From contig CP053031.1 of assembly GCA_021496505.1 (NCBI GenBank), forward strand, positions 2,596,001-2,660,000: a stretch of 64,000 nucleotides of DNA. Reading direction: 5' to 3'. The translations under genes and the position numbers were made by a program. Below the pieces are notes generated by a model. It made no database searches, was not told the DNA's origin, and saw only the letters and a list, made by a program, of their open reading frames with translations. The DNA is from Thermoleophilia bacterium SCSIO 60948. GTDB taxonomy: Bacteria; Actinomycetota; Thermoleophilia; Solirubrobacterales; 70-9. This document shows positions 1 to 64,000 of the stretch, piece by piece; the first letter of the stretch is position 1; each line of letters opens with the position of its first letter.

Positions 1-511
1 GGACGACGCGATCGGCGCTCGTGCGGTGCTCCCCGATCGTCAGCTCGACGCGACCGTAGGGGTCGGAGCGATCGAGGTCGATCGCGCCGACCCGCCCGAC
101 CACGTGCTCGAGCCGCGCGCCGGGCCCGGCGCGGACCACCGACTCGGCCAGCAGGTCGGTCAGGTACTGCCCGAAGAGCCGCCGCGGCGCGAAGTCGGTG
201 GGCCCGATGGCGGCGCCGCGCGAGTTCGCCCAGCGCACGAAGTGGCCGGGATCGCGGGGCAGCGCGCCCATGTCGGCCGCGGGGACGTTCAGCCGGTGGC
301 GATCGTCGCCGGTCGAGTAGGCGAGGCCCGGACCGAGCACGCCTCGCGGCTCGACGACGCTGACCAGCAGCCGTCCGGCGCGGTGTCGGCGCAACAGCTG
401 GGCGGCGACGAGCGTTCCGCTCGCGCCCCCGCCGACGATCACGACGTGGCGTTCGTCCGCGTCCCTCTCGGGTGCGCCGCCGTTCGAGCTCGTGTTGCTC
501 TGCCCCGTCAT
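1..511 (-). CDS. FAD/NAD(P)-binding protein, partial (C-terminus beyond window)
   Basis: About 170 N-terminal codons are visible. After a short polar leader comes a Rossmann dinucleotide fold with GGGASG (about residues 29-34), then GPGLAYST and HRLNVPAADM, a pattern typical of the PF13454 (NAD_binding_9) FAD/NAD(P)-binding group. The substrate is unknown. The ATG start overlaps the stop of the preceding Mce gene as ATGA, so it is the last visible gene of the Mce operon and is probably translationally coupled to it. A flavoprotein could modify the molecule carried by the Mce system, but that is inference. The other half of the protein lies outside the window, so a more exact family cannot be given. 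Confidence 0.75.
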   Translation of the reverse strand, partial: MTGQSNTSSNGGAPERDADERHVVIVGGGASGTLVAAQLLRRHRAGRLLVSVVEPRGVLGPGLAYSTGDDRHRLNVPAADMGALPRDPGHFVRWANSRGAAIGPTDFAPRRLFGQYLTDLLAESVVRAGPGARLEHVVGRVGAIDLDRSDPYGRVELTIGEHRTSADRVV

Positions 512-1845
512 CGGTCCTCCTCGTTCGGGTCCGCCTCGGATCCATAGGGGTCGAACGGCTCGAGGCGGGGGTAGCCGGAGTATGGCTGCGGCGACTCGGC
601 ATCGCGCGGACCCGTGTAGGCGTTCGTGTCGTAGCGCCCCCCCGGCGCGCCCGTCGCCGTGTTCGGATCGAAGCCGACGAAGAAGCGGGCGAAGTAGCCC
701 TTGTCGTCACGGTGCGAGCCGAGGTCGCCCGTGTTCGAGAACCAGGCCGCGAACGCGTGCCGGCGGTCCGACAGGTAGCGGCCGATCGGCTGCCCGTTTC
801 GCATCGCATCGGCGAGCGGGTCGCCCGCGCCGCCGGCGAGCCCCAGGGTCCCGGCCGCCGCGGCGAGGAACGGGACGCCGTCGCGCTCGAGAGCCGGCGC
901 CGCGGCGAGGACGCGCTCGGCGTCGGCGCTCACCGCCGGCAACTCGGCAAGTGCGGCACGCAGGTCAGGCGCGGCGGCCGTCAGGTCGGCGGCGAGCGGC
1001 CGCGCCTCGATGAGCAGCGGGCGGACCTCGGCGAGCGTCGCGCGAGCGCTCACGAGCAGCGGCTGCAGCTCACGCAGGCCGGCATCGAGGTCGGTGGCTC
1101 GCGAAGCGGCCGCGCTGAGCGCGCGCTCGCCGTCGGCGACGATCGCGGTGATGTCATCACGGCGTTCGGCGAGCTCGCCGACCACGCCACGAGCATCCGT
1201 CACTGCGGAGGCGATCACGTCCTCCTGGCCGGCGAGCGCGAGTTCGAGCCGGCGCAACTCTGCCGTCGCGCGGTCGAGCTCGGCGAGCGTGGCGCTGGCT
1301 CCCGCCGATGCATCGCCGCCGCCGATCCCGCGGCTGAGCTCGGCCAGGGTCGCGTTCAGGTCGGCGCGGGCCGGGGCGTCCAACACGTCGAGCGCCTGGT
1401 CGACCTCGAGCGCCTCGGCGCGAACGGCTGCGGGAGGGATCTCGCCGCCCGAGCTGATCTCACCGCCGGCGCCGGCGCCGGCGTCCCGGCGGCCGTTCGG
1501 ATCGAGCTCCACGTACGGCTCGCCGAACAACGTCTTCTGCGCGACCGAGATAGTCGTCGCGCCGGGCAGCGGGGCGTACTCGTCGGCGAGCTCGAGGCGG
1601 AGCCGCGCACCGTCGCCGGTCCGCTCGACGCTGTCGACGTCGCCGACGACGACGCCCCGCACGATGACCTGCGACCCGGGAGCGAGACCGAGAGTGTCGT
1701 CGAGCGTCACGGTCACGCTGTAGGGCTCGGAGAACCGGATGCTGGGGCCGCCGAAGCGATCCATGAAGAAGACGAACAGCGCCGCGCCGGCGAGCATGAA
1801 GATCAGCAGGGCCGCCGCGCCGAGGCGTGGAATCCGGAGGTTCAC
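508..1845 (-). CDS. Mce/MlaD family protein, sixth of operon
   Basis: Predicted envelope subunit of an Mce lipid/sterol importer, 445 residues. There is one N-terminal transmembrane segment (about residues 8-28), then an MlaD/Mce beta-barrel domain (about 37-115), a long alpha-helical region rich in Ala, Leu and Glu that would build the periplasmic tube, and a Pro/Asp-rich tail. No lipobox is seen, so it is not an MceE-type lipoprotein. The start is GTG, overlapping the upstream stop as GTGA. It is the last of six consecutive paralogues, matching the usual MceA-F count. The substrate cannot be read from sequence. Confidence 0.9.
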   Translation of the reverse strand: MNLRIPRLGAAALLIFMLAGAALFVFFMDRFGGPSIRFSEPYSVTVTLDDTLGLAPGSQVIVRGVVVGDVDSVERTGDGARLRLELADEYAPLPGATTISVAQKTLFGEPYVELDPNGRRDAGAGAGGEISSGGEIPPAAVRAEALEVDQALDVLDAPARADLNATLAELSRGIGGGDASAGASATLAELDRATAELRRLELALAGQEDVIASAVTDARGVVGELAERRDDITAIVADGERALSAAASRATDLDAGLRELQPLLVSARATLAEVRPLLIEARPLAADLTAAAPDLRAALAELPAVSADAERVLAAAPALERDGVPFLAAAAGTLGLAGGAGDPLADAMRNGQPIGRYLSDRRHAFAAWFSNTGDLGSHRDDKGYFARFFVGFDPNTATGAPGGRYDTNAYTGPRDAESPQPYSGYPRLEPFDPYGSEADPNEEDR

Positions 1846-3233
1846 GGCCGGTCTCCGAGCGGTTCGACCGCCGACCCCGGGAGGCTGGGCACGAGGTAGC
1901 GCGCGAGGCAGGCGGTGTCGTTCTGCTCGAGACAGACACGGGTCAGGGCCCGCGCCGCGTCGGCACGGGCCGCCTCGGCACTCGCATCCGAGCCGTCGTC
2001 GGGGAAGCCGAGGTTCTCCGGGTCGACGGGCTCGAAGAACCCGAGCCCGCGGAGGATCGGGCCGTTGGCGTCGTTGGTCGAGAAGACGCCGCTGAAGCGG
2101 TCGCCGAGGACGCCGATGCCCTCCTTGTTGCGGTCGATCGCCTCGACGACCGAGCCGGCGTCGGCGATCGACTCTCGCGACTCTTCGGCCACGGGACCGA
2201 TCCGGTCGAGAACGCGCCGTGCGGCGTCGATCCCCGCGCCGCCGCGCTCGGCGAGGTCGTCGACGTCGGCGATCAGCCCCCGGCCCTCGGGCACGAACTC
2301 GCGCACCGCGGTCAGCGTGCCCGGCAACCGTGCCGCGAGCGGTCGCAGGTCGGCGAGCGCCGGCGCCAGCGGCTCGGACAGGCTCTCGACCTCGCCGAGC
2401 GCTCCGCGGGCCGCGTCCATCGTCGGCGGGAGCTCGGCGAGGGTCGAGGCGATCGCCTCGTCGTTCACGGCCGTCACGGCGAGGGTCCGGTCGGCGAACT
2501 CGATCGCGCCGGTCAGCGCGCGGTCGTGGCTGCCGAGCTCGCCGGCGAGGGCGTCGACCTCATCGACGAACCGTGCCAGCAGCGCGCGGCGGCGATCGAG
2601 ACGGGCGGCGAGGAGATCGGCGGAGTCGGTCAGCTCGGCGAGCTCGGCGAGCGAATCCCGAAGCTCGCCGGCGCGACCGTCGAGCCCGACCCGCAGCTCG
2701 CCCAGCAGCACCCCGACCTGCGCCCGGGTATCGGCGTCGAGAATCGACATCAGGCGATCGGAGCCGACCGTCGTCGAGGTTCGTGAGGCCGGGATCTCAT
2801 CGCCGTCGTCGAGCCCGCCGCCGCCCGAGCCCGGGTCGAGATCGACCGTCAGGTCCTGGAGCGCGGAGCGCGGGACGACCCGCGCGCGGGCGTCGGGCCC
2901 GAGCGTCCGCGCGGCCTCGGCATCGATTCGCAGCGTCGCCATCGCCCTGCCCGCCTCGACCTCGACATCGGTCACGGCGCCCGCCTCGACCCCGGCGACC
3001 GTCACCGGCGCGTCGGCGTCCCCCGCGAGTCCGGCGGCGTCCGGGAACTCGGCGCGCAGCTCGATCCGATCCGGCCCGAAGAACGGTGGGTCGACCCCCT
3101 CACGGGCGAGCATCCAGACGACGAATCCGAGCGCGAGCAGCGCCTGGAGCGCGATCGCCCGCCGGCCGAACCGCGGCTGCGGCCCGCGCGGGCGCAGCAG
3201 GCGCCGGGCCCTCGAGACGAACGGACCGCTCAC
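1842..3233 (-). CDS. Mce/MlaD family protein, fifth of operon
   Basis: Predicted Mce transporter subunit of 463 residues. A basic N-terminus precedes one membrane anchor (around ALQALLALGFVVWML), followed by an MlaD domain (UniProt-style beta barrel, about residues 45-125) and a long helical region ending in a section with two Cys (VCLEQNDTACLARYL) near the C-terminus. I chose GTG at 3233 because it overlaps the preceding stop as GTGA, the pattern of the rest of the operon; the frame stays open upstream but there it overlaps the neighbour's coding region. The substrate is unknown. Confidence 0.88.
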   Translation of the reverse strand: MSGPFVSRARRLLRPRGPQPRFGRRAIALQALLALGFVVWMLAREGVDPPFFGPDRIELRAEFPDAAGLAGDADAPVTVAGVEAGAVTDVEVEAGRAMATLRIDAEAARTLGPDARARVVPRSALQDLTVDLDPGSGGGGLDDGDEIPASRTSTTVGSDRLMSILDADTRAQVGVLLGELRVGLDGRAGELRDSLAELAELTDSADLLAARLDRRRALLARFVDEVDALAGELGSHDRALTGAIEFADRTLAVTAVNDEAIASTLAELPPTMDAARGALGEVESLSEPLAPALADLRPLAARLPGTLTAVREFVPEGRGLIADVDDLAERGGAGIDAARRVLDRIGPVAEESRESIADAGSVVEAIDRNKEGIGVLGDRFSGVFSTNDANGPILRGLGFFEPVDPENLGFPDDGSDASAEAARADAARALTRVCLEQNDTACLARYLVPSLPGSAVEPLGDRP

Positions 3234-4564
3234 AGCTTGCACCCCCCGGCCTCGGCGAGTCGCCCGGCGAGCTCCGGGTTCGCGCGCTCGAGCAGGTCGC
3301 ACGGCGGGACCGGATAGCCGACCCCGCTCAGGAACCGCAGGCCGAAGCGCATGAAGTGGCCAGATTCGGGCTGGAGCGGAGTCGCCTGCTCGGAGGTCGT
3401 GAACGGCTTCGACGCGCCGCCGCCGCCGCCGAACAGATTCAGGAACGAGACGTAGGCGGGAAGGCCGAGCTCGTCGGTCGGGCGGCGCAGGGTGGGAAGC
3501 AACGAATCGTCGAGGGTCGCGAGAGTCGGGTCGGTGACGTCGAGCGCTGAGTCGAGCGGCGCGGTCGCCGCCGCGCCGCGATCGAGCAGCTCGCGGGCGT
3601 CGGCGATCAGCGGTCGCGCGCGCTCCAGCGCTGGACCGGCCTCGGCGACGAGTGGCTGGGCTTCGGCGAGCGTCGGCTCGAGCAGCGCGGCGCCGGGCCG
3701 CAGATCGGCGGCGAGCGGGTCGAGCTCGGCGACGATTCGGTCCGCCGCCCGCGACCCGGCCACCGTCTCGCGCATCGTCGGCGGCAGCTCGGCGAGGACC
3801 GCGTCGAGTCTCGCGCCGTCGTCGACCCCGACCGCGGCGAGCGTCCGTTCGGCCGAGCCGAGCGTCGTCCCGAGCTCCTCGCGGCGGTCCGCGATCGCTC
3901 CGACGGTTCGGTCGAGCCCGGCGATCGAACCGGCCAGCTCCTCCCCCTCCGAGCCCCCCGCCGCGGCCGCGACCCGCGTCGCTCGCTCGGTCAGATCGGG
4001 GGCATCGCCCAGCATCCGGTTGATCGAGCCGGCGCCCGGCTCGTCGAGGACGTCGGCGAGACCGTCGACGTCCTCGCGCAGGTCGGCGCGGGCGTCGGCG
4101 TCCACGGCTCGGAGCCCGACGTCGATCGGGACGTAGGTGCGGGTGCGCTCGACCGCGATCGGCTCGTCCTCGTCGAGGACCGCCGCCGATGGGCTCCCGG
4201 GGTCGAGATCGATGAACGAGCTGCCCTCGAAGGCGAGGTGCGGCCGCAGCTCGGCCGAGGCGTCGTCGTGGACCTGACCCGCCTCGGCATCGATCCGCAT
4301 CTCGACCTCGAGACCCTCGGCACTCGGCCGCGTCCCGACGATCTCGCCTACGGGCGCTCCGGCGATACGGACATCGGCGCCGACCACCCCGATCCCTGCA
4401 CCGTCGGCGAACACCGCGCGCACGGTGCGATCGGACGAGAACGGAGCCGGCCGCAGGAACGCGATCGCGACGAGACCGACGAAGCTCGCGAGCACGACGG
4501 CGCCGAGCAGCGAACGGCGCCGTGGGTCATAGCCGCCGCGCCTGTCGGTGCTCAGGGCAGGCAT
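3230..4564 (-). CDS. Mce/MlaD family protein, fourth of operon
   Basis: Predicted Mce importer subunit of about 444 residues: one N-terminal transmembrane helix (around LLGAVVLASFVGLVAIAFL), an MlaD domain starting at RAVFADGAGIGVVGADVRI, then a long helical domain and a Gly-rich LFGGGGGASK loop before a C-terminus with two Cys (PPCDLLERA, GGCKL). The start at ATG 4564 begins MPALSTDRRG and leaves a 13 nt overlap with the upstream gene; the in-frame ATG 20 codons further upstream would add a basic stretch within the neighbour's coding region and is less likely. Confidence 0.88.
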   Translation of the reverse strand: MPALSTDRRGGYDPRRRSLLGAVVLASFVGLVAIAFLRPAPFSSDRTVRAVFADGAGIGVVGADVRIAGAPVGEIVGTRPSAEGLEVEMRIDAEAGQVHDDASAELRPHLAFEGSSFIDLDPGSPSAAVLDEDEPIAVERTRTYVPIDVGLRAVDADARADLREDVDGLADVLDEPGAGSINRMLGDAPDLTERATRVAAAAGGSEGEELAGSIAGLDRTVGAIADRREELGTTLGSAERTLAAVGVDDGARLDAVLAELPPTMRETVAGSRAADRIVAELDPLAADLRPGAALLEPTLAEAQPLVAEAGPALERARPLIADARELLDRGAAATAPLDSALDVTDPTLATLDDSLLPTLRRPTDELGLPAYVSFLNLFGGGGGASKPFTTSEQATPLQPESGHFMRFGLRFLSGVGYPVPPCDLLERANPELAGRLAEAGGCKL

Positions 4565-5802
4565 GGCTCGCGATCGTCTCCGGCCGCACCCGGCTCGGGG
4601 TAGGGGTTGCGACCCGGCGCGCACGTGAAGACGGGCGTGAAGCGCACGGCGCGATGACCGGACGCCTGCCCTTCGTCGTAGGAGAAGTCCCCCCAGGTGG
4701 TGAAGCCGGTCGGTCCGGCGAGGATGTCCTCCGGGTATCGACCGGCGTAGGCGGCCAGCGGCGACCCGGCGTCGACGAGCGGCCCGAGCGTGCGGGCCGC
4801 GGGGTCGAGCGCCTGGGTCGCCGCCGGCGCGACGTCGAGCAGCGGATCCGACGCACGGGCCAGTCGCGCGATCCGCTCGACGTCATCGTCTCGGGCGAGC
4901 AGGCCGTCGAGTGCCGGCAGCGCGTCCTCGAGGTCGCCCGCGGCCGGGGTCAGCGCGACGCTCGTCGCGCGAAGATCGCGAAGCAGCGGGACTGCGACGG
5001 GCGTCGTCGCCTCGAGCTCGTCGAAGACCGCCGGCGCGGCGTCGATCGACGCGCCGATGTCCTCGCGGCGCCCACTCAGGACCCCGAGCAGATCGGAGCC
5101 GGAGCGAATCGAGGCCCGGACCGCGTCCTCGGGCTCGGCGATCGCCTCCGAGACCGCCGTCGAATCGCCGACGAGGCCTTCGAGCTCGCCGTCACCGGGC
5201 CGAAGCGCTCGGAGCAGCGGCGTGCCGTCTCGCAACAGCTCCGGGCTCCGGGCGAGCGTTCGGTTGACCGCGCCTCCCCGCCCGGCCACCGCGCCCCCGA
5301 GTCCGGTCGTGACCCGGCGGACGTCGCCGCGGGCGGCATCGTCGAAGGAGGCGATGACATCGGTCAGCTGCGTTCCGGACTCCGCGGGGGTGGCGAGCGT
5401 GTAGTCGTCGGGCGCCGCTTCGCCGTCGCCCGGCCGGAGCTCGACGTAGACGGCGCCCGACAGGCCGCGCGTGTGGACCTCGGCGCTCGCCTCCCGCGTC
5501 GCCTCGACCGAGTCGAGCTTCATCTCGATCCTTCGCCGGCCGGAATCGTCGAGCTCGACGTCACTGACCTGACCGACACGCTGCCCCGCCACCCGGACCT
5601 CGTCTCCGGGCCTGACGATCGGCGCGTCGCCGGCGAGGACGGCACCGACCCGCTGTGAGCCGGAGAACGGGACCCCGTCGAGTGCGACGACCGACAGACC
5701 CGCGAGCGCGAGCATCGCCGCCACGACCAGCCAGCCCAGAGGCTTCGAGCGCGCGTCGCCGGAGCTCGCGCGGTCGGTCGCGTTGCCGGGGCGCTCGTTC
5801 AC
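4552..5802 (-). CDS. Mce/MlaD family protein, third of operon
   Basis: Predicted Mce importer subunit of 416 residues. A polar N-terminus leads into a membrane anchor (around LGWLVVAAMLALAGLSVVAL), an MlaD domain with the typical GDEVRVAGQRVGQVSDVEL segment, and a long helical region. The start codon is GTG, one base after the stop of the upstream gene, so the two are almost certainly on the same transcript. The C-terminus ends in a short Cys-containing tail. Which MceA-F position it corresponds to cannot be decided without phylogeny. Confidence 0.88.
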   Translation of the reverse strand: MNERPGNATDRASSGDARSKPLGWLVVAAMLALAGLSVVALDGVPFSGSQRVGAVLAGDAPIVRPGDEVRVAGQRVGQVSDVELDDSGRRRIEMKLDSVEATREASAEVHTRGLSGAVYVELRPGDGEAAPDDYTLATPAESGTQLTDVIASFDDAARGDVRRVTTGLGGAVAGRGGAVNRTLARSPELLRDGTPLLRALRPGDGELEGLVGDSTAVSEAIAEPEDAVRASIRSGSDLLGVLSGRREDIGASIDAAPAVFDELEATTPVAVPLLRDLRATSVALTPAAGDLEDALPALDGLLARDDDVERIARLARASDPLLDVAPAATQALDPAARTLGPLVDAGSPLAAYAGRYPEDILAGPTGFTTWGDFSYDEGQASGHRAVRFTPVFTCAPGRNPYPEPGAAGDDREPCLP

Positions 5803-5803
5803 G

Positions 5804-7327
5804 TCACGGCCCCAGCAGGAGGTCGAGGACGCGCTCGTCGTCTCGGGCCGCGCCGGGACTCAGGCCGAGCGCGCCGCCGAGGCGCTCGCGCAGGTCCGGG
5901 TCGCGCCGCAGCCGGTCGCGGAGCCGATCGGGGAGGTCGCGGAGCCGATCAGGAAGATCCTCGAGCCGGTCCGGCAGGTCCTCGAGGCGATCGGGCAGGT
6001 CGGGCGGAACGGGCGGATCGGGGAGACCGGGATCGCCGGGCAGCCCCGGCATTCCGGGCAGCCCGCCGTCGTCCGGCGGTGCCGTCTCGCCGGCCGACCC
6101 GTCGCCTGACGCTGCGCCGCCGCGGCCACCGGCGAGGAAGTCGGCGAGGCACCCGGGCTCGATCGGGACCCCGAACGACTGGCACGTGAGCACCGCGGCG
6201 CCGCGCCAGTAGTGGCGCCGCGGGTCCGTGCCGGGGTCGAACGGCTGGTTGCCGGGCTCGGCCGCCTGGTCCGGGAAGTTGACGAAGAAGCCCTCCGAGA
6301 TCGCGGGTGCCGCCGGCTCGAGAGCGCCAAGGAAAGAGCGGTATTCGGGGGCTGTCGCGAGCGTTCGATCGAGCCCGACCGCGGCGGCGTCGAGCGTCGG
6401 CGCGGCCTGCTCGAGCAGATCCGTCGTCCTCGAGATCGCGGGGCGCAGATCGCCGGCGGCGGCCTCGACCGACCCGAGGAACGGCTCGACCCGAGCCGCG
6501 GTCTCGTCGAGCCGCGGCGCGATCCGGGCGACCCGCTCGGCGAGCGGTCCGGCGGCGGCGCTCGTCGCCTCGATCTCGCCGCTCAGGCTCGCGAGTCGCT
6601 CGAGCGTCGCCGGGGTGCCGGCGAGCGTCGCCGCGAGGGCGTCCTCGCGCGCGGCCGACGTCTCGAGGACCGCGGCGAGCGAGTCGACGCCGCTCCCGAG
6701 ACGCTCGCGCTCGGCCGCGGCCTGCGACGTGACCCGCTGCGCGCCGGCGACGAAGCGAGCCAGGCTCGTGTTCTGGGTCTCGAGCTCGCGCAGCACCCCG
6801 TCGGCCGCCTCGAGCGCCGGCGAGAGCTCGATCGCGGCGGCGTTGAGATCGGCGCCACGGCGGTCCATCGCGACGCCGGACTCGACCAGGACCGCCTCGA
6901 CACCGGCGCGCTCGGGCTCGTCGAAGGTGCGAAGGAGGTCGTCGAGCCTCGGCTCGTCGAGCGTGCGCGACGCCGGGATCGGGCCGTCGAGCGGCTCGCC
7001 CTCGCCGGGGTCGAGCGCGACGTAGGTGTCGCCGATCAGGTCGACCGGCCGGATCGCCGCGGTCGCGTCGGCGGCGGCGGCCGGAGCTCCGGGTTCGAGC
7101 TCCATCCGGACGAGTGCCCGGCCCTCTTCCGTCAGCTCGATCGAGCTCACCGTCCCCGCGGGGGCGCCGTCTATCCGGACGTCGTTGCCGTCGATCAGAC
7201 CGCGAGCGCTCGTGAACTCGGCCTCGACGATGCGCTCGTCGCCACCGGCGCCGAGAGCGCTCGCCGCGAGCACGACGAGCACGGCCGCGACCACGACTCC
7301 CGCCGCGGCGGGTCCACGACCGTTCAC
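5804..7327 (-). CDS. Mce/MlaD family protein with Pro-rich heptad-repeat tail, second of operon
   Basis: Predicted Mce importer subunit of 507 residues: one membrane anchor (around AAGVVVAAVLVVLAASAL), an MlaD domain (GLIDGNDVRIDGAPAGTV), a helical tube region, then a low-complexity Gly/Pro segment and four near-perfect seven-residue units LPDRLED/LPDRLRD followed by an Arg-rich helix. The repeats are also visible as 21 bp DNA repeats. I chose GTG at 7327 because it overlaps the upstream stop as GTGA; the longer frame upstream overlaps the neighbour. The tail is unlike those of the other five Mce proteins here and may be a contact or wall-spanning element. Confidence 0.88.
   Translation of the reverse strand: MNGRGPAAAGVVVAAVLVVLAASALGAGGDERIVEAEFTSARGLIDGNDVRIDGAPAGTVSSIELTEEGRALVRMELEPGAPAAAADATAAIRPVDLIGDTYVALDPGEGEPLDGPIPASRTLDEPRLDDLLRTFDEPERAGVEAVLVESGVAMDRRGADLNAAAIELSPALEAADGVLRELETQNTSLARFVAGAQRVTSQAAAERERLGSGVDSLAAVLETSAAREDALAATLAGTPATLERLASLSGEIEATSAAAGPLAERVARIAPRLDETAARVEPFLGSVEAAAGDLRPAISRTTDLLEQAAPTLDAAAVGLDRTLATAPEYRSFLGALEPAAPAISEGFFVNFPDQAAEPGNQPFDPGTDPRRHYWRGAAVLTCQSFGVPIEPGCLADFLAGGRGGAASGDGSAGETAPPDDGGLPGMPGLPGDPGLPDPPVPPDLPDRLEDLPDRLEDLPDRLRDLPDRLRDRLRRDPDLRERLGGALGLSPGAARDDERVLDLLLGP
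5915..5998 (-). repeat. Four tandem 21 bp units encoding LPDRLxD
   Basis: Four consecutive 21 bp units (5978-5998, 5957-5977, 5936-5956, 5915-5935 in transcript order) encode LPDRLED twice and LPDRLRD twice near the end of the second Mce protein. Codons differ between units while the residues are kept, which suggests selection on protein rather than recent duplication. Confidence 0.9.
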
Positions 7328-8619
7328 CGGCCGTCCTCCCCCTCGGAGAGAAAGCTGTCTCGGTAGTCGCGCCACGGGTCACCCTCGAGGACGCCCGGCG
7401 TGCGCAGGAAGGGCTCGGCGAGCGACCCGGCGCCGTTCTCGTCGCCCTCGATGCGGTTCTCCGGTGCCGGCGGCAACACGATGCCGACTCGAGCACCGTG
7501 TCCATTGGCGTCGTAGACCGACGTGAAGTCGGCCCAGTTGGCGAAGAAGGAGAAGAAGTCGGGTGTTCGGACGCGTGCCTCGTCGAGCACCGGGCCGGCC
7601 TCGGTCAGCGCCGAGTCGAGGCGGGTGAGCGTCGGCCGCAGCCGCTCTGCGAGCGACGTCAGCGAGCGCAGCCGCGGCGGCGCGGCGCTCGCGAGACGGG
7701 CCGCGTCGTCGAGCGCCGGCCGAGCCGTCACGAGCGTCGGGCGAAGCTCGCGCGCGAACTCGCCGATCCGCGCGACACCCGGGCCGGCATCGGCGACGAG
7801 TCCGCGCAGGTCGCCCGATGCGGCGCGGGTGCGCTCGAGCGCGAGCCGCGGAGCATGCAGCGTTTCAGGCAGGAGCTCGGCCGCCGACTCGATCTCGGCG
7901 CTGCGCGCGGCCGCCGTGCGGAGCGCGACCGCGAGCCGCTCGGCGGTCCCGCCGAGTTCGTCGCGACGCTCCTCGAGCTCGGCGAGGAGCGACCCCCCGT
8001 CCGATACGAGTCCGCGCAGCGCCTCGCGATCGGCGTTGACCTGCGCGAGCAGGTCCGCCGTGCGGCCGAGCGCGCCGGAAGAGTGGCGGAGCGTCGCCTC
8101 GAGCTCGTCACCGCGACCGCGTAGCGATGCCTCGAGGCCATCGAGCAGCCGCCCGGCGTCGCGGCGGACCGGACCGCGAAGCGATGCGAGCACGTCGGTC
8201 GCCCGGACCGGCTCCGCGGTCTCCGTGTCGGCGAGCGTGACCTCCTCGCCCAGCGGCTCGCCGTCGCCGGGATACAGGATCACGTAACGGTTGAGCTGCC
8301 CGGAGGCCGAGCCGGCGCGAAGCTCGGCGCCCGCGCCCTCGCGCAACTCGACGTCCGGGTCGATCTCGAGCTCGACCTCGGGCAGGCCTCCCGCGCCGAG
8401 ACCGATCGAGGCGACCTCGCCGACCGGCGAGCCCCAAGCCTCGACCTCCGCACCTACGACGAGCCCGTCGACGCGCTCGAACTCGGCGACGACGTGCTGC
8501 CGGGAACCGGCGGCGCCGCCGAGTGCGAGCCAGGCGCCGAGAACGGCGACGGCGACGCAGGCCAGCGCGGTCACGCGGCGGCGGCGGAAGCTCGCGCGCT
8601 GGTCGGCGGGGGCGCTCAC
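7324..8619 (-). CDS. Mce/MlaD family protein, first of operon
   Basis: Predicted Mce importer subunit of 431 residues, directly downstream of the two permeases. A polar N-terminus (SAPADQRASF) is followed by one membrane anchor (around VTALACVAVAVLGAWLAL), an MlaD domain (GLVVGAEVEAWGSPVGEVASI) and a long helical region ending in an acidic tail (LSEGEDGR). The open frame extends about 600 nt further upstream, but that part is the out-of-frame shadow of the permease; the GTG at 8619 forms a GTGA overlap with the permease stop and gives a normal Mce N-terminus. Confidence 0.88.
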   Translation of the reverse strand: MSAPADQRASFRRRRVTALACVAVAVLGAWLALGGAAGSRQHVVAEFERVDGLVVGAEVEAWGSPVGEVASIGLGAGGLPEVELEIDPDVELREGAGAELRAGSASGQLNRYVILYPGDGEPLGEEVTLADTETAEPVRATDVLASLRGPVRRDAGRLLDGLEASLRGRGDELEATLRHSSGALGRTADLLAQVNADREALRGLVSDGGSLLAELEERRDELGGTAERLAVALRTAAARSAEIESAAELLPETLHAPRLALERTRAASGDLRGLVADAGPGVARIGEFARELRPTLVTARPALDDAARLASAAPPRLRSLTSLAERLRPTLTRLDSALTEAGPVLDEARVRTPDFFSFFANWADFTSVYDANGHGARVGIVLPPAPENRIEGDENGAGSLAEPFLRTPGVLEGDPWRDYRDSFLSEGEDGR

Positions 8620-9386
8620 GCGAGTGGGATCCTCGGGTTCGCCCCCCAGAAGACCAGCGTCCCGGCCATCGAGATGATCGTCACCGCGACGATGTTCACT
8701 GCCATCGATCGCGCCGTCGCGACGCCGACCTCGCTTGGACCCCCGCGCACCGTGTAGCCGTAGTAGAGCGCCACGACGATCACGACGAAGCTGATGACGA
8801 GGCCCTTGACCAGCGAGTAGACGAGGTCCTGCGGGTCCTGAAAGAGGCCGAAGAAGGCCGTCCACGTGCCCTCCGACACATCGCCGAAGCGCTTGGCCGA
8901 GACGAGGTAGGCGGCGAGGTAGGACGATGCGACCGCCAGCAGGTAGGTGAACGGGAGCACGATCGCAGCGCCGAGCAGGCGCGAGCCGACGAGGTGCGGG
9001 AGCGAGCGGATGCCCATGCCCTCGAGCGCGTCGATCTCGGCACTGACCCGCATCGCTCCGAGCTCGGCGACGATTCCGCAACCGACCTTGGCGGCGAGGA
9101 TGTAGCCGAAGACGAACGGGACGACCTCGCGCAGCGTGCACCAGGCCGAGAAGCCGGCGGCGATCGGCCGCGTGCCGAACGAGCGCGCGAGCGTGCTCGA
9201 CTCGAGTCCGCAACTGCCGCCGGCGAGGAACGCGATCACGAGGATCACTAGGACGCTGCCCGTGACGATGATCGCCGCCTGGCGCAGGCCCTCGGCGAGG
9301 AACCGCGGGACGTGCCGGAACTCGGCCAGCGCCGCCGCCGCGAACGCGGCGATCTCGCCGGCGAGCCTGAACGGGCCGGCGCTCAT
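8616..9386 (-). CDS. MlaE/YrbE-type ABC permease, second
   Basis: Integral membrane permease (256 residues) of an Mce-associated ABC importer. It has about five to six hydrophobic segments (for example around AAIIVTGSVLVILVIAFLAG) and the conserved permease segment ELGAMRVSAEIDALEGMGI, where YrbE proteins contact the ATPase. It would form the heteromeric pore with the first permease. The ATG at 9386 overlaps the upstream stop as ATGA. No Mce ATPase gene (MceG/MlaF type) lies in this window, so the energising subunit must be encoded elsewhere, as is common in actinobacteria. Confidence 0.93.
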   Translation of the reverse strand: MSAGPFRLAGEIAAFAAAALAEFRHVPRFLAEGLRQAAIIVTGSVLVILVIAFLAGGSCGLESSTLARSFGTRPIAAGFSAWCTLREVVPFVFGYILAAKVGCGIVAELGAMRVSAEIDALEGMGIRSLPHLVGSRLLGAAIVLPFTYLLAVASSYLAAYLVSAKRFGDVSEGTWTAFFGLFQDPQDLVYSLVKGLVISFVVIVVALYYGYTVRGGPSEVGVATARSMAVNIVAVTIISMAGTLVFWGANPRIPLA

Positions 9387-10297
9387 CGCAGGACCCCGAC
9401 CTCGGGGAACAGCGCCAGGAAGAGCTGCGTGTAGACGAGGTTGACGACGAAGATCGCCGCGAGCGACCCGACGACCGCCTCGTTGACCGCGCGACCGACC
9501 CCGGCCGGCCCGCCCTTCGCCGACAGGCCCTTGAAGCAGCAGATGACGCCGATCAGGACCCCGAAGACCGCCATCTTGAGGACCGCCGCGTAGAGGTCTA
9601 GGACGGTCGTGTTGGCGAAGAAGGACTCGAAGAACGCGCCGGGCGTGTCGCCGAGAACGACGACAGAGGCGATGAAGCCGCCGCCCACGCCGGCGACGAT
9701 CGCGAGCATGTTGAGGGCGACGAGCATCACGATCAGTGCCAGGATCCGGGGGACCACGAGGTAGGTCATCGGGTCGACGGCGAGCACGCGCAGCGCCTCG
9801 AGCTCCTCGCGCATCTTGCGCGTGCCGAGCTCGGCGGTGATCGTCGTGCCGACCATCCCGGCGACGACGGTGGCGGTGACGAACGTTCCGAACTCGCGGA
9901 CGATCGCGACGACCATGAACCCGCCCGAGCGATCGATCGCTCCGAGCGTCGCGAGGAAGTTGCCCGCCTGCAGGCCAGGGCCCGAGAAGCCCCAGGCCGC
10001 GATCGCGATCGCGATCGGCGCCGCGCAGACCTTGAGGATGAATACGCATTGGATCACGAACTGGCGCCGCCACAGGAACGGCGGACGCGCGGCGACCCGG
10101 GCGGCCGAACCGGCGAGCAGAGCCATCCCGCCGAGCTCACCGACCCAGTCGGAGATCCGCCTCCCGACCCCGTCGCGCCGCCTCGCCGCGCGCTCCCGGG
10201 CGCTCGGCCGCGGCGAGCGCTCGAGCCGCGGGCGGCGGGCCGGAGCTCCGCCGAGCCCGAGGCCCGCGGGGTCGGCCCCGCCCGCCCGCCCGCTCAA
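9383..10297 (-). CDS. MlaE/YrbE-type ABC permease, first
   Basis: Integral membrane permease of the Mce importer, with the signature ELGTRKMREELEALRVLAVDP and several transmembrane segments (for example around ILALIVMLVALNMLAIVAGV). I placed the start at TTG 10297, giving 304 residues, because it overlaps the upstream stop as TTGA, mirroring the GTGA/ATGA couplings seen through the operon. A later in-frame GTG (before GRRISDWV) would give about 260 residues, nearer the usual length, so the first 45 residues or so, rich in Arg and Ala, are uncertain. Confidence 0.88.
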   Translation of the reverse strand: MSGRAGGADPAGLGLGGAPARRPRLERSPRPSARERAARRRDGVGRRISDWVGELGGMALLAGSAARVAARPPFLWRRQFVIQCVFILKVCAAPIAIAIAAWGFSGPGLQAGNFLATLGAIDRSGGFMVVAIVREFGTFVTATVVAGMVGTTITAELGTRKMREELEALRVLAVDPMTYLVVPRILALIVMLVALNMLAIVAGVGGGFIASVVVLGDTPGAFFESFFANTTVLDLYAAVLKMAVFGVLIGVICCFKGLSAKGGPAGVGRAVNEAVVGSLAAIFVVNLVYTQLFLALFPEVGVLR

Positions 10298-13173
10298 CCG
10301 CTCGGCTCCGGCTCGCCGTTCTGGGCGAGGCTCGGGGCGGCGTCCTCCAGGGGCGGGCCGAGCGACTCGGCGCTGACCGTCGTCCAGGTGCCGTCGGTGA
10401 AGAACGAGCCGTTGTAGGTGTCGCCGCCGCGTGACGCCGGGATCAAGGTCGGCGGCAGGAACGTCCCCTTGAGGACCGAGAAGCGCTGCGAACCGGCGCC
10501 GGGCGCGTCGCTCCTCCACGGCGAGAGCAGCGCGTCGGCGAACGGCGCCGGACGGTCGAGGGCCGCCTCGATCTGCTCCGGCTCGACCCCGTCGTCGGTC
10601 GACTCGTCGAGCGCGACGCCGGCGAGATAGCCGCGCAGACCGTCGAGCGTCGGAGCCTCGCCGGGGAACAGCGCCGGGGTCGCCTCGGCGTAGCTCAGCG
10701 CGTCGCCGGCGCTCGGCGTCACCTCGACGGCGCCCTGGATCGCGCCGAGGCGACCGAGCGTGCCCGCGTCGGCGACGAAGCGCTCGGAGAAGATCCGTGA
10801 CGAGGCCAGGACCGGAGCCGCCTGCAGGTAGCGCTCCGTCCCGGCGGCGTCCGACAGGCTCTGCGCGATCCTGCCGGGGTCACCGTCGACGAGCAACGCG
10901 GCGCTCGCTGCCGGATCGAGAAGCTCGCGCGCCCGCTCCGGGTCCTCGATCGCGCCGGGGTCGACGCGCTCGACGCGCAGCGAGCCCTCGAGCCCGTCCT
11001 CGAGGCCCGCCAGTCGGCTTGCGGCCGTCGCGTCGCCGGGGTCGAGGGCGCGAACCCGGCGCGCCTCGGAGATCGGCGCGACCGACTCGGCGAGGTACTG
11101 GCCCTGCGCGTAACCCTCCGCATAGGGGTCACCGGCGAGCCGGAAGACGCGCGAGGAGTCGCTGGCGGCGACCGCCGGATCCGCGACGAGCGATGGCACG
11201 CCGGCCGCATCGGCGGCATCGACGGCGGCCGCTGAGGCCGCGCCGCAGGGCGCCGCCACCGCGACGACCTCGTTGTCGGCGATCGCGTCGTCCGCGAGCT
11301 CCGCGGCGCGGTCGGACGAGCCCGAGTCGTCGAGTGCCAGGACGGTGAGCTTTCTCCCGCCCTCGAGTCCACCGACGGCGTTGATCCGGCCGACCGCGAG
11401 CTGGAGACCGAGCACGTGCGAGCGACAGCGCTCGGCGTCGGCTCCCGACAGATCGGCGACCGACAGAACCGTCAGCGGTCCGGGTCCGGGCGCCTCGGGG
11501 ACGCCGACCGGCAGGCCGACGGGATTCGTCTTCTCATCACCCATCCGCAACCGCGCGAACCACGGTCCCTCGGCCGGGAGCTCGACATCGGTGCTCCAGC
11601 CTCCGGCCGGGTCGTGCTCGAGCTCGGCCGCGATCGGCTCGTCGGCGCAGCCACAGAACAGCCGCGCCTCGACGTGGCGCGGGCCATCCCCGCGCTTCGG
11701 GACGTCGCCGCCCGCGACGAGTAGGCGGTTCGAACCCTCGAGCGCCGGCGCGAGGGTGACCCTCAACGGCCCGTCGGGGCCGATCGTGGTCGCGAGGGCC
11801 GGCCCGGGCACGAGCGTCCCGTCCTCCGCCGGCAGCGGCTGACCGCGCCCGGGCACGAGGCTCGCGAGCAGGGCCGCGAGGCCCAGCACGGTCACGACGA
11901 CGCCGGCCTCCCAGCGGACGATCGGGCTGAAGCCGTCGCCGCGCCGCGCACGCCGCATCGCCAGAAGGCCGATCGCGATCGCCACGACGACGAGCGCCGA
12001 CTTGATCAGCACGACCTGTCCATACGCCGACCAGCGCAGGAAGTAGAGCTGATCGACCTCGCGCAGGGCCGCCAGCACGCCGGTCGCGACGAGCAGGACC
12101 ACGGAGACCGCGACGACCGGGGCGAAGCGCCGCAGCGCCTCCGCGAAGGGCACGCCGGGCCGGTTGCCGCGCCGCGAGACGACGGCGAGCGCGACGAGCG
12201 CGCCGAGCCAGGCCCCGGCGGCGAGAACGTGTACCACCTGAGCGGCGGCGGCGAGCGCGAGACCCTCGCCGAGACTCTGTATGTGGCCCGCGAGAGCGGT
12301 GCCGGCGAGGACGACCGCGCCCGAGAGCGCGACGAGCATGTCGCGCCGGTTCGCGCTGCGGCGAGCGAGCGCCGCGACCCCCCAGAGCGCGACTGCCAGG
12401 ACGAGCTGGGCGAGGGTGGCTCGCCCGGCCGGGGATTCGACGAGCGCACCGAGCTGGGCGCCCGACTCGATCCCCGCCATCGAGGAGGCGATCGTCTGCT
12501 CGAACAGGCCGGCGACCATGACGAGCCAGGCGAGGTTCGCGACACGCCGCCAGCGCCGTGCCGCCGCCTCGACGCCCGAGACCCCGCGACGACGCAGGAC
12601 CGCGAGCAGGAGCCAGCCACCGGCGAGCAGCGACGCCGCGACGAGCGAGGCCCAGCGAGCGATCACGGTGATCGTCGCCTCGGCGACGACCTGCTCGGCC
12701 TCGCGGCCGCCGCGAGCGCTCGTCGCGGCGACCTGCTCGGCCCCGTCCGGAGGGTCGCCGTTCGGCGCCGCGATCCCGAACGGGAGCGTCCCCCCGACCT
12801 GGTGACCGTCGGCGCCGAGAACGGTCCAGGTGAGCTCGTAGGTGCCCTCGGTCAGCGGCTCGGCGGGATCGATCGTGATCGTGCGCTCGTCGCCGGCGGC
12901 CTCGAGCGGGCCGGTCGGGACGGGCGCTCCGTCGAGCGTCTCGACCGTCACCTCGGAGCTGCCGAGCACGACGGGCTCGGTGAACGCGAGCTGGATCTCC
13001 TCGGCGTCGCGCGGGGAGATCGCGCCGGCGGCCGGCGAGGACTGCACGAGCGAGGGGTGGGCGGAGGCTCCGGCCGGCAGGACCAGTAGGGCCAGCAGGG
13101 CCGCGACGAGCGGTGCGAGCGCGGCGCCGAGCGAGAGTCGCCTCCGGCGGGCGGGGGTGGGGGAAGTCTTCAT
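10294..13173 (-). CDS. CopC-CopD-periplasmic binding protein fusion
   Basis: A 959-residue fusion. Residues 1-38 form a signal peptide ending ASA, exposing His39. A CopC domain (39 to about 135) keeps the copper ligands His39, Asp122 and His124 (ADGHQVGG). A CopD membrane domain (about 165-440) has roughly eight helices and the motifs HVLAAGAWLG and YGQVVLIKSAL. After a beta-rich linker comes a type I periplasmic-binding-protein fold (about 570-910; LQLAVGRINAVGG, LALDDSG), as in branched-chain amino-acid receptors. The stop overlaps the first Mce permease as TTGA. Copper binding is well supported; the role of the receptor domain is unknown. Confidence 0.85.
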   Translation of the reverse strand: MKTSPTPARRRRLSLGAALAPLVAALLALLVLPAGASAHPSLVQSSPAAGAISPRDAEEIQLAFTEPVVLGSSEVTVETLDGAPVPTGPLEAAGDERTITIDPAEPLTEGTYELTWTVLGADGHQVGGTLPFGIAAPNGDPPDGAEQVAATSARGGREAEQVVAEATITVIARWASLVAASLLAGGWLLLAVLRRRGVSGVEAAARRWRRVANLAWLVMVAGLFEQTIASSMAGIESGAQLGALVESPAGRATLAQLVLAVALWGVAALARRSANRRDMLVALSGAVVLAGTALAGHIQSLGEGLALAAAAQVVHVLAAGAWLGALVALAVVSRRGNRPGVPFAEALRRFAPVVAVSVVLLVATGVLAALREVDQLYFLRWSAYGQVVLIKSALVVVAIAIGLLAMRRARRGDGFSPIVRWEAGVVVTVLGLAALLASLVPGRGQPLPAEDGTLVPGPALATTIGPDGPLRVTLAPALEGSNRLLVAGGDVPKRGDGPRHVEARLFCGCADEPIAAELEHDPAGGWSTDVELPAEGPWFARLRMGDEKTNPVGLPVGVPEAPGPGPLTVLSVADLSGADAERCRSHVLGLQLAVGRINAVGGLEGGRKLTVLALDDSGSSDRAAELADDAIADNEVVAVAAPCGAASAAAVDAADAAGVPSLVADPAVAASDSSRVFRLAGDPYAEGYAQGQYLAESVAPISEARRVRALDPGDATAASRLAGLEDGLEGSLRVERVDPGAIEDPERARELLDPAASAALLVDGDPGRIAQSLSDAAGTERYLQAAPVLASSRIFSERFVADAGTLGRLGAIQGAVEVTPSAGDALSYAEATPALFPGEAPTLDGLRGYLAGVALDESTDDGVEPEQIEAALDRPAPFADALLSPWRSDAPGAGSQRFSVLKGTFLPPTLIPASRGGDTYNGSFFTDGTWTTVSAESLGPPLEDAAPSLAQNGEPEPSG

Positions 13174-13220
13174 GGCAGGCGGATCAGGGGGGTCGGGTGG
13201 GCGACGGAGAGCCCGGCGTC

Positions 13221-13251
13221 GGGGCGTGCCGGCAGACGGCCGGCACGCCCC
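13221..13251 (-). terminator. Hairpin downstream of the SBP56-like gene
   Basis: A perfect 12 bp GC-rich stem (13221-13232 with 13240-13251) and a 7 nt loop lie 18 nt past the stop of the minus-strand gene at 13269 and upstream of the CopC-CopD fusion start. No long U-tract follows, as is common in high-GC genomes. Confidence 0.65.
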
Positions 13252-13268
13252 TTCGTCCGGGTTTGCGG

Positions 13269-15418
13269 TCAGTCCGCTGGGCAGATGCCCGGCGGGCAGA
13301 CCCAGACCATCGAGTGCGGCTTGTAGAAGCCGGCATCCGGTGATCCGGGCCAGTTGCGGCGATTGAAGTTGACCCCGATGGCTCCGGTCTTCTCGTCCCG
13401 GAACTCCTCGTCGTAGGTCATCTTGTGCGTCTCGGGATCGATGTCGACCGCGTACATGCGGTGGTCACCGTCAACACCCGTCCTCGCAACGAAATAGTTG
13501 GAGAACAGCAGACGCGTGGGCGAGCCTCCGTCCGTGAGGCTGTGGTTGTCCAGGGCGCCCCAGTGCGGGCCACCACTCGTCGGATCGTCGACCTCGAGGG
13601 TCGAGATCAGCTTCGGGCAGTCCGCCACGCGCTCACCGTCGGCGAGCGCCTGGAACGTCTCCATCCCGGTCAGGTCCTTCTTGCCGTCCCCATCGGTATC
13701 CGTGCCGCGGGACAGGTCGCACGCGACCTTGCCGTCCTTGGCGCTCTTGACGAGCTTGCGGATGTCGATGTTGTAGAGCAGCTTCGGCTGGCCCTGATCG
13801 AAATAGTTGTCGGCCAGCGGCACACGCCCCTGGACCGAGCGGAACATCTGCTTGTTGTCTCGCGAGACCTGGTGCCATGCGCCACCTGCGCAGCCGCCCG
13901 GCTCGTCGATGAACTTGTCCTCTCCGCCCAATGCGAACTGCGAGAGGCCGTCGTTCCAGACCTGGTTCCACTGCTTCGAGGAGTCGCCTTCGAGCTTCGT
14001 CACGTCAGGCGTGAAGAAGACGCCGCCACCGCACATCGAGCCGGCGAAGATCCCGTTGGACTTCAGCATCCCCGGGTATTCCTTCGGCTCGTACGGCCAC
14101 GTCTTGGCGTTCTCCATGATTCCGTACTGCTGGTGCGCCCGCTGGGCCGGCTCAAGCGGTCCATTGGGCATGTGCGCGGTCGACAGGAGCTCCGGATTCG
14201 CCGGGTCCTGCGTGTCCCAGACTCGGACCGTCGGGCGGAACGCGTACTTGTCCGCCGTCTTGACCGGGTCGAGGATGATCTCCCGCGGCTCCGCGTAATC
14301 GGACGTGACCATGCGCTTCACGTCCTGGCGGATCTGGATTCCGTGCGGGTTGGCGCAGGTGCCGAGCGGACGCGCCTCGCGCGCCGTGCAGGCCTCCGGA
14401 ACGCCGTTCTCGTTGCCGTTCAGAACCGCGCCGGGCGTACCCGCCGGGGTCTCCGACTCGACCACGAGCCCCTTCTCCTCGTCGGGCTTGAACGTCACGA
14501 CCGAGCCGGGGCTGCCGGCGAAGTTCGTGTTTGGTCCGCCCATGTAGGTGCCGATGAAACGGCCGTCCCCGACCGCGTCGTAGGCATCCGGAACCGACCC
14601 CTGCAGGGTCTCCTGTGGCGGGATGATGTTCTGGAGCTCCATGTTCGGGACGTCGGAGACGTCGAGAACGAACGTGGAGTCGTTGAACAGGCCACCGGCG
14701 ACGACCGGGTCGCCGTCCTGCCACTCGTACTGCATGTGGTGCGCCTCCGTCTCAGCACCCCACGGAAGCGGGAGCTGGACGAAGTTGACGACCTTCCCGT
14801 AGTCCGGGTTGTCCGAGCCGTCGATGTTGTACTTCCGCATGTCGAAGACCTGGAAGCCGTCGAGGCCGGGCAGGAACTGCGGGTTGAGCAGGTCTGCCAG
14901 ACCCTGCGGATTGATCGTCGCGTTCTGCAGGAACTGCGAGATCACGTCGGCGTGGACGTCACCGGCGTTCTGCTTCGCAGACCAGACGACCGTGTACTCC
15001 GGCTTGGCCAGCGGATCGGGACCCTCGGCGAGCTTGCGCTGCTTGCGCGCCTTCGCCAACAGGGCCTGCTTGCGCTCACCCCTCGCGTCTCGAGCCTTGC
15101 GCTCGAGCTCACGCGCCTTCTTGCCGGCGGCCTTGCCTTCGCCTCGGCCTCCTCCCAGTCCGCGACGGCCTCGTCGCGACGCGCCTCGGCACCCTCGATC
15201 AGGTTGTTCTTGACCGAGGTGGTCGTCGACGCACGGCTCAGGGTGTTGGCGAGCGATTCCGGATCGACCGGAAGGTCACCCGTATCCGACGGCGGATACT
15301 CGTCGTCGCTCTGCGCCACCGCCGCCGTCGCCGTACCGAGCGTGGCTATCGCCACCAGCACGACGAGCAGGTGGCGCTTGGCCCAGCGCGAGCGACGCTT
15401 CTCTTCGCTTCTTCGCAT
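13269..15418 (-). CDS. Secreted SBP56/methanethiol-oxidase-like protein, frameshifted
   Basis: The main frame (13269-15059) encodes a beta-propeller-like protein resembling selenium-binding protein SBP56/methanethiol oxidase: an early HHMQYEW, then FVLDVSDVP, RFIGTYMGG, NPHGIQI, VRVWDTQDP and a C-terminal YKPHSMVWVC. The start of the gene is in another frame: ATG 15418, preceded by GGAGG, gives a signal peptide (RHLLVVLVAIATLGTATAAVA) and a charged coiled coil. One base appears to be missing near 15131-15138; restoring it gives one protein of about 716 residues. Its promoter shares an operator with the YeeE/YedE operon, which fits sulfur metabolism. Whether the frameshift is real or a sequencing error is unknown, and family assignment is moderate. 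Confidence 0.6.
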
Positions 15419-15469
15419 TCTGCCTCCAGGGGATCCCATCCGAGCGGCGATCGCCGCCCTCGAGACGCG

Positions 15470-15499
15470 AGACTACAGCTTTTCTACCTTGTTGGTAGA
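15470..15499 (-). promoter_or_regulatory. Promoter with palindromic operator for the SBP56-like gene
   Basis: A dyad TCTACC-N5-GGTAGA (15483-15499) sits between a -35-like TCTACC and a -10-like TAGTCT (minus strand; 15470-15475), about 50 nt upstream of the start at 15418. The element overlaps the stop codon of the upstream YeeE-like gene. It aligns without gaps with the element at 16477-16508 (26 of 33 positions identical by eye). Confidence 0.55.
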
Positions 15500-15973
15500 G
15501 ATAGTCGGAAATACACTTTGCGCCGATGCGGAAGATCCGCTCCACGTCCTGCTTCGCGACGGTTCGCGACCCTGGCGCCGGAGACCGAGCTCAACGCCGA
15601 CGAGCAGCCCGGCGAGCGTGAACAGGCTCCACAGAACCCCCTGGGAGAGCTGGGCGGCGATCGGCGCCGGGCACGACGCGGTGATCGCCCAACCGACCCC
15701 GAAGAGAGCCGCTCCGCCGATGTGGCGCGGCTCGGGCCGCAGCCGCTGGGGGTCGACCACGCCGCCGGAGATCAGCGCGCGGAACCGGCGCCTGCGAAGA
15801 AAACGAACGCCGAGGATCGAGACGGCGATCGCCGAGAACATCATCTCGTAGAGATACGGATCGCGGAGCAGCAGCATGTCGCGGATCCGGTCGGGGTCGC
15901 TGAACTGACCCCACGAGATCAGGAACCCGAACGCCGCCCCGAGCAGGGCCGCGGCGAGCCGCGCCGGCGTCAA
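15473..15973 (-). CDS. YeeE/YedE-type sulfur transport protein, second half (DUF6691-like)
   Basis: A 166-residue membrane protein with four hydrophobic helices and a conserved Cys in ITASCPAPIAAQL (Cys101), as in the second half of YeeE/YedE thiosulfate or sulfur-compound transporters. Start TTG 15973 overlaps the stop of the first half as TTGA, so the two are coupled and probably form a heterodimer equal to one full-length YeeE. The last 25 or so residues are hydrophilic and are encoded over the next promoter region. The transported sulfur species is not determined by sequence. Confidence 0.82.
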   Translation of the reverse strand: MTPARLAAALLGAAFGFLISWGQFSDPDRIRDMLLLRDPYLYEMMFSAIAVSILGVRFLRRRRFRALISGGVVDPQRLRPEPRHIGGAALFGVGWAITASCPAPIAAQLSQGVLWSLFTLAGLLVGVELGLRRQGREPSRSRTWSGSSASAQSVFPTISTNKVEKL

Positions 15974-16437
15974 AGGACCGCCTCGATCAGAAAGCTGACC
16001 GCGACCGCCGTCGCCATGAATGTGCAGGTGGCGGCGAAACTGGCCGGTGAGCCGGCCGAGCACCCGCCGAGCCCGTTGCCGGACGTGCACCCACCCGCGA
16101 CCTTCGCGCCGAGTCCAATCAGGACCCCTCCCGCGAACAGCGCGCCCGCGACGACGAGGTCGCTCGAGAATGCATCGGTCAGCCACCCGAAGCCGCCGGC
16201 GCCGGCGCGGGGGAATCCCGTGGCGGCCGCGAAGACCAGGCTGCCCGCGAAGACGCCGAGCAGGAACCACGCCGGCAGCCCGAAGCTCCCGAGCCGGCCC
16301 GTCGCGCGCTCGACGATCTGCGAGAAGCCGCCGACGACTCCGATCCTGACGTTGACGAGCGCGAACAGCGCGACGACGACGAGGCCGATCAGCGGTCCGA
16401 GGACGTACCAGGCGGGTCGGGTGAGGAGAGCTTCCAT
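15970..16437 (-). CDS. YeeE/YedE-type sulfur transport protein, first half
   Basis: A 155-residue protein with about four transmembrane helices. The motif GGCTSGNGLGGCSAGS (Cys117 and Cys126) is the hallmark of the YeeE/YedE sulfur-transport family, where membrane cysteines relay thiosulfate or persulfide sulfur. It is the first gene of a two-gene operon and is followed by the second half with a TTGA overlap. No clear Shine-Dalgarno precedes ATG 16437. A palindromic operator lies about 50 nt upstream, so expression is probably repressed by an unlinked regulator. Confidence 0.87.
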   Translation of the reverse strand: MEALLTRPAWYVLGPLIGLVVVALFALVNVRIGVVGGFSQIVERATGRLGSFGLPAWFLLGVFAGSLVFAAATGFPRAGAGGFGWLTDAFSSDLVVAGALFAGGVLIGLGAKVAGGCTSGNGLGGCSAGSPASFAATCTFMATAVAVSFLIEAVL

Positions 16438-16476
16438 GTGGATCGTGGGCGCGGCCCCCCGGACGCGGTCGGGGCG

Positions 16477-16508
16477 ATCCTACAGTTTCTCGACCAAGTT
16501 GGTCGAGA
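16477..16508 (-). promoter_or_regulatory. Promoter with palindromic operator for the YeeE/YedE operon
   Basis: An 8-5-8 perfect dyad TCTCGACC-N5-GGTCGAGA (16488-16508) overlaps a plausible promoter on the minus strand (-35-like TCGACC, -10-like TAGGAT at 16477-16482), 40-70 nt upstream of the start at 16437. The position suits a repressor. The regulator family is not known; Rrf2- or ArsR-type proteins are possible. Confidence 0.6.
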
Positions 16509-16572
16509 TTGTGCCGGTGGGGTTGACGCAGCGCCACCGCCTGCGGCGTGGCCCACACACAGACCCCGGAAA

Positions 16573-16603
16573 CACGAAGGGCGCCCGCCGGGCGCCCTTC
16601 GTG
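16573..16603 (-). terminator. Strong hairpin between 16437 and 16625 genes
   Basis: A perfect 13-14 bp stem (16573-16585 with 16591-16603) and a very short loop lie 22 nt past the stop of the minus-strand gene that ends at 16625. It is one of the strongest hairpins in the window and probably terminates that transcript before the sulfur operon promoter. Confidence 0.7.
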
Positions 16604-16624
16604 CGAATCCCTATGTGCGGCGGG

Positions 16625-17131
16625 CTACGAGCTCGCGGCGGGCGTCCCGGCCTGGGACGGGTTGCCGGTGCCGTTGGCCACCGGAGCGGTCGTCGACGTG
16701 TACTCGAACTCCTCCTCGGCGCCGAACAGCTTGTCGAGGATCGCCTTGCGCAGGTCCTCGCTCAGCGCGACCGCGAGCAGTCCGCCGACCGCGGCGATCA
16801 GGACGAGACGACCGAAGCGGCTGCGGCGCCGCTTGCCACGGATCTTCTCCGAGGCATCCCGCAGGCCCTCGGCCGCCGCCTTGAGGTCCTTGTGGAGCTT
16901 CTTGTCGTCGATGATCGTGTCGACCGGGTTGCGGGCCGAGCGGAACCGATCGACGGCGCTCTGCGCGTGATCGATCGAGTCGCGGATCTCCTCGCGCAGA
17001 TCCTCGTCCTCGATCAGCCGCTTGAGGTAGGGGTTCGAAGCTGCCGTGTTGGCTGCGTCGCGGGCGCTCTTGACGCCGGAGGCCGCGCTCTTTGCGCCCG
17101 AAGCGGCGCGCCTCTTCTTGCTCTTGGCCAT
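16625..17131 (-). CDS. Hypothetical single-pass membrane protein
   Basis: 168 residues, not recognised. It begins with a Lys/Arg/Ala-rich region (MAKSKKRRAASGAKSA), continues with a charged helical domain (YLKRLIEDEDLREEIRDS), then a single hydrophobic segment (FGRLVLIAAVGGLLAVALS) and a Ser/Thr/Pro-rich tail. AGGAGA lies 8 nt upstream of ATG 17131, which decides the start against an earlier in-frame ATG. The gene stands alone, with a divergent neighbour at 17428. Likely topology is a cytoplasmic basic domain and an outer tail; no function can be assigned. Confidence 0.75.
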   Translation of the reverse strand: MAKSKKRRAASGAKSAASGVKSARDAANTAASNPYLKRLIEDEDLREEIRDSIDHAQSAVDRFRSARNPVDTIIDDKKLHKDLKAAAEGLRDASEKIRGKRRRSRFGRLVLIAAVGGLLAVALSEDLRKAILDKLFGAEEEFEYTSTTAPVANGTGNPSQAGTPAASS

Positions 17132-17320
17132 CCGTGTCTCTCCTCGTCGAAGCCTGAAAGTGCGGAAGCGGGCAGCATATACCCGGACTTTGCGCGCTGA
17201 CTCGGGGGCCCCCGAGACTGCGCTCATCGACCTCCTCTCGGTGCCGGCCGTCGCGGCCCGAGCCGCCCTTCCTGCGGCGCCGCGGATCGAGGAATCCGCA
17301 AAGAGCCGGGTTCCTGTTTT

Positions 17321-17330
17321 CCCCGCGGGG
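17321..17330. promoter_or_regulatory. Small palindrome in divergent intergenic region
   Basis: The 296 nt between the divergent starts at 17131 and 17428 holds a perfect 10 bp palindrome CCCCGCGGGG flanked by TTTT and AGAG. It could be an operator for either gene. Nothing else distinctive was seen in this stretch. Confidence 0.3.
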
Positions 17331-17427
17331 AGAGAAAGCCGCCGTTTGCGAACTGGCTCGCCGGAGGACCTCCCGCGATCGGCAAGAGTGGCCTGCGGCA
17401 GGCGGGTGCGGAACGAGTTTCCCCCCG

Positions 17428-17679
17428 ATGGGCAGGGACGAAAGGTTTTTCAAGTTGATCGAGGTCGGACGACCTGACCCGGAGGTTCTCGCCGCACTGG
17501 GGCTCGCGAAGAACTCACCGAAGCGAACCCGCAAGGGCGGTCCGCGCTGCGAGGACTGCTTCTTCTACAAGCGGATGCTCTGCGCGCTCGATCTCGACTC
17601 TCCGTGCTCGACCTTCCGTCCCGACACGCCGGACGGGCTGATGCCGCCGCGCCAGCCGGCGCTGATCCCGCGCGCCTAG
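17428..17679 (+). CDS. Small Cys-rich hypothetical protein
   Basis: 83 residues, not recognised. The centre has CEDCFFYKRMLC (a CxxC followed by a third Cys) and a fourth Cys in SPCSTFRP, spacing that could bind zinc or an iron-sulfur cluster. N- and C-termini are polar with several prolines. It is a single gene just upstream of the fatty-acid hydroxylase, separated by about 60 nt, and may share its transcript. Strong GC3 bias supports coding. Confidence 0.6.
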   Translation: MGRDERFFKLIEVGRPDPEVLAALGLAKNSPKRTRKGGPRCEDCFFYKRMLCALDLDSPCSTFRPDTPDGLMPPRQPALIPRA

Positions 17680-17740
17680 CCACCGCGGGCCCGGAACTCG
17701 CACCCCATCGGTCGGCTTTGGGGATACAATCGCGACCTCG

Positions 17741-18361
17741 ATGTCCGAACGCAGCGCACGACTTTCGGCCTCACCGCCGCTCTTTCAGAACCGCTTCCTC
17801 GACTTTTTCTCGAGGATCCACCCGAGCATCCCGGCGATCATCTACATCCCGGTCATCACGGCCTGTGTCGTCTGGTCGGTGACGCGGGGCAACGGAGCGC
17901 TCGAGACCGTGGCCTGGTTCGCCGGCGGCCTCGCCTTCTGGACGCTGGCCGAGTACTGGCTGCATCGCAAGCTCTTCCACTGGCAGCCGGACAACGCGAT
18001 CGGTCGCCGCATGCACTTCATCATCCACGGGGTCCATCACGACCACCCCAACGACAGGCTGCGGCTCGTCATGCCGCCCGGTGCGAGCATCCCGCTCGCC
18101 AGCCTGTTCTTCCTCGCCTACTGGCTGATCCTCGGACTGACCGACGCACTGGTGTTCTTCGGTGGTTTCATGACCGGCTACCTGGTCTACGACTACACCC
18201 ATTACTACCTCCATCACATGGTCCCGAAGTCGGACTTCGGCAAGCGACTGCGCGAGCAGCACATGCGCCACCACTTCCAGGACCATCGCTTCGGGTACGG
18301 GGTCTCCTCCCCGCTGTGGGACGCGGTGTTCAACACCCTCCCGCGCAAGCGAAGCCGCTGA
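17741..18361 (+). CDS. Fatty acid hydroxylase / sterol desaturase superfamily protein
   Basis: 206 residues of a membrane di-iron oxygenase of the FA2H/ScS7-like group. The histidine clusters are all present: HRKLFH (His75, His80), HFIIHGVHHDH (from His92), HYYLHH (His154-159) and RHHFQDH (His177-182). They lie between hydrophobic helices (30-48, 55-72, 115-150). The likely reaction is hydroxylation of a fatty-acyl chain, possibly at C2, in the membrane. The short length fits the bacterial FA2H-like group without a cytochrome b5 domain. The substrate is inferred from family only. Confidence 0.88.
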   Translation: MSERSARLSASPPLFQNRFLDFFSRIHPSIPAIIYIPVITACVVWSVTRGNGALETVAWFAGGLAFWTLAEYWLHRKLFHWQPDNAIGRRMHFIIHGVHHDHPNDRLRLVMPPGASIPLASLFFLAYWLILGLTDALVFFGGFMTGYLVYDYTHYYLHHMVPKSDFGKRLREQHMRHHFQDHRFGYGVSSPLWDAVFNTLPRKRSR

Positions 18362-18363
18362 GG

Positions 18364-18416
18364 CACCTTCTCACCCCACTCACGTTTCGAACGGTCGAAG
18401 GTGTTTGGACCGTTCG
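18364..18416 (+). other. Two interlocking inverted repeats (possible pseudoknot)
   Basis: Inverted repeat A pairs CACCTTC (18364-18370) with GAAGGTG (18397-18403). Inverted repeat B pairs CGAACGGTC (18388-18396) with GACCGTTCG (18408-18416). One arm of B lies in the loop of A and the other outside it, the topology of an H-type pseudoknot or of two competing hairpins. It sits between the hydroxylase stop and the next gene. Confidence 0.45.
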
Positions 18417-18595
18417 GATGAAGTGAGCGCTTTCCTCACTGCACCTACGTATTCACCACGTAGAAACTCCGCCACGAAGCTTGTGTCAGTCGCTTACGCT
18501 GAATGACGTAACAACTTTGTGAAGTCCCACCGAGGGGAGTCTCCATCCGAGGGGTGGATCCGGTGAGGCGAGCCGAACAGGAGACAGGTCCGATC

Positions 18596-19027
18596 ATGGC
18601 CACACACACGAACGCCGTCGAAGAAGCCGCCGAGCTGCTGCGCAGCCGCATCCGCGAGCTCGACGAGGAGCGCTCGAAGCTCGAGAGCGCGCTCTCGAAC
18701 CTGACGGGTGAGAAGAGCGGTCGGCGCCGGGGGCCCGGTCGCCCGCGAGGAAGCCGCAACCGCACCTCGACGTCGACCTCGACACCGCGTCGGCGCCGGC
18801 GTCGTTCGGGTGGCACGCGCGCCGAGCAGGCGGTCAAGCTCGTCACCGAGTCGCCGGGCATCACCGCGTCGGAGATCGCCGAGCGGATGAGCATCAAGCC
18901 GAACTACCTCTACCGCGTCCTCAGCGAGCTGCAGGCGGACGGCAAGGTGCGCAAGGACGGCCGTACCTACCACCCCACGGGTGGCGCGCCGGCGGCCGAG
19001 CCGGCCGAGGCCGAAGCCTCGTCCTGA
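18596..19027 (+). CDS. Coiled-coil, AT-hook and winged-helix DNA-binding protein
   Basis: 143 residues. Residues 5-38 form an amphipathic, coiled-coil-like helix (AAELLRSRIRELDEERSKLE); 42-70 are an Arg-rich linker with an AT-hook core (GPGRPRGS, 46-53) and a run of Arg; 74-125 form a winged helix-turn-helix (GITASEIAERMSIKPNYLYRVL) with a basic wing. The layout recalls H-NS-like nucleoid proteins, with self-association and minor-groove binding, plus a second DNA-binding fold. ATG 18596 is preceded by GGAGA. A 234 nt leader with several inverted repeats lies upstream. The targets are unknown. Confidence 0.75.
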   Translation: MATHTNAVEEAAELLRSRIRELDEERSKLESALSNLTGEKSGRRRGPGRPRGSRNRTSTSTSTPRRRRRRSGGTRAEQAVKLVTESPGITASEIAERMSIKPNYLYRVLSELQADGKVRKDGRTYHPTGGAPAAEPAEAEASS

Positions 19028-19050
19028 ACCCGAACCCGGCCTGAGCGAGC

Positions 19051-19084
19051 GCGGACCCGGCGGCACAACCGCCACCGGGTCCGC
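19051..19084. terminator. Bidirectional hairpin between convergent genes
   Basis: A perfect 10 bp stem (19051-19060 with 19075-19084), extended inside by GGC/GCC, lies between the stops of the AT-hook gene (19027) and mdh (19097). It can serve both strands. Confidence 0.7.
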
Positions 19085-19096
19085 CCGCATCGCTGC

Positions 19097-21354
<2,258 letters not shown>

Positions 21355-21617
21355 GCTTTGAGGGTCCCTTCGAAGTTTGCGCGCCGACCCTAGTCACCCT
21401 GCTCAGCGAGCGGTGATCCGAAACCCATGCGAGTCGCGGGCCCCGCTCAGGGAACACGGAGGATGAGTGAGCTTCGACGAGGGCCTGCTCGCTTGGCAGG
21501 GGGTCGCGACTCCGCCCCGCGGAGGTGCGGCCCCAGGCCGCCGATTTGCGTTCAGCGCCCTTGACCGGGTACGTCCCGGTTGTGCGACGCGGCGACTCAG
21601 GAGCCAACCAGGCCCCC

Positions 21618-21983
21618 ATGACGGATGACCGGACGGATTCGGGAGCGGTGAGAAACGAGATCTCTCGCAAGCTCGTCGCGCTCCACAAGGAGATGTACGG
21701 GATCGGGCCGACCGAGGCGAAGACGCACCTCGGCGACGACCTGGTCGTCTGCATCCTCAAGGGCGGGTTCTCCCGCGTCGAGGAGAACCTGCGACTCGAC
21801 GGGCGTGGAACGGCGGTGATCGACCAGCGCTCGCAGTGGCAGGCGATGATGCGCGAGCGCTTCAGCGAGCTGGTCGAAGCCGAGACCGGGCGCAAGGTGA
21901 TCGGCTTCATGAGCGGCAGTCAGCAGAACCCCGACATGTCGGCCGAGATCTTCGTGCTCGAGCCCGCACGCGAAGGGGACTGA
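21618..21983 (+). CDS. MpsC/DUF2294 family protein
   Basis: 121 residues matching PF10057 (DUF2294, renamed MpsC): EISRKLVALHKEMYGIGPTEAK, DLVVCILKGGFSRVEENL, and the C-terminal FMSGSQQNPDMSAEIFVLEP. There is no signal peptide or membrane segment. The family name comes from a proposed role with the MpsAB membrane-potential system in Staphylococcus; no MpsA or MpsB is in this window, so that role is not implied here. Start ATG 21618 opens the conserved region; upstream in-frame codons look non-coding. Two more paralogues lie at 34294 and 35203. Confidence 0.82.
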   Translation: MTDDRTDSGAVRNEISRKLVALHKEMYGIGPTEAKTHLGDDLVVCILKGGFSRVEENLRLDGRGTAVIDQRSQWQAMMRERFSELVEAETGRKVIGFMSGSQQNPDMSAEIFVLEPAREGD

Positions 21984-22040
21984 GCCGAACCCACCCGGTC
22001 CGGAGGATGCCAAGGAGAACTTGGCCTACGATCGGCTGCG

Positions 22041-23711
22041 ATGACCGGGACGGCCGAGCGCGCCACTGGCGCGACGCACGACGTGACCAACCAGTCGACG
22101 CCGCTCGAGGGCTACGACGTGTTCTCGAGCGACCGCGTCCTCGTCGAGGCGCTCGAGCGCGAGGGCGGTGGCTGGGCCGCTGAGCAGGCCCGCGCCGTCG
22201 GGCGCTACGCCGGATCGGCGGCGGTCATCCGCGCCGGCTTCGAGGCCAACGAGAATCCGCCGCGACTGCGCACCCACGACCGCTTCGGGCACCGGATCGA
22301 CGAGGTCGCCTTCCACCCCACCTACCACGAGCTGCTCGGCGCCGCGGTCCACTTCGGCCTGCATTCGACGCCGTGGTCGGACCCCGAGCCGGGCGCGCAG
22401 GTCGCCCGCGCGGCGATGTTCGCGAGCTTCTCTCAGGCCGAGGCGGGCGTCGGCTGCCCGATCTCGATGACCTCGTCGGTGATCCCGGCGCTGCGCGCGC
22501 AGCCCGAGCTCGCGGCGGAGTGGGAGCCACGCTTCACCTCGCGCGACTACGACCGCGAGCTCCGGCCCGCGCCGGAGAAGACCGGCGCGCTGTGCGGAAT
22601 GGCGATGACGGAGAAGCAGGGTGGCTCGGACGTCCGCGCCAACACGACGGTCGCCGTGGCGCGCGGGTCCGGCGGTCCGGGCGAGGAGTACGAGCTGACG
22701 GGCCACAAGTGGTTCTGCTCGGCGCCGATGTGCGACGCGTTCCTGATCCTCGCCCAGGCCGAGGGCGGGCTCTCGTGCTTCCTGATGCCGCGCTTCGAAC
22801 CCGACGGCACCCGCAACAGGATCCACCTCCAGCGACTCAAGGACAAGCTCGGCAACCGCTCGAACGCCTCGTCTGAGATCGAGCTGCGCGGCGCCTACGC
22901 GCGGCTCGTCGGCGAGGAGGGGCGCGGCGTCCAGACGATCATCGAGATGGTCAACCACACGCGGCTCGATTGCGTGATCGGTGCCGCCGCGGGGATCCGG
23001 TACGGGACCGCGCAAGCGATCCACCACGCCGAGCACCGCGCGACCTTCGGAGCGCTGCTCGTCGACCAACCGCTGATGCGAAACGTCCTCGCCGACCTCG
23101 CCGTCGAGTCCGAGGCGGCGACGATCGCCGCGATGCGGCTCGCCCGCGCCTACGACGAGGCCGCGGCGGGCGACGGCGACGCGGCCGAGTTCAAGCGCCT
23201 CGCCACGGCGGTGCTCAAGTACTGGACATGCAAGCGCGCGCCGGGCCACGCGGCCGAGGCGCTCGAGTGCCTCGGCGGCAACGGCTACGTCGAGGAGTCC
23301 GGGATGCCGCGCCTGCTTCGCGAGTCGCCGCTGAACGGCGTCTGGGAGGGCTCGGGCAACGTCCAGTGCCTCGACGCGCTGCGCGCGATGGGCCGCAGCC
23401 CGGCGAGCGCCGAGGCGCTGATGGCGGAGGTCGGCGCCGGGCTCGGCGCGAACCCCGCGCTCGACGACGCGATCGCCGCGCTCGGCCGCGAGCTCGAGCG
23501 ACCCGAGGGCCTCGAGCAGCGCGCGCGCCACATCGTCGAGCGGATGGCGCTCTGCCTCCAGGGCTCGCTGCTCGTCCGCTTCGGTGACGAGGCGGTCGCC
23601 GACGCGTTCTGCGCCTCGCGACTCGGCGACGGCGGGCTCGCCTACGGGACGCTGCCCGCGGCGACCGACTTCGGGCGGATCATCGGGCGGGCCTCCGCCT
23701 CGAGGGCCTGA
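22041..23711 (+). CDS. aidB: AidB-type acyl-CoA dehydrogenase homologue
   Basis: 556 residues aligning along the length with E. coli AidB, the flavoprotein of the adaptive response to alkylation. Landmarks are NENPPRLRTHDRFGHRIDEVAFHP (with N-terminal AidB helices), GMAMTEKQGGSDVRANTT (186-203), the GHKWFCSAP and LKDKLGNRSNAS segments, and the C-terminal LGGNGYVEESGMPRLLRE. AidB binds FAD and double-stranded DNA and may protect it or destroy alkylating agents. The C-terminal domain is somewhat longer than in E. coli (541 residues). An acyl-CoA synthetase follows 58 nt downstream. No Ada or AlkB gene is nearby. Confidence 0.93.
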   Translation: MTGTAERATGATHDVTNQSTPLEGYDVFSSDRVLVEALEREGGGWAAEQARAVGRYAGSAAVIRAGFEANENPPRLRTHDRFGHRIDEVAFHPTYHELLGAAVHFGLHSTPWSDPEPGAQVARAAMFASFSQAEAGVGCPISMTSSVIPALRAQPELAAEWEPRFTSRDYDRELRPAPEKTGALCGMAMTEKQGGSDVRANTTVAVARGSGGPGEEYELTGHKWFCSAPMCDAFLILAQAEGGLSCFLMPRFEPDGTRNRIHLQRLKDKLGNRSNASSEIELRGAYARLVGEEGRGVQTIIEMVNHTRLDCVIGAAAGIRYGTAQAIHHAEHRATFGALLVDQPLMRNVLADLAVESEAATIAAMRLARAYDEAAAGDGDAAEFKRLATAVLKYWTCKRAPGHAAEALECLGGNGYVEESGMPRLLRESPLNGVWEGSGNVQCLDALRAMGRSPASAEALMAEVGAGLGANPALDDAIAALGRELERPEGLEQRARHIVERMALCLQGSLLVRFGDEAVADAFCASRLGDGGLAYGTLPAATDFGRIIGRASASRA

Positions 23712-23769
23712 CCGGCGGGCCCGCGGCGAGCGGATCGGCGCGATCACGACCTCGTCCCGATCGTCATCC

Positions 23770-25197
23770 GTGCTGCTCGACGGCGTCGCGCGACTCGGCG
23801 ATGAGCCCGCGGTCTGCGTGGGCGGGCGCCGCCTGACCTACGCCGAGCTGCGCGCGAGCGCCGCCGCGCTCGCCGCCCGGTGGGCCGGCGCCGAGCGGGT
23901 GGCCGTATGGGCGGAGCCGGCGCTCGAGACGATCGTCGCCGCGACCGCCGCGGTCGAGTCCGGCGTGACCCTCGTGCCGGTGAACCCGAAGCTCGGGCGG
24001 GCCGAGCTCGAGCATGTCCTGACCGACAGCCGTCCCGACGTCATCGCCGGCGCCGGTGAGGCGGAGCTTCCCGGCGAGCATCGGCCGGAGCGCGTCGAGG
24101 TCGACGTCGAGCAGCGGGCTTGCGCACCGCTTCGGTGCTCGAGCGGGCCGGAGGACCCGGTGATGATCGTCTACACGTCGGGGACGACGGGACGGCCGAA
24201 GGGGGCGATCCTGCCGCGCCGAGCCCTGGCTTCGAACCTCGACGCGCTGTTCGACGCCTGGGACTGGACCCGGACCGACGTCCTCGTCCACGGACTGCCG
24301 CTGTTCCACGTCCACGGCCTCGGGATCGGTGTCCTCGGGCCACTGCGGCGCGGCTGCGAGCTGCGCCACCTCGGTCGCTTCGATCCGGCCTCCGCGGCCG
24401 CGACGCTGAGCGACGGCGGGACGATGCTGTTCGGCGTGCCGACGATGTACTCGCGCCTGGCGCGCGACGCCGAGACGAACCCGCGGATCGCCACGGGTCT
24501 GCGCGCGGCACGGATCCTCGTCTCAGGCTCCGCGCCCCTCCCCACCCCCGTCTTCGACCGCATCCGCGAGCTCAGCGGCCAGGAGATCGTCGAGCGCTAC
24601 GGGCTCACCGAGACGCTGATGAACACCGCGATGCGCGCCGACTCCGAGCGCCGCCCCGGGTACGTCGGGCGAACGCTGCCCGGGGTCGAGATGCGGCTGC
24701 TGGGCGAGGACGGATCGGACATCGCCGGGTCCGACGACGAGACGATCGGCGAGATCCTCGTCCGTGGGCCGAACCTCTTCACGGGCTACCTCAATCGCCC
24801 CGACGCGACCGAGGAGGCGATGCGCGAGGGCTGGTTCCACACCGGCGACATCGCCACTCGCGCGACCGGTGGCGTCTGGCGGATCGTCGGGCGGCGCTCG
24901 ACCGACCTGATCAAGACCGGCGGCTACAAGGTCGGCGCCGGCGAGATCGAGGTCGCGCTGCTCGAGCACGACGCCGTCGCGGAGGCGGCCGTCACCGCGG
25001 CACCCGACGACGATCTCGGCGAGCGGATCGTCGCCTGGGTCGTCGCCGAGGACGGGGCATCGCCCGGCGCCGACGAGCTGATCGACCACGTCGCCGCCGA
25101 GCTCGCACCGCACAAGCGCCCGCGCGAGGTCGTCTTCCTCGACGAGTTGCCCCGCAACGCGATGGGGAAGGTCGTCAAGGCGCGGCTGAACCGCTAG
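23770..25197 (+). CDS. AMP-dependent acyl-CoA synthetase, malonyl-CoA-synthetase-like
   Basis: About 475 residues of the ANL superfamily, activating a carboxylic acid as acyl-AMP and then acyl-CoA. The P-loop is VYTSGTTGRPKGA, followed by FHVHGLGIG, YGLTETLMN, GWFHTGDIA, and the C-terminal catalytic lysine in PRNAMGKVVKARL. YGLTETLMNT and the short length resemble MatB-type malonyl-CoA synthetases, but the acid is not certain. I chose GTG 23770 since upstream sequence lacks an ATG and looks non-coding; the start is uncertain. The stop shares a CTAG with the convergent gene. Confidence 0.83.
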   Translation: MLLDGVARLGDEPAVCVGGRRLTYAELRASAAALAARWAGAERVAVWAEPALETIVAATAAVESGVTLVPVNPKLGRAELEHVLTDSRPDVIAGAGEAELPGEHRPERVEVDVEQRACAPLRCSSGPEDPVMIVYTSGTTGRPKGAILPRRALASNLDALFDAWDWTRTDVLVHGLPLFHVHGLGIGVLGPLRRGCELRHLGRFDPASAAATLSDGGTMLFGVPTMYSRLARDAETNPRIATGLRAARILVSGSAPLPTPVFDRIRELSGQEIVERYGLTETLMNTAMRADSERRPGYVGRTLPGVEMRLLGEDGSDIAGSDDETIGEILVRGPNLFTGYLNRPDATEEAMREGWFHTGDIATRATGGVWRIVGRRSTDLIKTGGYKVGAGEIEVALLEHDAVAEAAVTAAPDDDLGERIVAWVVAEDGASPGADELIDHVAAELAPHKRPREVVFLDELPRNAMGKVVKARLNR

Positions 25198-28115
25198 CCG
25201 AGCGCCGCTCGGACGAGCTCGACGGGGTGCGCCGCGCGGCGCTCCGTGCCGTGGGCGATCTGCTGGCGACACGAGACGCCCGTCGCGGCGACGAGCGCGT
25301 CCTCCGGCGCATCGCGGAGCGCCGGGAAGAGCCGCGACTCGCCGATCTGCATCGAGAGGTCGTAGTGCTCGGCCTCGAAGCCGAACGACCCCGCCATCCC
25401 ACAGCAGCCGGCGTCGAGCACCTCGACCCGCGCGCCCGGTATCCGCTCGAGCAGTGCGACCGTCTCGTCCGTTCCCACCAGCGCCTTCTGATGGCAGTGC
25501 CCGTGGAAGACGATCGTGCGGTTGCTGACCGGCGAGCGGGGGTCGAGGACGAGGGCGCCGTCCTCGATCGCCTCGACCAGCAGCCCCTCGACCAGGCGGG
25601 CCTGACGACCGACCGCGGCCGCCCGCTCGTCACCCGGCAGCAGCGCCGGGTGCTCCTCGCCCAGCGTCAGCACGCACGAGGGCTCACAGCCGACGATCGG
25701 AACGCCGCGCTCGGCCTCGGGCGCGAGACGAGCGACCATCGCCTCGGCCTTCTCGCGCGCATCGTCGAGCAGGCCCTTGGAGATGCTGGCGCGACCGCAG
25801 CAGCCGGCGCTCTCGAGTCGCACGCGATGCCCGGCGGCCTCGAGCAGCTCGATGGTCGCTCTGCCGATCGCGGGCTCGGTGAACGTGGTGAAGGAGTCGG
25901 CGAGGAAGACGACGTCACCACGCGGGGCGGCGTTCGCGTCCCGCCGCGCGCGGCGACGATCCCAGCGGATCAGGTGACGGCGCTCGAAGCGCGGCAGCGG
26001 GCGCTCGCGAGCGATCCCGGCGCGCCGCTCGAGCAGCGCTCGGGCCGCGGGCACGCGCATGGGCAGGTTGGAGAGCGGTGCGGTCGCCGCGCCGATCCTG
26101 TTGAGCGCCCGGATCGACCCGAAGAGCCGCGAGCGCGCCGGCACTCCGTGCTCGGCCTGGTAGTGGGCGAGGAACTCCGACTTCATCGTCGCCATGTCGA
26201 CGCTCAGGGGGCACTCGCTCTTGCAGGCCTTGCACTCGAGACAGAGGTCGAGGATCTCGTGCAGCCGCTCGTCGCCCATCGCGGCCGCGGGGTCGGGCTC
26301 CGAGAGCGCCTTGACGAGCGCGTTCGCACGACCCCTGGTCGCGTGCTCCTCCTCGCGGGTCGCCATGTAGCTCGGGCACATCACCCCCGACCCGGTCTTG
26401 CGGCAGACACCGATCCGCTGGCAGCTGTCGGCGGCGCCGCGCATCCCGCCGGCTCCGAAGTCGAAGTGCGTGTCGATCGGCCCGGGCGGCGGCAGCGCGG
26501 GATCGCGGAGGTCGGCGGTGACCAGCGCCGGATCGACCATCACACCGGGGTTCATCCGCCCCTCTGGGTCGAACAGGCGCTTGACCTCGCGCATCGCCTC
26601 GTAGAGCTCGTCCCCGAAGACCTCGCGGCTGAACGGGGTGCGCACGCGCCCGTCGCCGTGCTCGGAGGCGTTCACGCCGCCGAACTCCGCGACGAGCTCG
26701 GCGACCTGCGCGGCGACGGAGCTCATCGTCGCGGGGGCGCCGGGCTGCGTCAGGTCGATGAACGGGCGCACGTGGAGGCAGCCGACGGAGGCGTGGCCGT
26801 AGAAGCCCGCGTTCAGGTTCGCCGCCGCCAGGATCTCGCGGAAGCGGGCGATGTACTCACCGAGCCGGTCCGGGGCGACGGCCGTGTCCTCGACGAACGC
26901 CGCCGGGCGGGTGGCGCCGTCGCCCGCCGCCATCAGCAGGCCGAGGCCGGCCTTGCGGACCCTGGTCAGCGCCTCCTGGTCGCCCGCGGTCTCGGCTCGC
27001 AGGACGTGGTAGCCATGACCGTGGCTCGCCCACCGGTCCTCGAGCGCGTCGAGCTTCGCCCGGCATTCATCGGCGTCCGCGCCCCAGAAGGCGGCGTAGA
27101 GCAGCGCCTGGGGCTCGCCGGCGAGGAGATCGGTCAACGCGCGGTACTCGAGCTTCGACCGCGCGAGATCGAGGATCGTCCCGTCGATGAGCTCGATCGA
27201 CGACGCACCCAGCTCGATCGCGTCGCCGGTCGCCGCGATCGCGGCGTCGACCGAATCGAAGTGCCCGACGGCGAACATCGCGGCGCGCGGAAGCTCGACG
27301 AGGCCGACCGTCGCCTCGGTGATCGCGACGAGGGTCCCCTCCGAGCCGGTGACGAGTTTCGCCAGGTCGTACTCGGTGGCCAGACGGTCGAGCCGGTAGC
27401 CGCCCGATTGGCGCCAGTGGCGCGGGAAGTCGCCGGCGATCGCGCCGGCGTGCGCCGCCAGGATCGACGGCAGGCCTCGGTGGATAGCGCCCTCCAGTGT
27501 CCGGGCCGCGGCCAGGCGCTCGCGCTCAGCCTCGCCGACCGGCCCGAACGTCGCGCTCGAGCCGTCCGACAGGACCGCCTCGATCTCGAAGACGTGGTCG
27601 ACCGTGGTCCCGTGGACGATCGACTGGCTGCCCGAGGAGTTGTTGGCGATCATGCCGCCGAGGGTCGCGCGGTTGGAGGTCGAGGTGTCGGGGCCGAACC
27701 CGAGGCCGTGGCGGTGCGCCGCCCGGTTGAGGTCCTCCTGGACGACGCCCGGCTCGAGGCGCACGCGACGCGCGACGGGATCGAGGTCGAGTATCCGGTT
27801 CATGTGGCGAGAGGTGTCGAGGACGACCCCGGACCCGCCGACCGCCTGCCCGGCGAGGCTGGTCCCCCCACCGCGTGGGACGACCGGGACGTCGAAGCGG
27901 CCGGCGATCTCGATCGCGGCGGCGACGTCCTCCGTGTCGCGCGGGAAACAGACGGCGAGCGGTTCGCGCGCGTACATGCTCGCGTCGGCGGCGAACAGGT
28001 GGCGCGTGTAGGCGTCGTCGCGGACCTCCCCGCGGAGCGCTCGCCCGAGCGTCCGCGCGAGCTCCGAGGACGCCGCGACGGCCGGGTCGCCCTCGAACGC
28101 GCCTTCGGGGGCCAC
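25194..28115 (-). CDS. FAD-linked 2-hydroxyacid dehydrogenase with FeS/CCG domains (GlcD-GlcF fusion)
   Basis: 973 residues. Residues 45-230 are an FAD-binding (FAD_binding_4/VAO type) domain (PRGGGTSLAGQAVGGSG, IANNSSGS), 240-530 the substrate-binding cap, then cysteines 565, 571 and 580 and a ferredoxin motif CLECKACKSECP (625-635), then two CCG-like heterodisulfide-reductase halves (GCEPSC, GHCHQKAL, GCCGMAGSFG). This is the layout of YdiJ-like D-2-hydroxyglutarate or D-lactate dehydrogenases, which pass electrons to quinone. The substrate is uncertain. Start GTG 28115 lies 8 nt past the stop of the M28 peptidase. Confidence 0.88.
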   Translation of the reverse strand: MAPEGAFEGDPAVAASSELARTLGRALRGEVRDDAYTRHLFAADASMYAREPLAVCFPRDTEDVAAAIEIAGRFDVPVVPRGGGTSLAGQAVGGSGVVLDTSRHMNRILDLDPVARRVRLEPGVVQEDLNRAAHRHGLGFGPDTSTSNRATLGGMIANNSSGSQSIVHGTTVDHVFEIEAVLSDGSSATFGPVGEAERERLAAARTLEGAIHRGLPSILAAHAGAIAGDFPRHWRQSGGYRLDRLATEYDLAKLVTGSEGTLVAITEATVGLVELPRAAMFAVGHFDSVDAAIAATGDAIELGASSIELIDGTILDLARSKLEYRALTDLLAGEPQALLYAAFWGADADECRAKLDALEDRWASHGHGYHVLRAETAGDQEALTRVRKAGLGLLMAAGDGATRPAAFVEDTAVAPDRLGEYIARFREILAAANLNAGFYGHASVGCLHVRPFIDLTQPGAPATMSSVAAQVAELVAEFGGVNASEHGDGRVRTPFSREVFGDELYEAMREVKRLFDPEGRMNPGVMVDPALVTADLRDPALPPPGPIDTHFDFGAGGMRGAADSCQRIGVCRKTGSGVMCPSYMATREEEHATRGRANALVKALSEPDPAAAMGDERLHEILDLCLECKACKSECPLSVDMATMKSEFLAHYQAEHGVPARSRLFGSIRALNRIGAATAPLSNLPMRVPAARALLERRAGIARERPLPRFERRHLIRWDRRRARRDANAAPRGDVVFLADSFTTFTEPAIGRATIELLEAAGHRVRLESAGCCGRASISKGLLDDAREKAEAMVARLAPEAERGVPIVGCEPSCVLTLGEEHPALLPGDERAAAVGRQARLVEGLLVEAIEDGALVLDPRSPVSNRTIVFHGHCHQKALVGTDETVALLERIPGARVEVLDAGCCGMAGSFGFEAEHYDLSMQIGESRLFPALRDAPEDALVAATGVSCRQQIAHGTERRAAHPVELVRAALG

Positions 28116-28123
28116 CTGCCGGC

Positions 28124-29359
28124 TCAGAGCCAGCTCTCGTCGAGCCGGCGGATCGCGCCCTCGCAGAGCCGGATCGCCTCGGCGAGCGTGCCCAGGTCGA
28201 CGTTCTCGGGGACGTCGGTTCGGAAGTGGTAGTTCGACGGGTTCTTCATCTCGTTGACCGAGCAGAGCGTCGCGGTCGGGTAGCCCGCGGCGAGCGGTTC
28301 GAGGCCGTCGGTCCCGTTTCGCAGTCGCAGGTTCGGTACGAGCGGGATTCCGAGCCGCTCGGCGGTCGAATCCATCAGCTCGAGTGCCGCGGCCGGGTAC
28401 TCGCGCATCCGCAGGAAGCCCTCGCCGCGCAGGACGTTCAAGCGCGGCGAGCCGACGGTGTCGACGCAGAGGAAGAAGGTGCTCTCGCGCGGGAGGTCGG
28501 CGAAGTGGCGGTCGCCGAACGCCTTGATCCCCTCGGAGAACGACTCCTCGGCACCGGCCGACATCAGGATCACGCGGGTCGAGCGCGTCGGCTCGGCCGC
28601 GAGCCGCCGGGCGAGCGCGCAGATCACGACGACGCCGGTCGCGTTGTCGTTGGCGCCGGGCACGGTCTCCTGGAGCCCGATCTCAGCCATCGAGGCGGCG
28701 GCTCCGAAGCCGAGGATCGCGCCGAGCTTCGAGAGCCGTCGCGAGCCGACGAGCGCACCGATGGCGCTGAGCGCCGGGCCGCCGATCACCGGCGCCATCA
28801 GCGGCGGGCTCGTATCGACGTGATCGATGATCCCGAGCGAGCCGAGCGGGCCGGACTTCGAGAACAGGAGCTCGGGCAGCTCGGGACGGAAGACCAGGCC
28901 GGTGTGGGCCGAGTCGGTGTGCGAGACGACGACGATCGTCCGCTCGGCGTCGGGCGGGCCGAGCTCGGCGATCACGTTGTGGGTCCGGCGGCGCTTGAGC
29001 CGAGAGCGCAGCCGGCGGCGGCCGGGCGGGAACTCATCGGCCATCAGCGCGGTCGCCGCGGCGCCGAGCGCGGCGGCCGAGACGCGGTGGCCGCGGAGCC
29101 CGAGCAGGCCGGCCACTCCGCCGGCCGCGGCCGCGATCCCGAGCGGCCACCAGTAGGTCCCGTGAGCGTCCTCGGACTCGAGCCGAGCAGGGGCCCCGGC
29201 GGCCCGCAGCTCGTCGGCGATCAGCCGCGAGGCCTCGAGCTCGCCCGGCGAGCACGTCTCGCGCTCGAACTCGCAGAGGCGATCGAGCAGGTCGCGGTGC
29301 CAGGCGGCGTCGAGGTGATCGCCGGTGGTCGGGACGGCGGCGTGGAGGTCGACGGTCAA
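28124..29359 (-). CDS. M28 family zinc peptidase (aminopeptidase-like)
   Basis: 411 residues. The metal ligands are recognisable: HTDSAH (His147, Asp149), PGANDNATGV (Asp), AGAEESF (catalytic Glu) and a later Cys/Asp segment (CVDTVG) with NYHFRTDVPENV (His). Between 75 and 105 the chain carries two hydrophobic stretches (WPLGIAAAAGGVAGLLGL), so it is probably anchored to the membrane. The start is TTG 29359 with no clear Shine-Dalgarno; no ATG lies nearby. It is likely cotranscribed with the FAD/FeS dehydrogenase. Substrate unknown. Confidence 0.82.
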   Translation of the reverse strand: MTVDLHAAVPTTGDHLDAAWHRDLLDRLCEFERETCSPGELEASRLIADELRAAGAPARLESEDAHGTYWWPLGIAAAAGGVAGLLGLRGHRVSAAALGAAATALMADEFPPGRRRLRSRLKRRRTHNVIAELGPPDAERTIVVVSHTDSAHTGLVFRPELPELLFSKSGPLGSLGIIDHVDTSPPLMAPVIGGPALSAIGALVGSRRLSKLGAILGFGAAASMAEIGLQETVPGANDNATGVVVICALARRLAAEPTRSTRVILMSAGAEESFSEGIKAFGDRHFADLPRESTFFLCVDTVGSPRLNVLRGEGFLRMREYPAAALELMDSTAERLGIPLVPNLRLRNGTDGLEPLAAGYPTATLCSVNEMKNPSNYHFRTDVPENVDLGTLAEAIRLCEGAIRRLDESWL

Positions 29360-29432
29360 GCGAAGCCAACCTAGCGCTCGGGGCGAGCGCGCCCGGCCTC
29401 ACCCCTACCTCGCCCCTACGCTCTCAGGTGTG

Positions 29433-30611
29433 ATGGGCGGCCGCGGCGCACTGACCCTCTTCCACGTCCGGGGCATCCGGATCGGGGTCGATTACTCGTG
29501 GTTCCTCGTCCTCTTCCTCGTGATCTGGTGGCTGTCGGGCTTCTACGAGGCGATCCTCGGGACGACCCAGGACTCGATCGAGCCCTATCTGCTCGCGCTC
29601 GTCAGCGCGTTCGGGTTCTTCGGCTCGATCCTGCTCCATGAACTCGGCCATGCCTTCGTCGCGCTGCGAAACGGCGTCGGGATCTCCTCGATCACGCTCT
29701 GGCTGTTCGGCGGGGTCGCCCGGCTCGACAGCGACACGCGCTCGGCCGGCGCCGAGTTCCGGATCGCCGCCGCGGGCCCGCTCGTGACGCTGCTGCTCGC
29801 GCTCGCGGGCTTCGCGGCGGGCGCCCTGCTCGAGGGCCCGCGCGAGTTCTTCGAGGCGATGCGCGTGATCGGCTCGGCCGACACCTCGGGCGCGACGGCG
29901 GTCCTCGCCTGGCTGACGTCGATCAACGTCCTCGTCCTCGTCTTCAACCTGATCCCCGCGTTCCCGCTCGACGGCGGGCGGATCGCCCGGGCGATCGCCT
30001 GGCGGCTGACCGGCGACCGCAACCGCGCGACGCGGTTCGCGGCCGCGCTCGGCCAGGGGTTCGCCTACATCGCGATCGCCGCCGGCCTGCTGCTCGTCCT
30101 GCGCGGCGCGATCGTCACCGGCATCTGGCTGGCGCTGATCGGCTTCATCCTCGGCTCGGCCGCGCGCGGCGCCTCGATGCAGACGAAGTTCGCGCGCCGG
30201 ATCGAGGGGATCACCGTCGCCGACGTGATGGACGCGCACCCGGTGTCGATCCCCGAGGACGCGAGCGTCGAGCAGGCCCTCGACGAGTACTTCCTGCGCT
30301 ACCACTGGCCGTGGTTCCCGGTCGTCGACGCGGCCCAGCGCCTCGCCGGGCTGATCCAGCGCGAGGCGGCCGACTCGGTGCCGGAGCCGAGCCGGTCGAG
30401 CTCGACGATCGGCCCGCTCGTCACCCGTGACTCGGAGGGCCCGGTCAGCGTCCGCGACTCCGAGCCGATCGAGTCGTTGATCGGCAATCGCAACCTGCGG
30501 CGCTTCGGAGCGTTGCCGGCGATCGACGCGGACGGACGGCTGAGTGGCATCGTCAGCGCCGAGGAGGTCGGCCGCGCGCTTCAGAGCGCGATGCGCGAGC
30601 CCGCCGCGTAG
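29433..30611 (+). CDS. Site-2 protease (M50) with CBS domains
   Basis: 392 residues of an intramembrane zinc metalloprotease of the SpoIVFB/Rip3-like group. HELGH (His69, Glu70, His73) lies in a helix after two N-terminal transmembrane segments, and NLIPAFPLDGGR (Asp180) is the third ligand motif. Helices follow to about 245. Residues 262-390 hold two CBS repeats (VADVMDAHPVSIPEDASV and LRRFGALPAIDADGRLSGIV) that could sense nucleotides. The ATG is preceded by an in-frame GTG one codon earlier; I took ATG. Which anti-sigma factor or other protein it cuts is not known. Confidence 0.9.
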   Translation: MGGRGALTLFHVRGIRIGVDYSWFLVLFLVIWWLSGFYEAILGTTQDSIEPYLLALVSAFGFFGSILLHELGHAFVALRNGVGISSITLWLFGGVARLDSDTRSAGAEFRIAAAGPLVTLLLALAGFAAGALLEGPREFFEAMRVIGSADTSGATAVLAWLTSINVLVLVFNLIPAFPLDGGRIARAIAWRLTGDRNRATRFAAALGQGFAYIAIAAGLLLVLRGAIVTGIWLALIGFILGSAARGASMQTKFARRIEGITVADVMDAHPVSIPEDASVEQALDEYFLRYHWPWFPVVDAAQRLAGLIQREAADSVPEPSRSSSTIGPLVTRDSEGPVSVRDSEPIESLIGNRNLRRFGALPAIDADGRLSGIVSAEEVGRALQSAMREPAA

Positions 30612-30658
30612 GGCGAACCTGAAAGCCGGAGGCCCGGCGTCCATAGAATCCCTCGCGA

Positions 30659-31444
30659 GTGGCTGAAAAGCACGCACCAGGCCTCAACGAGGGCACCGCT
30701 AATCGCTCCCGGCGCTGGCTCGGGCAGTTCTGGGGCTCGACGATCGGCAAGAAGATCGTCGTCGCGACGACCGGCGCGATCATGCTGCTCTACGTCATCG
30801 CGCACATGCTCGGCAACCTCAAGGGGTTCCAGGGCAACGGCGACGGCGGTACCGCCCCGGTCGACACCTACGGCGAGTGGCTGCGGACGATCGGCGAGCC
30901 GGCGCTGCCCTACGAGGGGGCGCTGTGGATCGTGCGCGCGATCCTGCTGACGGCGCTCGTGCTGCACGTGACCGCGATCGTGCAGCTCTCGAGGCGGAAC
31001 CAGGCCGCGAAGCCGAAGGGACACCAGCCGCCGCGGATCCAGCGCACGCTCGCCTCGCGGACGATGCTCTGGGGCGGGTTGCTGCTGCTCGCCTTCATCG
31101 TCTTCCACATCCTGCAGTTCACGACGCTGACGATCGAGGCGACGCCGCTGACCGAGGGCGCGGTCTACGCGAACCTCTACGGCACCTTCCAGGAGTGGTA
31201 CTTCGTCCTCCTCTACCTCGTGGCGATGGGCTTCCTGCTGCTCCACCTGCGCCACGGCGCCTGGAGCATGTTCCAGACGATGGGCTGGGACAAGCCGAAT
31301 CGCAACCGGACCCTGAGGCGCGGCGCGACGACGATCGCCGTCGTCGTCGGGGTCGGCTTCGCACTCGTCCCGCTCGGCTTCTGGCTCGGCATCGCGCCCG
31401 AGCCGGTCGACGAGAACATCACTGCATCCGCGGAGGCGCGATGA
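30659..31444 (+). CDS. sdhC: Succinate dehydrogenase cytochrome b subunit (B-type, single polypeptide)
   Basis: 261 residues with five transmembrane helices, the one-subunit diheme anchor of B-type succinate:menaquinone oxidoreductase. Candidate heme ligands are His49 (VIAHMLGNL), His103 (LHVTAIV), His150 (VFHILQF) and His196 or 199 (LLHLRHGAW), in the order of the Bacillus/Wolinella enzymes. A charged N-terminus and Gly-rich loop (54-66) precede. Start is GTG 30659. Its stop overlaps the flavoprotein start as ATGA. Confidence 0.92.
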
Positions 31445-33357
31445 GCCAGCACGACTACGACGCCCGGATCCCCGACGGTCCGATCGAGGACAAGTGGCGC
31501 AACTGGCTCGACGACCACCGGCTCGTCGGCCCGCGCCAGCGCGGCGACCGGCGCGTGATCGTCGTCGGCACCGGACTCGCCGGGGCGAGCGCCTCGGCGA
31601 CCCTCGCCGCGATGGGCTATCAGGTCGACGCGTTCTGCTTCCAGGACTCGCCGCGACGTGCACACTCGATCGCCGCCCAGGGCGGGATCAACGCGACCAA
31701 GGACTACGCCAACGAGGGCGACTCGATCCGGCGGTTGTTCAACGACACGGTCGAGGGCGGCGACTTCCGCGCCCGCGAGGCGAACGTCTGGCGGCTCGCC
31801 GAGCTCTCGACCGGCATCATCGACCAGGCGGTCGCCCAGGGCGTCCCGTTCAACCGCGAGTACGGCGGACACCTCGCGACGCGCTCGTTCGGTGGCGTGC
31901 TCGTCGAGCGCACCTTCTACTGCCGCGGCCAGACCGGCCAGCAGCTGCTGCTCGGCGCCTACTCCGCGCTTCAGAAGCAGGTCAATGACGGCTCGGCCCG
32001 CGTCCACACCCGTCACGAGATGCTCGACCTCGTCATCGAGGACGGGCGCGCCCACGGGATCATCACGCGTGACCTCGTATCGGGTGAGATCGAGCGCTGG
32101 TCGGCCGATTGCGTCGTGCTCGCCACGGGGGGCTACTCGAACGTCTTCTTCCTGTCCACGAACGCGCTCGGCTGCAACGCGACGGCGGTCTGGCGCGCCC
32201 ACAAGCGCGGGGCGGCGTTCGCCAACCCGTGCTTCACGCAGATCCACCCGACGTCGATCCCGCAGACCCACGAGAACCAGTCGAAGCTGACGCTGATGAG
32301 CGAATCGCTCCGAAACGACGGGCGGATCTGGGTCCCGAAGTCGACCGACGAGGAGCGCGAACCGCAGGACATCCCCGAGGACGAGCGCTGGTACTTCCTC
32401 GAGGAGCGCTACCCGCGCTACGGGAACCTCGTTCCACGCGACGTCGCCTCGCGCGCCGCGAAGGGCGTCTGCGACGACGGGCACGGCGTCGGTCCCACCG
32501 GCCGCGGCGTCTACCTCGATTTCGCCGACGCGATCTCGGACCGCGGCGAGTCGGAGATCGACTCGCGCTACGGGAACCTGTTCGAGATGTACGAGCGGAT
32601 CACCGCCGAGGATCCGTGGCAACGCCCGATGCGGATCTACCCGGCCCCGCACTACACGATGGGCGGCCTCTGGGTCGACTACGAGCTCCAGACCACGATC
32701 CCCGGCCTGTTTGCGATCGGCGAGGCGAACTTCTCCGACCACGGCGCGAACCGGCTCGGGGCGAGCGCGATGATGCAGTGCCTCGCCGACGGCTATTTCA
32801 TCCTCCCGCACACGGTCACCAACTACCTGTCGGAGAACGAGGGCCGGCTCGCCACGGACGAGCCCGCGTTCGAGCAGACGGAGCGGGAGGTCGTCGAGCG
32901 CCTCGACCGGCTGACGTCGATCGGCGGCAAGACCACCCAGGGCCAATGGCACAAGGACATGGGCCACCTGATGATCGACGGGTGCGGCATCGCCCGGACC
33001 GCGGAGGGGCTCGAGAAGGCGATCGGCGAGTTGTCAGCGATGCGCGAGAGCTTCTGGCAGGACCTCTGCATCGCCCCGGGGCGCGATGGGATGAACCAGT
33101 CGCTCGAGCACGCCGGCCGCGTCGCGGACTTCCTCGAGCTCGGCGAGCTGATGTGCCGTGACGCGCTCGACCGCGACGAGTCCTGCGGCTGCCATTTCCG
33201 CGAAGAGCACCAGACCGACGACGGCGAGGCGCTTCGCGACGACGAGAACTGGTCCAGCGTCTCGATCTGGGAGCACCGCGAGGGCGAGGCGGCCGAGAAG
33301 GTCACCGAGCCGCTCAACTTCGAGGCGATCGAGCTCGAGCAGAGGAACTACGCCTGA
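31441..33357 (+). CDS. sdhA: Succinate dehydrogenase / fumarate reductase flavoprotein (B-type)
   Basis: 638 residues. The FAD fold is [10 protein letters not shown] (43-52), the covalent-flavin His is His75 in [14 protein letters not shown], and active-site segments are [21 protein letters not shown] and [20 protein letters not shown]. The C-terminal domain carries a Cys pair (ESCGCHF). This is the catalytic subunit oxidising succinate to fumarate. ATG 31441 overlaps sdhC's stop and the stop overlaps sdhB by one base. The protein is typical of the Bacillus/actinobacterial B-type class. Confidence 0.95.
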
Positions 33358-34130
33358 TGGACTTCAAGCTCAAGGTCTGGCGCCAGGACTCCCCCGAGGC
33401 CGACGGGGAATGGGCCCGCTACGAGGTCGAGGACATCAACTCGGGGGCGTCGCTGCTCGAGATGCTCGACATCCTCAACGAGCGCCTGATCACGGAGGGC
33501 GAGCGCCCGATCGCCTTCGACTACGACTGCCGCGAGGGGATCTGCGGATCGTGCGCGCTGACGATCAACTCGGTTCCCCACGGACCGCGGCAGGTGACGA
33601 GCTGCCAGGTGTTCATGCGCGAGTTCGAGGATGGGCAGGAGATCGTGCTCGAGCCGTTCCGCGCGACCGCCTTCCCGGTCGTCCAGGACCTCGCGATCGA
33701 CCGCTCGGCCTTCGACCGCGTCGTCGAGGCGGGCGGCTACATCTCGGTGACCTCGGGCCCGAAGCCGGAGCCGAACGCCAACCCCGTCTCGCCGGAGATC
33801 CAGCAGGACGCGATGGACGCCGCGATCTGCATCGGCTGCGGAGCCTGCGTCGCCGCCTGTCCGAACGGATCGGCGATGCTGTTCACCGGCGCCAAGTCGA
33901 CCCACCTCAACGTCCTTCCCCAAGGTGAGCCCGAGCGCTACGACCGTACGGCACGGATGGTCGAGCAGATGGACGCGGAGGGATTCGGCGGCTGCACGAA
34001 CACGGGCGAGTGCGAGTACGTGTGCCCGCAGGAGATCTCGATCAAGGTGATAGGCGAGCTCTACCGCGACTACCGCACGAGCATGATCCACCGGTTGCGC
34101 TCACGTCGCGGCGACATGAAGGCGCAGTAG
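33357..34130 (+). CDS. sdhB: Succinate dehydrogenase iron-sulfur subunit (B-type)
   Basis: 257 residues. The [2Fe-2S] ligands are Cys58, 63, 66 and 83 (CREGICGSC and TSC). The [4Fe-4S] and [3Fe-4S] ligands are CIGCGACVAACP (Cys158, 161, 164, 168) plus Cys213, 219 and 223 (GGCTNTGECEYVCP). Thus the third cluster has the usual three-Cys pattern. It is the electron conduit between the flavin and the heme anchor. Last gene of sdhCAB; the 164 nt downstream shows no obvious gene. Confidence 0.95.
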   Translation: MDFKLKVWRQDSPEADGEWARYEVEDINSGASLLEMLDILNERLITEGERPIAFDYDCREGICGSCALTINSVPHGPRQVTSCQVFMREFEDGQEIVLEPFRATAFPVVQDLAIDRSAFDRVVEAGGYISVTSGPKPEPNANPVSPEIQQDAMDAAICIGCGACVAACPNGSAMLFTGAKSTHLNVLPQGEPERYDRTARMVEQMDAEGFGGCTNTGECEYVCPQEISIKVIGELYRDYRTSMIHRLRSRRGDMKAQ

Positions 34131-34293
34131 CGAGCCCCTCGGACCTCCGAGGACGCGTCGAGGCGAGGGCGAAACGGCGGACCGCGAAGGGGGTCGACGC
34201 GGCCCGCCGTGACGAACGTAACCCGGCACCCCCTCGGGGGCAAGCGGAACGGCCGATTGCGTCGCGGGATCGATACCGGGAAGCGCGGCGAAC

Positions 34294-34683
34294 ATGCCCG
34301 ATTCAGTGCCGGAAGCCCGTCCCGCCGCAGTTCCGCCCGAGGTCGAGATATCGCGCTCGGTCTCGAGGACGCTGCGGGAGATCACCGGGCGCGGCGCGCA
34401 GGACGTCTGGACGACGATCGATCGTGGGCACGTGATCGTGATGCTCAGCGGCACCCTCACCGCGCAGGAGAAGGTTCTGATCGAGCACGGTCACGCCGAG
34501 ACGGTCACCTCGATGCGCCTCGCCGTCCAGGACCTCCTGCGGACCCGTAGCTCCCGCGCCGTCGAGGATGCGACGGGACGGCACGTCGAGGGATTCATGA
34601 GCGCGAACAGCTTCTCCCCGGACCGCGCGGTCGAGATCTTCCTCCTCGCCGACGAGCAGCCGCCCGACGGCGCGGCGTCGTGA
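34294..34683 (+). CDS. MpsC/DUF2294 family protein
   Basis: 129 residues of the same PF10057 family as the gene at 21618, with RTLREITGRGAQDVWTTI, HVIVMLSGTLTAQEKVLI and the C-terminal FMSANSFSPDRAVEIFLL. The N-terminal acidic leader differs from the other paralogues. A hairpin follows 14 nt after the stop. It sits downstream of sdhB and is convergent with the small HTH gene and a second MpsC-like gene. No function is established in actinobacteria. Confidence 0.78.
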   Translation: MPDSVPEARPAAVPPEVEISRSVSRTLREITGRGAQDVWTTIDRGHVIVMLSGTLTAQEKVLIEHGHAETVTSMRLAVQDLLRTRSSRAVEDATGRHVEGFMSANSFSPDRAVEIFLLADEQPPDGAAS

Positions 34684-34697
34684 AGCAAAGGGCTTCA

Positions 34698-34726
34698 CGC
34701 GGGAAGGCACCGCCCCCCTTCCCGCG
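34698..34726 (+). terminator. Hairpin after the MpsC-like gene
   Basis: A perfect 10 bp stem (34698-34707 with 34717-34726) and 9 nt loop follow the stop at 34683. A second, 7 bp hairpin (34766-34772 with 34784-34790) lies before the convergent gene at 34826 and may serve the other strand. Confidence 0.65.
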
Positions 34727-34825
34727 GTGACCCGCACCGCGTAAAGCGCACTGAACGTAGCCCATCGGCCGCCCTCCCGTTGAGCGGCCGCTAGCGCGAG
34801 CGCACGGGAGCCGGGTCGATTCGCG

Positions 34826-35089
34826 TCAGCCCGTTCCGTCGGAGGTTGCGTTGCAGACCTGCTGGACTCGAGCGGCGGAGAGGCCGACCGCTGCCGCGAT
34901 CTTCCGGCGCGTCAGGCCCGCGGCGGCCGCGTGGACGATCGCCGCGTCGCGCGCGACGAGCGCGGCTTCGAGCTCGTTCTGCCGCCGCTCCACGGTGCGC
35001 GCGGTCTCGCGCAGATCGACCAGGGCCCGTTGGGCGCTGTTGGCAAATTTCTGTTTAGAGATCCGGCTCTCCGATCGCGTCGCTGGCAA
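34826..35089 (-). CDS. Small helix-turn-helix protein
   Basis: 87 residues. The first 55 form a basic amphipathic helix (ALVDLRETARTVERRQNELEAALVARDAAIVHA), and residues 58-80 form a helix-turn-helix LTRRKIAAAVGLSAARVQQVC, a pattern common in small actinobacterial DNA-binding proteins. The start is a TTG at 35089 with no clear Shine-Dalgarno, so it is uncertain. It lies downstream of the MpsC-like gene at 35203 on the same strand. Confidence 0.55.
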   Translation of the reverse strand: MPATRSESRISKQKFANSAQRALVDLRETARTVERRQNELEAALVARDAAIVHAAAAGLTRRKIAAAVGLSAARVQQVCNATSDGTG

Positions 35090-35202
35090 TCGGTCGAGCC
35101 GATGCGAGCCAGTGACCCGCCGACCATCTCCGAGTTACGAAGGGCGCGCCGGGTGGTCCCGGAGAGCCACTTCGAGCCTACATCGCCTCACGGCAGTCTC
35201 AC

Positions 35203-35607
35203 TCAGCGACTGCTGCGGGGCTCGAGCAGGAAGAGCTCCGACGCGCGGTCGGTCTCGAGGTGATTCGCACTCATGACAGCCGAGACCCGGCGATCGAGGA
35301 CGAGCTCGATGAACTCGGCGATCTGCCTGCCGACGACGTCGTTGACCGCCGCACGCGCTTCCGCGACGACCGAGTCGTAGCCCTCGTCGACGAGCGAGCG
35401 CTCGCCCTGGGTCAGAGTTCCCTCGAGAACCACGAGGACGTGGTCCTCGGCGATCGTCGTCCGCGCGAGCGCCGCCCCGCGCCCCGTGAACTCGCGCAGC
35501 AGAGACACGACCCGGCGCGAGATCTGCGTGGGCACGTCCGTGTCCTCATCAGCCTCGAGTGGCAACTCTCCCCATCTCTCCAGGATCGGTCTTGGCGAGG
35601 CCGCCAC
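35203..35607 (-). CDS. MpsC/DUF2294 family protein
   Basis: 134 residues of the PF10057 family: ISRRVVSLLREFTGRGAALARTTI, HVLVVLEGTLTQGERSLVDEG and VSAVMSANHLETDRASELFLLEP. Start GTG 35607 is the longest; an in-frame GTG further in (before PTQISRR), with GAGG 8 nt upstream, may be the true start and would give about 110 residues. It is the third such paralogue in the window. Confidence 0.72.
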   Translation of the reverse strand: MAASPRPILERWGELPLEADEDTDVPTQISRRVVSLLREFTGRGAALARTTIAEDHVLVVLEGTLTQGERSLVDEGYDSVVAEARAAVNDVVGRQIAEFIELVLDRRVSAVMSANHLETDRASELFLLEPRSSR

Positions 35608-35690
35608 GCCGGCGACCTCCCGGCCGGCGGTCGGCCGGACGGCGGCGAAAACCTAGGCGGGGCGCAGTTCAACCGGCTGGACAGACGGGG

Positions 35691-36473
35691 TCAGCCCTCG
35701 GGCGACGCCGGGCCCGCGCCGCCGCGCCGGCCCCAGCCCGCCAGGGCACGCGCGGCACGGGCGTGGCGCGCGAGCTCCGCCGAGCCGAGCCGACCCGAGC
35801 CGAGCTCGACGACGAACGCCGTCGCTCGTCGATCGCGGTGCTCCTGCCAGCTCGTGGCCGTGCCTCGAAGCGCCTCGCCGCGGCAGCGCTCGACGGGCAT
35901 CCGCGCGATCCGGGCGTAGCGATGCTCCTTCCTCGCGCTGCCGCCGCACGGGGCGAGCACCTGCCCCCACGGTTGGTGGTACCAGATCGTCAGCGCGGGT
36001 TCGATGCGTCTGACGAGTCGCATCAGCGCCCGGGTCTCGGGCTCGGACGCGGGCTTCGGCCCCTGGTAGTAGCCGCTGCCGGGCGACTCCGCGCGCCGCC
36101 ACCGATAGGGGAAGTTCCGGTTCAGGTCGACACCACGCGCGTTCGTGCGCCGGTTCGCGCGGGCGCCGTCGGGGTTCGAGGCCTGGATCGTCCAGACGTC
36201 GGCGCGAAACCGGTCGGGCCCGTTTCGAAGCCGGTGGACGATCCGCTCGCCCTGGCGCTCGTCGCCGTGGATCGACCCGACCACGAGCACGGAGCGCTTC
36301 GCGGCCGAGTCCCCGAGCCGCACCGCGCGGAGCTCGCGGCCCGCGAACGATTGGCCGTAGGTGACCCGCGTGGCTGCTTCGCCGCGCTCGGCCGCCGGTC
36401 CGCTCGAGGGCCTCGCGACGAGCGAGCCGAGAACGCAGACGAGGACGACGAGCGCAAACGAAGCGCGGCGCAT
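35691..36473 (-). CDS. M14-type zinc carboxypeptidase, exported
   Basis: 260 residues with an N-terminal signal peptide ([20 protein letters not shown]) and an M14 fold like murein-peptide amidase MpaA. The zinc ligands are His69 and Glu72 (SIHGDE) and His166 (WYHQPWG), with DLNRNFP at 116-122 and the catalytic Glu223 in VVELGSG. It could trim peptidoglycan peptides outside the membrane. The start is divergent to the second sdhA, with about 130 nt between. Confidence 0.85.
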
Positions 36474-36601
36474 TGCCAGATCCTACGTCTCGGAGCGGCT
36501 CGCGGGCGTGGACTCGGGGCCGCCGGGACGCAGGGCGCGCAAACCTAGTCGGGGACTCGGATTTATGGCCATCATCGCCGTCATTTAGAGTCCGCATCGC
36601 T

Positions 36602-38290
36602 TTGCCGACTCATGACGTATTGGTGATCGGAGCGGGGCTCGCCGGCCAGCGCGCGGCCCTCGCGGCAGCCCAGAAGGGCGTGTCCGTGGGGATCGTCTCC
36701 AAGGTCCACCCCGTCCGCTCTCACTCCAACGCTGCCCAGGGCGGGATCAACGCCGCCCTCAACCCCGGGGACTCCTGGGAGTCGCACGCCTTCGACACCA
36801 TCAAGGGCTCCGACTACCTCGGTGACCAGGACGCGATCGAGATCATGTGCCGCGAGGCACCGGAGGAGATCCTCCACCTCGAGCACCTCGGCGTCCCGTT
36901 CCACCGCAACGAGGAGGGCAAGCTCGGGACGCGGGCCTTCGGCGGCGCTTCGCAGGCACGGACCTACTACGTCGCCGACATCACCGGCCAGGCGATCATG
37001 CACGTCCTCTACGAGCAGCTGATGAAGCACTCCGCCGACGTCCATCGCTATGAGGAGTGGTTCACGACCTCGCTCGCGATCGACGAGGCCGGCACGTGCG
37101 TCGGCGCCGTCCAGCGCAACATCCGCGACGGGCGCATGGAGCTCTTCCGGGCGAAGAACGTGATCCTCGCCACCGGCGGTAACGGTCAGATCTGGCAGCC
37201 GACGACCAACGCCCTGATCTGCACCGGCGACGGGATCGCGATGGCCTATCGCGTCGGCGCGCCGCTGATGGACATGGAGATGATCCAGTACCACCCGACC
37301 ACGCTGGCCGGGAAGGGCTTCCTGATCACCGAGGGCGCGCGCGGCGAGGGTGCCCACCTGCTCAACGCCAAGGGCGAGCGGTTCATGGAGCGCTACGCGC
37401 CGAACAAGATGGAGCTCGCCTCCCGCGACGTCGTCTCGCGCGCGGAGCAGACCGAGATCAACGAGGGCCGCGGCTTCCCCGACGGGACGGTCGCGCTCGA
37501 CATCACCGTCGTGCCGCGCAAGCGGATCCACGAGGCGCTGCGCGAGATCGTCCTCGTCGGCCGCGACTTCGCCGGCGTCGACATCACCCGCGAGCCGATC
37601 CACATCAAGCCCGGCAACCACTACACGATGGGCGGCGTGAAGACCGACAAGGACGGGGCCACCTCGGTCCCGGGCCTCTACGCCGCGGGCGAGGTCGCCT
37701 GCGTCTCGGTCCACGGCGGCAACCGCCTCGGCGCCAACTCGTTGCTCGACACGCTCATCTTCGGGCGGCGAGCGGGCGAGCACGCCGCCGAGCGCGCCAA
37801 GGGCATCGACCTCGGCCGCGTCTCGAACCAGATCCTCGACGAGGAGGAGTCGATGGTCGCCGACATCATCGGGCGCCAGCACGGCAGCGGACGCCGAGTG
37901 TCGGAGATCCGCCGCGAGATGGGTGCCGCGATGGATGCCAACGTCTCGGTCTTCCGCGACGAGGAGGGCGTCTCGAAGGCCCTCGAGACCATCAGGCGGC
38001 TCAAGGAGGAGGCGAAGACCGCCTACATCGACGACCGCGGCGCGGTCTTCAACCAGGACGTGCTCGGGGCGATCGAGCTCGGGTTCATGCTCGACTGCGC
38101 CGAATGCTCGTGCATCGGCGCGCTCGAGCGCAAGGAGAGTCGCGGGGCGCAGTACCGCACCGACTTCCCGGAGCGAAACGACGACGAGTGGCTGAAGCAC
38201 ATCGACCTGTCGCGAAACGGTGGCGGGCCCGAGATCAGCTACTCCGATGTGACGCTCACCCAGTGGGAGCCACAGGAGAGGACTTACTAG
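36602..38290 (+). CDS. Succinate dehydrogenase / fumarate reductase flavoprotein, E-type cluster
   Basis: About 562 residues. FAD-binding [10 protein letters not shown] begins near the N-terminus, the covalent-flavin His is in [14 protein letters not shown], and the active-site segments are [29 protein letters not shown] and [13 protein letters not shown]. The C-terminal domain has [10 protein letters not shown]. It resembles SdhA/FrdA of complexes with an HdrB-like subunit rather than the B-type protein at 31441. I took TTG 36602 as start; no ATG gives a sensible N-terminus, so this is uncertain. The iron-sulfur subunit follows 4 nt downstream. Confidence 0.88.
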
Positions 38291-38294
38291 AGCG

Positions 38295-39659
38295 ATGGCC
38301 GAGTACACGATCAAGGTCCGCCGCTACCAGCCGGATGCCCCGGAGGAATCCGACGTTCCCCGCGGCGCCTACTGGGAGCAGTTCGACGTCGACCTCGACC
38401 CGACCCTCTCGGTCCTCGACGGGCTGCTGCAGGCGCGCGACAAGGACGATGGCTCGCTGGCCGTGCGCTGCTCCTGTCGGGCGGCGATCTGCGGCTCGTG
38501 CGGGGTGAAGATCAACGGGCAGTCGACGCTCGCCTGCCTGACCCAGATCGGCGAGGCGCACGAGCGCGCGAACCGGATGAACGCCGCGGGCGAGCTCGCC
38601 GGTGGCGCGACCGACGACGAGGACCTCCAGGCCCCGCACGGCAACGGCGCGAGCGCGCCGATCGTCATCGAGCCGATGGGCAACATGCCGGTCATCAAGG
38701 ACCTCGTCGTCGACATGGAGTCGACGCACTGGGAGAAGATGCGCCGCGTCACCCCGTGGCTGCTCGACGACGGCGACCCGCCCGAGCGCGAGCGGATTGT
38801 CGAGCCCGAGTCGATGGTCGACATCACGCAGACGATCGCCTGTATCCAGTGCGGCGCCTGCGTCTCCTCGTGCCTGTCGATGGAGGCCGACCCGGACTTC
38901 ATCGGCCCGGCCGCCCTCGCCAAGGCCTACCGCTTCGTCGGTGACCCGCGCGACGTCGAGACGAAGGAGCGCCTCTACGACCTCGCACAGGATCCGCACG
39001 GGATCTACGACTGCACCCACTGCTTCTCGTGCGTCGACGCGTGCCCGAAGGGCGTCGCGCCGATGGACCAGATCATGCGCCTTCGCCGCGCCGCCGGTGA
39101 GGAGGGCATCAAGGACCGAAACAACGGCCACTCGCACGAGATGGCGTTCGTCAAGAACATCCGCAAGAAGGGGACGCTCGACGAGTCCGAGCTGCTCCAG
39201 GAGTCCTACGCCCCCGGCGTGATGGGCAAGCTGAAGCCCTCGAAGGGCGGCATCGTCGGGCTGATCCAGTCGCTGCCGACGGCGGTGCGCGGAATCAAGA
39301 CGGGCAAGATGCGCTCGCTGCCGAAGCTGATCCCCGGGATCCATCCGAAGCTCCCGGGCGACGCTCAGGACCACGTCAAGCGGATCTACGAGCGCGCCGA
39401 GGAATCCAACCAGCAGATCAACCTGTACATCATCGGCGAGGAGGAGGTCCTCGACGACGCGGAGTCGACGGCGATGCCCGACGATCCGCAGGACACGACC
39501 GGCGAGGGCGACGATCGCTTCGGCGGCGGCGCCGGCAGCCTGCCGCGCACCGACCTCGTCGGCGGCGGCAAGCCCGGCACCCAGGCTTCCGACGGGGTGC
39601 CGACGGACCGCTCGGACCCCGATGAGACGATCGTCCCGACCGACGAGGAGAGCCGATGA
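38295..39659 (+). CDS. Succinate dehydrogenase iron-sulfur subunit with extra cluster Cys (E-type)
   Basis: 454 residues. The [2Fe-2S] ligands lie among Cys59, 61, 66, 69 and 81. The next motifs are [11 protein letters not shown] (Cys183, 186, 189, 193) and [12 protein letters not shown] (Cys240, 243, 246, 250). The last has four cysteines where ordinary SdhB has three, so the third cluster is probably [4Fe-4S], as known for E-type (Sulfolobus-like) enzymes. A 200-residue C-terminal extension ends in a charged disordered tail. The ATG is 4 nt after sdhA's stop. Its stop overlaps the CCG-protein gene as ATGA. Confidence 0.88.
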
Positions 39660-40567
39660 GCCACATGAAGCTCGCCTACTGGCCCGGCTGCGTTTCGCGC
39701 GGCTTCACCCCCGAGCTCCACGGATCGATGGCGCTCGTGGCCGACGAGCTCGACATCGAGCTCGTCACGCTCGACCGTGCCTCGTGCACCGGAGCCGGCG
39801 TCATCGCCGAGCACAACCAGGAGCTCGCCGACACGCTGAACGCGCGGACGTTCGCGCTCGCCCAGGAGACCGGGCTGGCGATGATGAACATCTGCTCGAC
39901 CTGCCAGGGCGCGCAGTCGGAGTGCCAGCAGCGCCTCGACGCCGACTCGAAGTACCGCGCCCACATCAACGAGGCGCTCGCCGACGAGGGGATCTCCTAC
40001 GAGAAGGGCAAGGCGGGGTTCGAGAACAAGAACTTCCTCTGGGTCCTGGTCGAGGACTACGGCCTCGATCGTCTGCGCTCGCTCGTCAAGCGACCGCTGA
40101 CCGGGCTCAAGGTCGGGCCGTTCTACGGCTGCTACGTGATCCGCCCGCGCCACCGGATCGGCTACGAGGAACACCCCGAGCGCGACCTCTACCTCGAGTA
40201 CGTGATCGAGGCGCTCGGCGGCGAGGTCGTGGAGTACGACGGCGCCCGCAAGTGCTGCGGTTTCCCGGTCATCACCATGAACCGGGACACCTCGCTGCGT
40301 CAGGCCGGAACCCACATCGGCGACGGCCTCGACTCGGGCGCCGACTGCCTGGTCACCCCGTGCCCGCTCTGCCACCTCAACCTCGACATGCAGCAGCCCG
40401 AGGCGGCGAAGGTCGTCAACCGCGAGCTCGGCCTCGCCGTCCTGCACCTGCCGCAGCTCGTCGGGCTCGCGCTGGGCTTCGAGCCCAAGCAGCTCGGAAT
40501 GGGCAAGCACATCGCCTCGACGAAGTGGGTCGAGTCGCGGCTCGAGCCGGTCGGCGCCGCGGCCTGA
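39656..40567 (+). CDS. HdrB/SdhE-like CCG-domain subunit of succinate dehydrogenase
   Basis: 303 residues with two cysteine-rich CCG halves, as in heterodisulfide reductase subunit B and SdhE. The second half has Cys159, the pair Cys200-201 (RKCCGFP), and CPLC (236, 239). The first has Cys12, Cys44, Cys80 and Cys83, but the CC pair is reduced to SC (ASCTGAG). Such subunits bind noncubane [4Fe-4S] clusters and anchor E-type succinate dehydrogenases to the membrane without heme. No membrane-spanning helices are seen. It directly follows the iron-sulfur subunit. Confidence 0.87.
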
Positions 40568-40589
40568 GCGCCGCTAGCCTGACGCGCCG

Positions 40590-40787
40590 ATGAGCGATCA
40601 GTCCGAAGACCAGCGCCAGGAGAACCTCGAGAAGGCCGAGGAGGAGCTGCTCAAGCCCTCGGCCGAGATCGAGCAGAACATCCTCTTCGGTCGCATCGAC
40701 GATGCGGTCCGTCTCTACGCCAAGCAGGCGGGGATCGACGAGGACGCGGCACGCGCCGTCGTCGAGCGGCTCGAGCGCGAGCTCTAG
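40590..40787 (+). CDS. Small acidic hypothetical protein
   Basis: 65 residues, not recognised. It is highly charged and helical (QRQENLEKAEEELLKPSAEIEQNILF) and ends in AARAVVERLEREL. It follows the SdhE-like gene by 23 nt and may be co-transcribed. Its stop shares a CTAG with the convergent large membrane protein. The GC3 pattern supports coding. Confidence 0.6.
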   Translation: MSDQSEDQRQENLEKAEEELLKPSAEIEQNILFGRIDDAVRLYAKQAGIDEDAARAVVERLEREL

Positions 40788-43228
40788 CGCCCCGAGCCCA
40801 GGACCTGCGGCGTCGCACTGAGCGGCGCCGTCCAATCGACGTACTCGGAGCCGCCGCGCGAGCACAGATCGCCCGGCGTCTCGGCTTGGCTCGCGGCGCC
40901 CGGTCCGGGGGCCACGAGCGGGTCGTCGACCTCGCCCGTCCGGGTGGCCGCCAGCGCCCCGAGGTGAGCGACCGACTCGGCGCCGAGCAGGCGACCGGCG
41001 AGCGGCGGATCGGCGACATCGGCCGTGATCGTGACGGTGGCGGGCTCGTCGAGGACGATCCTGCCCGCCGGCCAGTACGGCGAGACGCCGCGGTAGTCGA
41101 GGTTGGCCGGGATCGTCTGCTCGAAGCCCGGCGCGCTCAGCGTGAGCGGCCGGGTCGCGTCGTAGGCCAGGGAGAGATCCCAGGAGCCGGCGCCCAGCTC
41201 GATCTCGATCGTGGACGCTGACCCCGAGCGCGGCTCGGCGTCCGGGCTCCAGGACGAGGCCGGCGCGAGGACCGGCCGCTCGGCGAACACCGTCGCGATC
41301 CGATTGCCCGTCTCGCCCTCGAGCCGCAGCGGGCTCTCGCATCCGACCTCGGCGCCCGGCTCGGGACCGACCTCGGCCGGCCGGCGCTCGCCGGGCGACT
41401 CGCCGGCGCGCCAGAGCACGTAGGAGTCGGTGACCACCTCGGGCCGGTAGCCCGGCGGCGGGCCGCTCGCGTAGGAGGCTCGGGTCGTGAGCACGAACGG
41501 GAACCGCGCGAGCGTCCGGGCATCGACCGAGTCGAAGTCGAACTTCGAGCCGACCTGCTCGATGTCGAAGTTCGGCTCGACGAAGTAGGGGTCGTAGTAG
41601 TTGCGCACGTGCGTGTAGGGCTCGGACCCACGGAGCTCCCAGAGGACGAAGTTGTCGCGCCCGAGGAACAGCAGCCGCTGCCCCTGGACGACGGGGCGGA
41701 TCTGCGCCAGCTCGTCGGCGTGCGTGGTCGGGCCGACCGGCGCCTGGCGAAGGACGAGCAGCGTCGAGCCCGCGGCGGCGAGGGCGTAGAGCGCTGCCAG
41801 CAGCGCGAGGGCGAGCGGCGCCCGGCGGCCGGCCGCAGCGCCCGAGCCCTCGCCGGAGCGGCCATCGCGGGGCGTCAGGAGTCCGCCGAACGTGACCAGC
41901 GCGATCGTCGGCGCCGCGACGGCGAGCGCCTTCGCGCTCGTGTAGACGGTGCCCAAACCACGCGCCGCGAGGTAGACGACCGCCGCCGCGGCGAGCGCGG
42001 CGAGGAGGGCGGGGCCATGGCGCCGGGTCCAGCGAGCGAGCCCGAGCCCGAAGGCGGCCAGTCCGAGCAGGCCGCCGGCATAGAAGACGAGCGCCGGCAG
42101 GCCCGAGGCACCGGCGGCGAGCCGGAACTCGCCGCTCGGCCAGACGCCGAACGCCTCGAGCGGCGAGATGTGACCCCGCAGGTTGCCGAGCCCACCCTCG
42201 TTCGCGCGGTCGGGGTCGAGGGCGCGGAAGTCGGCGAAGTCGATCAGGCGCCCGACATCGGCGAGCACGAGCGCGGCGAAGACGCCGGCGGCGAGCCCGA
42301 CCGGGAGCGCGGCCGCCCGCACCTGGCTCCCGATTTCGCGACCCGCACGAACTCCGCCGACGACGCTGATGGCGATCCAGACCGCCGCGGTCAGACCGAG
42401 CCAGACGAGGCCGGGGAAGCTGTAGACGAACAGCGTGCCCCCGGCGATGACCGCCGCGGGCACGTATCGCCCCGCCGCCGCCTGCCCCTCCGAGAGCGGC
42501 CGAGCGACCGCGACGGCGAACGCGAGCACGAACAGGCCCATCGCCGGCTCCTTGAAGGCCTCCTGGGCGAGGTAGGCCGCGGCGAGGTAGGGAACCGAGA
42601 CGAGCACCGAGGCGACGACGCGTGCCGGTGTGGGAAGCCCGCGCAGGAGGCCGAATGCGCCGATCGCCAGCAGCACGGTGAGCGAGGAGTTGAAACCGGC
42701 GAAGACCTTCACCGTGCTCGCGTCGAGCAGCCAGGCGATCGCCGCGACGAGGGCGTGCGGGCCGAGCGGATAGCCCTGTCCGACCAGCACCGGCTCGGGC
42801 TCGAATCCCTCCCGGATCCAGTCGGCGAGCAGCAGGTGCGAGGCCATGTCGTCGTTGACCAGCCCGACGCCGAGGATCCCTACGGCTCCAGCGGCGATGA
42901 ACGGCACCGCGGCGGCGAAGAAGGCGAGCGCCCCGGTCAGCACACCGGGTCCCAGCGGCAGTGCGGCGGCGCGCTCGCGCGCCGGTGCGGGGCCGAGCGC
43001 CACGACGGTCGTCGCCGCCGTCAGCACCAGCCCGATCAGGACGACGGCGATGAACGCCTCGCCGCCACCGATGTCGCGGACGAGTCCCGCCGCCACGAGC
43101 AGCGCGGCGAGGCCGACCGCACCGCTCAGAGGATCGGAGGCGCGCCTGCCGCAGAGCACCTGGACCGCGCCGCCGACGACGAAGGACGCACCGACCACGA
43201 GGGCCGCGGATACGAGGTAGGCGATCAC
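40784..43228 (-). CDS. Large polytopic membrane protein, GT-C-like
   Basis: 814 residues. The first 475 or so hold about 12 hydrophobic helices, including a loop with NDDMASHLLLADWI and YPLGPHAL, recalling GT-C membrane glycosyltransferases, in which an acidic pair sits in the first outer loop. The C-terminal half is a soluble, mostly beta domain outside the membrane (VRNYYDPYF, PFVLTTRASY). The start is GTG 43228. No donor or acceptor can be named. It stands apart from its neighbours and ends tail-to-tail with the 65-residue gene. Confidence 0.75.
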   Translation of the reverse strand: MIAYLVSAALVVGASFVVGGAVQVLCGRRASDPLSGAVGLAALLVAAGLVRDIGGGEAFIAVVLIGLVLTAATTVVALGPAPARERAAALPLGPGVLTGALAFFAAAVPFIAAGAVGILGVGLVNDDMASHLLLADWIREGFEPEPVLVGQGYPLGPHALVAAIAWLLDASTVKVFAGFNSSLTVLLAIGAFGLLRGLPTPARVVASVLVSVPYLAAAYLAQEAFKEPAMGLFVLAFAVAVARPLSEGQAAAGRYVPAAVIAGGTLFVYSFPGLVWLGLTAAVWIAISVVGGVRAGREIGSQVRAAALPVGLAAGVFAALVLADVGRLIDFADFRALDPDRANEGGLGNLRGHISPLEAFGVWPSGEFRLAAGASGLPALVFYAGGLLGLAAFGLGLARWTRRHGPALLAALAAAAVVYLAARGLGTVYTSAKALAVAAPTIALVTFGGLLTPRDGRSGEGSGAAAGRRAPLALALLAALYALAAAGSTLLVLRQAPVGPTTHADELAQIRPVVQGQRLLFLGRDNFVLWELRGSEPYTHVRNYYDPYFVEPNFDIEQVGSKFDFDSVDARTLARFPFVLTTRASYASGPPPGYRPEVVTDSYVLWRAGESPGERRPAEVGPEPGAEVGCESPLRLEGETGNRIATVFAERPVLAPASSWSPDAEPRSGSASTIEIELGAGSWDLSLAYDATRPLTLSAPGFEQTIPANLDYRGVSPYWPAGRIVLDEPATVTITADVADPPLAGRLLGAESVAHLGALAATRTGEVDDPLVAPGPGAASQAETPGDLCSRGGSEYVDWTAPLSATPQVLGSGR

Positions 43229-43250
43229 GAGCCGCCGAACGCTAGATCAT

Positions 43251-43278
43251 CCGGGGGCGCCGAACGGCGCCGCCCGGA
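43251..43278 (-). terminator. Hairpin after the lipoprotein gene
   Basis: A GC-rich inverted repeat of about 11 pairs with one bulge and a 4 nt loop lies just past the stop (43287) of the minus-strand lipoprotein gene and before the next gene start at 43228. Confidence 0.6.
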
Positions 43279-43286
43279 CGCGGAGC

Positions 43287-43604
43287 TCAGCCGCCCTCGG
43301 GCTGGAGCACCTCGGCCTCGTAGCCACCCTCGGAGTCGGTGATCTCGACCCGGACCGGGAGCTCGTCGCCGTTCGGAGCGGTGAGCGTGCACTCGAAGGT
43401 GTTGCCCTCCTCGTTCTCCTCGTCCGACGGGCAGTCGACCGAGATGTCCTCGGGCTCGACACCGCCCTGCGGCGCGAGCTGCTCGGCGAGGCTGTCCTGG
43501 AGCTCGTCCTGGTCGATCGAGCCGCAGGCGGCCAGCCCGAGCGTCGAGGCCACCGCGATGCAGGCCAGGGTGCGGGCGCCACGCCGGCGCGGGTCGAGCT
43601 TCAT
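43287..43604 (-). CDS. DUF4333-like lipoprotein
   Basis: 105 residues. A lipoprotein signal ends in LAAC with Cys27. The mature part has VDCPSDEENEEGNTFECTLTAP and PVRVEITDSEGGYEAEVL, typical of the DUF4333 fold (a small extracellular domain with a Cys pair). AGGAGAG lies 9 nt upstream of ATG 43604. It is attached to the outer leaflet of the membrane; function unknown. It follows asd on the same strand by 38 nt. Confidence 0.8.
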   Translation of the reverse strand: MKLDPRRRGARTLACIAVASTLGLAACGSIDQDELQDSLAEQLAPQGGVEPEDISVDCPSDEENEEGNTFECTLTAPNGDELPVRVEITDSEGGYEAEVLQPEGG

Positions 43605-43641
43605 GTCCGTCGTCTCTCCTCGAATTCGGGGTTTGTTTCGG

Positions 43642-44685
43642 TCAGGCGGCGAGCGACCCGGCGGCCGGGACGCGGACGAGATCGCGCTCGCGAAGCAGCT
43701 CCGCGACCTGGACGGCGTTGAGCGCCGCACCCTTTCGCAGGTTGTCGCCGACGACCCAGAGGTTCAGCGTCCGCTCCTCGGAGGGATCGCGGCGGATCCG
43801 CCCGGCGAGAACCTCGTCGCGGCCCGCGGCGTCGAGGGCGAGCGGGTAGACCGCGTCGCCCGGCGAGTCGACCACGACGACGCCCGGCGCCGCCGCGAGC
43901 AGTTCGCGGCACTCCTCGGGCGCGAGGTCACGGCTCGTGCGCAGGTTGATCGACTCGGAGTGCCCGGCGAGCACCGGGACGCGGACGCAGGTGGCTGAGA
44001 TCGAGAGCTCGTCGCCGGCGCCGAGGATCTTGCGCGTCTCGGCCATCACCTTGCGCTCCTCGGTCGTGTAGTCGTCCCCGTCCTTGAACGACTCGACCTG
44101 CGGGATCACGTTCATCGCCAACTGGTGCGGATAGACCTCGGGAGCATCGATCGGTTCGCGGTTGGCGATGTGCCCGATCTGGGACTCGAGCTCGGCGATC
44201 GCGCGGCGCCCGGTGCCCGACGCCGACTGATAGCTCGACATGACGAGCCGCTCGATCCCCGCCGCGCGATGGATCGGCGCGAGCGCGACGAGCATCACCA
44301 TCGTCGTGCAGTTCGGGTTGGCGACGATCCCCTCGTGGCCGGCGGCCGCGTCCGGGTTGACCTCGCTGACGACGAGCGGCACCCGCTCGTGCATCCGCCA
44401 GTAGCTCGTGTTGTCGACGACGACAGCCCCGGCGGCGACGAACTTCGGCGCCCACTCGGCCGAGACCGACCCGCCGGCCGAGCTCAGCACGATGTCGAGC
44501 CCCCCGATCGACTCCTCGGTCAGCTCGACGACCTCGACCTGCTCGCCCGCGAAGTCGACCTTCGAGCCCGCCGAGCGAGCCGAGGCGAGCGGGCGCAGCT
44601 CGTCGACGGGGAACTCGCGCTCGGCGAGGATCTCGAGCAGCGTCTGGCCGACGGCTCCGGTCGCGCCGAGGACCCCGACCCTCAT
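43642..44685 (-). CDS. asd: Aspartate-semialdehyde dehydrogenase
   Basis: 347 residues. It reduces beta-aspartyl phosphate to aspartate semialdehyde with NADPH. The NADP loop is GATGAVG (7-13), the catalytic Cys is Cys126 in NPNCTT, and the proton-shuttle His is in VPVLAGHSES. Substrate arginine and Gln segments (YQSASGTGRRA) are conserved. ATG 44685 overlaps lysC's stop as ATGA, giving a lysC-asd operon for lysine, threonine, methionine and diaminopimelate. Confidence 0.96.
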   Translation of the reverse strand: MRVGVLGATGAVGQTLLEILAEREFPVDELRPLASARSAGSKVDFAGEQVEVVELTEESIGGLDIVLSSAGGSVSAEWAPKFVAAGAVVVDNTSYWRMHERVPLVVSEVNPDAAAGHEGIVANPNCTTMVMLVALAPIHRAAGIERLVMSSYQSASGTGRRAIAELESQIGHIANREPIDAPEVYPHQLAMNVIPQVESFKDGDDYTTEERKVMAETRKILGAGDELSISATCVRVPVLAGHSESINLRTSRDLAPEECRELLAAAPGVVVVDSPGDAVYPLALDAAGRDEVLAGRIRRDPSEERTLNLWVVGDNLRKGAALNAVQVAELLRERDLVRVPAAGSLAA

Positions 44686-45956
44686 GAGCGCACCCGCGGG
44701 CGGTGCTCGTCGCCGGCCGGATCCTCGCGGCGCACGTCGTCCGCGCCGAGCTCGAAGGCCTGGTGGAGCGCGCGAACCGCGTCCTCGACCCGGGCCGCCT
44801 CGATGACGCACGAGATCTTGATCGGCGACGTCGAGATCATCTCGATGTTGATCCCCTCGCGGCCGAGGACCTCGAAGGTCCGCGCCGCGACGCCCGGATG
44901 CGAGCGCATGCCGGCGCCGACGATCGAGACCTTGCCGATGTGCTCGTCTGTGGAGATCGACTCGGCGACGTCGATCGCGCGGATCGCCTCGACGGCGGCG
45001 GCGAGGTCGTCGGAGCCGACCGTGAACGAGAGATCGGCGCTGCGCTCGGTGTCGATCGGCTCGTTCTGGAGGATCAGGTCGACGTTCACGTTCGCAGCCG
45101 CGAGGGCGCCGAAGACCTGACCGGCGATGCCGGGCTGGTTTCGAACGCTCTCGAGCGTCACCCGCGCCTCCTCCGTCGAGTGGGTGACTGCGGTGACGAG
45201 CGGGCGTTCCAAGGTCTCTTCCTCTCCGAGCACGAACGTTCCCGCGCCCTCATCGAACGAGCTTCTGCAGTGGATCCGGACTCCGTGGTTGCGCGCGTAC
45301 TCGACCGAGCGCAGCTGCAGGACCTTCGCCCCGGAGGATGCCATCTCGAGCATCTCCTCGAACGAGACGACGCCGAGCTTGCGGGCGTCGGGGACGATCC
45401 TGGGGTCGGCCGAGAAGACCCCGGCGACGTCGGTGTAGATCTCGCAGACCGACGCGCCGAGCGCCGCCGCGATCGCGACCGCGGTGGTGTCCGAGCCGCC
45501 GCGACCGAGCGTCGTGACGTCCCGGCTCTGCGAGGAGACGCCCTGGAACCCGGCGACCAGCACGATCTTTCCGTCGTCGAGCGCCTCGCGGATCCGGTCG
45601 CCGCGCACGTCGATGATCTTGGCCTTCGTGTGCGAGGAGTCGGTGACGATGCCCGCCTGCGAGCCGGTCAGCGAGATCGCCTCGTGACCCATGTCGCCGA
45701 TCGCCATCGCCGCCAGGGCGCACGAGATCCGCTCACCCGTCGACAGCAGCATGTCCATCTCGCGAGCCGTCGGGCGGTCGGAGATCTCATAGGCCTGGCG
45801 GACCAGGTCGTCGGTCGTCTTACCGCGTGCGGAGAGCACGGCGACGACCCGCTTCCCGGCCTCGCGGGCGGCAACGATCCGCCGCGCGGCCCGCTTGATG
45901 TCCTCGGGCCCGGCGACGGAGGTTCCGCCGAACTTCATCGCGATCGTCTCGGTCAT
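44682..45956 (-). CDS. lysC: Aspartokinase
   Basis: 424 residues. The kinase domain starts KFGGTSVAG (8-16) and has the GRGGSDTTAVAIAAAL phosphate and aspartate site, and two C-terminal ACT domains (about 265-330 and 345-405; VSIVGAGMRSHPGV) for feedback by lysine and threonine. The first enzyme of the aspartate family pathway. I placed the start at ATG 45956; a second in-frame ATG lies six codons later. The upstream open frame is a shadow of the divergent GH3 gene. Only 64 nt separate the two starts. Confidence 0.95.
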   Translation of the reverse strand: MTETIAMKFGGTSVAGPEDIKRAARRIVAAREAGKRVVAVLSARGKTTDDLVRQAYEISDRPTAREMDMLLSTGERISCALAAMAIGDMGHEAISLTGSQAGIVTDSSHTKAKIIDVRGDRIREALDDGKIVLVAGFQGVSSQSRDVTTLGRGGSDTTAVAIAAALGASVCEIYTDVAGVFSADPRIVPDARKLGVVSFEEMLEMASSGAKVLQLRSVEYARNHGVRIHCRSSFDEGAGTFVLGEEETLERPLVTAVTHSTEEARVTLESVRNQPGIAGQVFGALAAANVNVDLILQNEPIDTERSADLSFTVGSDDLAAAVEAIRAIDVAESISTDEHIGKVSIVGAGMRSHPGVAARTFEVLGREGINIEMISTSPIKISCVIEAARVEDAVRALHQAFELGADDVRREDPAGDEHRPRVRS

Positions 45957-46020
45957 CGGCTCGGGCGAGGATAGGGATCCAGCCCGGGCGCGCTGCCCGA
46001 GGCCGTACGATCGCGCGCTG

Positions 46021-47454
46021 ATGGGTGAGGACGAGCGGGAGAGCGCCGGCGCGGAGGCGAACGAGGGACGGCGGCGCCGGCGACCGTCGCGGCGGGTCGT
46101 GCTCGGCCTCGCGCTCGCCCTGACGCTGATCGCGGCCGCGCTGGTCCTGATCCTCACCGACGGCGAGGGCGAGGTCTGCTGCGCTCCGGACCCGACGACG
46201 TCCGCGGGATCGGCCGGCGGCGAGCCGGGTGGTGGACCGGTCGGCGAGGTCGAGGGGCTCGACCGGACGGAGCAGATCGACCAGGTTCTGCTCATCGGGT
46301 TCGAGGGCTCGAAGGTCGACGGCGACATCCTCGACGTGGCCTCGGAGCGCGCGCTCGGCGGCGTCCTGATCGGCTCGGAGAACTGGGACGACGCGAGCGC
46401 CGGGCGCAAGCTCGTCTCCGGCCTCGAGAAGGTCGCGCTCGACTCCGGCGACGTGCCGCCGCCGCTGATCGTGACCGCGCAGGAAGGCGGGGTCCACCGC
46501 GCCCTCGACGACCTGCCCCCCGAGGCGACCCAGACCCAGATCGCCGACGAGGGAGACCCCGACGCCGTGGTCGAGTGGGCCGAGGGCGCGGCGAAGGAGC
46601 TCAAGGCGTCCGGGTTCGACCTCGACCTGTTCCCGATCGCCGACGTCGCGACGCTCGACAGCCCGCTCGGCGACCGCGTCTTCTCGGACTCGACCCGGCT
46701 CGTCGAGGAGCTGACCGTCGAGGCGATCGAGGGCTGCGAGGAGGCGGATCTCCTGTGCGCTCCGGCCCACTTCCCCGGGCTCGGCGCCGCGGCGGGCGAC
46801 ACCGACGCCGCCCCCTCCGGGGTCTCGCTCGACGAGCGCACGCTCAAGGCGCGCGATCTGACGCCGTTCAGGTCGGCGTTCGAAACGGGGGCTCCGGCGG
46901 TCGTCGTCTCGCTCGCCTTCTACAGCGCGATCGACGGCACGACCCCCGCCGCGCTCAGCAGGCCGATAACGACCGACCTGCTGCGCCGCGACCTCGGGTT
47001 CAAGGGCGCGGCGATCACCGACGACCTCAGCGCGGGTGCGATCCGCGGCTCCTACGACCCCGGTGAGGCCGCGGTGCGGGCGCTCGACGCGGGCGCCGAC
47101 ATGGTCCAGATCTCCGACCCCGATGAGGCCGAGGCGGCGCGCAGGGCGATCGAGAAGGCGCTCGACGAGGGCGACCTCTCGCCAGACCGGCTCGCCGAGG
47201 CCGTCGAGCGAGTGCTCGAGCTCAAGCGCGATGCGGGCCTGATCGAGGACGAGCCGGAGGAGTCCGACCGAGCCGGCGACTCGGGTGGCGACGGCGGCTC
47301 GGGCGGGGAGGGCGGCGGCGACCGCGGAAAGGGCGACTCCGGCGCGAGAAGCGAGGGGAGCGCCACCGAGGGCGCGGGCGGCTCAAACGATGGCGACTCA
47401 GACGCCACAGCGGAGGACTCGGGCTCCGAGGACAGGGGTTCGGGCCGCGAGTAG
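46021..47454 (+). CDS. Divergent GH3-family (NagZ-like) protein, membrane anchored
   Basis: 477 residues. An Arg-rich cytoplasmic start and one membrane anchor (30-46) lead to a GH3 TIM barrel like beta-N-acetylhexosaminidase NagZ. TAQEGGVHR (153-160), AHFPGLG (249-255) and GFKGAAITDDL (Asp334 or 335, nucleophile position) mark the fold. However, the usual D of DQEGG is Ala, the Lys of KHFPGHG is Ala, its second His is Leu254, and the dyad His of the DSH loop is missing. A 55-residue Gly/Ser/Asp tail follows. It may be inactive or have another substrate. Confidence 0.8.
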   Translation: MGEDERESAGAEANEGRRRRRPSRRVVLGLALALTLIAAALVLILTDGEGEVCCAPDPTTSAGSAGGEPGGGPVGEVEGLDRTEQIDQVLLIGFEGSKVDGDILDVASERALGGVLIGSENWDDASAGRKLVSGLEKVALDSGDVPPPLIVTAQEGGVHRALDDLPPEATQTQIADEGDPDAVVEWAEGAAKELKASGFDLDLFPIADVATLDSPLGDRVFSDSTRLVEELTVEAIEGCEEADLLCAPAHFPGLGAAAGDTDAAPSGVSLDERTLKARDLTPFRSAFETGAPAVVVSLAFYSAIDGTTPAALSRPITTDLLRRDLGFKGAAITDDLSAGAIRGSYDPGEAAVRALDAGADMVQISDPDEAEAARRAIEKALDEGDLSPDRLAEAVERVLELKRDAGLIEDEPEESDRAGDSGGDGGSGGEGGGDRGKGDSGARSEGSATEGAGGSNDGDSDATAEDSGSEDRGSGRE

Positions 47455-47559
47455 ACGCGCCTCGCCCCGAGGCGGCGGCGTCGCGCTCGCCACCCGGAAC
47501 CACGGCGCGGGTGCGGTTGGCGGCGAGGGGACCGGGTCTGGGCGGTGGTTGCTGGTCGC

Positions 47560-47730
47560 CGTCGTCGGGGTTCTCAGGCCTACGGACCGACAACCCCCGA
47601 CCGCGGCTCGAGCGCCAGGTGCCGTCGTCGGGGTTGACCGTCGTATGGCCTGACAACCCCGACGGCGACGCGACCGCTGCTAGCCGTCGTCGGGGTTGAC
47701 CGCCGTATGGCCTGACAACCCCGACGGCGG
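47560..47730. repeat. Three tandem ~62 bp hairpin units
   Basis: The 435 nt between 47454 and 47890 hold no gene but three imperfect tandem copies starting at about 47560, 47623 and 47685 (period 63 and 62). Each has a CGTCGGGGTT arm and an AACCCCGACG arm around a 19-20 nt loop containing ATGGCCTGAC (copies 2 and 3). Arms are at 47626-47635/47655-47664 and 47688-47697/47717-47726; copy 1 is more diverged. The rest of the gap is unremarkable. Confidence 0.8.
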
Positions 47731-47858
47731 TGCCTCCCCAATCCGCCCACCAAGCCGCGCCGGGTCTCCCTCCCTTCGCCGCCTCGGCCACTCCGCCCGC
47801 AGACGATCCACGCGGAGTGAGCCAGATCCACACGTCTACCTACCTCACCTAGCACGCG

Positions 47859-47879
47859 GATACATCCTTGTGATATATC
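47859..47879 (+). promoter_or_regulatory. Candidate PadR operator over the -10 region
   Basis: An 8-5-8 dyad GATACATC-N5-GATATATC (7 of 8 paired positions) ends 10 nt before the ATG of padR. The second arm includes a -10-like TATATC. With no Shine-Dalgarno, the transcript is probably leaderless. The position suits autorepression. Confidence 0.5.
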
Positions 47880-47889
47880 TTCCCGCTAC

Positions 47890-48480
47890 ATGGCGGAGAG
47901 CGAGAGCACCCCACGCGAGTACGAGGCCGGACCGACGACGCCCGTCGTACTCGGGATCCTGTCCTGGTCCGACAACTCGGGTTACGAGATCAAGCGGATC
48001 GCCGACGAGTCGGCCCGGTTCATCTGGGCCGTCTCCTACGGGCAGATCTACCCCGAGCTCAAGCGGCTCGCCGCCGCCGGGCTCGTCGAGAGCCACGAGG
48101 ACCCCTCGGGCGGTCGCCGTCGCGTGGTCCACACGATCACCGCCGCCGGGCGCGACTGGCTCGAGGGCTGGCTCGCCGAGACGCCCGACGTCTTCGAGAT
48201 GCGAGACGACGCGATCCTGCGGCTGCTGTTCTCGGGTCTGGCGCCGCAGACCGCTCCGAACGCCCTGGTGGCCAAGCGCGAATCACACCTCGCCGCCAAA
48301 CGACAGCTCGAATCGATGGAGGCCTCCGGCAAGCCGTCGGGCATGGCCCTGGTCGCACTGCGGTGCGGCGTGCGCATGCACGGATCGATGGCCGACTGGT
48401 GCGACGAGACGATCGCCGCGCTCGAGTCGGGCGAGCTCGGACCGCACATCACCCCCAGGACCTCCGAGGAGGCAGCATGA
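47890..48480 (+). CDS. PadR family transcriptional regulator
   Basis: 196 residues. The N-terminal winged helix (TPVVLGILSWSDNSGYEIKRI, with the recognition region SYGQIYPELKRLAAAGLVE) is typical of PadR, and the C-terminal helices (95-180) form the dimerisation domain. It probably represses its own promoter and the co-transcribed MMPL transporter and responds to a drug or lipid ligand. Its stop overlaps the transporter start as ATGA. Confidence 0.9.
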   Translation: MAESESTPREYEAGPTTPVVLGILSWSDNSGYEIKRIADESARFIWAVSYGQIYPELKRLAAAGLVESHEDPSGGRRRVVHTITAAGRDWLEGWLAETPDVFEMRDDAILRLLFSGLAPQTAPNALVAKRESHLAAKRQLESMEASGKPSGMALVALRCGVRMHGSMADWCDETIAALESGELGPHITPRTSEEAA

Positions 48481-50594
48481 ACACCCTGACCCGGATCGTC
48501 TCCGCGCGCCCGCGGCTGATCGCCGTGCTCGCGGTCGTCTTCGTCGTCGTCGCCGGCGCGTTCGGCGGCACCGTCTTCGAGCGCCTCGACCCGTTCGGCT
48601 TCACCGACCCGGACTCGGAGTCCGTGATCGCCGAGGAGGAGCTCGCGAGCGCGTCGGGCGAGGAGCCGACCCCGGGGGTCATCGCGCTCGTCGAACCGGG
48701 CGGACAGGTCGAATCGGCCGCCGGTCGCGCGGCGGTCGCCGACGTCGTCGAGGCCGCGGAGGCCGACCCCGCCGTGACCCGGGTCGTCTCGGTGCTGGAC
48801 GGCCCCGACCCCGGGATCGTGTCCGAGGACGGCGAGACGACCTACGTCTCGATCTTCACCAGCGCCGGTGACGACGACGCGACCGAGCAGCTCGTCGAGG
48901 AGCTCGAGCCGCTGCCCGGCGTCACGCTCGGCGGCGAGGACGTGACTCAGATGCAGATCGGCGAGCAGGTCGAATCCGACCTGCGCACCGCCGAGCTGAT
49001 GGCGTTCCCGCTGCTCGCGCTGATCTCGTTCTTCGTCTTCCGTAGCCTCGTCGCCTCGCTGCTGCCGCTGATGGTCGGCGGCCTCGCGATCGTCGGCTCA
49101 CTGTTCGGTCTACGGTTGCTCGTCGAGGCGACCGACATCTCGATCTTCTCGGTCAACCTGATCATCGGGCTCGGGCTCGGCCTGGCGATCGACTACAGCC
49201 TGTTCATCGTCTCGCGATACCGCGAGGAGATGGCCGAACACGGAGCCGGCGTCACGGCGCTCGCCAGGACGATGCGAACCGCCGGGCGGACCGTGGTCTT
49301 CAGCTCGCTGACCGTCGCCGCGGCGCTCGCCTCGCTGTTGATCTTCCCGCAGCTCTTCCTGCGCTCGATGGGAATCGGCGGCACGCTCGTCTCGCTGCTC
49401 GCCGCCGCCGCGGCCCTCGTCGTCCTGCCCGCCGTCCTGCTGCTGCTCGGCGAGCGCGTCAACGCGCTCAGCCCGCGCTGGATGCGCCGCGCGAGCGACG
49501 CCGAGGCGCGCCATGTCGAGGGCGGGCGCTGGTATCGCTTCTCGCGTTGGGTGATGCGCCGGCCGGGCAAGATCGCGATCGTCACCGCGCTGCTCATGGT
49601 CGTAGCCGGGCTTCCGTTCCTGCGTAGCGAGCACCGCTTCGCCGACGCCCAGATCCTCCCCGCCTCGTTGTCGGCCGGCGCGGTCGACGACACGCTGCGC
49701 GCCGAGTTCAACCCGCGCCGCTTCGACGCGGGCGTGGTCGCGGTCGATGCCTCGAAGGGCGACCGCGCCGAGGTCGCCGAGGTCGCACGGCTCGCCGCCG
49801 CCCAGCGCGATGCGGCCCTCGTCACGCCGCCGGTCTACGTCGGCGACGACGTCTGGCGGTTCGACGTCCAGTTCGCGGTCGACCCGAACTCGGACCGCGG
49901 CCAGGAGCTCGTCGAAGACCTGCGCGACATCCGAGCCCCGGTCCCGTTCTCGGTCGCCGGCACCGGGGCCGCCCTGGCCGATCAGAAGGAGAGCCTCAGC
50001 GCGCACCTCGTGATCGCCGTCGCGATCCTCGCCGTGACGACCCTCGTGCTGCTGTTCCTGATGACCGGGTCGGTCGTGCTGCCCGTCAAGGCGCTGATCA
50101 TGAACCTGCTGACCGTCTCGGTCGCGTTCGGGATCCTCGTGCTGATCTTCCAGGACGGCCGCCTCGAGGGCCTGCTCGGCTACGACTCGCTCGGCGCGCT
50201 CGACATCTCCCAGCCGATCCTGCTCTTCGTGATGATCTTCGGGCTCTCGACCGACTACGGCGTCTTCCTGCTGACGCGGATCAAGGAGGCGCGCGACGCG
50301 GGCGCCGGGGAGCGCGAGTCGGTCGCGATCGGTCTCGAGCGAACCGGCCGGATCGTCACCTTCGCGGCGATCCTGTTCTCGATCGCGATCGGTGCCTTCG
50401 TGACGTCGGAGATCGTCTTCCTCAAGCAGGTCGGCCTCGGCACCGCGCTCGGCGTGCTGATCGACGCGACGATCGTGCGCGCGCTGCTCGTCCCGTCGCT
50501 GATGGCCCTGCTCGGTCGCTGGAACTGGTGGAGCCCTCGTCCGCTGCGACGACTGCATGCGCGATTCGGGATCACCGAATCGCCCGCTCAGTAG
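48477..50594 (+). CDS. MMPL/RND family transporter
   Basis: 705 residues with two homologous RND halves: TM1 (13-32), an outer domain (33-170), five helices, then a second outer domain and five helices. The proton-relay Asp-Tyr pairs are Asp239-Tyr240 (LAIDYSLF) and Asp593-Tyr594 (LSTDYGVF), as in MmpL3. It uses proton flow to export a lipid or drug. The PadR gene upstream is translationally coupled, so it is probably a PadR-regulated efflux system. The substrate is unknown. No MmpS-like partner is seen. Confidence 0.93.
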   Translation: MNTLTRIVSARPRLIAVLAVVFVVVAGAFGGTVFERLDPFGFTDPDSESVIAEEELASASGEEPTPGVIALVEPGGQVESAAGRAAVADVVEAAEADPAVTRVVSVLDGPDPGIVSEDGETTYVSIFTSAGDDDATEQLVEELEPLPGVTLGGEDVTQMQIGEQVESDLRTAELMAFPLLALISFFVFRSLVASLLPLMVGGLAIVGSLFGLRLLVEATDISIFSVNLIIGLGLGLAIDYSLFIVSRYREEMAEHGAGVTALARTMRTAGRTVVFSSLTVAAALASLLIFPQLFLRSMGIGGTLVSLLAAAAALVVLPAVLLLLGERVNALSPRWMRRASDAEARHVEGGRWYRFSRWVMRRPGKIAIVTALLMVVAGLPFLRSEHRFADAQILPASLSAGAVDDTLRAEFNPRRFDAGVVAVDASKGDRAEVAEVARLAAAQRDAALVTPPVYVGDDVWRFDVQFAVDPNSDRGQELVEDLRDIRAPVPFSVAGTGAALADQKESLSAHLVIAVAILAVTTLVLLFLMTGSVVLPVKALIMNLLTVSVAFGILVLIFQDGRLEGLLGYDSLGALDISQPILLFVMIFGLSTDYGVFLLTRIKEARDAGAGERESVAIGLERTGRIVTFAAILFSIAIGAFVTSEIVFLKQVGLGTALGVLIDATIVRALLVPSLMALLGRWNWWSPRPLRRLHARFGITESPAQ

Positions 50595-50904
50595 AAATCC
50601 GCACCACATCTGCGGAATCGCGACGAGCAAATCGCCTCGCCGACCCACGATCCTCCGAAGCCAGCATTCGAGGTCGGCCCGGTATGGGGTGCGCTTCGGC
50701 AAGGGAGTTCGTTGTTGCCGCGCATCCAGGCGGCTGGGGGGTCTCCAGCCGGGCCGATCTCTTTGTTGTTCCGCTGGGTTTGAAGTTAAGGGTCGCGTTC
50801 CGCGCGGCCGATGGTTCGCACAGGCAGGAACCGGGCACACCTCGCACGAATAGCTTCGGCGCGGGGCTTGGTCCCTGCGCCAAACTCGATCTCGGAGGCC
50901 CAAG

Positions 50905-51165
50905 TTGTCGATCGCCGGTTCCGTCTTCCTCGTCGCCGTCGGCGCGATCCTGCGCTACGCGCTCAACGTCGATTCGAGCGCGATCAACCTCGACACCGTC
51001 GGCCTGATCCTGATGATCGCCGGGATCGTCGGGCTCGCGTTGTCGTTCGCCTACCAGGCCTACGCCAACAACCAGCGTCGCCGAGCCGCCGTGCCGCCGG
51101 CCGACTACGAGGCCGGTTACGTCGACCGCGCCCGCGAGGAACCGCCGACGCGCCGGATGCGCTAG
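50905..51165 (+). CDS. DUF6458-like small membrane protein
   Basis: 86 residues with two transmembrane helices (3-17, 30-52), the second around VGLILMIAGIVGLALSFAYQA, and a basic tail. The order SIAGSVFLVAVGAILRYAL then NLDTVGLILMIAGIVGL matches DUF6458. The start is TTG 50905, decided by GGAGG 6 nt upstream. The 310 nt upstream to 50594 show only weak hairpins and nothing else I can identify. Confidence 0.78.
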   Translation: MSIAGSVFLVAVGAILRYALNVDSSAINLDTVGLILMIAGIVGLALSFAYQAYANNQRRRAAVPPADYEAGYVDRAREEPPTRRMR

Positions 51166-51755
51166 CCGACCGCGCGACGCCCGGCCAGCGCACGGCCGAG
51201 CGTCACCTCGTCGGCATATTCGAGATCGGCTCCGACCGGCAGGCCGCTGGCCAGGCGGGTGATCTCGACGCGGTCGCGAAGTAGGTCGGCGATGTGATGA
51301 GCAGTCGCCTCACCGGTCGTCGTCGGGTTGGTGGCCAGAACGATCTCTCGCGGCGGGTCGGCGGCGACGCGGTCGACGAGCTCGGAGATCTTCAGGTCCT
51401 CCGGGTCGATCCCGTCGATCGGCGAGAGCGCGCCGCCGAGCACGTGGTAGAGCCCCGAGTACTCGTGGGTGCGCTCGATCGGGATCACGTCCTGCGGCTC
51501 CTCGACGACGCAGATCAGGCCCGTGTCACGACGCTCGTCCTCACAGATCCGGCAGCGCGGCCCCTCGGCGAGATTGAAGCACACCTCGCACAGACCGATC
51601 CGCTGCTTGACCTCGCGGATCGCGTCGGCGAGCGCGATCGCATCGTCCTCGCTCGAGCGGAGCACGTGGAAGGCGAGCCGCTGCGCGGTGCGCTGTCCGA
51701 TCCCGGGCAGCTTCGAAAGCTCTGTGACGAGCCGGTTGATGGGCGCCGGGTTCAC
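51162..51755 (-). CDS. recR: Recombination mediator RecR
   Basis: 197 residues. A helix-hairpin-helix (LSKLPGIGQRTAQRLAFHVL) leads to a four-Cys zinc finger (Cys56, 59, 68, 71; CEVCF and CRIC) and a Toprim domain (GLICVVEEPQDVIPIE, TNPTTTGEATA). It acts with RecFO to load RecA at gaps. The start is GTG 51755; the longer frame is not conserved. It is the last gene of dnaX-ybaB-recR, the usual bacterial order. The stop shares CTAG with the DUF6458 gene. Confidence 0.95.
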   Translation of the reverse strand: MNPAPINRLVTELSKLPGIGQRTAQRLAFHVLRSSEDDAIALADAIREVKQRIGLCEVCFNLAEGPRCRICEDERRDTGLICVVEEPQDVIPIERTHEYSGLYHVLGGALSPIDGIDPEDLKISELVDRVAADPPREIVLATNPTTTGEATAHHIADLLRDRVEITRLASGLPVGADLEYADEVTLGRALAGRRAVG

Positions 51756-51801
51756 CTCGATGCAACCTAGCGAGCGCCCCGGCTCGCTCCGCGGCGCGGG
51801 T

Positions 51802-52170
51802 CTAGAGGCCGGGCAGCCCGAGTCCGCCGAGGCCGCCACCGGCTCCGCCGGCGCCGCCCGTGATCCCGCCCATCTTCTCCGCCGCCATCTCCTGCGCCTG
51901 CTTGAGCGCCTCGTTGACCGCGGTCAGGACGAGGTCCTGGAGCATCTCGACGTCCTCGGGATCGACCGCCTCGGGATCGATCGTGATGTCCAGAAGGCGC
52001 AGGTCGCCGGAGACCTTGGCCTTGACGATGCCGCCTCCGGCCGCCGCCTCGACCTCCTCGTCCTTCAGCCCCTCCTGGGCCTCGGTCATCTGCGTCTGCA
52101 TCTGCTGGACCTGCTTGAGCATCGCGTTCATGTCGAAGCCGCCAGGGCCTCCGGGTCCTCTGCGAGCCAT
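51802..52170 (-). CDS. ybaB: YbaB/EbfC nucleoid-associated protein
   Basis: 122 residues. The core is MLKQVQQMQTQMTEAQEGL, then VSGDLRLLDITIDPEAVDPEDVEMLQDLV, the YbaB dimer fold that binds DNA. Both termini are Gly-rich (an N-terminal RRGPGGPGGF and a C-terminal GGAGGAGGG). ATG 52170 overlaps the last base of dnaX's stop, so it is coupled to dnaX. Confidence 0.94.
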   Translation of the reverse strand: MARRGPGGPGGFDMNAMLKQVQQMQTQMTEAQEGLKDEEVEAAAGGGIVKAKVSGDLRLLDITIDPEAVDPEDVEMLQDLVLTAVNEALKQAQEMAAEKMGGITGGAGGAGGGLGGLGLPGL

Positions 52171-54131
52171 CACTCTCCCCTTGCCCCGCGGGCTTGGCTT
52201 TGCTCCGAGTCGGGCTCGGGAGCGTGGTAGAGCTCCTCGGCGTCGAACTCGGACTTGATTCGTTCGATCAGCTCGTCGCTCGACAGCGTCGCGGCCGCCG
52301 GCGGTTCGATGTGCTCGGCGTCCGCGGTTACGAACCCGAGCTTGAGACGGACTCCGCACTCGGCCTCGATCGCGGCCGCGAGCTGGCTGCGGCTGGGCTC
52401 GCTCTCGGCGCGGCGACGGCTGAACGCCTCACCGGCGAGAAACCCGATGTCCATCCGCCTCGCATCGGCGTCGAGCGCCACCGGACGCGCCTTGGCGAGC
52501 GCGTGCCACAGCACCGCGCCGGCGTCCTCGCGCACGCGCTCGAGGATCGGCGCCCACGCCTCGCGCACGGACTCGAGGGTCAGCTCGGCGACCGGGGCGG
52601 TATCCGCGTCGGCCGCGGCCGCGGCCTCGTTCGGCGGCGCGGGCACGGACTCGGACTCGGATGGCCCCTCCGGCACGGCGGTCGAATCCTCGGCGGCGCG
52701 GGTCTCGGGACCGCGATCAACCGCGGGGTGCTGGTCCGCCTCGGGCTCCGGCGCCTGCTCCGGCACGGCGGGCACAGCCTCGACGGCGCGGACCTCGGGC
52801 TGTGCCTCGGGGCCTGGGTCGAGCTCGGGCTCGGGCTCGGGCTCGGTCGGCGCCGCGGGCTCACTCGCCGCGACCGGCGGCTCCGCCGGTGGCGCGGGCG
52901 CCGTGGGCCCGGACTCCCGCGTCGGCTCGCGCTCAACTCCTGCGGTCGGGGAAGGTGCCGACACGGGCGCCTGCGGACCGCCACCACCGAGCTGGGCCTC
53001 GAGCCGCTCGAGGCGGTCCGCGAGCGCTTCGCGCGAGGGATCGAGCTGCGGCCGGGCGGCGCGCAGGACGGCCATCTCGATCGTCATCCGCGGCTCGTCG
53101 CCCTCGCGGACGGCGGCGAGCGCCGCGGCGATCGCGTCGATCGAACGCGCGAGGCCGAGGTCGCTGAACTCGCCGGCCTGACGGGCGAGCCGCTCGGGGT
53201 CCGTGCCCGCGACGCTGAACGAGTCGCTCGCGCTCCCGATCGTGCGGATCACGAGCAGCTGGCGCAGGTGGGCGAGCAGGTCGCGCCCGAACTGCGAGAC
53301 GTCGCGACCTGAGGCCGAGAGCCGCTCGGTCGCTTCGAGTGCGCCCCTCCCGTCGCCCGCGGCGATCGCGTCGGCGACGTCGAGGATCAGCTCCCCGTCG
53401 GCGATCCCGAGGACCGCGAGGACGTCCTCGGAGGAGACCGTCTTGCCGCCGTAGGCGACGAGCTGGTCGAGCGTGCCGAGCGCGTCGCGGAAGCTCCCCG
53501 ACGCCGAGCGGGCGATCGCGGCGACGGCCTCGGGCTCGATCTCGATCTCCTCCTGCGCCGAGACGCGGCCGACGACCTCGGCGAGCTGCTCGAGCGAGGG
53601 GCGCTGGAAGTCGAAGCGCTGGCAGCGGTCGACGATCGTCGGCATCACCTTGTGGGCCTCGGTCGTCGCGAGCACGAAGGTCGTGTTCGGCGGCGGCTCC
53701 TCGAGTGTCTTGAGGAACGCGTTCCAGGCCTCGCGGGTCAGCATGTGGGCTTCGTCGAGGATGTAGACCTTCCAGCGGCCCGCGGTCGGCGCGTAGCCGA
53801 CGCGCTCGCGGAGCTCGCGGATGTCATCGACGGAGCGGTTCGACGCGGCGTCCATCTCGACGACGTCGAGCGAGGTGCCGGCGGCGATCGTGCGGCACGA
53901 GTCGCAGACTCCGCAGGGCTCGAGCGTCGGCCCGTTCACGCAGTTGAGCGAGCGGGCGAGGATCTTGGCGAGCGAGGTCTTGCCGGTTCCTCGCGAGCCG
54001 ACGAAGAGGTAGGCGTGGTGGACGCGGTCGCGCGTTACGGCGTTGGAGAGCGTGCGGACGACGTGCTCCTGCCCGACCACCTGCGCGAACGACTGCGGGC
54101 GATGTCGGCGGTAGAGGGACTGCTCGGCCAC
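52170..54131 (-). CDS. dnaX: DNA polymerase III subunit gamma/tau
   Basis: 653 residues of the clamp-loader ATPase. Walker A is GSRGTGKT (45-52), the zinc-binding Cys are 64, 73, 76 and 79 (CGVCDSC), Walker B and DEAH are at 122-129 and the arginine-finger SRC region is replaced by DRCQRFDF. Domain III reaches about 370. A Pro/Ala/Glu-rich linker (about 395-550) leads to a C-terminal domain like tau. No slippery A-tract that would produce gamma by frameshift is apparent. Start is GTG 54131. Confidence 0.96.
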   Translation of the reverse strand: MAEQSLYRRHRPQSFAQVVGQEHVVRTLSNAVTRDRVHHAYLFVGSRGTGKTSLAKILARSLNCVNGPTLEPCGVCDSCRTIAAGTSLDVVEMDAASNRSVDDIRELRERVGYAPTAGRWKVYILDEAHMLTREAWNAFLKTLEEPPPNTTFVLATTEAHKVMPTIVDRCQRFDFQRPSLEQLAEVVGRVSAQEEIEIEPEAVAAIARSASGSFRDALGTLDQLVAYGGKTVSSEDVLAVLGIADGELILDVADAIAAGDGRGALEATERLSASGRDVSQFGRDLLAHLRQLLVIRTIGSASDSFSVAGTDPERLARQAGEFSDLGLARSIDAIAAALAAVREGDEPRMTIEMAVLRAARPQLDPSREALADRLERLEAQLGGGGPQAPVSAPSPTAGVEREPTRESGPTAPAPPAEPPVAASEPAAPTEPEPEPELDPGPEAQPEVRAVEAVPAVPEQAPEPEADQHPAVDRGPETRAAEDSTAVPEGPSESESVPAPPNEAAAAADADTAPVAELTLESVREAWAPILERVREDAGAVLWHALAKARPVALDADARRMDIGFLAGEAFSRRRAESEPSRSQLAAAIEAECGVRLKLGFVTADAEHIEPPAAATLSSDELIERIKSEFDAEELYHAPEPDSEQSQARGARGE

Positions 54132-54327
54132 GAAGTGGTCGAGTCTAATCGCGGCCCACGGACCGGTTCGGAGGTCCGCCGGCGCCCGCTCTCGCAAGTT
54201 CCCGTGCAGTTGAAGGAGTTCTGCTCGTACGGGCGTCCAGGGGGGTTCAGCGGCGCCGCCGAGCGCCCGAGGGATGGGTCCGACGGCTTAGAACGGTCGG
54301 CCCGCGCACAGGGCCGGGGGGACGCAG

Positions 54328-55098
54328 ATGACGCTTCGCAACCGCAGCAGCTTTTCGACGTTGATCGCGCTCCTCGTAGCGGGCCTCGCGATCCTCGTCG
54401 CCGCGGCCCCCGCCCACGCGATGAAGACCAAGCGGCTCGGCAAGGGGCTCTGCGAGACGACCGGCGGGGGCAAGATCGTCGACGCCCCGGGCTTCCCCGG
54501 CGAGAAGATCGACCGCCGCCTGGTGCGGGACGTCCGCCTCCTCAAGCGCCGCTACGACATCTTCGTCACCGACGGCTACTCGAAGGACCCGGTCCACTCC
54601 GCCAACGGCGAGCACCCGATGGGCCTGGCACTCGACATCGTCCCGAGCGGACGGCGCTGGGGGAAGATCGACCGGCTCGCGCGCTGGGCCGAGCCCAGCC
54701 AGAACGCTCCCCGCGCCCCGTTTCGCTGGGTCGGCTACGACGGTGACGCCGGCCACGGCAGCGGCCATCACCTGCACCTCTCCTGGAACCACAGCGCCGG
54801 GCAGGCGGGCGACCTCCAGCGCACCGTCTACACGATGAAGTGCCCCGGCAAGCGCAAGCGCAAGCGCGACGGCGATCGTGACGGCGGCGACCGCGACGGA
54901 GGCGGCCGCAACGACGGCGGCGGCAGGAACGGCGGCGACTCGGGCGGCAGCGGCTCGGGCGGGATCAGCCCCGGGAGCGGTGGCTCCGGTGGGTCGGGCG
55001 GCGGCGGCATCGAGCCGAAGCGCGCCTTCGGGCCGGCGGTCGCGGCCGCGTTCGACCTCTCCGACGTCGTCATCGAGACCGGCGGCGTCGGGCGCTAG
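54328..55098 (+). CDS. Exported M15-like metallopeptidase-fold protein
   Basis: 256 residues. A signal peptide (TLIALLVAGLAILVAAAPAHA) precedes a domain with the M15/VanY-type zinc pattern: GEHPMGLALDIV (His96 and Asp103, spacing 7) and GHHLHLSW (His148 or 150). The second half (170-225) is a Lys/Arg then Gly/Ser-rich linker, and a short C-terminal segment follows. It may cut peptidoglycan peptides or only bind them. Start ATG 54328. It is a single gene, upstream of the small gene at 55150. Confidence 0.75.
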   Translation: MTLRNRSSFSTLIALLVAGLAILVAAAPAHAMKTKRLGKGLCETTGGGKIVDAPGFPGEKIDRRLVRDVRLLKRRYDIFVTDGYSKDPVHSANGEHPMGLALDIVPSGRRWGKIDRLARWAEPSQNAPRAPFRWVGYDGDAGHGSGHHLHLSWNHSAGQAGDLQRTVYTMKCPGKRKRKRDGDRDGGDRDGGGRNDGGGRNGGDSGGSGSGGISPGSGGSGGSGGGGIEPKRAFGPAVAAAFDLSDVVIETGGVGR

Positions 55099-55149
55099 CT
55101 TGCAGGTCTGAGCTTCCGTCCGCCGGTCGCGTGAGCATTCGCGCGGCCG

Positions 55150-55362
55150 ATGTACGAAGCCCTGATCTCATGCGTGAGCTGCGACGAGCAGCTCGAGGTG
55201 GTCGCCGCCTCGCTGGAGGAGCTCGAGCAACTCGCCTGCGAGTGCGGCGCCGGCTCGACGATCGAATCGATCGCCGAGTTCGAGCCCTGGCGCAGCCCTC
55301 CGCGACTGCGCGCCGTGGAATCCTCGCCGCCGCGCGACGAGGACCTGCCGAAGGCCGCCTGA
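55150..55362 (+). CDS. Small Cys-motif protein
   Basis: 70 residues, not recognised. CVSC (8-11) and CEC (about 30-32) suggest a small zinc-ribbon-like fold, followed by an acidic, Pro-rich tail. Regular GC3 supports coding; no Shine-Dalgarno is evident. It lies convergent to ilvA, 10 nt apart. Confidence 0.5.
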   Translation: MYEALISCVSCDEQLEVVAASLEELEQLACECGAGSTIESIAEFEPWRSPPRLRAVESSPPRDEDLPKAA

Positions 55363-55372
55363 GCGCCGCCGC

Positions 55373-56590
55373 TCAGCGCGGCGGCATCAGCTCCACGTCG
55401 ACCTCGTAGCTCGACCGCAGCTCCGCGAGCAGCGACTCGGCGTGGTCGGCGCCGCGCGTCTCGAGCGTCAGCGCGACGGCGGTGTCGCCGAGGGCGAGGT
55501 CGATCCCGTCGCGGACGTGGTCGACCGTGATCAGATTCGCGCCGGTCTCGGCGATCCGGCCCAGCAGGCCGGCGAGCGCACCCGGGCGGTCGGAGACGAC
55601 GGTCGTGATCCGCAGCCGGCGCCCGGCGCTCGTCTCCGCGCGCGCGACGATCGTCGCCAGCAGTCCCGGGTCGACGTTGCCGCCGGACAGGACCAGCGCC
55701 GTCGTCCCCTCCTGCGAGGGCTCGACGACACCGGTCAGGAGCGCCGCGAGCGGCGCCGCCCCCGCCCCCTCGACGACCAGCTTCGAGCGCTCGGCGAGGG
55801 CGACCATCGCCGCCGCGATCTCGGCCTCGCCGACGAGGACGATGCCGGCGAGCAGACGCTCGAGGATCGCGCGGGTCCGCTCGCCCGGCCGCTTGACGGC
55901 GATCCCGTCGGCGATCGTCCGCCCCCCGGCCTCGGGCGCCACGGCCTCGCCGAGCGAGGCGGCCATCGCGCCGTAGGAGGAGACCTGCACCCCGACGACC
56001 TCGACATCGGGACGCTCGGCGGCCAGCGCGAGGCAGACTCCCGAGGCGAGCCCGCCGCCGCCGATCGAGACGACGACCTTGCGCAGGTCGGGGATCTGGT
56101 CGATGAGCTCGACCCCGACTCCGGCCTGCCCTCTGATCACGTCGTCGTCGTCGAACGGGTGGACGAAGACCATCCCGCTCTCGGCGGCGCGCTCCGTCGC
56201 GAGCGCGATGCAGTCGTCGACGCCGCGTCCCTCGCGTCGGATCTCGGCCCCGAAGTCGTGGACCGCGGCGAGCTTGGAGAGCGAGGCGTCGTGCGGCATG
56301 AAGACCTCGCACGGAAGGCCGACCTCGCGGGCGGCGTAGGCGACTGCCTGGCCGTGGTTGCCGGCGCTCGCGGTCACGACCCCGGGCGCATCGCCGATCG
56401 AGCCGAGCTTGGAGAGCGCGCCCCGGAGCTTGAACGACCCGGTCCGCTGCAGGTTCTCGGCCTTGAGCACGATCCGCCCGCCGCAGCGGCGCGACAGGCT
56501 GCTCGCCGAGAGGATCGGGGTCTCGCGCGCGACCCCGAGCGAGGCGCGGTGGACCTCGCGCAGCCGCTCGCTCGACGGGTCGCGATCCAC
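55373..56590 (-). CDS. ilvA: Threonine ammonia-lyase
   Basis: 405 residues. PLP-binding Lys54 lies in GSFKLRGA, and the phosphate loop GGGGLASG at 177-184. The C-terminal ACT-like domain is about 330-405 (TTVVSDRPGALAGLLGRI), placing it with the single-ACT TdcB/IlvA group. It converts threonine to 2-oxobutanoate and ammonia for isoleucine synthesis. The start is GTG 56590, 4 nt after ridA's stop. The reactive enamine it makes is the RidA substrate. Confidence 0.93.
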   Translation of the reverse strand: MDRDPSSERLREVHRASLGVARETPILSASSLSRRCGGRIVLKAENLQRTGSFKLRGALSKLGSIGDAPGVVTASAGNHGQAVAYAAREVGLPCEVFMPHDASLSKLAAVHDFGAEIRREGRGVDDCIALATERAAESGMVFVHPFDDDDVIRGQAGVGVELIDQIPDLRKVVVSIGGGGLASGVCLALAAERPDVEVVGVQVSSYGAMAASLGEAVAPEAGGRTIADGIAVKRPGERTRAILERLLAGIVLVGEAEIAAAMVALAERSKLVVEGAGAAPLAALLTGVVEPSQEGTTALVLSGGNVDPGLLATIVARAETSAGRRLRITTVVSDRPGALAGLLGRIAETGANLITVDHVRDGIDLALGDTAVALTLETRGADHAESLLAELRSSYEVDVELMPPR

Positions 56591-56594
56591 GGTC

Positions 56595-56990
56595 TCAGCC
56601 GATCGCGACGATCGCGTCGATCTCGACGCGCGCACCCTTCGGCAGCTGCGCCACCCCGACCGCGGCGCGCGCCGGCGGATCGGCGGCGAAGAACTCGGCA
56701 TAGGCCTCGTTGATCGTCGCGAACTCCGACAGGTCGGTCGTATAGACCGTCAGCCGCAGCGCTCGCTCGAGCCCGGTGCCCGCCGCCTCGCAGACGGCCG
56801 TGAGGTTTCGCAGGCACTGCGTCGTCTGCGCGGCGAGCTCGTCGCCGACGAGCTCGCCCGTCTCGGCGTCGAGCGGGATCGCGCCGGAGCAGAACAGCAG
56901 CTCGCCGAATTGGATCGCCTGGCTGTAGGGGCCGATCGCGCCGGGTGCGGTCTCGGTCTCGACAACGCAGCGGGTCCCAACGTCGCTCAT
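56595..56990 (-). CDS. ridA: RidA family reactive-intermediate deaminase
   Basis: 131 residues. The RidA trimer fold has PGAIGPYSQAIQ, SGAIPLDAETGELV, and the active-site Arg108 (PARAAV) and Glu123 (RVEIDAIVAI). It hydrolyses 2-aminoacrylate and 2-aminocrotonate imines made by PLP enzymes such as IlvA. GAGGGAGA lies a few bases before ATG 56990. It is the first gene of ridA-ilvA, a pairing that fits its role. Confidence 0.95.
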   Translation of the reverse strand: MSDVGTRCVVETETAPGAIGPYSQAIQFGELLFCSGAIPLDAETGELVGDELAAQTTQCLRNLTAVCEAAGTGLERALRLTVYTTDLSEFATINEAYAEFFAADPPARAAVGVAQLPKGARVEIDAIVAIG

Positions 56991-57087
56991 CTCGTCTCCC
57001 TCGGTTCTGCCTGCGACTGGAAAAACAGTGGACCGTGCGGGCCCGCCTTCGAGCGCTGCTCTCGGGCGTGCCCGCCGTGGCTTGCTC

Positions 57088-57188
57088 AATCCAGGCTTCT
57101 CCGCGGCACATGCCGGGGACCGCTTAAGGCTGCTTCCTTCCGGACCTGACCTGGTTCGCGGGCCGTCATTGCGCGGGACCTGGACTTC
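57088..57188 (-). ncRNA. ffs: Signal recognition particle RNA, small bacterial type
   Basis: The minus strand carries the conserved apical part of 4.5S RNA, CCAGGTCAGGTCCGGAAGGA followed by AGCAGCC (57128-57155 region), which binds Ffh. The flanks pair: CCGC with GCGG around the apex, and AGTCCAGG (57187 end) with CCTGGATT (57088 end) at the base. The length is about 100 nt. The exact ends are set by the base pairing only. It lies in the 390 nt between ridA and the next gene. Confidence 0.93.
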
Positions 57189-57380
57189 AACGCCGCCCGC
57201 GGCGTACTGACCCCGAGGACTAGAAACCCTCGGGCGGGCGTTCGGTCTCGCTGGAGCGGATTGCGAGTGCAGGGCACCGCTAATTCCCCACCTAGCACGG
57301 TCCGCTTCCAGCGTAGCCGAAACGCCCGGACCGGCGGGCGATTCAAGACCGTGCGGCCGACTGCCGAAGAGGACGCCCAG

Positions 57381-58172
57381 ATGGTCTCGCCGAGCGATCA
57401 CAGAGGGTCAAGAGGGTCGACTCGCCGGCGAAGCCGATCGACGAGCGACGGTCCGGTGGCAACGGAGAGGGTCAAGCGCTTCGGACGCCTCCGGGCCACC
57501 GTCGCTCTCGCCGCGCTGCTCGTCCTCGGTGGCTCGGCGGTCGCGATCGCCGGCCTCGGCCACAACCCGGCCAACAGCAAGCGGCTGATCAACAAGCCGA
57601 TCGAGAACTTCGACTACGACACCGCGAGCCGCTGCAAGTCGAGCGTCCCGAAGGGGATGCGCGAGTTCCAGCACTGGCTGGGGCGCAACGTGCGCGGCGA
57701 GACGTGGGGCATCTACCGCTGTGAGAAGTGGGGTCCGGGCAGCGCCTCGCTTCATGCCGAGAGCCGCGCGATCGACTGGCACCTCGACGCCCGCAACTCG
57801 AAGGACAAGCGCGCGGCCAAGCGGCTGATCGGGCTGCTGCTCGAGAAGGACCGAAAGGGCAACGACGCCGCGCTCGCCCGCCGCATGGGCGTCCAGGGAA
57901 TCATCTTCAACTGCCGGTCGTGGTGGTCCAACGCGGGCGGGATGGGCAAGTACTCCTATTGCTACAAGCCGAACGGCAAGCGCAAGAAGAACCTCGATCC
58001 GACGGCCGCCCACAAGGACCACGTCCACCTCGAGATGAACTGGAAGGGCGCCCGGGAGCGGACCTCGTTCTGGCGTGGCGGCAAGCGCGGCAAGGCGCTG
58101 CGAGGCGCGGCCGCCGCCGGGGCCCACGAGCACGCCGACGCGGCCTCCGTCGAGCCCGTCGCCGACCGCTGA
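57381..58172 (+). CDS. Exported M15/extensin-like protein
   Basis: 263 residues. A basic N-terminus (1-35) and a signal-anchor (40-58) precede a domain with SLHAESRAIDW (His125, Asp132) and HKDHVHLEM (His214, His216), the same zinc-ligand spacing as the M15-like protein at 54328. Cys residues at 85, 114, 178 and 194 could form disulfides. It ends in a tail with His and Ala. ATG 57381 has AGAGGA upstream. A role in cell-wall peptides is plausible but not shown. Confidence 0.72.
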   Translation: MVSPSDHRGSRGSTRRRSRSTSDGPVATERVKRFGRLRATVALAALLVLGGSAVAIAGLGHNPANSKRLINKPIENFDYDTASRCKSSVPKGMREFQHWLGRNVRGETWGIYRCEKWGPGSASLHAESRAIDWHLDARNSKDKRAAKRLIGLLLEKDRKGNDAALARRMGVQGIIFNCRSWWSNAGGMGKYSYCYKPNGKRKKNLDPTAAHKDHVHLEMNWKGARERTSFWRGGKRGKALRGAAAAGAHEHADAASVEPVADR

Positions 58173-58219
58173 TCGCGCACGAGCCCAGCACCGACGCCCG
58201 ATCTGATTCGCTTCGCCCG

Positions 58220-58540
58220 ATGAACCTCTCGAACCATCACGCCTCGACGCTGCGTGAGATCTTCAGCCACGACTCCGAGAACGTCGAGTGGCGCAAGGTC
58301 CGCTCGCTGCTCGAGGCGGTCGGGACCGTCGAGCAGCGCCACGACGGTCACCTCGAGGTCACGATCGGCCCCGAGACCGAGGTGGTGCACGTGCCGCGCG
58401 AGAAGGACGTCGACCGTCAGCGCCTCGTCGACCTGCGGCGGATGCTCGAGCAGGCCGGGATCACGCCCGACTCCACCGAGCCGGTCGCCGACACACGCGA
58501 TCGCGACTTCGGCGACTCGCGCTGGGGCGAGCCGAAGTAG
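58220..58540 (+). CDS. HicA-like protein without partner
   Basis: 106 residues. A LREIFSHDSENVEWRKVRSLLEAVG start and GHLEVTIGPETEVVHVPRE resemble HicA-type double-stranded-RNA-binding-fold toxins in actinobacteria, followed by LVDLRRMLEQAGITP. The usual catalytic His of GSH is not placed as in E. coli HicA (here DGH). No HicB antitoxin is next to it. Start ATG 58220. Possibly a non-toxic relative. Confidence 0.6.
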   Translation: MNLSNHHASTLREIFSHDSENVEWRKVRSLLEAVGTVEQRHDGHLEVTIGPETEVVHVPREKDVDRQRLVDLRRMLEQAGITPDSTEPVADTRDRDFGDSRWGEPK

Positions 58541-58549
58541 GCGCCGAGC

Positions 58550-58580
58550 CGGCGCCGCGACCACTCGGGCCGCGGCGCCG
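58550..58580. terminator. Hairpin between convergent genes
   Basis: A 10 bp perfect stem (58550-58559 with 58571-58580), followed by TTT on the plus strand, lies between the HicA-like stop (58540) and the ABC permease stop (58596). Confidence 0.65.
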
Positions 58581-58595
58581 TTTGCGGGGCAGGGC

Positions 58596-59450
58596 TCAGG
58601 CGCGGCGATAGAGCCGTGAGGTGAGCGGCACGAAGATCGCGACGAGCACCGCGGCGAAGCCGAGGCTGACGCCGGTCGCGAGCGCGTCGAACTCGCCCGA
58701 CATCAGCGCCCTCGTCGCGGTCGCGACGTAGGAGATCGGGTTGATGTCCTCGACGAACACCCGCAGCCCGCTCGGCAGCGTCTGGGGCGGGACGAGGATG
58801 TTCGACAGGAAGACGAGCGGAAACAGCGCCATGAACCCGGTGTTGAGCGTCGCGTTCGGGCTTCTCATCACGAGCCCGACCGTCGCGAAGACCCACGAGA
58901 GGCCGAACGAGAAGACCGCGATCAGCGCGATCCCGGCGATCACCCCGAGCACGCCGCCCGCGGCCTCGTAGCCCATGATCAGCCCGACCACGACGGTGAT
59001 CGCCCCGGCGAGCACGTAGCGCATCGCGTCGCCTCCGACCGCTCCGACGAGCGGCGACGGCTCCCAGATCGGCAGCGAGCGGAAGCGGTCGACAACGCCC
59101 TTGGTCATGTCGGTGTTCAGCGAGACACCCGAGTAGACGGTCGTGAAGAGGATCGACTGGACGAGGATCCCCGGCAGGATGAACTGCAGGTACTCGCCGG
59201 TCGAGCCGGAGATCGCACCGCCGAACAGGTAGGTGAACATCACGAGGAAGAGGATCGGCGTGATCGTCACGTCGATCAGCTGCTCGGGCACGTGCTTGAT
59301 CTTCAGGATCCCGCGCCAGGCGAAGGTCCGGACCATCGTCAGCGTGCTCGGCCGCGGCGGGCGGTCGCTCATCACGAGGGCCTCGCGCAGCAGCGCGTCG
59401 TCGGCCGCTCCGGCGCTCGCGGCTGCCGGCTCGGTGCTCCGGGTGCTCAT
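58596..59450 (-). CDS. ABC-2 type transporter permease (DrrB-like)
   Basis: 284 residues with six transmembrane helices after a cytoplasmic start. [35 protein letters not shown] and the [21 protein letters not shown] region are typical of DrrB daunorubicin-resistance permeases. It would form the pore of an exporter with the ATPase. Its ATG overlaps the ATPase stop as ATGA. Substrate unknown. Confidence 0.9.
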
Positions 59451-60466
59451 CGCTCCCCCTCCCCCGCCGTGACGGGCTCATCGTCGTTGTCCGTGCTCTC
59501 CCCCTCCGATTGGGCCGCCTCGGCGGTACGGCCCGTCAGCGCGAGGAATACCTCGTCGAGGCTCGGCTGGCCGTGCGAGAAGTCGGCGATCGCGATCCCC
59601 GCGTCGGCGAGTCGCGAGACGACGCCGGCTCCGTGGCCGCTGTCGGGCACCTGGGCGCTGAGCGCGGTCGGGTCCGGCTCGAGGATCACCTCGTCGAGCT
59701 GCTCGGCGAGGATCCGCTCGGCCGCCGGCCGGTCCTCGGGGTCGAGCAGCCGGACACGAAGCGTGCCGACGCCGACCGAGTTCTTGAGCTGACCCGGCGT
59801 GCCCTCGGCGATCACGCGGCCGCTGTCGATCACCGCGATGCCGTCGGCGAGCTGGTCGGCCTCCTCGAGGTACTGAGTGCACAGCAGGACGGTCGTGCCC
59901 TGTGATGCGAGGACGCGGACGATCTCCCAGACCTGATTTCGCGACCGCGGGTCGAGGCCGGTCGTCGGCTCGTCGAGGAACAGCAGTCGGGGCGTGACGA
60001 CGATGCTGGCGGCGATATCGAGCCGCCGGCGCATGCCGCCGGAGTAGTTCTTGACGAGCCGGGTCGCCGCATCGCTTAGCCCGAACGCGGCGAGCAGCTG
60101 ATCGCCGCGCGACTTCGCGTCGGACTTCGAGAAGCCGAGCAGGCGGCCGAGCATGAACAGGTTCTCGCGCCCCGTCAGGTCCTCGTCGACCGAGGCGAGC
60201 TGCCCGGTCAAACTGACCGCGCCGCGGACCGCGTCCGCCTCGCTCACGATGTCGTGCCCGAGGACGCGCGCGCTGCCGCCGTCGGGGCGGAGCAGCGTCG
60301 CGAGCATCTTGATCGTCGTCGTCTTGCCGGCGCCGTTGGGGCCGAGGACGCCGTAGACCGACCCGGCCTTCACCGACAGGTCGACCCCGGCGACCGCCTC
60401 GGTCTCGCCGAACGTCTTTCGCAGGCCCTCGGCCTCGATCGCCAATGTGCTCGTCTGTCCGCTCAT
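59447..60466 (-). CDS. ABC transporter ATPase (DrrA-like)
   Basis: 339 residues. Walker [10 protein letters not shown] (42-50), signature [13 protein letters not shown], Walker [14 protein letters not shown] and a C-terminal DrrA-specific extension (about 230-320) that ends in an acidic tail. It drives the exporter with the permease downstream. GAAGGAGAG lies directly before ATG 60466. A palindrome about 120 nt upstream may be its operator. Confidence 0.93.
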
Positions 60467-60585
60467 CTCTCCTTCGGGTTTCGCCGTTACACCGAGGATG
60501 AGAGTTCGAGCGGGCTCGAAGTCAAGCGATCCGCATCGCGACCTCGCGGGCGAGCCGTTCTCGTCCTTGGTTGGAAAAACGTATC

Positions 60586-60607
60586 AGATAGTTCGGCTGA
60601 ACGATCT
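60586..60607. promoter_or_regulatory. Palindrome between the ABC exporter and a methyltransferase
   Basis: AGATAGTTC-N4-GAACGATCT, with one mismatch in nine pairs, lies in the 200 nt divergent region (60466-60667). The form suits a TetR-type dimer site. No regulator gene is nearby. Confidence 0.45.
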
Positions 60608-60666
60608 TTAGCGTTCCACGGCGACGCTATCTGCCCCGCCCATCGAACGCCACCTACGCTCGCGGG

Positions 60667-61296
60667 GTGAGCGGCGAGGAACTGGTCACCGAGCTCGTCG
60701 AGCTCCCGGGCGGCGCGCTGGAGATCGAGCAGCCGCGCGAGTCGGCCGAGCTTCCGGATGCCGGCGCGGTCGAGTGGGCCCCGATGGCTCCCTACTGGTC
60801 GGTGCTGTGGCGGAGCGGGCGCGCGCTCGCGCGCGAGCTGGCGGTCATGGGGGTGCCTCCACGCGTGATCGAACTCGGTTGCGGCCTCGGACTGCCGAGC
60901 CTCGTCGCCGCGCGCACCGGCGCCTCGGTCCTCGCGACCGACGAGGAGGACGAGGCGCTCGAGCTGCTGGGCTCGAACGCCGCGCGCAACGGGATCGAGC
61001 TCGAGACGCGTGTCGCCGACTTCACCGCGCCGCCCCAGGTACTCGGCCTCGGCCGCTTCGACCTCGCGCTCGCCTCGGACCTGCTGTACGAGCGGGCGTC
61101 GGTGGCCGCGCTGCTCCACCTGCTGCCGCGCCTCGCGCCCGTAGCGCTCGTCGCCGACCCCGGTCGTCCCGCCGCCGCGGTGTTCGTCGAGCGCGCGCGG
61201 GAGCGCTGGCAGGTCGAGACGGTCGAGCGAGGCGTCGTCGAGATCCACCGGATCGAGTTCGCTCCGAACGGCGAGCGCCTCGGCTCGAGCGACTAG
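60667..61296 (+). CDS. Class I SAM methyltransferase (lysine-methyltransferase-like)
   Basis: 209 residues. Motif I is VIELGCGLGLPSL, with LATDEEDEALELL as motif II and LALASDLLYE as motif IV, matching the Methyltransf_16/METTL20-like group that methylates lysines on proteins such as ETF-beta. WAPYWSVLW near the start supports this. GTG 60667 is the start. The target is not known. Confidence 0.8.
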   Translation: MSGEELVTELVELPGGALEIEQPRESAELPDAGAVEWAPMAPYWSVLWRSGRALARELAVMGVPPRVIELGCGLGLPSLVAARTGASVLATDEEDEALELLGSNAARNGIELETRVADFTAPPQVLGLGRFDLALASDLLYERASVAALLHLLPRLAPVALVADPGRPAAAVFVERARERWQVETVERGVVEIHRIEFAPNGERLGSSD

Positions 61297-61308
61297 GTTT
61301 CCGCCGCC

Positions 61309-62079
61309 ATGGGATTCGGGGGTGTCAAGCCGCGTCGCGCGCGCAATGAGCTCGGGCGCGGGCTCTTGCAGATCGGGGGGCCTGGGGTCGGGCTGCCCGA
61401 GGCACTGCTCGCCCTGCGCGGCAATCCGAATCGCGCTGACGACAAGCGCGAGGAGGCGGCGCTGCGCTCGCTCGACCTCGAGGGCCGCACCGTCTACGAC
61501 GTCGGTGCGTTCCGCGGCATCACGGCGATGGTCTTCGCGCGGATGGCGGGCCCCGGCGGACACGTCTTCTGCTTCGAGCCTCACCCGGAGAACTTCCGCG
61601 TCATCGAACGACACCTCGAGCTCAACGGCGTCGAGAACGTGACGCCGCTGAACGAGGGGGTCGGCCGCGAGCGCTCCGTTCTCGCGTTGTCGGGCGCCGG
61701 CGGCACGGCGAGCTTCGATGACGCGATCGCAGCCAGCTACGACACGGACCCGGAGGAGCGGATCGAGGTCAGCGTGCGATCGATCGACGAGCACGTCGCG
61801 GACGCGATGGCGCCGCCGGATTTCGTCAAGATCGACGTCGAGGGCCTCGAGGGCGAGGTCCTCGCGGGGATGCACACCACGCTTCGGACGATCCGCCCAC
61901 GCGTGTTCGTCGAGATGCACGGCGCCGACGAAGCCGCAAAGCGTGCCAACGCGCGCGAGGTCGTCGGGCTGCTGCTCGACGCCGGCTACGCCATCGAGCA
62001 CGTCGAGTCCGGCCGGGCGCTGAGCCGCGAGAGCGCCGAGGACGGGCGCAGCGGACACCTGCTCTGCGCGCCGGCCTAG
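61309..62079 (+). CDS. FkbM family methyltransferase
   Basis: 256 residues of the FkbM O-methyltransferase group. TVYDVGAFRGITAMVFA (SAM motif I), FCFEPHPENFRVIERHLELNG (motif II) and FVKIDVEGLEGEVLAGM (motif with Asp-Glu) are all present. It methylates a hydroxyl on a sugar or polyketide, unknown here. It follows the first methyltransferase by 12 nt and is probably in the same operon. Confidence 0.9.
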   Translation: MGFGGVKPRRARNELGRGLLQIGGPGVGLPEALLALRGNPNRADDKREEAALRSLDLEGRTVYDVGAFRGITAMVFARMAGPGGHVFCFEPHPENFRVIERHLELNGVENVTPLNEGVGRERSVLALSGAGGTASFDDAIAASYDTDPEERIEVSVRSIDEHVADAMAPPDFVKIDVEGLEGEVLAGMHTTLRTIRPRVFVEMHGADEAAKRANAREVVGLLLDAGYAIEHVESGRALSRESAEDGRSGHLLCAPA

Positions 62080-62083
62080 GAGC

Positions 62084-63040
62084 TCAGGGCACGACCACGG
62101 CGGCGCCGGCGAAGCGGCCGTGGCGCAGGTCGTCGAGCGCGCCGGCGGCGTTCTCGAGCTCGTAGGTCGTCACGTGCGTGCGGACGGGGACCCGCGGCGC
62201 CAACTCGAGGAACTCCTCGCCGTCTCGCCGGGTGAGGTTCGCCACCGACAGCAACGAGCGCTCGTGCCAGAGCAGCTCATAGGCGAACGACGGGATCTCG
62301 CTCATGTGGATGCCGGCGCAGACGACCCTGCCGCCCGGAGCCGTCGCCGCGAGTGCAACCGGAACGAGGCCCCCGACCGGCGCGAAGATGATCGCGGCGT
62401 CGAGCTCCTCCGGCGCCTTCTCGCCGGACCCTCCCGCCCACTCCGCGCCGAGCTCGAGGGCGAGCTTCTGCGCCTGCAGGTCGCCGTCGCGGGTGAAGGC
62501 GAAGATTCGACGGCCCTCGAACGCCGCGACTTGGGCGATGACGTGGGCGGCGGCGCCGAAGCCGAAGAAGCCGACGCGCGTCGCATCGCCGCAGAAGCGC
62601 AGCGCCCGGTACCCGATGAGCCCGGCGCAGAGGAGCGGCGCGACCTGCTCGGCGGGCTCGGAGTCCGGGACGGCGAAGCAGAAGCGCTCGTCGGCGACGG
62701 TCCACTCGGCGAAACCGCCGTCGATGTCGCGGCCGGTGAAGCGCGCGATCGGGCACAGGTTCTCGCGGCCCGAGCGGCAGTACGCGCAGCTCCCGCAGGT
62801 CCAGCCGAGCCACGGGATGCCGACGCGGCGCCCCGTCCCGTCGACGCGTCCGACGATCTGGTGGCCGAGGGTCCGCGGCGGCGCGTCGATCGCGACCTCG
62901 CCGTCGAGCAGGTGGAGGTCGGTCCGGCACACGCCGCAGGCCTCGACGCGGACCGCGAGCTCGCCCGGGCGGGCCACCGGGCGCGCGACCTCCGCCGGCT
63001 CGAGCGGCCCGCCGACCCCGGTGAACCGCACCGCGCGCAT
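62084..63040 (-). CDS. Zinc-dependent alcohol dehydrogenase
   Basis: 318 residues of the MDR family. Catalytic zinc ligands are Cys38 (GVCRTD), His60 (LGHQ) and a Cys near 154 (PLLCAG); structural zinc is Cys82, 85, 88 and 96 (CGSCAYCRSGRENLC). The NAD loop is GFFGFGAAAH. The Gln after His60 replaces the usual Glu, as in the AdhA-like subgroup. It oxidises an alcohol with NAD(P); the substrate is not certain. Start ATG 63040, 3 nt after the YdeI stop. Confidence 0.9.
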   Translation of the reverse strand: MRAVRFTGVGGPLEPAEVARPVARPGELAVRVEACGVCRTDLHLLDGEVAIDAPPRTLGHQIVGRVDGTGRRVGIPWLGWTCGSCAYCRSGRENLCPIARFTGRDIDGGFAEWTVADERFCFAVPDSEPAEQVAPLLCAGLIGYRALRFCGDATRVGFFGFGAAAHVIAQVAAFEGRRIFAFTRDGDLQAQKLALELGAEWAGGSGEKAPEELDAAIIFAPVGGLVPVALAATAPGGRVVCAGIHMSEIPSFAYELLWHERSLLSVANLTRRDGEEFLELAPRVPVRTHVTTYELENAAGALDDLRHGRFAGAAVVVP

Positions 63041-63043
63041 GAC

Positions 63044-63634
63044 TCAGGGGTGCGGCGTCTCGCCGCGAGCGCACATCTCGACGTACTTCGCGATCCGTCG
63101 CGCGCGAGTCTCGGGCCGCTTGGCCTCGTGGACGCGCCAGAGGACCGAGTAGCGATTCGTCTTCGAGAGGCCGGCGAAGAACTCGGCGGCACGCGGGTCG
63201 GAGTCGAGCGCTCGCTGCAGGTCGCCGGGGACCTCGATGGTCGACGGGGGCTCGTAGGCGGCCTCCCAGCGGCCGTCGGCCTTCGCTCGCTCGACCTCGG
63301 CGAGACCCATCGGGTGCATCTCCCCGGCCGCGATCAGCCGCTCGACGGAGTCGCGGTTGATCCGCGACCACTTGCTCCGCGGCCGCCGCGGGGTGAAGCG
63401 CTGGAGGTAGAAGCTCTCGTCGTAGCGGTTGACCTGCGAGTCGATCCAGCCGTAGCGCAGCGATGCCTCGACCATCTCGGCATAGGTCGCGGTCGTCTCG
63501 CCCGAGCCCTTCTTGGCGATCTTCGCCCAGACTCCGTCCGAGCTGGTGCCCTCGCGCTCGAGGAACTCGACGTAGTCGGTGCGCGAGCCGAAGCTGACGA
63601 CCGGGAGTCCGTCCTTGCCGGTCTCTTCCGCCAT
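63044..63634 (-). CDS. YdeI/OmpD-associated family protein
   Basis: 196 residues matching the YdeI family: VSFGSRTDYVEFLE near the N-terminus, GVWAKIAKKGSG, YGWIDSQ, FTPRRPRSKWSRIN, and the C-terminal VPGDLQRALDSDPRAAEFFAGLS segment. YdeI is linked to polymyxin and peptide resistance in enterics; here the role is unknown. ATG 63634 is the start. It is followed by the alcohol dehydrogenase 3 nt downstream. Confidence 0.87.
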   Translation of the reverse strand: MAEETGKDGLPVVSFGSRTDYVEFLEREGTSSDGVWAKIAKKGSGETTATYAEMVEASLRYGWIDSQVNRYDESFYLQRFTPRRPRSKWSRINRDSVERLIAAGEMHPMGLAEVERAKADGRWEAAYEPPSTIEVPGDLQRALDSDPRAAEFFAGLSKTNRYSVLWRVHEAKRPETRARRIAKYVEMCARGETPHP

Positions 63635-63718
63635 CGCGAAGCAAGCTAACCGAGCGGTCTCGTTTGCGCCCACCGCCAGCGGACATTCGGCGCCGGCAAA
63701 CCGATTTCTGGAGGAACG

Positions 63719-64000
63719 ATGGTCAAGCGGATCGCCGCGGTCTGGATCCCCGTCAGCGACATGAGCCGAGCGGTCGGCTTCTATCGCGACAAGCTCAAGC
63801 TCGACGTCACCGAGCACGACGGAGACTGGTCGGAGGTCACGGCCGGCGATGTCACGATCGGCCTGAACGCGAACGAGAGCGAGGGCGCCGGCGTCGAGGG
63901 CGGACCCGTGATCGCCTTCCAGCCGGAGAGCGGCATCGAGGACGCGGTCGAGGACCTGCGCAGCTCGGGCGTTGAGATCGCGGGCGAGATCTCCAACCAT
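63719..64000 (+). CDS. VOC/glyoxalase-fold protein, partial (C-terminus beyond window)
   Basis: 94 codons are visible. The N-terminus KRIAAVWIPVSDMSRAVGFY, then RDKLKLDVTEHDGDW and VIAFQPESGIEDAVEDLRSSG are typical of glyoxalase/VOC domain proteins, dimeric metal-binding enzymes or binding proteins. GGAGG lies 4 nt before ATG 63719. The gene is divergent from ydeI with about 85 nt between. The rest of the protein is outside the window, so no substrate can be given. Confidence 0.85.
   Translation, partial: MVKRIAAVWIPVSDMSRAVGFYRDKLKLDVTEHDGDWSEVTAGDVTIGLNANESEGAGVEGGPVIAFQPESGIEDAVEDLRSSGVEIAGEISNH

What the first reader, a model, noticed from the sequence alone, without database searches (positions are those of the whole stretch)
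15470..16508. Two sulfur-gene promoters share one palindromic operator
The region before the YeeE/YedE pair (16477-16508) and that before the SBP56-like gene (15470-15499) align without gaps, 26 of 33 positions by eye, including a CTACAG flank and a central dyad (GACC or TACC-N5-GGTC or GGTA). In both, the dyad lies between plausible -35 and -10 boxes, so one repressor would control both. This links an SBP56/methanethiol-oxidase-like secreted protein to sulfur transport. No regulator gene is nearby.
Basis: partly seen in the sequence, partly recalled or inferred. Interest (0 to 1): 0.75.

Follow-up and report, generated by a model that had tools for sequence, protein, structure and literature searches.

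The report
Shared promoter palindrome, regulator unknown
Two neighbouring genes in an actinobacterium, a putative sulfur-compound permease pair and a secreted protein resembling a copper-dependent thiol oxidase, start behind the same 36-base promoter sequence with a palindrome found at no other promoter of the genome, so they probably share one local switch, but its regulator is unknown and relatives do not share it.

Summary
On the minus strand, 15505-15473 and 16512-16480 match at 26 of 33 positions; the best block is 28 of 36 (15502-15467 and 16509-16474). Both hold TCKACC-N5-GGTMGA followed by CTGTAG, with one compensatory base-pair change. In the whole 3.42 Mb genome the dyad occurs 15 times: 13 inside coding sequence, the other two being these promoters.

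A shared local operator between -35-like and -10-like boxes is the best reading (about 0.5). But no Rrf2, ArsR or CsoR gene carries the motif, and no orthologue examined, of the permease or the SBP56-like gene, has it. The two genes are unlinked in the three other genomes that hold both. The copies flank the YeeE/YedE pair as direct repeats, so promoter duplication is the main rival.

The SBP56-like label holds at fold level (best PDB match is SBP56 2ECE; His-His aligned) but not by Pfam. This unnamed secreted family sits near CopC-CopD and Mce genes in related genera, suggesting copper and Mce transport as much as sulfur. The window's copy carries a frameshift.

The parts
16474..16509 (-). 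copy B of the shared promoter/operator block, ahead of the YeeE/YedE pair; dyad 16490-16506 (TCGACCAACTTGGTCGA), -35-like TCGACC 16501-16506, -10-like TAGGAT 16477-16482
   Evidence: function inferred
15467..15502 (-). copy A of the block, ahead of the SBP56-like gene; dyad 15483-15499 (TCTACCAACAAGGTAGA), -35-like TCTACC 15494-15499, -10-like TAGTCT 15470-15475; overlaps the last codons and stop (15473-15475) of the second permease gene
   Evidence: function inferred
15970..16437 (-). first permease half (YeeE/YedE, matches the C-terminal half of Sulf_transp, GGCTSGNGLGG motif), PmpA-like
   Evidence: PF04143 positions 176-309, E 1.8e-5, 24.9 bits, just under the Pfam cut-off of 27
15473..15973 (-). 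second permease half (matches the N-terminal half of Sulf_transp / TsuA, DUF6691), PmpB-like; TTG start overlaps the stop of the first half
   Evidence: PF04143 E 1.1e-10, PF20398 E 5.1e-10; weak PDB matches to TsuA
13269..15418 (-). secreted SBP56-like beta-propeller gene (signal peptide by eye, linker, propeller with EAHHMQY); reading frame broken near 15130-15145
10294..13173 (-). CopC - CopD - periplasmic binding protein (Peripla_BP_6) fusion, recurring neighbour of the SBP56-like gene
508..10519 (-). YrbE-like permeases and Mce/MlaD genes following the fusion gene (coordinates approximate)
   Evidence: YrbE assignment by eye

Best explanation
The two blocks are a promoter-operator module present twice, once ahead of the PmpAB-like permease pair and once ahead of the SBP56-like gene, 1007 bases apart on the same strand. 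A dimeric DNA-binding protein, most likely a repressor, would bind TCKACC-N5-GGTMGA. The half-sites are 11 bases apart centre to centre, one helical turn, so the protein would cover the -35 region and the spacer and keep RNA polymerase off both promoters until an inducer releases it. Because the genes are co-directional with a gap of about 55 bases, both promoters can feed the SBP56-like gene and perhaps the CopC-CopD/Mce genes behind it. Shown: the sequence, its genome-wide uniqueness among promoters, the compensatory change, the gene order. Inferred: promoter boxes, binding protein, repression, inducer (a reduced sulfur compound or copper are guesses). The arrangement appears to be recent and particular to this lineage.
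For: Ungapped match 28/36 including spacer bases and the -10-like flank. One compensatory arm change, so the dyad is retained while the sequence drifts. The only promoter-located copies in 3.42 Mb. Same spacing of dyad to -10-like box in both. TAGGATC also lies just upstream of a start codon of a CsoR gene in this genome.
Against: No regulator gene examined carries the motif (four Rrf2, eighteen ArsR, two CsoR loci). The motif is absent upstream of all orthologues of either gene that were read. Only two sites, so no regulon. Copy A's dyad alone is not exceptional (6.7% of shuffles match it). No consensus sigma-70 promoter is called.
Confidence: 0.5

Rival explanations
1. Promoter duplication without a dedicated regulator: the permease pair was inserted or rearranged ahead of the SBP56-like gene and the promoter segment was copied, leaving two imperfect direct repeats flanking the pair. 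The resemblance then reflects origin and core-promoter constraint.
For: The repeats bound the permease pair, with the stop codon of the second permease gene inside copy A. Among genomes searched the pair is adjacent to the SBP56-like gene only in this one; the genes are unlinked in G059, G065 and G244. The similarity includes the presumed -10 region, not only the dyad.
Against: The arm change T-A to G-C is compensatory and the dyad survived in both copies, which neutral drift would not favour; this rests on one base pair.
Confidence: 0.25
2. The dyad is a binding site for an activator of MerR type, sitting between -35 and -10 boxes with a slightly long spacer, perhaps sensing copper or a thiol.
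For: The dyad overlaps the -35-like box and lies in the 18-base spacer. The SBP56-like gene is followed by CopC-CopD.
Against: A spacer of 18 is shorter than the usual 19-20 of MerR promoters (own knowledge). The MerR genes of this genome were not surveyed.
Confidence: 0.1
3. The block acts in RNA, as a leader hairpin.
For: Both copies fold into the hairpin; copy B is unusually stable (z -2.7, 3 of 200 shuffles).
Against: Copy A is ordinary (z -1.4, 18 of 200). If the TAGGAT/TAGTCT boxes are right the dyad lies upstream of the transcript. No terminator and no Rfam family near its threshold.
Confidence: 0.07
4. Chance similarity of two unrelated promoters.
Against: The motif is unique among promoters in the whole genome and lies at the same place relative to the -10-like box in adjacent genes.
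Confidence: 0.08

Closest known systems
SBP56 / methanethiol oxidase MtoX (PF05694, PDB 2ECE; PMC5739008)
   Same: beta-propeller fold, top structural match to 2ECE (Foldseek E 3.2e-12 against 1e-6 for the next); His-His motif aligns; signal peptide; copper-related gene next door (CopC-CopD here, SCO1/SenC in Hyphomicrobium)
   Different: no Pfam SBP56 match; about 13-15% identity; longer; no SCO1 or MauG seen next to it; enzyme activity unknown
PmpAB, short YeeE/YedE permease pairs (PMC11582611)
   Same: two roughly 155-166 residue halves, each matching one half of the full-length family
   Different: order is C-half-like then N-half-like; substrate unknown; beside an SBP56-like gene only in this genome among those searched
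Sulfane-sulfur ArsR repressors of YeeE-type transporters (SoxR, sHdrR; PMC12423496)
   Same: would also be a repressor controlling a YeeE-type transporter together with sulfur genes
   Different: none of the 18 ArsR loci here carries the motif or lies nearby
CsoR-type copper repressor operators (PMC3902906)
   Same: TACC...GGTA-like pseudo-palindrome over a promoter (copy A)
   Different: G-tract missing; this genome's own CsoR-like site is ATACCCCCTTGGGGTA, with a different spacing

Membership tests
SBP56 / methanethiol oxidase (PF05694) | sequence match to the SBP56 profile | tested here: not met
   no Pfam hit for the window protein even at E 10, nor SBP56 for its orthologues; G000 has no PF05694 match
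SBP56 / methanethiol oxidase (PF05694) | SBP56 beta-propeller fold | tested here: met
   Foldseek top hit 2ece E 3.2e-12; VIA Z 24.3, 369 residues, 3.4 A, though other propellers score as high; model mean pLDDT only 67
SBP56 / methanethiol oxidase (PF05694) | conserved histidine copper ligands | tested here: inconclusive
   His-His pair aligned with SBP56 His-His in the profile comparison (prob 51, E 1.6e-4); H239 and H582 invariant in the family but not placed on the remaining two ligands
SBP56 / methanethiol oxidase (PF05694) | methanethiol oxidase activity | not testable with these tools
   needs enzyme assay
YeeE/YedE (Sulf_transp) permease, PmpAB type | each half matches one half of the family profile | tested here: met
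   PF04143 176-309 (E 1.8e-5, just below the cut-off) and 2-102 (E 1.1e-10, above it)
Rrf2 operator | same motif ahead of an Rrf2 gene of the genome | tested here: not met
   four Rrf2 genes, none with the motif
ArsR operator (SqrR/BigR/SoxR type) | same motif ahead of an ArsR gene of the genome | tested here: not met
   18 ArsR loci scanned; hits of 2-3 mismatches only, the sole intact dyad lying inside a coding sequence
CsoR operator | G-tract pseudo-palindrome | tested here: not met
   the sites have AACAA/AACTT cores; no matching intergenic site at the two CsoR genes
dedicated regulon operator | conservation in orthologous promoters | tested here: not met
   about 20 permease and 10 SBP56-like orthologue upstream regions lack it; the core ACC-N5-GGT is not enriched

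The most novel reading that the evidence does not exclude
A lineage-specific regulator, sensing a reduced sulfur compound or copper, jointly controls import of a sulfur species and a secreted copper-dependent thiol oxidase of a new SBP56-like family that works with CopC-CopD and an Mce system; related genera keep the co-regulation with diverged operators, as hinted by one genome in which a 12-base word occurs only at these two promoters.
Probability: 0.12. Interest if true: 0.65.

Novelty: new member of a known kind. Interest (0 to 1): 0.36.

Why it matters
If the operator is real it gives a two-gene handle for finding the regulator of a thiol or copper response in Solirubrobacterales-type actinobacteria, a group with little known regulation. 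The wider point is an unnamed family of secreted SBP56-like propellers found next to CopC-CopD and Mce genes, which makes a copper-dependent extracellular oxidase in this group a testable idea.

Tried and rejected
Regulator search by autoregulation: Rrf2, ArsR and CsoR genes of the genome do not carry the motif; TetR, MarR, MerR and other families were not surveyed gene by gene, but the genome-wide motif scan would have shown a close site ahead of them. Phylogenetic footprinting: no motif ahead of permease or SBP56-like orthologues. Core ACC-N5-GGT enrichment in those regions: not significant (P 0.20 and 0.08). Best shared words in three genomes holding both genes: not significant. RNA element: no Rfam match near threshold. 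Sequence search of the SBP56-like protein in Pfam, NCBIfam, PADLOC and PDB found nothing of use. One search with a malformed reference and one with a wrong frame gave nothing.

Full report
WHAT IS THERE. The window is positions 2596001-2660000 of a 3.42 Mb single-contig genome; the nearest named matches to one of its genes are Solirubrobacterales MAGs. On the minus strand lie, in order, two short permease genes (16437-15970 and 15973-15473), a gene for a secreted protein (15418-13269), a large fusion gene (13173-10294) and a run of YrbE-like and Mce/MlaD genes (10519-508).

THE OBSERVATION. The best 33-base stretch matches at 26 of 33; the best block is 28 of 36 (ATCTCTACCAACAAGGTAGAAAAGCTGTAGTCTCGC at 15502-15467 against ATCTCGACCAACTTGGTCGAGAAACTGTAGGATCGC at 16509-16474). 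Both contain TCKACC-N5-GGTMGA with a compensatory T-A to G-C arm change. Copy B's dyad extends to a 10-base-pair arm and is matched by none of 300 shuffles; copy A's dyad alone is matched by 6.7%.

CHANCE AND UNIQUENESS. TCKACCAACWWGGTMGA has two exact matches in the genome, these. With up to three mismatches there are 89 strand hits. I read nearly all of them. Apart from the two sites, the few hits in sequence that is not clearly coding have damaged arms. The relaxed dyad TCNACC-N5-GGTNGA has 15 places, 13 in coding sequence. Two of 300 shuffles of the upstream regions reach the alignment score. Outside the dyad-defining positions 18 of 26 bases agree, binomial tail 1.6e-5, a figure flattered by choosing the block after the fact. 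Chance is unlikely but not excluded.

PROMOTER ANATOMY. The consensus scan finds no sigma-70 promoter. Still, TCKACC, 18 bases, then TAGGAT or TAGTCT is a plausible actinobacterial arrangement, and TAGGATC is seen close to a start codon in a CsoR gene of the same genome. The dyad would cover the -35 region and the spacer. Copy A runs into the last codons of the second permease gene, whose stop TAG is part of CTGTAG.

REGULATOR. The genome has four Rrf2, eighteen ArsR and two CsoR genes over their cut-offs; none has the motif upstream. A PadR gene lies 31 kb away in the window without the motif. If there is a regulator, it is elsewhere and is not autoregulated through a close copy of this site.

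RELATIVES. The SBP56-like gene has matches in 8 of 399 genomes of the class besides G000 (seven of them full-length orthologues at 68-70% identity) and in three records of the other collection. The permease has matches in 26 others. No upstream region that I read has the motif. G059, G065 and G244 hold both genes, unlinked. Some orthologue promoters of the SBP56-like gene have other dyads (L040 and L041, each at 0.3% of shuffles), so a dyad-binding control of this gene with changing specificity is conceivable. In G065 the 12-mer CAAACCNGACCG occurs only at the permease and SBP56-like promoters. I found it after the fact, and a third of shuffles give as good a shared word, so it is a hint only.

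THE PROTEINS. The permease halves match opposite halves of PF04143 (the first half just below the cut-off), the PmpAB pattern (PMC11582611). That paper reports pmpAB as not thiosulfate-responsive in Hyphomicrobium. The SBP56-like protein has no useful Pfam, NCBIfam, PADLOC or PDB sequence match, but its model (mean pLDDT 67, pTM 0.77) has the Sulfolobus SBP56 structure 2ECE as best Foldseek hit by more than five orders of magnitude; VIA-align gives Z 24.3 but several other propellers score the same. The profile comparison with true SBP56 from the same class is weak (prob 51, E 1.6e-4) yet aligns the His-His pair, which are copper ligands in methanethiol oxidase (PMC5739008). In L033, L135 and L136 the gene is followed by a CopC-CopD gene (with a binding-protein domain in L135 and L136), and Mce genes lie nearby in L134 and L135 (part of this by eye). 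In the more distant L034 it is followed by a TauE/SafE exporter. So copper is the more consistent partner and sulfur appears twice in different guises. The window's own copy is broken by a frameshift near 15130-15145, unlike its orthologues: an assembly error or a damaged gene.

MECHANISM. Most likely a dimeric repressor binds both copies and is released by an inducer; this is inference. The chief rival is that the permease pair arrived with a duplicated promoter, since the copies flank it as direct repeats. An RNA hairpin is less likely.

VERDICT. A real, genome-unique promoter repeat with a dyad; a shared switch is plausible but has no regulator, no conservation and no expression data. Modest interest; the unnamed SBP56-like/CopCD/Mce neighbourhood may deserve more attention than the operator.

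Noticed in passing
window 10294-15418; L033, L135, L136: An unnamed family of secreted SBP56-like propellers is followed by a CopC-CopD gene (with a Peripla_BP_6 domain in the window, L135 and L136), with Mce/YrbE genes nearby, across Solirubrobacterales-type genomes.
   Followed up: partly
window 15130-15145: Frameshift in the linker of the SBP56-like gene; orthologues are continuous.
   Followed up: partly
G065:C1:461131-461142 and 1768861-1768872 (L174, L175): CAAACCNGACCG occurs only twice in this 4.4 Mb genome, at the permease and SBP56-like promoters, 1.3 Mb apart.
   Followed up: partly
L034 188-3137: A more distant SBP56-like gene is followed by a TauE/SafE sulfite-exporter-like gene.
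   Followed up: partly
L163 (G000:C1:755990-756223): A CsoR gene has typical CsoR-like sites (ATACCCCCTTGGGGTA) upstream, divergent from what looks by eye like a heavy-metal-binding ATPase gene.
   Followed up: no
window 18554-19027 (+): Small protein with a basic GRP-rich stretch and a C-terminal winged helix, weakly Rrf2-like (E 2.7e-4, below cut-off).
   Followed up: no
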